A DNA stretch of 32,930 bases from Mollicutes bacterium (GTDB taxonomy: Bacteria; Bacillota_I; Bacilli_A; RF39; UBA660), in the NCBI GenBank assembly GCA_012520435.1, contig JAAYOI010000017.1, positions 1 to 32,930 on the forward strand, given 5' to 3'. The notes below the pieces were generated by a model. The model saw only the letters and a list, made by a program, of their open reading frames with translations, was not told the DNA's origin and searched no databases. Positions 1-32,930 of the stretch are shown here, one piece after another. Position 1 is the first letter of the stretch. Every line of letters begins with the position of its first letter. The translations under genes and the position numbers were made by a program.

Positions 1-135
1 ATTGTCTATACATAAACAAATAGACTTAATTTATCAAAATTTTTAAAAATTGAGATATCTCAGTTCTTTTTGTTATGTTTATAATATCATATTTTTTCTT
101 ATTTGACAAAACTTAGATAATCATATTAATAACAG

Positions 136-165
136 TTGTTGTCTTAATTTAATTTATGATATAAT
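136..165 (+). promoter_or_regulatory. Putative sigma-A promoter upstream of scpA (TTGTTG-N18-TATAAT, extended -10 TGa)
   Basis: ttgttg at 136-141, tgaTATAAT with TATAAT at 160-165, followed by gggtgtgat Shine-Dalgarno and ATG at 188. Confidence 0.55.
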
Positions 166-187
166 GTTAATGCTTGGGTGTGATATC

Positions 188-916
188 ATGAATTATACAA
201 TAACAATTAATCAATTTGAAGGTCCTTTAGATTTGCTTTTACATTTAATTAAACAATCTAATTTAGATATATTTGAAATTAGTATTGAACAAATTACTAA
301 GCAATATTTAGATTATATTTTAGCAATGGAAAAATTAAATTTAAATATTGCTAGTGAATATTTGGTAATGGCAGCTGAACTTATGGAAATAAAATCTAAT
401 ACTTTATTACCTAATCAAAATAATGAAAATAATGATGAATATGAAGAAGATCCAAGAGAAAAATTAATTAATCGTCTTTTAGTATACAAACAATATAAAG
501 ATATAACATCTGCATTAAGACAATTGGAAGAAGAAAGACAACAATTTTATAGTAAAGAACCAAGTAATTTAACAGTTTTTTCTGATAATAAGGAACCAAT
601 AATTAATAATGATATTACTCTTAATGATTTAATTAATGCGTTTAATGAATTCTTAAAAAGAAAACAAGAAAATGGACCATTAGATACTACAATTACTAGA
701 AAAGAATTATCGGTTGCTATTCGTAGTAAGGAAATAAAAAAAATAATCAAAGAAAAGAAAAAAATAGAGTTTTTTGAATTATTTGAAGAATATACAAAAG
801 AGTATGTAATAGTAACGTTTTTATCTATTTTAGAATTAGCTAAAAAACAAGAAATAAATATTATTCAAGAAAATAATTTTCAAAAAATATATATAACAGC
901 CAAAGGATGTGAATAA
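188..916 (+). CDS. scpA: Segregation and condensation protein A
   Basis: MNYTITINQFEGPLDLLLHLIKQSNLDIFEISIEQITKQYLDYI is ScpA-like; immediately followed by scpB. The track start at 164 lies inside the -10 box; ATG at 188 has a gggtgtgat SD. Confidence 0.95.
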   Translation: MNYTITINQFEGPLDLLLHLIKQSNLDIFEISIEQITKQYLDYILAMEKLNLNIASEYLVMAAELMEIKSNTLLPNQNNENNDEYEEDPREKLINRLLVYKQYKDITSALRQLEEERQQFYSKEPSNLTVFSDNKEPIINNDITLNDLINAFNEFLKRKQENGPLDTTITRKELSVAIRSKEIKKIIKEKKKIEFFELFEEYTKEYVIVTFLSILELAKKQEINIIQENNFQKIYITAKGCE

Positions 917-917
917 A

Positions 918-1475
918 ATGAATTTAGTTGCAGTATTAGAAGGATTATTGTTTTTACGTGGTGATGAAGGTATAAGTTTATCAGAAATAAAAGCTATTTT
1001 AGATGTTAATGATGAAGAACTAAAACAAGTAATAGCAAGTTTAGAAACAGAATATGCAAAAGAAAATCATGGGGTTATGATTCAAAAATATGGTGAATAT
1101 TTAAAAATGGTTACTAAAAAAGAACATAAAGAATATTATCAAAAATTAATTGAAATAGATGAAAACTCTAATTTAAGTCAAGCAGCTTTAGAAACTTTAG
1201 TTATTATTGCTTATAATACACCAATTACAAGAATGGCAATTGATGAGATTAGAGGTGTTAGTAGTAGCCATATTATTCGTAAATTATTAAATCGTAATTT
1301 AATTCAAGAAGTAGGAAGATCTGATTCTCCAGGCAAACCAATTTTATATGGGATAACTCCTAAATTTCTTGATTATTTTGGAATTAATAGTGTAGATGAA
1401 TTACCTAAATTAGAAGAAATAGAAATGCCAGAAGAAAAGATAAATTTATTTGATTTACGTTATAAAGAAGAATAG
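918..1475 (+). CDS. scpB: Segregation and condensation protein B
   Basis: ScpB winged-helix sequence (LSQAALETLVIIAYNTPITRMAIDEIRGVSSSHIIRKLLNRNLIQEVGRSDSPGKPILYGIT); adjacent to scpA. ATG 918 preferred over GTG 909 because of SD aaggatgtg. Confidence 0.95.
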   Translation: MNLVAVLEGLLFLRGDEGISLSEIKAILDVNDEELKQVIASLETEYAKENHGVMIQKYGEYLKMVTKKEHKEYYQKLIEIDENSNLSQAALETLVIIAYNTPITRMAIDEIRGVSSSHIIRKLLNRNLIQEVGRSDSPGKPILYGITPKFLDYFGINSVDELPKLEEIEMPEEKINLFDLRYKEE

Positions 1476-1526
1476 TTATATAAAATTATTTTTCTAAAAT
1501 AATAATTTATGATATAATCTTTTTAT

Positions 1527-1612
1527 GCAGGAGTGGCGGAATGGTAGACGCGAAGGTCTCAAAAACCTTTGGTAGCAATACCATGTGGGTTCAAGTCCCA
1601 TCTCCTGTACCA
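1527..1612 (+). tRNA. tRNA-Leu (anticodon CAA), CCA encoded
   Basis: Acceptor GCAGGAG pairs CTCCTGT; anticodon stem-loop aaggt-ctCAAaa-acctt; long variable arm; T-arm gggTTCAAGTCCC; 3' ACCA. TATAAT at 1513-1518 upstream. Confidence 0.93.
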
Positions 1613-1643
1613 ATTATGAAATTAATATAATGTACATACATTC

Positions 1644-1676
1644 AAAACAATGCATAAGCGTTGTTTTTGATTTTTT
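1644..1676 (+). terminator. Intrinsic terminator after tRNA-Leu
   Basis: aaaacaatgc-ataa-gcgttgtttt stem (one G-U) followed by T-rich tail. Confidence 0.75.
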
Positions 1677-1762
1677 AAAATTTTAAGAAAATACAATTAT
1701 TATATAAAATAAAAATTGATAAATATTTAATAAAAAATTTTACATAATTATTTACACAACTG

Positions 1763-1794
1763 AAAAGAAAAAACATAATTTTTCTTTTTTTTTT
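1763..1794 (+). terminator. Possible second intrinsic terminator
   Basis: aaaagaaaaa-acataa-tttttctttt stem followed by a T run; the stem is very AT-rich, so weak. Confidence 0.4.
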
Positions 1795-1844
1795 ATTAAA
1801 TGTAAGATATACTATATATATAGAGAATAAAAGGGTGTGAGGAA

Positions 1845-3461
1845 ATGATATTAAGAAAACCATATGCTTTTTTTATCAAACATTTTAAGTTATTCCATAT
1901 CATCTTAACAATTTTAATAACTTATTTAATTTATCGTACTGGTTTATTATTATCATTTTTTAATGAATATATTGCAACCAGCCAAAGTGTTATTAATCAA
2001 GATTTAACGGGAAAGTTATTTAATACATATATGTTTATTTCCCCTTTTTTAATTATTCTTGGTTCAATAGTTATATTGTCAGTAATGATTTTGAAGAAAA
2101 AACCTATTTTATTTTATATAGTTCTTATTATTATTTATATCCTTATGATAGTTCTTTATAACTATATATATTCTGTTTTGGGTGCAATGGAAACCAACTT
2201 ATTGGATATTAGACAAGTTCGTTTAGCACGTGATATTTTAACTATTGGCTCAGTTGCTCAAGCATTTAGTGTTGTTATAACGTTTGTAAGAGCAACTGGT
2301 TTTGATATAAGAAAATTTAATTTTGGACAAGATTTGGCGCAATTAGATATTAAAGAAGAAGATCGTGAAGAATTTGAGTTTGAAGTAAGCCTTGATACTG
2401 ATAAATTACGTCGTAAATTACGTCGTAATTTTAGGTATTTAAAATATACCTATATAGAAAATAAGTTTTTAATTAATATTGGGATTTTATTATTTTTATC
2501 CACTATATGTTTTATTATTTATTTAAATTTAACAGTATATAATAAAGTATTTAATGAAATGGAAGCTTTTTTAACAACCGATTTTAGTGTTAGAATTAAT
2601 AAAAGTTTTTTAACTACTAAAGATTATAAAGGTAATGATATTGTTAATGATAATGAAACCTTAGTTGTTTTAGAAGTAGCTGTTAGAAATAATTTTTCTA
2701 AAGCTCAAAAATTAGATATTGCAAAAACGCAATTAGTTATTAATAATCAAGCTTTTTATCATGTTTATAGTTATCGTGATCGTTTATTTGATTTAGGAAA
2801 AGTTTATGAAGATCAATTATTACCTAATCAATTTACTAAATGGTTATTAGTATATAAAGTTCCTAAATTTTTAATATCTAATAATATGTATTTTAAATAT
2901 GTTGATAAGGTAAATGTTGTAAGTAGAAAATTAAATCCTAAAACGATTAGTGTTAGGTTAAATCCTAAAAATTTAGATGTTGTTAGTAAAACTAAGGAAT
3001 TTCAATTAGGAGAAACAATGGTATTAAATGATAGTATTTTAGGTAATGTAGAATTTAAAATTGATAAATATGAAATTAATGATGAATATCGTTTAACATA
3101 TAATTTTTGTGTTACTAAAGATGAATGTTATCCTTCTTATGAATATGTAAAACCTAATATTACTAATCGCTATGATATGGCTCTTATGTATTTAAATGGG
3201 AAAATGAAATGGGACGAAGAAATAGCCGTTAATCCAATTACTAATATTTATTCATTCATTAATAATTTTGGTGAATTAGTTTATGAAATTGATGATAAAA
3301 CTAAAGTTCAAAAAGTTGGTTTTAAACAAATTAATCCTGTTAAAGTAAAGGTTAAAGATGATTATTATATTGAAGTATTAGATGAAGTTAAAAAAGCTAA
3401 TAAAATTGCCCTAGTTTTTAACCTTCGTAATATTCAATATAAATATGTATTAAAAGTGTAA
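1845..3461 (+). CDS. Multi-TM membrane protein with large C-terminal probably extracytoplasmic domain
   Basis: Hydrophobic segments ~15-125 and ~205-225; central basic/acidic linker (DIKEEDREEFEFEVSLDTDKLRRKLRRNFR); C-terminal beta-rich region resembling DUF4352-type domains (inference). SD agggtgtgagg. Confidence 0.6.
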   Translation: MILRKPYAFFIKHFKLFHIILTILITYLIYRTGLLLSFFNEYIATSQSVINQDLTGKLFNTYMFISPFLIILGSIVILSVMILKKKPILFYIVLIIIYILMIVLYNYIYSVLGAMETNLLDIRQVRLARDILTIGSVAQAFSVVITFVRATGFDIRKFNFGQDLAQLDIKEEDREEFEFEVSLDTDKLRRKLRRNFRYLKYTYIENKFLINIGILLFLSTICFIIYLNLTVYNKVFNEMEAFLTTDFSVRINKSFLTTKDYKGNDIVNDNETLVVLEVAVRNNFSKAQKLDIAKTQLVINNQAFYHVYSYRDRLFDLGKVYEDQLLPNQFTKWLLVYKVPKFLISNNMYFKYVDKVNVVSRKLNPKTISVRLNPKNLDVVSKTKEFQLGETMVLNDSILGNVEFKIDKYEINDEYRLTYNFCVTKDECYPSYEYVKPNITNRYDMALMYLNGKMKWDEEIAVNPITNIYSFINNFGELVYEIDDKTKVQKVGFKQINPVKVKVKDDYYIEVLDEVKKANKIALVFNLRNIQYKYVLKV

Positions 3462-3475
3462 AGTAGCATTTAATT

Positions 3476-3505
3476 TTGTTTTTTTTCTATGTTTTGTGTT
3501 ATAAT
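3476..3505 (+). promoter_or_regulatory. Putative promoter with extended -10 (TTGTTT-N18-TATAAT)
   Basis: ttgttt 3476-3481, TGtTATAAT with TATAAT 3500-3505, just before ggagg SD and ATG 3524. Confidence 0.55.
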
Positions 3506-3523
3506 AATAAAATGGAGGATGAT

Positions 3524-4198
3524 ATGATGAGAAGAGCATATTTGTTCATATTGCTTGTAATATTAATTATATCATTCCCCATAAAAGTTAAAGCTTATTG
3601 TGATTATCAAGAATTATCAAGATTAAAAAATATAGCTTCTAATATCAATTATAAAATTGATTATATTGAAAAAGATAATAAGGTAGAATTTACAATAACT
3701 CTTGTTAATTTGCACCCCGAAATATATATTCGTGATGTATCTAATAATAAGTTTTATTATTATAGTGATGTTATAAAAGGTAAAAATGAATTAGTATTAA
3801 AAGGATATTCATCAGGTAAAACTATTCGCTATGACATTTATAATAATATAAAAGAGTTTTGTGATAGTGAAGTTTTATTAAGTAAATATGTAACATTGCC
3901 ACCATATAACCCTTATTATAAGGATCCTATATGTAGTGGTGCTGAAGAATATAAATTATGTCAAAAATGGATTAATATGAATATGAATTATAACAATTTT
4001 AAGAAAGAAGTAGAAAATTATAAAATAATGAAAGATAAAAAACCAATTGAAGAACCAGTTGATGAACAACCTAAAGATATCAATATTATTTTAGGATTTT
4101 ATATGAAGTATTATATATATATATTAAGTTCAATTATAATTGGTTGTTTAGTATGGATTTATTTTTTGAGAAAGAAAGATAACCTTGATTTTTCATAG
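3524..4198 (+). CDS. Exported protein with signal peptide and C-terminal TM anchor
   Basis: MMRRAYLFILLVILIISFPIKVKA signal peptide; C-terminal YIYILSSIIIGCLVWIYFLRKK anchor; SD ggagg at 3514-3518. Confidence 0.7.
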   Translation: MMRRAYLFILLVILIISFPIKVKAYCDYQELSRLKNIASNINYKIDYIEKDNKVEFTITLVNLHPEIYIRDVSNNKFYYYSDVIKGKNELVLKGYSSGKTIRYDIYNNIKEFCDSEVLLSKYVTLPPYNPYYKDPICSGAEEYKLCQKWINMNMNYNNFKKEVENYKIMKDKKPIEEPVDEQPKDINIILGFYMKYYIYILSSIIIGCLVWIYFLRKKDNLDFS

Positions 4199-4209
4199 GA
4201 GGTATGATT

Positions 4210-7167
4210 GTGAAATACAAATTGTTTTTATTATTTGCATTAATTAGTGCAGTTTGTCTTATACCACGTGTTTGGGCTGATGATACAAAGATCGATACTG
4301 GAATTGGTAGTGGTTCAGGAGCTGTTTTTAAAGAATGTGAGGGAACACTTTGTTATTACATTAGAATACCATCAGATAGTAGTGAGATACGACAACGTGT
4401 AAGTGGATTTCGTATTTCAGTTGTAGATTCAGAAGGAAACCGTGTAACAGGAACTAAAAGTTTTGATATGATTCGTTCAAGTGCACAACAAAATGAATTA
4501 ACATCATCAAAAGTTTCTTATAAATTTTTTAAAGAAAAAAGAACTAAACTAGAGATTATTAGTCAAAAGCCAGGTAAAAGTCTTTATACAGCAAAAGCAG
4601 GTAATAAATATGTGGATTTGTTCGTTGATACGGACATACCAAATTATATGGATGAAAATGCCGATCCTAATGGTGTACATAAATATTTTACTGAAACAAT
4701 TGGTAGAAGTGATTCTAAAAAAGAAAAATTTAAAAAATGGTTATTTGAAAGAGCTAATTACGATTATGAGAAAAATAAAAAAGCTAATCATTTCTTGATG
4801 GTTGAACCATTAGCATTTTTAAGACTTACAAAAAAAGCAAATAAAGATGATGAAGCCGGAGAAGTTCATTATTATTTTGGAACAGTTACTGAAGTTGCAT
4901 ATATGGTTAAAAAAGATGGTTTTTCATTATGGCATGCAGACTGTAAAGAAAAAACAAAAGATCAAACAAAATATGTTACAGGTATTTTTGGTAGACTTTT
5001 TCCATTTTCTATATATACTAAAAAATCAATAATAGATGGAGAATTGAAAACAGTAATAGCAGGTTTAGCAGCAGTTGATGAATGGGCCGCTCAAAATGAT
5101 GAGTTTGTTGGAAATCCATCTGGTAAAGGATTAAAATGTGCTTCTAATGAAATCTTAACAACAAATGGAGTAGCGGCTGGACCAGTTTGGTTAAGAGATC
5201 TTTTTGACCCTTGTGAAGGTGCTGATCCAATTAAGGATTATCTATTGTTCCCACCTTATTCTGTTCCTGGTTGTTGTAATTATGAAAATAAAAAAACTGG
5301 AGAACAACCATATAAAGATCTTGAAATATGTAAATCTCTTATTCCTTCTCCTTGTAGTCCGTCAGTCAACTGCCCTAATAGTTGTTTTGACAGTAAGCGA
5401 GGTAAAGGAACTATTAAGGATAGTGAAAATTGGGAAGAATGTTTTTTTGATGATAAGCAAACACCAGAAGTTTCAAATAGATTTTGTAAAGTTTATTGTC
5501 GTGAAACCATAACTTATCAATTTCCTATTGGTGGCTTTACTGTTAAAGCGGGATCACATTTTACTGTAGGTGTAGAATATGAGGGTATAGTTCATTGGAG
5601 TCCTGTAAATTTTGTGGGGAATAAAGAATGTCAAACACAATATATTAATTGGCAGTCTTTTAAAAGTCAGTGGGAAGATGCTAATAGAAAAGTTGCAGAT
5701 AAATGGGATGAATATCAGGTTGCTAGATTAAGGCGATTAGCATTAGAAAATGTTACGTCCAAAAAAGATTATAGTTCTTGTGATTGTATAAATTATGATT
5801 ATATTGATGGTCGTAAGATTGATTGTTGCAAAGATGCTGAAAGAATATGCGAAGAGTATGAATGTAAACTAAAAAATAAAGATGATCCAAACATATGTGA
5901 TGAATATGATAAAGATAATTGTAAAAAGTATAAATATCAATGTAAAACTGGAAGAAAAGATAACACCAGAGAAACAGCATACTTTCCTGATAACAATATT
6001 TTAAATGATAAGGTTTATGGACCTATAACAGGTTTAAAATCTTATTATTGTAGAAGTGTGCCTCTTCAACAATATAAAAATGATGAAATCAATAAAAAAA
6101 ATGCCTATAATCAAGCACTTAATTATCGTAATTCGTTAGAAACTGAAATAAACCAATGTAGTGATTGGAAAATCAATAACTATGATAAAGAATTTTCACC
6201 AATAATTAAATTTTATTATGAAGAACCATTTTATAAAATAGGTGAATTTGAACTTAATAAGGAAATGAATGAAACAAGACAATCATATTATTATCAAGGA
6301 AAAATATATTCTTCATCAAGTTACACTATGTCACTAAATAATAAATATGTATGTGATGATTCAGGGAGTGATAATTCAGGGAAAAAATGTACAACTACTA
6401 AAATGATATTCCCAATAAATGATAAGGTAGAAAAAAGTGTTACAATACAATACGATTATAAATTACCAAATAATTTTTATCGTTTTGTTGCAAAAAAATC
6501 TGGTAAATCTATTAGTGAATCAGAACTTTATAAATATAGTCCTAAACAATATAAAGACATTGGACATTCTAATTTACCAGTTCATTATAATAGACCAAAT
6601 GGTAAATATGATATAAAATTAATTATTGAATCTTTGGGAAATAATAATAAATTTAAAGACTATATAAAAAATAATAAATGCAGTAATAGATATGACTGTC
6701 AGTATCAGGTTAATAATGAATTTATGATAATTAGAACTCCTCCTAATGGTTCAAATCCAGAAGGTATTAATCTTGTTTTCCGTGTTGTTTCGTTATCTAA
6801 TCCATTCCCTGGAAAATATGGTACTGGTAGAAATGTCGGTAAAAATTGGAAAGGAAATGAAACAATTATTACAAAAAATAGAAATCTTAATATTCCAGAA
6901 CGTATTTATTTTGATCGAAAACCAATGTATGAAATAACATTAACACCTTCTAGTATAAGCGAAATTAGAAGATATAACCGTACCCGAAATAATTATGATG
7001 GTTATGCTGATTTTGAATTAACCTGTGAAGATAATACAGGACAAAAATGTAGAAGTGATTTTATAAAGAAATTTACAATTGAACACCCAATATTTAATAC
7101 CAATTCATGTGGTATGTACATTTATGATTGGAATAAATGTGCTAATGATGATAGGGGAGTGAAATAA
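4210..7167 (+). CDS. Large cysteine-rich secreted protein (candidate adhesin/substrate)
   Basis: Signal peptide KYKLFLLFALISAVCLIPRVWA; about 34 Cys after it by hand count, many in CC or CxC-type clusters; no TM or LPXTG seen at the C-terminus. GTG 4210 preferred because the SD is 1 nt from ATG 4204. Confidence 0.75.
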   Translation: MKYKLFLLFALISAVCLIPRVWADDTKIDTGIGSGSGAVFKECEGTLCYYIRIPSDSSEIRQRVSGFRISVVDSEGNRVTGTKSFDMIRSSAQQNELTSSKVSYKFFKEKRTKLEIISQKPGKSLYTAKAGNKYVDLFVDTDIPNYMDENADPNGVHKYFTETIGRSDSKKEKFKKWLFERANYDYEKNKKANHFLMVEPLAFLRLTKKANKDDEAGEVHYYFGTVTEVAYMVKKDGFSLWHADCKEKTKDQTKYVTGIFGRLFPFSIYTKKSIIDGELKTVIAGLAAVDEWAAQNDEFVGNPSGKGLKCASNEILTTNGVAAGPVWLRDLFDPCEGADPIKDYLLFPPYSVPGCCNYENKKTGEQPYKDLEICKSLIPSPCSPSVNCPNSCFDSKRGKGTIKDSENWEECFFDDKQTPEVSNRFCKVYCRETITYQFPIGGFTVKAGSHFTVGVEYEGIVHWSPVNFVGNKECQTQYINWQSFKSQWEDANRKVADKWDEYQVARLRRLALENVTSKKDYSSCDCINYDYIDGRKIDCCKDAERICEEYECKLKNKDDPNICDEYDKDNCKKYKYQCKTGRKDNTRETAYFPDNNILNDKVYGPITGLKSYYCRSVPLQQYKNDEINKKNAYNQALNYRNSLETEINQCSDWKINNYDKEFSPIIKFYYEEPFYKIGEFELNKEMNETRQSYYYQGKIYSSSSYTMSLNNKYVCDDSGSDNSGKKCTTTKMIFPINDKVEKSVTIQYDYKLPNNFYRFVAKKSGKSISESELYKYSPKQYKDIGHSNLPVHYNRPNGKYDIKLIIESLGNNNKFKDYIKNNKCSNRYDCQYQVNNEFMIIRTPPNGSNPEGINLVFRVVSLSNPFPGKYGTGRNVGKNWKGNETIITKNRNLNIPERIYFDRKPMYEITLTPSSISEIRRYNRTRNNYDGYADFELTCEDNTGQKCRSDFIKKFTIEHPIFNTNSCGMYIYDWNKCANDDRGVK

Positions 7168-7571
7168 TGAAAGAGTCTTTTTGGGCGATATTAATTGTTA
7201 TGATAGGATTAGTTTCTATAACATTTGTATATTTTTTCCAAAATTTAACTAATACTGATGAACATAATTATCATTTATTAAAAGAAACAACTGAAGCAGC
7301 TATGTTTGATGCGCTTGATTTGGCAGCTTATCGTGAAAGTGAAACAATTAGAATTGATCGTGAAAAATTTGTAGAAAATTTTGTTAGAAGATTTGCTGAA
7401 AGTGCTAGTCTAACACAAAATTATAAAATAAAAATTTATGATGTTAATGAATCTCCGCCTAAAGTTAGTTTAGAAGTTTCAAGTGTTCATGCAGGGGCTG
7501 TAACAGATACAGAATTTGTTGAATTTGATATTGTTAATCGTATTGATGCAATATTAGAAACGCCATATTAG
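7167..7571 (+). CDS. Small single-TM pilin-like/TadE-like protein
   Basis: MKESFWAILIVMIGLVSITFVYFF N-terminal TM followed by a short ectodomain; start overlaps the previous stop; sits upstream of CpaB. Confidence 0.55.
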   Translation: MKESFWAILIVMIGLVSITFVYFFQNLTNTDEHNYHLLKETTEAAMFDALDLAAYRESETIRIDREKFVENFVRRFAESASLTQNYKIKIYDVNESPPKVSLEVSSVHAGAVTDTEFVEFDIVNRIDAILETPY

Positions 7572-7586
7572 AAAGGAGAAAAATAA

Positions 7587-8429
7587 ATGAATAAAAATAA
7601 TTTTATAATGGCATTGAAAAGATTTATAAAAAATAAAAATACGGTAACAATTTTGGGGCTTTTTGCAATTGTTGGTATTTTATATTGGGGTTATAATTAT
7701 CAAATAAATAAACAAGTAAATCCAATTAGAAATATCCCAGTTGCTAAAGTAACAATCCAGCCTCGAACTTTGATTACAGCTGATATGATTGAATATGTTG
7801 ATATTCCACCTATTTTAATGCGTGAGAGGATTATTTTAAGTGAATCACGTATTATAGGCAAATATTCAAATTATAATACAGTTATACCAGCTGGGAGTTT
7901 ATTTTACGAAGATGTTGTAGTTGATAGGGAAGATTTACCAGATGCTTCTTTTGTTAAAGTAAAAGAAGGTGATGTTGTTTATAATTTTCCAGTAACTATG
8001 GAATCAACCTATGGTAATTCTATTTTCCCAGGTAATAAAATTGATATATATATGAAGGCGGAAAATAGTGTAGGACAAATAATGGTAGGAAAATTAATTG
8101 AAAATATTGAAGTTATTGATGTTAAAGATAGTAGCGGAAGACACGTTTTTGAAAACACAGAAGAAAGAAGAACACCAGCCTTCTTGATTTTTGGTCTTCC
8201 ACCTGAAATAAATATTTTATTAAGAAAAGCTAGTTATATGTCAAGATTTGCAGTTGAATTATTCCCAGTTCCTCATGGTGGAACTGCACCAGTTGAAGGG
8301 GATATTCAAGTTACTTCTCAAAACTTAAAAGATTTTATAAATGCTAATACTGTACCAAATGACGATCTTGTAGAACAAACACCACAAGAAGAAACAAATG
8401 AAGAAACAAACGAGCAAACTAACGAGTAG
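7587..8429 (+). CDS. CpaB/RcpC-like SAF-domain pilus assembly protein
   Basis: N-terminal TM, then PVAKVTIQPRTLITADMIEYVDIPP...GKYSNYNTVIPAGSLFYEDVV (SAF pattern); adjacent to TadA. Confidence 0.8.
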   Translation: MNKNNFIMALKRFIKNKNTVTILGLFAIVGILYWGYNYQINKQVNPIRNIPVAKVTIQPRTLITADMIEYVDIPPILMRERIILSESRIIGKYSNYNTVIPAGSLFYEDVVVDREDLPDASFVKVKEGDVVYNFPVTMESTYGNSIFPGNKIDIYMKAENSVGQIMVGKLIENIEVIDVKDSSGRHVFENTEERRTPAFLIFGLPPEINILLRKASYMSRFAVELFPVPHGGTAPVEGDIQVTSQNLKDFINANTVPNDDLVEQTPQEETNEETNEQTNE

Positions 8430-8447
8430 TAGAAAGGGGTTGTAAGC

Positions 8448-9599
8448 ATGAATGATACTTTGTTTGCCCAAATTGATTTTGGACCGTTAAGAGAATATTT
8501 AGAAAATGATGATATTACCGATATTTCTTATAGTAATGGTGGGCAAATATGGCTTAAAACCCTATCTAAAGGAATTTATCGTATTGAAAACCCAGCTGTT
8601 AGTAATGCATTCATGGAAAAATTAGCCTTTCAGTGTGCTAATGTTATGGGGAAGAGTTTTAATATGGCGTCTCCTTTTCTAGATGCTGAAAGTACCGAAT
8701 TACGTCTTAATTTTGTCCATGATTCAATAGCTCGTAACGGAATTGCGGTTGTTATTCGTAAAACACCAGCTAAAATTCGTCTCGAAAAAGACAAAATTAT
8801 TGATGATAAGTATATTACTTTAGATATTCATGATTTTTTAGTTAAATGTGTTGAAGGACATTGTAATATTATTGTTTGTGGAGAAACAGGTTCTGGTAAA
8901 ACCGAATTTGTAAAATATTTAGCTTCTAAAACAAAAGAAAATGAAAAAATAATTACAGTTGAAGATACACTTGAACTGCATTTAGATCGTATTTTTCCAC
9001 ATCGTGATATAGTGGCTATGAAAACTAATAATATTGCATCATATTCTGATGTATTAGTTACATGTATGCGTCAAAATCCTAAGTGGATATTACTTTCCGA
9101 AGTTAGAAGTGCGGAAGCCGTTTTAGCAGTTCGTAACTCTATATCTTCAGGACACTATATATTATCGACAATTCATGCTGATAAAGCCGCTTCAATTCCT
9201 CATCGTATGTATAGCTTGTTGGAAACAAATCAAGATATTGAACAATTTTTAAGGTCAATTTATCGTTATATTCAATTAGGAATATATATTCGAGCTTATC
9301 AGGATAAGGCAACAAAACGTTTTGTTCGTGAAATTGCGGAAGTAACAGAGTTTTATGTTACTGAGAATAATGAAACAAAATATAATACTATTTATAAGAA
9401 GTTTTCTAATGGTCGTGTTATTCAAAGAAGACCAAGTAAATACTTATTTGAATATTTAGAAATTCAAGGAGTAGAAATAGATAAGGATATTATTAAACCA
9501 ATAGGTGAGGAAAATAATGAAACGGAAAATGATAATGAAAATATTTTCCAACAACCTGTTAATTCATCAACAGAAAAAATTGAATTGTTGTTTGAATAA
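8448..9599 (+). CDS. TadA/VirB11-family secretion ATPase
   Basis: Walker A CGETGSGKTEF, ITVEDTLEL, RQNPKWILLSEVRSAEA, STIHAD. Confidence 0.93.
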   Translation: MNDTLFAQIDFGPLREYLENDDITDISYSNGGQIWLKTLSKGIYRIENPAVSNAFMEKLAFQCANVMGKSFNMASPFLDAESTELRLNFVHDSIARNGIAVVIRKTPAKIRLEKDKIIDDKYITLDIHDFLVKCVEGHCNIIVCGETGSGKTEFVKYLASKTKENEKIITVEDTLELHLDRIFPHRDIVAMKTNNIASYSDVLVTCMRQNPKWILLSEVRSAEAVLAVRNSISSGHYILSTIHADKAASIPHRMYSLLETNQDIEQFLRSIYRYIQLGIYIRAYQDKATKRFVREIAEVTEFYVTENNETKYNTIYKKFSNGRVIQRRPSKYLFEYLEIQGVEIDKDIIKPIGEENNETENDNENIFQQPVNSSTEKIELLFE

Positions 9600-9611
9600 A
9601 GGAGGGGTAAA

Positions 9612-10517
9612 ATGAATACGGGTTTACTTTTATTATTAGTTTCACTTATCTTAATTTTCATCATTGTCTATCGAAGAAATAGTGGAGAAAATGTATACAA
9701 ATATATCGTTAGACAAGTTGGTGTAGTTTATGATAAATATGCCCCTTATTCATTTAAAGTAGTTAGAGAAAAAGTTAAAGAATTAGGTCAAGAATATACA
9801 CCGAGACAATATACGATTCAGGTTACAATTTTTGCAATTGGTGCCTTAATTATTTCTTATATGTATTTTTATAATTTAGTTTTGTCTATTATTTATATGA
9901 TTTTAGCTATTAGTGTAATACCTTATTTAACTTATTTAAGATGTAAAAGAATATATAGCGAATTTATATTTGAGCAAATTCAAGTATATACTACTAACGT
10001 TATTATGGAATTTGCTACAACACAATCATTTGTTAAAGCATTAGAAGGAGTTTATGAATCAGGAGTATTGGAAGATCCTATAAAAAAAGATGTTAAAGTA
10101 ATGATTGATTTAGCATACGAACATGGAACGATTGTACCTTCAATTGAGTATATGAATAAAAATTATGATTATTATATTGTACGTAATTTGCACCAATTGT
10201 TTTATCAAATAACTACTGAAGGTTCTAGAGATGCAGGTGCTGCTTTAGAAAATATGTCTTTAGATATTGATATGCTTGTTGAAGGTGTTTATCGTGATAG
10301 AATGGATCGTGCTGCTTTTCATAAGAGATTTGTTCAATTTGGGATAGTATTATATTTGATGGTTATGTTAGTTCAATTCTTATTAGGTGTGGAAACATAT
10401 ATTAAAATGTTAGATAATGCCTTGGTTCAATTGTTGTTGCATGGAATTATTATTATTAATACATTTTTTCTATTAAGAGGGGAAAAATATTATAATGAAG
10501 ATGTAGGTGCTGAATAA
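9612..10517 (+). CDS. TadB-like type II secretion F-domain membrane protein
   Basis: Multi-TM architecture, cytoplasmic T2SSF-type region (EFATTQSFVKALEGVYESGVLEDPIKKDVKVMIDLAYEHG), directly downstream of tadA. Confidence 0.75.
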   Translation: MNTGLLLLLVSLILIFIIVYRRNSGENVYKYIVRQVGVVYDKYAPYSFKVVREKVKELGQEYTPRQYTIQVTIFAIGALIISYMYFYNLVLSIIYMILAISVIPYLTYLRCKRIYSEFIFEQIQVYTTNVIMEFATTQSFVKALEGVYESGVLEDPIKKDVKVMIDLAYEHGTIVPSIEYMNKNYDYYIVRNLHQLFYQITTEGSRDAGAALENMSLDIDMLVEGVYRDRMDRAAFHKRFVQFGIVLYLMVMLVQFLLGVETYIKMLDNALVQLLLHGIIIINTFFLLRGEKYYNEDVGAE

Positions 10518-11299
10518 TGGAATTTATATTAATTGCAATTATTCTAATTTATATATTAGAAGTAAATAGAACAATTGATACCAAGAAATTTATTGAAGAT
10601 GCAGAACCATATTTTAAATTTTTAACGGAAGATGATTATGTTTTCTTATTAAGAGTTAAATATGGTTCAGAAGTTGATGTCGATAAATTTTATCGTAAAC
10701 GTATTAGAGATGGACTTATTATAATAGTGTTTATGTTATTTCTCTTTTTATCAAATTTAAATTTTATTAATATTATATTTGCATTTATTATAGGTTATGT
10801 GGTTTTTAAAGTACCGTATATACAAATTCAAAGGTATTATAAAAATAATCTTCATAGAATTAATTTAATGTTGCCATATTATTTAAAAGGTTTAGAAATT
10901 TTAATTCAACATTATACAGTTCCTGTAGCTTTGGCAAAATCAATTGAAACTGCACCCGACATTTTTAAGCCGGGTTTAAGAAAGTTAATAGGGAGAATTG
11001 AAGCTGGGGATTCAACTGTTGATCCTTATATGGATTTTGCGAAAGAATACCCAGTTAGAGATTCAATGCGTATGATGCGTTTATTATATCGTTTAAGTTT
11101 AGGAAATCAAGAAAACAAACAGGAACAATTAATGATGTTTTCAAGAACGGTATCAGTTTTACAAAATAAATCACGTGAACAAAAATATAAAGATCGTTTA
11201 GATAGAATGGAAAGCCAAACAATGACAATGCTTGCTACAACAGGTGGTGGTATTCTAATATTATTACTACTGTCAATGATGATGATGTTGCAGTTCTAA
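10517..11299 (+). CDS. TadC-like type II secretion F-domain membrane protein
   Basis: Overlaps the upstream stop (TAATG); two TM regions flanking LPYYLKGLEILIQHYTVPVALAKSIETAPDIFKPGLRKLIGRIEAGDS. Confidence 0.7.
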   Translation: MEFILIAIILIYILEVNRTIDTKKFIEDAEPYFKFLTEDDYVFLLRVKYGSEVDVDKFYRKRIRDGLIIIVFMLFLFLSNLNFINIIFAFIIGYVVFKVPYIQIQRYYKNNLHRINLMLPYYLKGLEILIQHYTVPVALAKSIETAPDIFKPGLRKLIGRIEAGDSTVDPYMDFAKEYPVRDSMRMMRLLYRLSLGNQENKQEQLMMFSRTVSVLQNKSREQKYKDRLDRMESQTMTMLATTGGGILILLLLSMMMMLQF

Positions 11300-11302
11300 C
11301 AC

Positions 11303-11331
11303 TTGTGAAAATTGGTAAAATATGCTATAAT
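11303..11331 (+). promoter_or_regulatory. Strong-looking promoter in front of pilin-like gene (TTGTGA-N17-TATAAT, extended -10)
   Basis: ttgtga 11303-11308, 17-nt spacer, tgcTATAAT with TATAAT 11326-11331. Confidence 0.7.
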
Positions 11332-11366
11332 TATAATACTTAGAACATGAAAAAGGTGGTGATATA

Positions 11367-11588
11367 ATGAAAGAAGCTGCTGGAGAAGCAAATTTAACGG
11401 TAGTTGCAATTATATTAATTGGTGTAATTGCAGCTGTTGTAACACCATTAATTACTAATATGGTGAATACCTCTAAAGAAAAATCATGCTGTACAACAGC
11501 TGGTGGTGTATGGAAAAATAATAGATGTCAAAATACTAGTGCAAATACTTTTGATAATGCAACTTATCAAGCATGTCTTAGTGGATAG
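11367..11588 (+). CDS. Flp-like small pilin candidate
   Basis: 73 aa; MKEAAGEANLTVVAIILIGVIAAVVTPLITNMV hydrophobic N-terminus; 4 Cys in the C-terminal part; SD aggtggtgat; own promoter. Confidence 0.65.
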   Translation: MKEAAGEANLTVVAIILIGVIAAVVTPLITNMVNTSKEKSCCTTAGGVWKNNRCQNTSANTFDNATYQACLSG

Positions 11589-11599
11589 GTGAGAATTAA

Positions 11600-12031
11600 A
11601 TGCGAGAAGGAATAGGAAGTATCTTTTTATATAATTTAATAGCGATTTTTATCGTGCTAATTTTTGCGTTCATAGCTGGTACCGTAGTTTATTATAAAGC
11701 TTTTAAAGTAAACAATATGATAGTAAGTGCTATTGAAAAATATGAAGGTTATAATAATTTATCCGCTAAAGAAATTGATCAAAAATTAGGTACTATAGGA
11801 TATCAAACCACATCTAAACATAAATGTTATAAAAAGAATGGCAAAACAGCTTTGGAATATGTATCTACCAATCGTGGTATTTTTGATTATTGTGTTTATG
11901 AGTTTAATGAAGGCAATAATTTTCGTTCGTATGGAGTTATGACTTTTATTACAATCGATATGCCAGTAATTGGTGGTGTTTTAAAATTGCCTGTTTATTC
12001 GAAAACTAAATTATTATATAATTTTGGCTAA
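11600..12031 (+). CDS. Pilin-like/TadE-F-like single-TM protein, paralog 1
   Basis: N-terminal TM; shares NLI..FI, KV.N.I...IEK, TIGY, YCVY.F, IG, PVY..TK with the next ORF. Confidence 0.6.
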   Translation: MREGIGSIFLYNLIAIFIVLIFAFIAGTVVYYKAFKVNNMIVSAIEKYEGYNNLSAKEIDQKLGTIGYQTTSKHKCYKKNGKTALEYVSTNRGIFDYCVYEFNEGNNFRSYGVMTFITIDMPVIGGVLKLPVYSKTKLLYNFG

Positions 12032-12044
12032 AGGGTGAAGATGT

Positions 12045-12488
12045 ATGAGAGAATCAATAAGCAATACTTTTATTTTTAATTTGATACTAGTATTTATTAC
12101 AATTTTAATTGTACTTTTAGTTGGTTCTCTTAGTTACTCTAAAGCCTATAAAGTAAAAAATAAGATTATTGAGATAATTGAAAAACATAATTCATATGAA
12201 GCTGCACGTGAAGATATTAGTAATGTATTAAAAACTATTGGATATCGTGTCAATCGTACAGGACAACAAAATTGTCGACCTCAAACAAATGATGGAGGTC
12301 AAAGTGTGTATGCGATTAATAAAAATAGTGATTATCGCTATTGTGTTTATCCATTTAGTACAGCGCGTGGTAGATATTATCGTGTTGTAGCATACATGTA
12401 TTTTGACATACCAATTATTGGTAGAGAGATTGAGATTCCTGTTTATGGGGAAACGAAAATCATTTATGAATTAAATGAGCCTAGTTAA
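12045..12488 (+). CDS. Pilin-like/TadE-F-like single-TM protein, paralog 2
   Basis: Same architecture and motifs as 11600..12031. Confidence 0.6.
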   Translation: MRESISNTFIFNLILVFITILIVLLVGSLSYSKAYKVKNKIIEIIEKHNSYEAAREDISNVLKTIGYRVNRTGQQNCRPQTNDGGQSVYAINKNSDYRYCVYPFSTARGRYYRVVAYMYFDIPIIGREIEIPVYGETKIIYELNEPS

Positions 12489-12500
12489 GAAGGTGAAACA

Positions 12501-13502
12501 ATGAACGTAATAATTGCAAATAAATACCAGTCAATGTTACAAAGCCTTAATATAGATGTAATTAAAAGTCTTAATGGAGAGTTTGAAGTAGAGGAAATAA
12601 TTTCAACTTTTCAAAATTTTTACTATCAAAGAATGATTCTTGATATTACAGCTATAAAAAATTATAAAGATATTAAAACATTACAAAAATTATCGATTGC
12701 CCTAGATATGGATAAAATTATTTTAGTATTAGATGATGATCCAGAAAGTACATCTCCGGATTATTTATCGAAACTAATTTCTTTAGGAATATATAATTTT
12801 ACCCGAAATATTGAGGGCATTATGTATTTATATCATAATCCTAATAGTTATCGTGATGTGGCTCATATTCATCAAATTGAAGATTTAAAAACAGAAGAAA
12901 AAAGTCCAACAGTTGTTAATGCTCCACTACATGGTGGAGTTCGTATTATTGGAATAAAAAATGTTACTAAGCAATCTGGAGCAACCACTTTAACTTACTT
13001 GATGAAAAAACAACTTCAAAAGAATTATTCAGTGATTGCTATTGAGGTTGAAAAACGTGATTTTGCGTATTTTAAAGAAAAAGATATGTTTAGTGTGCCT
13101 GCAAGTGAAGTAGGTAATATGATTGCTAAACATAGTGATTTTGATGTTATTCTAATAGATACCAATAATAATGTTTCGGCCGAGACATTATGCCATGATA
13201 TTATCTATTTAATTGAGCCATCAGTTATCAAATTAAATCATCTTACAGCTATTGATGGTAAAATTTTAGATCAATTAAAAAATAAGAAAGTTGTTTTAAA
13301 TCAAAGCATGTTAAGTTCTAAAGATGTTTTGGACTTTGAATATGAGTCTCGTTTAAAAATTTTTTTCAATATGCCACCATTAAATGAAAGAGAAAAAGAT
13401 ATTCATATATTAAATGTTTTTTTGACTAAATTAGGATTTGATCGTCAAAAGAGTCCGGAAACCGAAAAGAAAAATAAACTTTTGGGATTATTTAACATTT
13501 AA
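12501..13502 (+). CDS. CpaE/TadZ-like MinD/ParA-superfamily protein with atypical P-loop
   Basis: GGVRIIGIKNVTKQSGATTLTYLMKKQLQKNYSVIAIEVE ... FDVILIDTNNN; N-terminal receiver-like region; Tad-cluster context. Confidence 0.65.
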   Translation: MNVIIANKYQSMLQSLNIDVIKSLNGEFEVEEIISTFQNFYYQRMILDITAIKNYKDIKTLQKLSIALDMDKIILVLDDDPESTSPDYLSKLISLGIYNFTRNIEGIMYLYHNPNSYRDVAHIHQIEDLKTEEKSPTVVNAPLHGGVRIIGIKNVTKQSGATTLTYLMKKQLQKNYSVIAIEVEKRDFAYFKEKDMFSVPASEVGNMIAKHSDFDVILIDTNNNVSAETLCHDIIYLIEPSVIKLNHLTAIDGKILDQLKNKKVVLNQSMLSSKDVLDFEYESRLKIFFNMPPLNEREKDIHILNVFLTKLGFDRQKSPETEKKNKLLGLFNI

Positions 13503-13505
13503 ATA

Positions 13506-13534
13506 TTGACAAAGTCTTAAAAATACAGTATATT
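13506..13534 (+). promoter_or_regulatory. Consensus promoter TTGACA-N17-TATATT
   Basis: ttgaca 13506-13511, 17-nt spacer, tatatt 13529-13534; then gggaggt SD and ATG 13562. Confidence 0.75.
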
Positions 13535-13561
13535 TATATTAATTAGGGAGGTAATAATTAT

Positions 13562-13927
13562 ATGTTTATATTAGCAAAAGAAATAACATCAACTATTGCA
13601 GTAGGTTGTCGAGATTTTGCTGAAATTCCAATTCAAATAGCTGAAGTTGTTAGAACAGTTGTAAAACTTATTCAAGTTGGTATACCTATCTTATTAATTA
13701 TTTTTGGAATGTTAGATTTAGGTAAAGCAGTTATGGCACAAAAAGAAGATGAAATTAAGAAAAGTCAACAAACTTTTATTAAAAGAATAATTGCTGCTGC
13801 AGTTGTATTTTTTGTAGTTGTAATTGTTCAATTAGTAGTAGGTATTGTTGCACCAAAGCAAAAAGATAAAGATGGTAATATAAAGAATAATATTTGGAGT
13901 TGTGTAGAAGAATTTGTTAGATGGTAA
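13562..13927 (+). CDS. Small two-TM VirB2/TrbC-like (T4SS pilin-like) protein
   Basis: VRTVVKLIQVGIPILLIIFGMLDLGKAVMAQKEDEIKKSQQTFIKRIIAAAVVFFVVVIVQLVVGIV: TM, short basic loop, TM; near VirB6/VirB4-like genes. Confidence 0.6.
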   Translation: MFILAKEITSTIAVGCRDFAEIPIQIAEVVRTVVKLIQVGIPILLIIFGMLDLGKAVMAQKEDEIKKSQQTFIKRIIAAAVVFFVVVIVQLVVGIVAPKQKDKDGNIKNNIWSCVEEFVRW

Positions 13928-13942
13928 TGACAAAAAGGTAAT

Positions 13943-13980
13943 AAAAAAACAATAATAACTATTTATTATTGTTTTTTTTT
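13943..13980 (+). terminator. Intrinsic terminator after VirB2-like gene
   Basis: aaaaaacaataataa-ctat-ttattattgttttttttt stem with poly-T tail. Confidence 0.75.
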
Positions 13981-13981
13981 G

Positions 13982-13990
13982 TGCTATAAT
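13982..13990 (+). promoter_or_regulatory. Extended -10 element (tgcTATAAT) for the next gene
   Basis: TATAAT 13985-13990 preceded by TGc; no clear -35, and the upstream region overlaps the terminator tail. Confidence 0.45.
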
Positions 13991-14030
13991 ATATGTGTGA
14001 AATTATCGAAAGTGGGAGAGTTGTTAATAT

Positions 14031-15722
14031 ATGAAAATATTTAAAAATATATGTTTAATTGGATTATTGATTTTATGTTTTATCAAAATTGATGTTGTTA
14101 GTGCTGATGAACCGGAATTTTATACAAAGATGACATGTAATTATAGTCGTATTAGTAATAAAAATGAAAAAATTACGATAGATAAAATGTATACTAGTGA
14201 TGGTATTGTTTGGAAAACAAGTAATGCAGATATAAAAAAAGCAATTGAAATCATGAAAAAACCTGAAGGTTTGTGGGAGGAAATTCAAAATTTTATTATA
14301 AACATTTCTAATTCACTTGCTAGAATTTTTAGTCCAGATTATGATTTAATATATAGTTTTCAAATATATGATTCTACTACTGAATGTCCATCTATAATAG
14401 TGTATATGGATTCTTTACTTTTTGGTGGTGTTGTAGGTTTTTATGATGACAAAAATATGTCTGAAGATAAATCAATTAAAAATCAAGATGAAAAAGGTTC
14501 TATTTTGTTCTCCCCATTTAAAGCATATGTATTAAATAGTTCAACTCATTCAGAAGAAGATATATATAATGAGTTACCAATTTGTGAGTATCGTACAGAT
14601 GAAACCAGTTCAACTAATAATGAATATTATACTTTAACTTTTACCCCTATTTTTGAATATAAAAAGATTACACCTAAAGGGAAAAATGTATTAACACTTA
14701 CTTATAATGCTACAGTAAAAGAAAACAAATGGGAAAGTGCTAAAAAACCATCGTTTGCAACGGGAAATGCTTCATTTTTAGTTTGTCCAGAATATGCAAG
14801 TTATAATGCTTACAGAAATGAATATATTTTGACTAATCAAAAAAAGTCTAAATCTGAAAATTGGAAAAAAGCAGCAGATGATAAGAATTTAAAAGTATTA
14901 TCAAGATATTATGATTTTTCATCTCAATTAAGTGTATTAGATGGAATAAAGGAAAATTATAGAGATGAGTGGATGGAAAATTTTACAAATTTATACAGTC
15001 ATCTTAATGGATTCTTTAATTCTTGTAATGAAGAAGTAACCCTTTATAAAGATAAAAATTTAGATTCTAAGAGAATGAAAAATTATCAGCAAAAAAATAG
15101 TGAACTTTTTAATAGAACTTTAAGTGTAATTAATAAAATTAAATTAGATAATAACTATACTATTAAAGATATTATGGATAAAAATATGACTTCAAAAATA
15201 TATGTTGATATTAAGACTAAATATGATGAAATTCTTGATTATTTTGAAGAAAGAAATGAAAGGTTTGGAATTTTATATGAATGTACATATGAAAAATTAT
15301 TAAAACAAGGGGATTTGAGTGATGAAGAAAAGCAAGCGTTAAAAAAAGAATATAAAGAGTATGAAGAAAATATGGCAGCAATGAATAAAGAATTAAAAAA
15401 AATAAAACTAGGACTTAATATTGATGTTAGTGATTTGGATTGTAGTTATTTATTAGATGAAGAGTTACTTGAATGGGTAAGAAAAGCTTTTACTTTTATT
15501 CAAATTGGTGGAGTAATTTTAGTTGTTATTTTAGGTATGATTGATTTTGGTAGGGCAGTTACTTCTACTGATGAAAAAGAAGATATCAAAAAGGCATGGC
15601 AAAGATTTGTTAAAAGACTTATTGCTGTTGGATGTTTAATATTGTTACCATTCATTATTGAGTTTGTTCTTAATTTGGTTGATATACCAGGTTTAACTAA
15701 TAAAAATCCGCTATGCAAATAG
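14031..15722 (+). CDS. Exported protein with large ectodomain fused to a C-terminal VirB2-like two-TM domain
   Basis: Signal peptide KNICLIGLLILCFIKIDVVSA; C-terminal VRKAFTFIQIGGVILVVILGMIDFGRAVTSTDEKEDIKKAWQRFVKRLIAVGCLILLPFIIEFVLNLV aligns by eye with 13562..13927. Confidence 0.7.
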   Translation: MKIFKNICLIGLLILCFIKIDVVSADEPEFYTKMTCNYSRISNKNEKITIDKMYTSDGIVWKTSNADIKKAIEIMKKPEGLWEEIQNFIINISNSLARIFSPDYDLIYSFQIYDSTTECPSIIVYMDSLLFGGVVGFYDDKNMSEDKSIKNQDEKGSILFSPFKAYVLNSSTHSEEDIYNELPICEYRTDETSSTNNEYYTLTFTPIFEYKKITPKGKNVLTLTYNATVKENKWESAKKPSFATGNASFLVCPEYASYNAYRNEYILTNQKKSKSENWKKAADDKNLKVLSRYYDFSSQLSVLDGIKENYRDEWMENFTNLYSHLNGFFNSCNEEVTLYKDKNLDSKRMKNYQQKNSELFNRTLSVINKIKLDNNYTIKDIMDKNMTSKIYVDIKTKYDEILDYFEERNERFGILYECTYEKLLKQGDLSDEEKQALKKEYKEYEENMAAMNKELKKIKLGLNIDVSDLDCSYLLDEELLEWVRKAFTFIQIGGVILVVILGMIDFGRAVTSTDEKEDIKKAWQRFVKRLIAVGCLILLPFIIEFVLNLVDIPGLTNKNPLCK

Positions 15723-15737
15723 AAGGGTGGCGATAAT

Positions 15738-17699
15738 ATGCATATGTTTGAAAGTGTATTTAGGTTTTTATTTGCATGGTTAGATAAAATTGTTGGATGG
15801 TTAATAATGCAAGGATATAACATGTTTGAAATTATTTCAGACATCAATATTTTTGGTGGAAAAATTTATGGAGCAGATTCAGAGATAGATATAACTGCAA
15901 TAGATATATTTAATAAGCGTATATATGCTTTGTTAGCTATATTTATGCTTTTTAAATTAGCTTTTTCATTAATAACATATATTCTTAATCCTGATGAACT
16001 TACAGATAAAAATAAAGGTGCTAGTAAGATAATTAGGAATGTTATAGTAGTTTTATTATTAATTATTTCAGTTCCTTATATTTTTAGAGTAGCTTTTGAT
16101 TTTCAAGGTATGATTGTTAGGAAGAATGTTATTAACAAATTGATCTTAGGGGTAGAAACAGTTGATTTTAATGAAGTAAAACCAGGACAACTTATGGCAT
16201 TTACTGTTTTTTCAGCTTTTGTTAGACCCAATCCTAATTATCCTGGTATGGTAGAAAACTGTGGTGACATATATTCACATAGAACTAGTGATGAATTGTT
16301 GACAAAAGATTGTAAGGATTTCTTGCATAAAAATGGCCATGATGATGTGATAGATCCTTTAGAAGTTGCTATTGCTAACTATGATTATAACTCATTATTA
16401 AGATATGATGTTATAGTATATGCCAAAAAAGATAATCAATTTTTGTTTAATTATATACCTTTAATTTCAACTTTAGCAAGTGGAATTATAGCCTGGGTTT
16501 TAATAATGTTTTGTTTTGATATAGCTGTTCGTGTTGTAAAATTAGGATTTTTACAATTAATTGCTCCAATTCCAATTATATCGTATATAGATCCTAAAAG
16601 TTCAAAAGAAGGATTATTTAAAAAATGGACAAAAGTTTGTTTTTCAACTTATGCTGATCTTTTTCTTCGTTTGCTTGCTATTTCTTTTGCAGTTTTTGTT
16701 ATAGGTATTATTACTACTGGTCAAATGATTAGATATAGTACTAAAGAAACAATTACTATTGAAAATGTTGGAAGTTTAGAATGGACTTTTATTCAAATAT
16801 TTATTATTATTGGAGCATTATTGTTTGCTAAACAATTACCAAAATTGATTGAGGATTTAACAGGTTTTAAATTTGATACGAAATTTACTTTGAATCCAGT
16901 TAAAAAATTAGGAACTGTTCCTGTAATTGGTGGAGCAGCTGCTGCTGGATTAACTATGGCAGGTGCTGCAATAACGGGAGGTGTAGGAGCAGGCGCTCGT
17001 TTAATAGGAGCAGGATTTTCACGTATACCTAGTCCTTTTGCAAAAGATAAAGAAGCGGCTAGTGAAAGAGCTAAAGAACGATATGATCGTAATATGGAAA
17101 GAATGCGAACGGCTTTTGCTAGTAAAATGGCTGCTAGTTCTTATGCCGCAAGTCAAAGGTGGATAACTGCTGGATTGGGAGGTTCTGATAAAGTTGCTGA
17201 TGTTGATAGTGCAAGAAAGACTTTAAGAAAAATAAAAGCAGAACAAACCAAGAAAGAAATAGAAGGGCGTTTTCAAGGTCGTAGGTCAATGGTTGAATTA
17301 GATAAACTAAGAGAAAGAGGAAAAGTACTACATCAAAAAGTTAAAGCACAAGAAGGTTCTAATCTTAGCGAAGGTGAAATATTGTTTGGACATAATAAAG
17401 TATATCAACAATCATATGATGATGTTTCAAATGCTAAACAAGAAATGTATAGGTTAAAAAATGAAATGATGGTGGTAGAAAGCAACTATTCAGCGGCAGC
17501 AAGTCAAGGTGATCAAGCTGCAATGGAGCAGTATAAAAAACAATATGTTGAATTGGCTAAAGTAGCAGGCAAAACTGAAAGTAAATATAATTATTTGAAA
17601 GCAAAACATGAAGATGTTAGAAAAGTATATGTTGAAGATGCTAAAATTGAAGACGCATATGAAGCTTATGACAAGATGGATAAAAAAATAGAGGTTTAA
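15738..17699 (+). CDS. VirB6/TrbL-like polytopic membrane protein with charged C-terminal cytoplasmic domain
   Basis: Several TM segments, Gly/Ala-rich GGAAAAGLTMAGAAITGGVGAGARLIGAGF segment, long charged helical C-terminus; T4SS gene context. Confidence 0.7.
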   Translation: MHMFESVFRFLFAWLDKIVGWLIMQGYNMFEIISDINIFGGKIYGADSEIDITAIDIFNKRIYALLAIFMLFKLAFSLITYILNPDELTDKNKGASKIIRNVIVVLLLIISVPYIFRVAFDFQGMIVRKNVINKLILGVETVDFNEVKPGQLMAFTVFSAFVRPNPNYPGMVENCGDIYSHRTSDELLTKDCKDFLHKNGHDDVIDPLEVAIANYDYNSLLRYDVIVYAKKDNQFLFNYIPLISTLASGIIAWVLIMFCFDIAVRVVKLGFLQLIAPIPIISYIDPKSSKEGLFKKWTKVCFSTYADLFLRLLAISFAVFVIGIITTGQMIRYSTKETITIENVGSLEWTFIQIFIIIGALLFAKQLPKLIEDLTGFKFDTKFTLNPVKKLGTVPVIGGAAAAGLTMAGAAITGGVGAGARLIGAGFSRIPSPFAKDKEAASERAKERYDRNMERMRTAFASKMAASSYAASQRWITAGLGGSDKVADVDSARKTLRKIKAEQTKKEIEGRFQGRRSMVELDKLRERGKVLHQKVKAQEGSNLSEGEILFGHNKVYQQSYDDVSNAKQEMYRLKNEMMVVESNYSAAASQGDQAAMEQYKKQYVELAKVAGKTESKYNYLKAKHEDVRKVYVEDAKIEDAYEAYDKMDKKIEV

Positions 17700-17700
17700 A

Positions 17701-17823
17701 AGTACAGAACCAAGCATTGATAAAGAAACAGGTTATAAAATGACAGACAGTGGTATATTTCTTGCTCCTGGAGGTTTTAATAATAAACGTGATTCTGATG
17801 CGGATCCTAATTCTAATACATAA
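17701..17823 (+). other. Out-of-frame 40-codon extension, possible displaced C-terminus of the VirB6-like protein
   Basis: agt aca gaa ... aca taa reads STEPSIDKETGYKMTDSGIFLAPGGFNNKRDSDADPNSNT*, starting right after the TAA at 17697-17699 in the +1 frame. Confidence 0.45.
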
Positions 17824-17860
17824 AAATTTTTAATATAAAAAGAAAAGGGTGTGATACTAG

Positions 17861-18178
17861 ATGAACAATAATTATTTAATACCGGCTAATTCAAAGAAAT
17901 CTATATTATATTTTGGATTGTTTACTACATTTGATTTAATATTATTTGGTTCAGGATTAGGGTTATCATTAATATTAGTAATGATAATTCCCTTAGGTAA
18001 TTTCTTATTAGCCTTATTAGCAATCTCGCCTGGAGTTATATCTGGTTTTCTTGTCTTTCCTGTTCCATATTATCATAATGTATTAACTTTCCTTAAAAGT
18101 GTAATTAGATTTTATACAGAACGCCGTAAATATCCGTGGAAAGGTTGGTGTTTCCTAGATGAAAAAGAAAATAAGTAA
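17861..18178 (+). CDS. PrgI/VirB3-like small membrane protein
   Basis: Two hydrophobic segments and YHNVLTFLKSVIRFYTERRKYPWKGWCF; located directly upstream of VirB4; SD agggtgtgat. Confidence 0.65.
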   Translation: MNNNYLIPANSKKSILYFGLFTTFDLILFGSGLGLSLILVMIIPLGNFLLALLAISPGVISGFLVFPVPYYHNVLTFLKSVIRFYTERRKYPWKGWCFLDEKENK

Positions 18179-18707
18179 TGGTAGATATACTAATGATTTA
18201 ATTCCTATTAAGAGTATTACTAATGGTATGATTATATTAGACAACAATTATAAAGTTACTGGTATAAAAATAATACCTCGTAATATTTTTATTCTTGATC
18301 AAGATATGCAGAATAGTATTATTGCCAATTTAAAAAATGTTTACAATATAATAGATTATGAATTTTGGATAATTGCCGCTGATCGACCTGTTGATATAAA
18401 TCTTTATTTATCACAATTACAATTATTGTATAATTCTATTACTAGTCAAGTTAAAAGAAAATTAATAATGGAAGATATTAATAAAGCTAATATGTTTATG
18501 AATAATAATGTAGTTGATACTGAATATTTTCTTTTATTTAAAGAAAAAGATAACGATTTAATTCAAAAACGTATTAGAACTTTAATAAATGCTTTTGCTA
18601 GTGCAGGATTATCTTCCCATCAAGTAACAAATGATGATTTGCGCATGATCTTAGATAACTTTTTAAATGGTGGACAAACTACTAATTTTGGGACGGTGAT
18701 TGGATAA
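18159..18707 (+). CDS. VirB4 N-terminal domain (CagE/TrbE/VirB-type), separate ORF
   Basis: NDLIPIKSITNGMIILDNNYKVTGIKIIPRNIFILDQDMQNSIIANLKNVYNIIDYEFWIIAADRPVDINLYL resembles the VirB4/TrsE N-terminus. Confidence 0.65.
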   Translation: MKKKISNGRYTNDLIPIKSITNGMIILDNNYKVTGIKIIPRNIFILDQDMQNSIIANLKNVYNIIDYEFWIIAADRPVDINLYLSQLQLLYNSITSQVKRKLIMEDINKANMFMNNNVVDTEYFLLFKEKDNDLIQKRIRTLINAFASAGLSSHQVTNDDLRMILDNFLNGGQTTNFGTVIG

Positions 18708-20491
18708 TGGATATAAAAAGTCAAATTGCCCCTAAAGGTCTTGAATTTAAATCTAGTAGTTTTGTCATAAGTGATAAACATGCCACTATTTTAACAGTTG
18801 TTTCTTATCCAAAATTTATTAGTCCTGGATATTTATCGTCATTAACAAGTATGTCAGGTATAAAAGTAGTTATAAAGCATATACCATTACCTTTTAGTGT
18901 TATATCAAAAATGATAAATAAGGAAATTGCTGATTTAAAGCAAAGATATCAAGAAGAAAATGATCGTACAATTCAAGAACGAATTAGACAAGATTATGAA
19001 TCATTAGAATACTTTATTCAAATGTTAGCTGCTAGTCAATCCAAAATTTATGATTTTCAAATGCACATAATGATTACAGCTGATTCTGAAGAAGAATTAA
19101 CAAGAAAAAAGATGCAAGTTCGTAATTATTTAGAAGCAATGGAAATGCGTGCTTTTCCATTGCGCTTTGAACAAGAAAAAGTATTAAAATCAATTATTCC
19201 AATATATCCTTCACAAGATATTGAACAAAGAATAGGAACACCAATTCCTTCTACAACTATTGCGGCTATGTATCCTTTTATTTTTGACAGTATAAAAGAT
19301 TCCGGTTTATCATGTTTATTAGGGGTTGATTTTTCAGGTGGTGTTATCTTATTTAACCAGTTTTTATATCAAATTCGTAAGGAACACAACCGTAATAATG
19401 CTAATATGATTATTTTAGGTTCATCAGGAAGTGGTAAATCAACAGCTGCTAAATTGTTATTAAGAACTAATATTCGTAATAATCATCAAATTGTTGTCAT
19501 TGATCCTGAAGGCGAATTAGAAGAAATGACAAAATTATATGGTGGGGATTTCATCGATTTAGGAAAAGGTGGAGAATATGGAATGATTAATCCCCTTGAA
19601 GTTGTTTTAGATTATGATGAAGAAGAAGCAAAACAAGGACTTGGGTATACTGTTTTAACGAGAACTTTACAAACAATCAAAGCCTTTTTAAAATATTATG
19701 ACCCTGATATTGAAGAAGATGTTGTTAATCTTTTTAGTGAAATAGTTCAAGATACATATCGTCGTTTTGGTATGGATTTTAATACTGATTTTACAAAGTT
19801 TAAATCAACTGATTATCCAACATTTAAAGATGTTTATGCAACTATTAGAGGGCGACTTATGTCAATGAGTGAACATAGTCATGAAAAAGATATTTTAGAA
19901 AAATTAGAAATTAAAATCAGACCAATTATTAGAGAATTAAGGTATTATTTTGATGGACATACAACCATTTCACCAAAAAGTGAATTTATTGTATTTAACA
20001 TAAGAGAGTTAATGAATGCTGATACAAATATTCGTAATGCATTATTCTTTAATATTTTAAAATATGCATGGGGCTTAACATTAAATAAATCAGTTAATAC
20101 AGTTTTAATGGTTGATGAAGCTCATGTGTTATTAAGTGGAAATAATACTTTGGGTGCTGATTTCTTAGCACAAGTTCAAAGACGTTCAAGGAAATATAAC
20201 ACGGGAACAATTATAATTACTCAACAACCTAGTGATTTCTCAGATCCAGCTGTTATTACTCAAGGAAAAGCTATTTTCGATAATGCTTCGTATTATTTAA
20301 TAATGGGACTTAAAAAACAAGCGGTTGAAGATTTAAGTAAATTAATTGATTTAAATGATAATGAAAAAGAAAGTATTAAAAGATATAATCAAGGTGAGGC
20401 TTTATTTATATGTGGAAGTAGAAGAATGCGTATTAATATAGTTGCTACTGAACAAGAATTAGATTCATTTGGAAGTGGTGGCGGATTATAG
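18707..20491 (+). CDS. VirB4-like T4SS ATPase, C-terminal part with ATPase domain
   Basis: Walker A LGSSGSGKSTAAK, IDPEGELEEM, TVLMVDEAHVLL, QRRSRKYNTGTIIITQQPSDF; TAATG overlap with the N-terminal ORF and SD cggtgat at ~18694-18700. Confidence 0.92.
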   Translation: MDIKSQIAPKGLEFKSSSFVISDKHATILTVVSYPKFISPGYLSSLTSMSGIKVVIKHIPLPFSVISKMINKEIADLKQRYQEENDRTIQERIRQDYESLEYFIQMLAASQSKIYDFQMHIMITADSEEELTRKKMQVRNYLEAMEMRAFPLRFEQEKVLKSIIPIYPSQDIEQRIGTPIPSTTIAAMYPFIFDSIKDSGLSCLLGVDFSGGVILFNQFLYQIRKEHNRNNANMIILGSSGSGKSTAAKLLLRTNIRNNHQIVVIDPEGELEEMTKLYGGDFIDLGKGGEYGMINPLEVVLDYDEEEAKQGLGYTVLTRTLQTIKAFLKYYDPDIEEDVVNLFSEIVQDTYRRFGMDFNTDFTKFKSTDYPTFKDVYATIRGRLMSMSEHSHEKDILEKLEIKIRPIIRELRYYFDGHTTISPKSEFIVFNIRELMNADTNIRNALFFNILKYAWGLTLNKSVNTVLMVDEAHVLLSGNNTLGADFLAQVQRRSRKYNTGTIIITQQPSDFSDPAVITQGKAIFDNASYYLIMGLKKQAVEDLSKLIDLNDNEKESIKRYNQGEALFICGSRRMRINIVATEQELDSFGSGGGL

Positions 20492-20530
20492 TAAAATAAA
20501 AGATATAGCTAAAATTGGTGGTGATTTTTC

Positions 20531-23107
20531 ATGGATAATCAACAAATACCTAATGATGATCAACAAATGCAACCTTCAAAAGAGGATATCAAAAAGCAAC
20601 AAGCTAAGGATGCGATTTCTAATGTAGGTAAAGAAATTGGTAAAAAAGCACTTGAAGCACATGGTGTACCTCCTGGCTTGTCTGATTTAGCAGCCAATAA
20701 AATTGCTAATAATCCTTTTGTTCAATCAAATTTAAATAAGGTTGCAAACAATTCGCTTGTGAAAAATGCATTAGGGGATAAAGGGTTATCAAGTGGCGGA
20801 TTACCACCTTTAAAATCGCCAATGGGAGGATTACCAGGTCTTAGTAGTGGTGGAATTTCTAATTCTGCTGATGAGGATGATGGTGGAGCACTCGATACTG
20901 CTCAAAAAATGGCTAGTACAGCCATGAAAATCAAAAAATATTGGCCTATTATATCAGCAATTGCTCCCGTTGTGGGTTGGATTTTGCTTGCAATAATTGG
21001 TATTATTTTGATAATGATTCCTATTATGTTTATTCAAGAAAATATTGAAAAATTTGAAGAAGGAATAGATAAATTTATTAATTTTATTTCGGGACAAGGT
21101 TGGGAAACATCAGAAGTAGTATTTTTTCAGACATTAAAAAATGAATATGATCGTTTTCATAATCGTTTAGAATATATCGAAGGGGAATTTGATATTCCTT
21201 TAATTGCTGCTACAGTTCATTTTAATAGAATAGTTGATCCAGATGCTTATTCTTATAATGGCGAAAATATTGAATATGACGATAGTAACTATAATGATTC
21301 TAATCCCGTAATACCGGCTAATCAGTTGCGTAATTTTTATGTAAAAGCTAATAATGAATTAGGTAGTGCTTGGACTTTAGTTCCTGGCCAAAAAAAATTA
21401 ATTGGACATCTAATTGATACTAAAATTTCATACAAATGTGTTGCTTATCCATCAGGTTGGTCTTTTTTTAATTTTGATGCATGGGAAGAATTTTATGCAA
21501 TTATAAAAACACAATTAGATGATTTTTGGGAACATTTAAATTTTACTGCAACTGATACAACTAAGGACTTAATAGAAAGAAAAAGTGTTTTACGTACTAT
21601 ACGTTTGATATATATTTATGCTTTCGAAGGTGGAAGTGATTATTTTGAAAATGAACTTACTAATTTACTTTACGAAATAGCTAATGATAATATTTATAAA
21701 AATATAGTCGAAATTATTAAAACCATTGAGAAACCAGAAAAAGAATGTGGTGATAAAAGTATAGCTGTTCCTATTTTAAAGAAATTTATCAATTATGAAG
21801 AATATAAAAAATATTTAAAAACATATTTACCGTTACAACCTTATGCTCGATGTGAGAATTGTGAATATAAAAATGCTTCTAGTGAACGAAAAGAGCAATT
21901 ACTTAATCAATGGATTGAAGAAATATTTGATCAAAGGGATGCTTATAATTATTTAAGAGGTACTCCTTCTAAAAATCAAATTATGTATGTACCGGGAATG
22001 GCATCTTTGCCTGTGCAAATAGGTGCAGGTGAAGATTGGAAAGACTATATATCAGGAGCAAAAAGTGGAACACCACGTGGTTATGGAGATCCACGTTGTT
22101 ATAAAAATGGGGAACTTGATTCTTATAATTGTTTTCATAAAGGTGTTGATTTTTCTTTTGCTTGGGGAACGCCTGTAGTAGCGATTGCTAACGGTGATGT
22201 TATAATGGCGGTTTCTAGCAACGAAGGTTATGGAAATTTTGTAAAATTAGGGCATGATCTTAACAACGATGGAAAATATGAATATTATAGTTTATATGCT
22301 CATTTATCAGAAATAAATGTTAGTATTGGAACCAAAATTGGTGGTGGTCAACAACTTGGAAAAGTTGGTTCAACTGGTAATTCAACAGGACCTCATTTAC
22401 ATTTTGAAATTAGAGATAGTGATGACAATCCAATTGATCCAGCTCCAATTTTAAATGGAATTCAAGAAGGTGGTAGTCATCCTTTATCAGATTTTATGGC
22501 TTGTAGAATGTATACTGATTCACAAATTGCAGCAATTAATAATAATTTAGCTAATGCTGTGAATAAAGCTGGTTATGGAACTAGAGAAGGTGTAGTTGCG
22601 GCTGCTAAATATTTAGCAAGTGAATTAGATGTAACAGTTCCTTATTGGTATGGTGGTAAATATAAACAAAAAGGAATTAACAAAGAATGGGGTTGTGATA
22701 AAACTATTACAGCTAATCCAGGTACTGAAAGACAACCGACTGGTTCTATCCATCCATATGGATTAGATTGTAGTGGATTTGTTTCATGGGCAATAAGAAA
22801 TGGTGGTTATAAAGCAAATACCATTCTTGAAGGTACAGATAATCAGATAAATTTTACTAATGAATATGTTGATTGGAATGATTATAATAGTATTAATAAG
22901 GTTAAACCTGGTGATTTAGCATGGACTGATGGTCATATTGGAATAATTGTTGAAGTTGATAAGGCAAGTTGTTCTTATTATGTAGCTGAAGCTAAAGGAG
23001 CAAAATATGGAGTATTAATTACTAGAAATAGTTGTTTTGGTAGTGATTTTAAAACAATTATTTTAATGGATGGTTACTACAATAACAATAATAACAAGGA
23101 GGCTTAA
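20531..23107 (+). CDS. Membrane-anchored bifunctional peptidoglycan hydrolase (M23/LytM + NlpC/P60)
   Basis: TM ~140-165; M23 motifs HKGVDF...SLYAHL...GPHLHFEI; NlpC/P60 motifs YGLDCSGFVSWAIR...GDLAWTDGHIGIIV. Confidence 0.9.
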   Translation: MDNQQIPNDDQQMQPSKEDIKKQQAKDAISNVGKEIGKKALEAHGVPPGLSDLAANKIANNPFVQSNLNKVANNSLVKNALGDKGLSSGGLPPLKSPMGGLPGLSSGGISNSADEDDGGALDTAQKMASTAMKIKKYWPIISAIAPVVGWILLAIIGIILIMIPIMFIQENIEKFEEGIDKFINFISGQGWETSEVVFFQTLKNEYDRFHNRLEYIEGEFDIPLIAATVHFNRIVDPDAYSYNGENIEYDDSNYNDSNPVIPANQLRNFYVKANNELGSAWTLVPGQKKLIGHLIDTKISYKCVAYPSGWSFFNFDAWEEFYAIIKTQLDDFWEHLNFTATDTTKDLIERKSVLRTIRLIYIYAFEGGSDYFENELTNLLYEIANDNIYKNIVEIIKTIEKPEKECGDKSIAVPILKKFINYEEYKKYLKTYLPLQPYARCENCEYKNASSERKEQLLNQWIEEIFDQRDAYNYLRGTPSKNQIMYVPGMASLPVQIGAGEDWKDYISGAKSGTPRGYGDPRCYKNGELDSYNCFHKGVDFSFAWGTPVVAIANGDVIMAVSSNEGYGNFVKLGHDLNNDGKYEYYSLYAHLSEINVSIGTKIGGGQQLGKVGSTGNSTGPHLHFEIRDSDDNPIDPAPILNGIQEGGSHPLSDFMACRMYTDSQIAAINNNLANAVNKAGYGTREGVVAAAKYLASELDVTVPYWYGGKYKQKGINKEWGCDKTITANPGTERQPTGSIHPYGLDCSGFVSWAIRNGGYKANTILEGTDNQINFTNEYVDWNDYNSINKVKPGDLAWTDGHIGIIVEVDKASCSYYVAEAKGAKYGVLITRNSCFGSDFKTIILMDGYYNNNNNKEA

Positions 23108-23839
23108 ATGAAAAAAAAGTCATTTAAAATAATATTATTAGGAATATTTTGTCTTTTGTTAGTAGGATGTAATATTGATTACAATGTTGTGATTGATAGT
23201 AATAATAGAGTTAAGGAAAATATTATAATTAATATTCCTAATAATATATTATCTAATGACGAAAGCCCTAAAAAAGCATTAGATAAAAAAATTGAAGGAT
23301 ATAAAAAAATACCAGCTTATAAATATTATAAAGTTAGTAGAAAAGTAGGAAAAAACAATTCTATTCTTAATATTAAAAGAGAATATTCAAAATTGGAAAA
23401 ATATGCTGATTCACCAATTTTAAATGATTTATTTGAAAATATTATGATTATTGAAAATGATTATTATACTGTTTTTAAAACAGTTGGTGATTACAATTAT
23501 GATTATTTTTATGGAAGAGTAAGTGAACCAATTGATCCTAGTAAAGCAAGTTCAATAAAAGATGTAGTCGTTAAGATACAATTGCATAATAAATTAATTG
23601 AAAGTAATGCTGATGAAGTTGATGAAAAAAATAATATTTATACATGGTATTTTTCGCCAGAATATACTGCTAAATATATTTATATGAAATATGGTAAAGA
23701 AAAAAGATATGATATAATTATAAAATCTTTTATTAAAAATAATATTGGTATAGTAATTGTAGTTTCAACTATTGTTATTGGTGTATTAGTTTTAGGAAGT
23801 ATTTTCTTTATTAAGCGAATAGGGGCTAATAAAATTTAA
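23108..23839 (+). CDS. Lipoprotein with C-terminal TM, LppM-like, paralog 1
   Basis: Lipobox LLVGC; DYNVVIDSNNRVKENI; C-terminal hydrophobic segment and basic tail. Confidence 0.7.
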   Translation: MKKKSFKIILLGIFCLLLVGCNIDYNVVIDSNNRVKENIIINIPNNILSNDESPKKALDKKIEGYKKIPAYKYYKVSRKVGKNNSILNIKREYSKLEKYADSPILNDLFENIMIIENDYYTVFKTVGDYNYDYFYGRVSEPIDPSKASSIKDVVVKIQLHNKLIESNADEVDEKNNIYTWYFSPEYTAKYIYMKYGKEKRYDIIIKSFIKNNIGIVIVVSTIVIGVLVLGSIFFIKRIGANKI

Positions 23840-23855
23840 GATAAGGAGGGTACAA

Positions 23856-24587
23856 ATGAAATTTAGGAAAAATAAATTAGGTAAAATAATTCTTATTCTC
23901 CTTATGATGTTTATTTTAACAGGTTGTAGTGTTGATTATAATGTTGTTGTTGATGAACAAAAAAGGGTTAAAGAAACAGTTAAAGTTATTGAATCTAACG
24001 AAAATATTTTAAAAAATAATGATTATATCGATTTATTTTTAACTGAACAAATCAATGCTTTCAAGAAAAATCCATTATATCAAAATTATGTTTTTAATAA
24101 AAAAACGGGGAAAAAATTTTCATATGTAACCTTAACAAGGAATTATGATTCACTTAAAGCATATAGTGAATCGCTTACTTTTAATCATTTATTTGAGTAT
24201 GCTGAAATTACTACTAATAATGGTATTGTAACCTTTAAAACAGCTGGTAAGTATTATTATGATAATGTATTTGGTGAAAATAATCCTGATCCTCTATTCT
24301 TTATTGATAATATTAATATAAAAATGAAATTTTATAATAATATTATTGATAGTAATGCTGATGAGATTGATAAGAAAAATAATATATTAATTTGGAATAT
24401 TAATGCTGATAATAAAGAAAAAGAACTTTATTTTAAAATTGGAAAAGATAAAAGATATGATATAATAGTATTAGACTATTTGTATAATAATCGAATAAAT
24501 GTTATAATTATTGCTAGTGCTGTTATTGTTGGATTGTTGATAACTTTCATTATTTATAAAAAGATAAAAAAGAATAACACAGTATAG
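23856..24587 (+). CDS. Lipoprotein with C-terminal TM, LppM-like, paralog 2
   Basis: Lipobox ILTGC; DYNVVVDEQKRVKETV; same overall layout as 23108..23839. Confidence 0.7.
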   Translation: MKFRKNKLGKIILILLMMFILTGCSVDYNVVVDEQKRVKETVKVIESNENILKNNDYIDLFLTEQINAFKKNPLYQNYVFNKKTGKKFSYVTLTRNYDSLKAYSESLTFNHLFEYAEITTNNGIVTFKTAGKYYYDNVFGENNPDPLFFIDNINIKMKFYNNIIDSNADEIDKKNNILIWNINADNKEKELYFKIGKDKRYDIIVLDYLYNNRINVIIIASAVIVGLLITFIIYKKIKKNNTV

Positions 24588-24599
24588 TGGGGTGGGAGA

Positions 24600-26723
24600 G
24601 TGAAACTAAAATTTCGAGCAGAACCTAAAGACATTGTTATATTTATTATTTTCTCATTATTTTTATTATATTTAGTAGCTATTGCCGTACTTAATATTGC
24701 TTCTTTTTCACAAAATAATACACTACATGGTCTTGATCCACTTCCTGCCTTTTCTGGCGATTATTTTGCACCAACCATGGTCTTCTTCTTGTTTGCTTTA
24801 ATTGCAATTATATCAAGTGTTTCATCATATTTCTTTGAACGTGAAAAAGGCTTTGGTCTTGCAACAACCCCAAAAACTGATAAAGGGTATGCTAGATGGG
24901 CAAAAGAAAAAGAAACGAAAAAAGTATTAAAATTAGTTTATCCAACACAAAAAACATCTAATGCTGCTGGTATACCACTTATTAATAATGGTAAAGAAAT
25001 ATGGGTGGATGATGGAGAATATCATAGTTTAATTATTGGTTCAACCGGTAGTGGTAAAACACAAGCAATTGTTCATCCATTAGTTAAGGTTTTAGCTAAA
25101 AAAGGCGAATCAATGATTGTTACTGATCCTAAAGGCGAAATATTTGAAGAAAATGGTGAGATGTTAAAAGAAAGAGGATATAATATCATTCTCTTAAATT
25201 TCCGTGATCCACAACGTGGTAATGCATGGAACCCATTAAGTTTACCATATTCATTGTATAAAAATGGTAATCAAGATAAAGCTAATGAGTTATTAGATGA
25301 CTTAGCAATGAATATCCTTTATGATGAAAAAGCGCAAAATCAAGATCCATTCTGGGAAAAAACATCTGCTGATTATTTTGCTGGTCTATGTTTAGCACTC
25401 TTTGAAGATGCTAAAGAAGAGGAAATAAATTTAAATAGTATTAATTTTATGACAACTGTTGGTGAAGAAAAATTCTTAGGGAATACATATATTAAAGAAT
25501 ATTTTAACGATAAAGATAAAGCTTCACCTGCTTATGTTAATGTTGCAAGTACTTTAATGGCTCCTAGTGATACAAAAAGTAGTATTTTATCAGTATTTAA
25601 ACAAAAGATTAAATTGTTTTCATCACGTGAAAATTTATCAGAAATGTTAGCACATAATGATTTTAATATGCATGGTATTGGAAGACGTAAAACGGCTGTA
25701 TTTATCATTATTCAGGATGAAAAGAAAACATATCATGCTTTAGCAACCATTTTTATTAAACAATGTTATGAAACATTAATTGATGTTGCTCAAGAAAATG
25801 GTGGTAAATTACCATATCGTACTAATTTCATATTGGATGAGTTTGCTAATATGCCACCATTAAAAGATGTTACAACTATGGTTACTGCTGCACGTAGTAG
25901 AAATATTAGATTTAATTTCATCATTCAAAACTTTGCCCAATTATATCAAGTATATGGCAAGGAAAATGGTGAAACAATCAAAGGTAATTGTGGTAATATT
26001 ATTTACTTAATTAGTAGTGAACTTAGTGCTTTAGAAGAAATAAGCAAAATGTGTGGCGAAGTAAAATCAAAAGAAAAAGAAAAAACAGCTAGTACTCCAC
26101 TAGTAACAGTTAGTGATTTACAACGTTTAAAAGAATGGGAAACAGTTATTTTAAGAACAAGAATGATGCCTTTTAAAACGAAACTAACACCGAACTTTAA
26201 AATTTATTGGGGAGAAAAACATCCTAAAGCAACATATCCTGTTCGTGAAAAACAACAAGTTACTTTATTTGATATAAAGAAATTTGTTGAAGAAAAACGA
26301 AACAATAAATTTGAAGCACCTAATCCAATGATGAATACTGGTTATGAAGCGCCATTTAATCCTACTGATTTACTTGGTGGCGGAGGTATGCCTAGTACGC
26401 CTCTTGATATGGATGAATTAATTAAGAGAATTGATGCGAAGATTGCTGAATTGGAAGAAGAAGAGCGTCGTGAAAAAGAGGCAATGGCATCTACCCCAAC
26501 TGATATTAATGAAATTAAAACAGTACCAAAAATAGAAGATAATATAGATGAGGAAATTGAAGATGTAAAAGAACCATTAGCAATTGAATCATCACCTAAA
26601 GAAGAACAAAAAGTAGTTTCTGATTTTGAAAAGAATGTGGAAAATATTTCATCAAGTTATGACAGTAAATATGTAACCGATGATCAATTCTTTGATGATT
26701 TCTTCAGTGATGATGAAGAATAA
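24600..26723 (+). CDS. VirD4/TraG-family type IV coupling protein
   Basis: SLIIGSTGSGKTQAIVHPLV, MIVTDPKGEIFEENG, NAWNPLSLP, FILDEFANMPPLKDV, AARSRNIRFNFIIQNFAQL; GTG start. Confidence 0.92.
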   Translation: MKLKFRAEPKDIVIFIIFSLFLLYLVAIAVLNIASFSQNNTLHGLDPLPAFSGDYFAPTMVFFLFALIAIISSVSSYFFEREKGFGLATTPKTDKGYARWAKEKETKKVLKLVYPTQKTSNAAGIPLINNGKEIWVDDGEYHSLIIGSTGSGKTQAIVHPLVKVLAKKGESMIVTDPKGEIFEENGEMLKERGYNIILLNFRDPQRGNAWNPLSLPYSLYKNGNQDKANELLDDLAMNILYDEKAQNQDPFWEKTSADYFAGLCLALFEDAKEEEINLNSINFMTTVGEEKFLGNTYIKEYFNDKDKASPAYVNVASTLMAPSDTKSSILSVFKQKIKLFSSRENLSEMLAHNDFNMHGIGRRKTAVFIIIQDEKKTYHALATIFIKQCYETLIDVAQENGGKLPYRTNFILDEFANMPPLKDVTTMVTAARSRNIRFNFIIQNFAQLYQVYGKENGETIKGNCGNIIYLISSELSALEEISKMCGEVKSKEKEKTASTPLVTVSDLQRLKEWETVILRTRMMPFKTKLTPNFKIYWGEKHPKATYPVREKQQVTLFDIKKFVEEKRNNKFEAPNPMMNTGYEAPFNPTDLLGGGGMPSTPLDMDELIKRIDAKIAELEEEERREKEAMASTPTDINEIKTVPKIEDNIDEEIEDVKEPLAIESSPKEEQKVVSDFEKNVENISSSYDSKYVTDDQFFDDFFSDDEE

Positions 26724-26740
26724 AAGTTAAAAATAAACAA

Positions 26741-26789
26741 AACCACTCTATTACATTATATAAATTTCATATAATGAAGTAGGGTGGTT
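26741..26789 (+). promoter_or_regulatory. Large imperfect hairpin between virD4-like gene and rhodanese gene
   Basis: aaccactctattacattatat / atataatgaagtagggtggtt arms, loop aaatttc; the 3' arm contains the SD agggtgg; no following poly-U. Confidence 0.6.
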
Positions 26790-26794
26790 AATTT

Positions 26795-27085
26795 ATGTTA
26801 TCTAATATTTCTATGTCAGATTTTCTTAAATATTTACCAAGTGGACAAATAATTGATATAAGAAGCATAGAAAAATATAATCACAATCATATACCTAATG
26901 CGAAAAATATTCCAATGGAAAAGTTAATTGCCGAACCAGAAAAGTATTTAAATCGTTTTGAAAATTATTATATATACTGTCAAAATGGTATTAAAAGCAA
27001 AAAGGTTTGTCAAATACTTCGTAGTTTGGGTTATAAAGCTATTAATATTGATGGTGGTTACGAAAGTTGGATATTAGAAAAGTAA
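26795..27085 (+). CDS. Single-domain rhodanese-like protein
   Basis: IIDIRSIEKYNHNHIPNAKNIPM and YIYCQNGIKSKKVCQILRSLGYKAINIDGGYESW. Confidence 0.9.
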   Translation: MLSNISMSDFLKYLPSGQIIDIRSIEKYNHNHIPNAKNIPMEKLIAEPEKYLNRFENYYIYCQNGIKSKKVCQILRSLGYKAINIDGGYESWILEK

Positions 27086-27103
27086 AATATAAAATATAAG
27101 TAA

Positions 27104-27145
27104 AAATAAAATAAGATATTCATAATATCTTATTTTATTTTTTTT
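27104..27145 (+). terminator. Intrinsic terminator after rhodanese gene
   Basis: aaataaaataagatatt-cat-aatatcttattttattt followed by poly-T. Confidence 0.85.
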
Positions 27146-27155
27146 ATAAATGTAT

Positions 27156-27196
27156 TATAATATAAGAAGGGATAATAGAACAATTGTTTCTATTAT
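27156..27196 (+). promoter_or_regulatory. -10 box (TATAAT 27156-27161) and inverted repeat ataatagaa-caattgt-ttctattat in the rmuC leader
   Basis: 9-bp perfect arms at 27172-27180 and 27188-27196, upstream of SD aaaggag. Confidence 0.5.
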
Positions 27197-27210
27197 AAAG
27201 GAGTGATAGA

Positions 27211-28290
27211 TTGGAATATATTATTATAGGGTTATTAGTAGTTATTCTTATTTTAGTTGTCATTTCATTATTTAAAAATATTAATGAATCAGAAATTACC
27301 GAGAGACTTGGCAAATTAGAAACTAATATGGTAAAAGAAATTGGGAATTTTAAATTAGATTTTACTCGTCATATAACTAATGATTTTAATGTTTTAAATG
27401 AAAAAATAGAAGAACGTTTAAGATTAATAAATGATAAAGTAAATGAACGTTTAGATGAAAATTTTGAAAAAACTAATAAGACTTTTATGTCGGTATTAGA
27501 AAGATTATCAAAAATAGATGAAGCTCAAAAGAAGATAGATAATTTATCTAATGATATTGTTTCATTACAAAGTGTTCTTACCGATAAAAAAGCTCGTGGT
27601 ATATTTGGCGAGGTTAATTTAAAACATATAATGAGTAGTGTTTTTGGAGAAAATAATGATAAAGTGTATAAAATGCAATATACTTTTAAAAATGGAACAG
27701 TTGCCGATTGTGTTTTAATTGCGCCTGATCCATTAGGAACAATTGCGATTGATTCAAAGTTTCCTTTAGAAAACTATCAAAATATGGTTGATAAAAATAA
27801 TTCAGAAATGGTTAGAATCCAAGCTGAAAAAGCATTTAAACAAGATATGAAAAAACATATTGATGATATTGCAAGTAAATATATTATTCCTGGTGAAACA
27901 ACTGATCAAGCTATTCTCTTTTTACCAGCTGAAGCTATTTTTGCGGAACTTAATGCTTATCATCAAGAAATTATTGAATATTCATATAAAAAACGTGTTT
28001 GGATAACATCACCAACAACTTTAATTAGTACTTTAACAACTATTCAAATAATAATGAAAAATATTGAAAGAGATAAATATACGGCTATTATTCATCAAGA
28101 ATTAAAACTTTTGGATGAAGAATTTAAAAGATATAAAGAACGTTGGGATAGATTATCTCGTAATATTGATAGTGTTAGTAAAGATGTTAAAGAAATTCAT
28201 ACGACAACTGAGAAAATTACTAAACGTTTTAACTTGATTAATCAAGTAGAAATGGAGCAAATTGATTATGAAACTAATAAAAATGAGTAA
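27211..28290 (+). CDS. rmuC: DNA recombination protein RmuC
   Basis: N-terminal TM, coiled coil, GIFGEVNLKHIM...ADCVLIAPDPLGTIAIDSKFPLENYQNM; TTG start with aaaggag SD. Confidence 0.9.
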   Translation: MEYIIIGLLVVILILVVISLFKNINESEITERLGKLETNMVKEIGNFKLDFTRHITNDFNVLNEKIEERLRLINDKVNERLDENFEKTNKTFMSVLERLSKIDEAQKKIDNLSNDIVSLQSVLTDKKARGIFGEVNLKHIMSSVFGENNDKVYKMQYTFKNGTVADCVLIAPDPLGTIAIDSKFPLENYQNMVDKNNSEMVRIQAEKAFKQDMKKHIDDIASKYIIPGETTDQAILFLPAEAIFAELNAYHQEIIEYSYKKRVWITSPTTLISTLTTIQIIMKNIERDKYTAIIHQELKLLDEEFKRYKERWDRLSRNIDSVSKDVKEIHTTTEKITKRFNLINQVEMEQIDYETNKNE

Positions 28291-28888
28291 TATAATTTTA
28301 ATTATTATTACTAGTATAATTAGTTTATTTTATGTTGTTAATGACCTTATGAACAATAATATTTATGATGCACTTATTGCTTTCTCTATTGTTCCAGTTA
28401 TGTTATTACCTTATATTATTAGAAAGATTTTTAAAGTAAAAATTAATGAAACAATTATATTTACATATTTAATTTTTATCTTTTTTGGGCATTTTTTAGG
28501 TTCTATTCTTAATTGGTATAATACTATTGAACATTATGACAAAATAACACATCTAATATCTGGTATTATGACTAGTTTTTTAGCCCTTATTATACTTATA
28601 TCATTTAAATCATATAATTCAAAAAAATTATTTAATATTTTATTTATTATTGTCTTTAGTTTAGCAATAGCCAGTTTATGGGAAATGTTTGAATTTACTT
28701 TTGATAAATTATTTAGTAAAGATGCACAACATGTTATTACTACTGGTGTTGATGATACAATGTTAGACATAGTTATGGCTTTTTTGGGAACAATCATATT
28801 TAGCATTATATATTTTGTTGAAGAAAAAACTAATTATAAAGGAATAATAAAAGCATTTATAAAGGAGTTGAATGATGATGGCAAATAA
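28268..28888 (+). CDS. Multi-TM membrane protein, DUF2238/YjdF-like
   Basis: HYDKITHLISGIM, SLWEMFEF, TTGVDDTMLDIVMAFLGTIIF resemble DUF2238-type motifs; exact start uncertain (28268 or 28283). Confidence 0.55.
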   Translation: MKLIKMSNIILIIITSIISLFYVVNDLMNNNIYDALIAFSIVPVMLLPYIIRKIFKVKINETIIFTYLIFIFFGHFLGSILNWYNTIEHYDKITHLISGIMTSFLALIILISFKSYNSKKLFNILFIIVFSLAIASLWEMFEFTFDKLFSKDAQHVITTGVDDTMLDIVMAFLGTIIFSIIYFVEEKTNYKGIIKAFIKELNDDGK

Positions 28889-29159
28889 AGAAGCATTGAA
28901 AAAATTAAAAGAATTATTAATTGAAAAGAAACAGTTATCGAGTAATCAAAATACTGATGGGAAAAAGGAATTTGGAGGGATGCAAAAATCTTTAGGTACA
29001 CATCCCAAAGGAGGTAAGGTTTCAATTAATACAATTGATGATAAGGATTTAGAAAATGAAAATCATCAAAAAGGTTATTCGTCAATTTGGATGCTTTGTT
29101 TTTTAACTTTTTTCTTTGAGGTTTTGTTTTTATTTATTAGCTACTTGATTTTTAGATAA
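28872..29159 (+). CDS. Small hypothetical protein with C-terminal TM
   Basis: Overlaps the upstream stop; aaaggag SD; charged N-terminus and hydrophobic C-terminus. Start may be 28872, 28875 or 28878. Confidence 0.6.
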   Translation: MMMANKEALKKLKELLIEKKQLSSNQNTDGKKEFGGMQKSLGTHPKGGKVSINTIDDKDLENENHQKGYSSIWMLCFLTFFFEVLFLFISYLIFR

Positions 29160-29185
29160 TAAGCTATATAAAATAGCTTATTTTA
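29158..29185 (+). terminator. Intrinsic terminator upstream of rnr
   Basis: aataagctat-ataaa-atagcttatt stem with short T tract. Confidence 0.65.
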
Positions 29186-29259
29186 AGTTATTAAGAAAAC
29201 TTTTGTTTTTCTATATATTTTTATTATTATTTATTTTATAATATAGATGAGGTGTAATA

Positions 29260-31371
29260 ATGCAGGAACGTATTTTAGAATTATTGAAGAAAGAAAGAAG
29301 AGCTTTTACAATAGAAGAGATAAATGACTATTTAGGATTAAAAACAGTTGAAGAATTAGAACTTTTAATAGAAGAATTAAAAAAATTAGAAAATGAATTA
29401 AAAATTTATTGTACAAAGAAAGATAAATATATGCTACTCACAGATAGTCATTTAAAAGTAGGAAAATTTATAGCTAATAAAAAAGGTTTTGGTTTTGTTG
29501 ATGTTGATGGTGATGAAGATATCTTTATTGCCCCTTCTAATATTCATGGAGCAATTCATGGTGATATAGTTATTGTTGAAATAATATCAAAACAAAGGTT
29601 TAATTTAGAAGGGCAAATAATTAAAGTCGTAAATCGAGAATTAAAGTATTTAGTTGGTGAATTTTATTATAAAAATAGTAAGGGTTATGTTGATTTAGAT
29701 GATGAGAAAGCTAATTTGCTTATTCAAATAGATCAAAATAAAACTATAGGAGCTATGAATGGTCATAAAGTTTTAGTGAAACTTATTAAACAAATAAAGG
29801 ATAATGTTTATAAAGGGGAAATTGTAAAAATAATTGGGCATAAAAATGATCCAGGTGTTGATATTTTATCAATTGTTTATAAATATGGCATTAATGATGT
29901 TTTTTCAGATGTAGTTATGCAAGAAGTGGAAAATATTCCATTAGAAGTAAGCGAAGAAGAAATGGTGTTTAGACGAGATTTACGAAATGAAGAAATATTT
30001 ACGATTGATGGTGATGATACTAAAGATATTGATGATGCTATTTCGATTAAAAGATTAGATAATGGTAATTATGAATTAGGTGTTCATATTGCTGATGTTA
30101 GTTATTATGTTAAAGAAAATAGAGAAATAGATAAAGAAGCTTATGAAAGAGGAACTAGTGTTTATTTAGTTGATAGAGTTATACCAATGTTACCACACAA
30201 ATTATCTAATGGAATATGTTCTTTAAATCCTAATGTTGATCGTTTAACTGTTTCTTGTGTAATGGAAATAGATAAAGAAGGAAATATTATAAATTATGAT
30301 ATTTTTGAAAGTGTTATAAGGTCAAAAAAACAAATGACATATAAATGCGTTAATGCGATTTTAGAACGTGGTGAAATACCTGAAGGTTATGAAAATTATG
30401 TAGAAACATTAAAAACAATGAATGAACTTGCCCAAATATTAAGAAAAAATAAAGAAAGAAGAGGATTTATTGATTTTGAACTCGAAGAATCGAAGATAAT
30501 AGTTGATGATAAAGGTGAGGTTATAGATGTTAAATTACGTGAACGTGGTATAGGTGAAAAATTAATTGAAGATTTTATGATTGCTGCTAATGAAACGGTT
30601 GCAAATGCACTTTATCATATGGATTTACCTTTTGTTTATCGTGTTCATGATAAACCAGATGAAGAAAAAATTAATAGTTTTATTAATTTTATTAACATAT
30701 TAGGTTATAAAATAAAAGGTAAAATAAAAAATATAAATCCTAAGAGTATGCAACAAATATTAAATCAACTTCGTGATAAAAAAGAATTTACGATTTTATC
30801 TAGTATGTTATTAAGAAGTATGCAAAAAGCTATATATGATAATAACAACATTGGACATTTTGGAATAGCTAGTAGATGTTATACCCATTTTACATCACCT
30901 ATTAGAAGATATCCTGATACTACTGTTCATCGTTTACTTAGAACCTATTTATTTGAAGGGAAAATTGATAATGAAACAATTGATTATTGGGATCGTAAAC
31001 TGCAACCATTAACTGCCCATGCATCGCAAAAAGAAAGAGATGCAATTGAATGTGAACGTGAAGTTGAAGATATGAAGAAAGCAGAATATATGATGAAACA
31101 TATTGGTGAAGAATTTACGGGAATGGTTAGCAGTGTTATGAGTTTTGGTATGTTTATTCAATTACCTAATTTAATTGAAGGATTAGTACGTATTGATGAT
31201 TTGGAAGATGATGAATATACATTTAATGAAGAAAGATTTTCATTAATAGGTAAAAATAGTAAAAAAGAATATCGCTTGGGAGATACTATTAATGTTATTG
31301 TTAAAAGTGCTTCTAAAGAAGCAGGTACTATTGATTTTATAATTGCCCCTCCAAAAGAAGAGACAAAATAA
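29260..31371 (+). CDS. rnr: Ribonuclease R
   Basis: FTIDGDDTKDIDDAISI, LGVHIADVSYYV, RGTSVYLVDRVIPMLPHKLSNGICSLNP, YTHFTSPIRRYPDTTVHRLL; S1-like C-terminus. Confidence 0.97.
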   Translation: MQERILELLKKERRAFTIEEINDYLGLKTVEELELLIEELKKLENELKIYCTKKDKYMLLTDSHLKVGKFIANKKGFGFVDVDGDEDIFIAPSNIHGAIHGDIVIVEIISKQRFNLEGQIIKVVNRELKYLVGEFYYKNSKGYVDLDDEKANLLIQIDQNKTIGAMNGHKVLVKLIKQIKDNVYKGEIVKIIGHKNDPGVDILSIVYKYGINDVFSDVVMQEVENIPLEVSEEEMVFRRDLRNEEIFTIDGDDTKDIDDAISIKRLDNGNYELGVHIADVSYYVKENREIDKEAYERGTSVYLVDRVIPMLPHKLSNGICSLNPNVDRLTVSCVMEIDKEGNIINYDIFESVIRSKKQMTYKCVNAILERGEIPEGYENYVETLKTMNELAQILRKNKERRGFIDFELEESKIIVDDKGEVIDVKLRERGIGEKLIEDFMIAANETVANALYHMDLPFVYRVHDKPDEEKINSFINFINILGYKIKGKIKNINPKSMQQILNQLRDKKEFTILSSMLLRSMQKAIYDNNNIGHFGIASRCYTHFTSPIRRYPDTTVHRLLRTYLFEGKIDNETIDYWDRKLQPLTAHASQKERDAIECEREVEDMKKAEYMMKHIGEEFTGMVSSVMSFGMFIQLPNLIEGLVRIDDLEDDEYTFNEERFSLIGKNSKKEYRLGDTINVIVKSASKEAGTIDFIIAPPKEETK

Positions 31372-31462
31372 AAACTATCTAAGTAGTAATAATATAAAAA
31401 AATTGGTGTATATTTTAGTAGAATTTTTATTAAAATAAAAAAATAGAAAAAGAAAGGAAAAT

Positions 31463-32566
31463 ATGAAAAAAATATTACCTATTATATTATTACTGGTATT
31501 TAGTTTATTAGTTAGTTGTTCCAATAAGAATGAAGATACTCAAGTTTACAAATTTAATGTTTTTAAAGAATATAAATTATCAATGATTATGGCTGGTGAT
31601 GCTTTAATTCATAATGGTGTTTATTCAGATGCGCATTTAGGTAATAATAAATATGAATTTAAACCTATGTTTGAAGAAATTAAGCCTTTTGTTCAAGAAT
31701 ATGATCTTGCTTTTTACAATCAAGAAACAATTATTGGTGGTAAAGAATTAGGATTATCTACATATCCTCGTTTTAATTCACCAGAAGAAATTGGTGATGC
31801 TTTGGTTGATGCAGGTTTTAACATAGTTAGTTTAGCAAACAACCATACTCTTGATCGTGGAGAAAAGGCAATTCTTAATTCTTGGGATTATTGGCAAAAG
31901 AAAAAGGTAGTAATAGCTGGTAGTTATCCATCACAAGAAGAAAGGGATAAAATAAGAGTTTATGAAAAAAATAATATTCGTTATACATTGCTTGCTTATA
32001 CTACTTCTACTAATGGGCTTAAAACACCTAATGGTAAAGAATATTTAGTTAATGTTTATAGTGATGAAATTGTAAAAGAAGATATTGAAAAAGTTAGAGA
32101 TAAAGTAGATGTTGTTATGGTATCTATGCATTGGGGAATAGAATATACGCATACTCCAACTGAAGAACAAAAAAGGATTGCCAATTATTTAGCTTCTTTA
32201 GGTGTAGATATTATTATTGGCCATCATCCTCATGTTATTCAACCAATTGAATTTATTGGTGATACTTTAGTTATTTATTCATTAGGTAATTTTATATCAG
32301 CCCAAATAGGATTACCTAGATTAATTGGTATGATGGTATCATTAAATATTGTAAAAAAAGTTGACAATGATCAAATTACAATTAAAATAGAAGATGTTAA
32401 AGGTGATTTAATTTATACTTATTATGATAATTTTAAGAATTTTAAAGTTATTCCTTTTAGTAAATTAAATAATAATTTATTAAAAAATTATGAAAAAATA
32501 AAAGAAGAATATATTGCCATAATTAATAATTATGATAAAACAATTAGTGTTGGAATATTTAAGTAG
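31463..32566 (+). CDS. CapA-family (poly-gamma-glutamate synthesis type) lipoprotein
   Basis: Lipobox LLVSC; MAGDALIHNGVY, YNQETIIGG, VSLANNHTLDRG, MHWGIEY, IIGHHPHVIQPIE, YSLGNFI. Confidence 0.9.
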   Translation: MKKILPIILLLVFSLLVSCSNKNEDTQVYKFNVFKEYKLSMIMAGDALIHNGVYSDAHLGNNKYEFKPMFEEIKPFVQEYDLAFYNQETIIGGKELGLSTYPRFNSPEEIGDALVDAGFNIVSLANNHTLDRGEKAILNSWDYWQKKKVVIAGSYPSQEERDKIRVYEKNNIRYTLLAYTTSTNGLKTPNGKEYLVNVYSDEIVKEDIEKVRDKVDVVMVSMHWGIEYTHTPTEEQKRIANYLASLGVDIIIGHHPHVIQPIEFIGDTLVIYSLGNFISAQIGLPRLIGMMVSLNIVKKVDNDQITIKIEDVKGDLIYTYYDNFKNFKVIPFSKLNNNLLKNYEKIKEEYIAIINNYDKTISVGIFK

Positions 32567-32575
32567 GTGATATCG

Positions 32576-32930
32576 ATGGAAATAATTAATCGTAAAGCTA
32601 GTTTTGATTATGATATATTAGAAACCTTTGAAGTAGGAATTGTTTTAAAAGGTACGGAAATAAAATCAATCAGAGAAGGAAGAACTAATTTAAAAGATAG
32701 TTATGCCATTATTAGAAATAATGAACTTTTTTTACTTAATATGCATATAAGTCATTATGAAAAAGGTAATATTTTTAATCATGATGAAACTAGAACAAGA
32801 AAATTATTGATGCATAAAAAAGAAATTAATAAACTTAGTGGTAAGTTAGAACAAGGGGGACTTACTTTAATACCATTAAAATTATATTTTAAAAAGAATA
32901 AAGCTAAGATTTTATTAGGATTAGCTAAAG
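32576..32930 (+). CDS. smpB: SsrA-binding protein SmpB (truncated by window end)
   Basis: [84 protein letters not shown]. Confidence 0.95.

Follow-up and report, generated by a model that had tools for sequence, protein, structure and literature searches.

Stand-alone and ectodomain-fused copies of a VirB2-like pilin module in a joint Tad and type IV secretion locus of RF39 bacteria

In type IV secretion systems (T4SSs) of the R388 and Agrobacterium type, VirB5 is the tip component of the pilus, and in the R388 model the pilus is initiated by VirB5 on VirB6, so that VirB5 ends at the tip (PMC12857230). According to a 2025 review, VirB2 pilins and VirB5 tips are absent among Gram-positive T4SSs, with the Patescibacteria as sole exception (PMC12857230). 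The T4SS of the Patescibacteria is chromosomal and relaxase-poor; its VirB2-like pilins are divergent and encoded in arrays, and a type IV pilus occurs alongside it (PMC12102498). Bacteria of the order RF39 reportedly lack the genes for de novo nucleic-acid synthesis, and a dependence on others is suspected (PMC13155120).

We analysed a window of 32,930 nucleotides (GC 27%) from an RF39 Mollicutes bacterium; it corresponds to contig 56 in an assembly of 1.06 Mb that is 94% complete. All evidence is sequence from metagenome-assembled genomes (MAGs), from which a filament is predicted. Two neighbouring forward-strand genes had been predicted to share a VirB2-like module of two transmembrane helices, alone in one and fused to a large exported ectodomain in the other, and both ORFs are present as described. 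The gene at 13562-13927 encodes a short, stand-alone VirB2-like pilin of 121 aa without a signal peptide, recognised by the module profile and BLASTP. The gene at 14031-15722 encodes a long VirB2-like protein of 563 aa, in which a signal peptide, an ectodomain and a helical stalk precede the pilin module (ORF, PF18895 and AF2).

In a BLASTP alignment, residues 25-96 of the short protein pair with residues 478-550 of the long protein, with 29/73 identical (40%) and 46/73 positive positions, one 1-aa gap and an E-value of 2e-15 using composition-based statistics. A search of the long protein against its own genome finds, besides itself, just the short gene (E 1.7e-10), and a family profile search finds two modules in the whole assembly. 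Based on BLASTP and HHalign, the module covers residues 26-97 of the short protein (about 13637-13852, + strand) and residues 478-550 at the C-terminal end of the long protein (about 15462-15680, + strand), near the segment originally picked out by eye (about 15478-15690). The original prediction had proposed a profile comparison, and we ran HHalign on two independently assembled alignments, A2 (short pilins encoded after tadZ, 23 rows) and A3 (pilins encoded before virB6, 21 rows). It gave a probability of 99.8% and an E-value of 5.3e-29 over 87 columns, and the similarity thereby withstands the refutation proposed along with the prediction.

One could suspect that two-helix proteins resemble each other merely because they are hydrophobic, as Pfam gives the short protein several chance membrane families and Foldseek cannot distinguish helical hairpins. 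However, the similarity of the modules is specific and significant at profile level and after correction for composition, and both modules have a charged-loop motif and a Cys pair. The iterative module profile matches 83 of 1581 ORFs from the relatives' loci and the window, and it is never the top label for the TadB, TadC, VirB3 or VirB6 membrane proteins of the searched loci, so the similarity is more than general hydrophobicity. Chance hydrophobicity is ruled out by both the BLASTP and the profile-profile comparison, and we regard it as next to impossible. The occurrence of one module in a stand-alone and a fused copy is thus borne out.

The VirB2-like identity of the module is also supported. 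In the AF2 model the short protein consists of two long helices, 24-59 and 62-96, with a mean pLDDT of 76 and values above 90 in the core. As in VirB2, the protein is small and consists largely of two hydrophobic helices with a short basic loop between them, and the gene adjoins virB6, virB3 and virB4. The Pfam family PF18895 (T4SS_pilin) matches the long protein with an E-value of 1.4e-4 and 22.3 bits, below the curated cut-off of 26.6; the Pfam scan gave no PF18895 match for the short window protein, and other family members, for example in G060, G168 and G016, pass the cut-off. Foldseek gave no match at E 0.001 with the short pilin model and a PDB sequence search found no relative, but these searches are uninformative because helical hairpins are too simple.

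A Cys before helix 1 and a Cys after helix 2 are found in 82 of the 83 modules, the exception being truncated, and in 120 of the 121 class members of a second set of loci. In the short protein these are Cys16 (13607-13609) and Cys114 (13901-13903, an invariant column in A5). In the long protein they are Cys471 (15441-15443) and Cys562 (15714-15716), both nearly invariant among 90 long proteins. The loop has a mean net charge of +1.4 and the flanks have -1.8 and -1.2, so that by the positive-inside rule both ends of the module are predicted to lie outside the cell. Ectodomains are fused at either end of the module, as expected if the termini are outside. A disulfide may form between the flanking Cys residues of this predicted N-out/C-out hairpin and close the module outside the cell. 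Some VirB2/TrbC pilins are reported to be cyclic, and a disulfide would be an alternative way of joining the ends.

The two pilin genes lie between Tad-pilus genes and T4SS genes, all on the forward strand. The Tad part (7167-13502) has matches to DUF5411 (1e-53), T2SSE (4e-27) and, below the cut-off, RcpC (E 4e-4), and encodes a DUF5411 protein, a CpaB/RcpC-like protein, a TadA/CpaF ATPase, TadB-like and TadC-like proteins, a Flp-like small pilin, two TadE-like proteins and a TadZ/CpaE-like protein, where the names other than DUF5411, T2SSE and RcpC rest on synteny and size only. A prepilin peptidase (Peptidase_A24, E 6e-20, G000:C58) is encoded elsewhere in the genome, so that the TadA ATPase, the CpaB-like protein and the peptidase expected of a Tad pilus are all found. 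At the start of the locus (4204-7167) there is an exported, Cys-rich protein of 987 aa without a family match. This protein is recognisable in only 8 loci and is perhaps another variable surface protein.

After a gap of 15 bp, the long pilin gene is followed by the gene for a VirB6-like membrane protein (15738-17699), identified from synteny and a match to NF045889 (Mbov_0396) below the cut-off (E 1.1e-7). It is followed by a small VirB3/PrgI/TcpE-like membrane protein (17861-18178; synteny and a sub-threshold match to PF12648) and by a split VirB4. The 182-aa product of the first virB4 gene (18159-18707) has no Pfam match and is assigned to the VirB4 N-terminus by position; a separate gene of this kind is found in 25 of the loci, and the relatives share the split. 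The 594-aa product of the second (18707-20491), the VirB4 ATPase, matches profile positions 295-891 of 894 in NF045975 (VirB4_plasma) with an E-value of 8e-108, below the cut-off. Next come a VirB1-like peptidoglycan hydrolase with M23 and CHAP domains (20531-23107; PF01551, E 2.3e-28) and a VirD4-like coupling ATPase (24600-26723; NF045973, E 1.1e-90, above the cut-off). The hydrolase is strongly divergent among close relatives, with a median identity of 0.33 in 10 pairs, and between it and virD4 there are two tandem paralogous lipoprotein-like genes (23108-23839 and 23856-24587).

The locus has the VirB4 and VirD4 ATPases expected of a conjugative T4SS of the MPF_FATA type. However, the Pfam scan found no relaxase among the window genes, PF03432 has no match in the genome (94% complete), and the locus does not have a mobile location but lies between scpA/scpB and rnr. 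In relatives rmuC, and in several genera also rnr, are found behind the locus, as in the window. We therefore read the locus as a probable resident chromosomal machine and not a conjugative element.

Loci with a VirB4 that is 78-88% identical were found 80 times. The hosts are MAGs named Bacilli, Mollicutes, Tenericutes, Bacillales or Erysipelotrichaceae bacterium, and Candidatus Coprosoma intestinipullorum, whose genus is placed in the GTDB order RF39 (PMC8035907). The module is present in 105 of 117 sampled genomes, and of 392 genomes sampled from the phylum, profile A1 matches 18 at E 1e-6, each of them from the same family as the window. The gene order TadZ, short pilin, (long pilin), virB6, virB3, virB4 is kept across relatives. 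Many genera in the family keep Tad and T4SS genes together in one locus (7167-26723 in the window). One relative (L064, 11846-19900) has three consecutive VirB6-like genes, two of them of about 1040 aa, behind one short pilin.

The first set of relatives contains 83 modules in 40 loci. The 23 modules directly after tadZ are mostly proteins of about 110-140 aa without a signal peptide. Most of the 22 directly before virB6 start with a signal peptide, and their N-terminal region spans 54-584 aa; three further genes both follow tadZ and precede virB6. At least 100 aa precede the module in 13 of the 25 pre-virB6 pilins of this set. The search for fusions in other genomes, also proposed originally, was extended to a second set of 80 further loci, which overlaps with the first in a few genomes, and here an ectodomain of 100 aa or more (143-543 aa before the module) is present in 39 of the 68 pre-virB6 pilins. 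Pilin arrays have up to six members, and the long ones are found at either end. In some loci there is just one pilin, or all pilins are short, so that a decorated subunit is not obligatory.

The nearest sequence neighbour of a long, pre-virB6 module is another long one in 47 of 50 cases, and that of a short, after-tadZ module another short one in 54 of 64 cases. The neighbours of each window module are mostly of the same class and from other genera, which rules out a recent local duplication and makes the duplication older than the sampled genera. Of the predicted duplication plus fusion, the homology and the fused pair stand and the local event does not. The fusion is one among many, the module being joined at either end to essentially unrelated, exchanged ectodomains in many loci across the family.

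The long window protein starts with a signal-peptide-like sequence (aa 1-26, 14031-14108), MKIFKNICLIGLLILCFIKIDVVSA, and of the 40 pre-virB6 pilins whose module is preceded by at least 50 aa, 38 have a signal-like hydrophobic start. The ectodomain comprises aa 27-470 (14109-15440). It has no detectable homologue in any fetched relative locus, even at E 10. AF2 predicts a helical part at aa 302-461, more confident roughly from 388 to 461, and gives a poor, low-confidence model of the head, aa 27-300. Among the 90 long proteins almost no known domain was found besides the pilin family, only one GDSL enzyme and a few weak, unrelated matches. No similarity to VirB5 was found for the window protein or among these 90 proteins.

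We compared how fast the parts of the locus change in 44 close pairs (VirB4 at least 90% identical; the pairs are not independent). The median identity is 0.92 for VirB4, 0.84 for VirD4, 0.81 for TadZ, 0.79 for VirB3, 0.70 for the short pilin, 0.64 for the long-pilin module and 0.49 for VirB6, and it is 0.22 for the ectodomain against 0.17 for shuffled ectodomains. As the ectodomains are near the shuffled background even among very close relatives, a single ancestral fusion followed by slow divergence is unsupported. The DNA of two loci (L084 and L086) is about 95.6% identical along 20 kb, the exception being the segment from the ectodomain to virB6: the signal peptides are nearly identical, the ectodomains are unrelated, and the module and virB6 are 76% identical. 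The same is seen within genomes. Two dispersed genes of G004 share a module stretch of 364 bp (91.8% identical) and two tandem genes of G066 one of 344 bp (96.5% identical), with unrelated ectodomains in both cases. This pattern would be explained best by cassette exchange or conversion together with putative diversifying selection. Although the genomes are MAGs, an assembly error is unlikely as the repeated cause in intact ORFs at one boundary.

A promoter-like site (TTGACA-17-TATATT, 11/12 matches, 13506-13534) precedes the short pilin gene, and relatives show the same tendency. This site alone is weak, as the regional promoter scan overall is not above shuffled expectation. A hairpin resembling an intrinsic terminator, with a 16-bp stem and a U-run (13943-13978), follows the short gene and separates it from the long one; it folds with -11.8 kcal/mol (z -5.0, 0/200 shuffles as good). 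The consensus terminator scan missed this AT-rich hairpin because it requires G-C pairs, and folding detected it. Upstream of the long gene we read a possible extended -10 like element, TGCTATAAT (13982-13990). Across the relatives, a promoter-like site within 110 nt upstream is found for 73/104 short signal-less pilins (70%), 6/79 long pilins (8%) and 4.4% of the other locus genes. A terminator-like hairpin within 110 nt downstream is found for 78/104 (75%), 24/79 (30%) and 13.4%, respectively. The contrast between short and long is significant (Fisher p 1e-18 for the promoter and 2e-9 for the terminator, ignoring kinship among the genomes). The layout supports separate transcripts, with a probably abundant short and a scarcer long subunit, and the predicted roles of major subunit and decorated variant gain support from it.

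Modules are also found in orphan loci away from T4SS genes, where the module is near the N-terminus and followed by a C-terminal domain. The partners are a GDSL esterase (L038), a C39 peptidase (L180, E 1.4e-6), a D,D-carboxypeptidase (L186, E 2.4e-9), a Big_2 plus a YkuD-like domain (L181), an alpha/beta hydrolase (L185) and a weak GH99-like match (L182). One genome (G079) has up to 16 module matches, including a tandem of four. The four tandem genes of L180 (3258-8936) resemble each other in the pilin module at the N-terminus and differ in the C-terminal domain, which is the C39 peptidase in one and GDSL-like by eye in another.

Our main reading, with a probability of roughly 55%, is that the locus encodes a major pilin and hypervariable, decorated minor pilins of a T4SS/Tad-linked surface filament or collar. 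The resident T4SS, coupled by synteny to the Tad pilus, would make this filament or collar from VirB2-like pilins. Its major subunit would be the short protein, which is undecorated and whose transcript would start at a promoter of its own and end at the terminator; the long protein would be a minor subunit built on the same hairpin. The export signal and the N-out/C-out hairpin would place the ectodomain of the long protein outside the cell on its helical stalk, and the Cys pair may close the module there, akin to the joined ends of some VirB2/TrbC pilins. Partner cells, host glycans or phages could be the targets of the variable ectodomain, and meeting such variable targets it would be exchanged, and would diversify, at a far higher rate than the machine.

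As the long gene adjoins virB6, whose product is the proposed pilus platform in R388, a role as a VirB5-like tip or initiator would be the most likely one. In monoderm systems, which lack VirB5, its place could be taken by a pilin-type protein whose gene immediately precedes virB6. From gene position and expression layout, the long pilin is possibly the pilus tip. Its assembly into the filament, its tip location and its binding to targets are what we infer from the sequences. The co-divergence of the long-pilin module and VirB6 is weak (partial Mantel r 0.22-0.27). Similar values are obtained with VirD4 (0.22) and the short pilin (0.27), so it is not specific and adds nothing to the tip reading.

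The orphan enzyme fusions, being away from the T4SS, weigh against a pilus, as the module could be just an anchor. Here the hairpin would be a common membrane anchor: the short protein would form the pilus or channel, and the long ones would merely anchor exported adhesins or enzymes. The C39 peptidase, D,D-carboxypeptidase, GDSL esterase, YkuD and alpha/beta hydrolase fusions fit this, and a membrane anchor would suit enzymes acting on the cell wall. However, any helix can anchor an exported protein, and a plain anchor needs no conserved motif, Cys pair or fixed neighbourhood with virB6; the modules of the long proteins also group by class and remain conserved. We consider this explanation rather unlikely. 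The enzyme fusions would also fit a module that serves as a substrate or cargo signal, with the fused domains shed or delivered to neighbours by the T4SS as a polymorphic effector system. One conserved module bears diverse enzymes, several per genome (up to 16 matches in G079), related modules with different C-terminal domains stand in a tandem array of four, and VirD4 is present. But a signal peptide or the hairpin topology alone would already export the cargo, and the searched literature has no precedent of a VirB2-module effector; we regard delivery as improbable.

A filament or collar of major and decorated pilins thus remains our preferred reading. The combination of fused pilins and fast-changing exported domains suggests a swappable display or attachment system on a secretion machine. 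More tentatively, and at somewhat less than even odds, the T4SS pilin hairpin may have become a portable display module in this gut Bacilli family with its reduced genomes. A conserved Cys-bracketed pilin would bear an open-ended set of exchanged ectodomains and enzymes, in a polymorphic pilus for contact with partner cells, parallel to the epibiotic Patescibacteria. Most of the genomes sampled from this gut lineage, which is abundant and uncultured, have a resident T4SS with VirB2-like pilins. The variable ectodomain is the natural candidate for determining what is recognised, and the module repeats within genomes suggest a route by which it changes. The pilin system would thus be a concrete entry point to the interaction of RF39-type bacteria with other cells. 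In the searched literature, which included few subscription papers, VirB2-like pilins fused to ectodomains or enzymes, or a locus of this type in RF39, are not described.

The Patescibacteria are likewise monoderm with small genomes, and their system, as far as the available part of the source goes, has VirB4, VirB6, VirB3 and several divergent PF18895 pilins and co-occurs with a type IV pilus (PMC12102498). That part makes no mention of ectodomain or enzyme fusions in the Patescibacteria arrays; the window-type locus also differs from what is described there in being joined to Tad genes, in occurring in Bacilli and in modules with a Cys pair. The nearest curated pilin-like, VirB6-like and VirB4-like families are Mbov_0395, Mbov_0396 and Mbov_0397 of the Mycoplasma ICE (NF045849, NF045889, NF045975). 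However, the window matches are below the curated cut-offs and the Mycoplasma families belong to mobile elements. The Mycoplasma pilin-like family is of 80 aa without an ectodomain, and its VirB4 profile describes one protein where the window has two genes.

Within the Bacilli, a comparable arrangement is found in a genome of another family (G040), where a short PF18895 pilin and a 511-aa protein flank virB4 (L165, 7698-13173), the latter built as signal peptide, ectodomain and PF18895 module like the long window protein. Such fusions thus arose or persisted more widely. The short pilin there lacks the Cys pair, as do the PF18895 short pilins examined in other Bacilli families; the ectodomain is different and no Tad genes adjoin.

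With the VirB2/TrbC and F pilins (R388, Agrobacterium), the window locus shares the two-helix pilin, the VirB6 platform and a pilin gene adjoining virB6. In contrast to these systems, no VirB5 homologue was detected, the pilin has a Cys pair at its ends, and the decorated protein is itself of the pilin type. The extended VirB6 proteins of the Rickettsiales are a further parallel, as there too a membrane component of the T4SS is enlarged by big hydrophilic domains (PMC7648143, PMC12857230). The carrier of the extra domains is VirB6 in the Rickettsiales and the pilin in the window-type loci.
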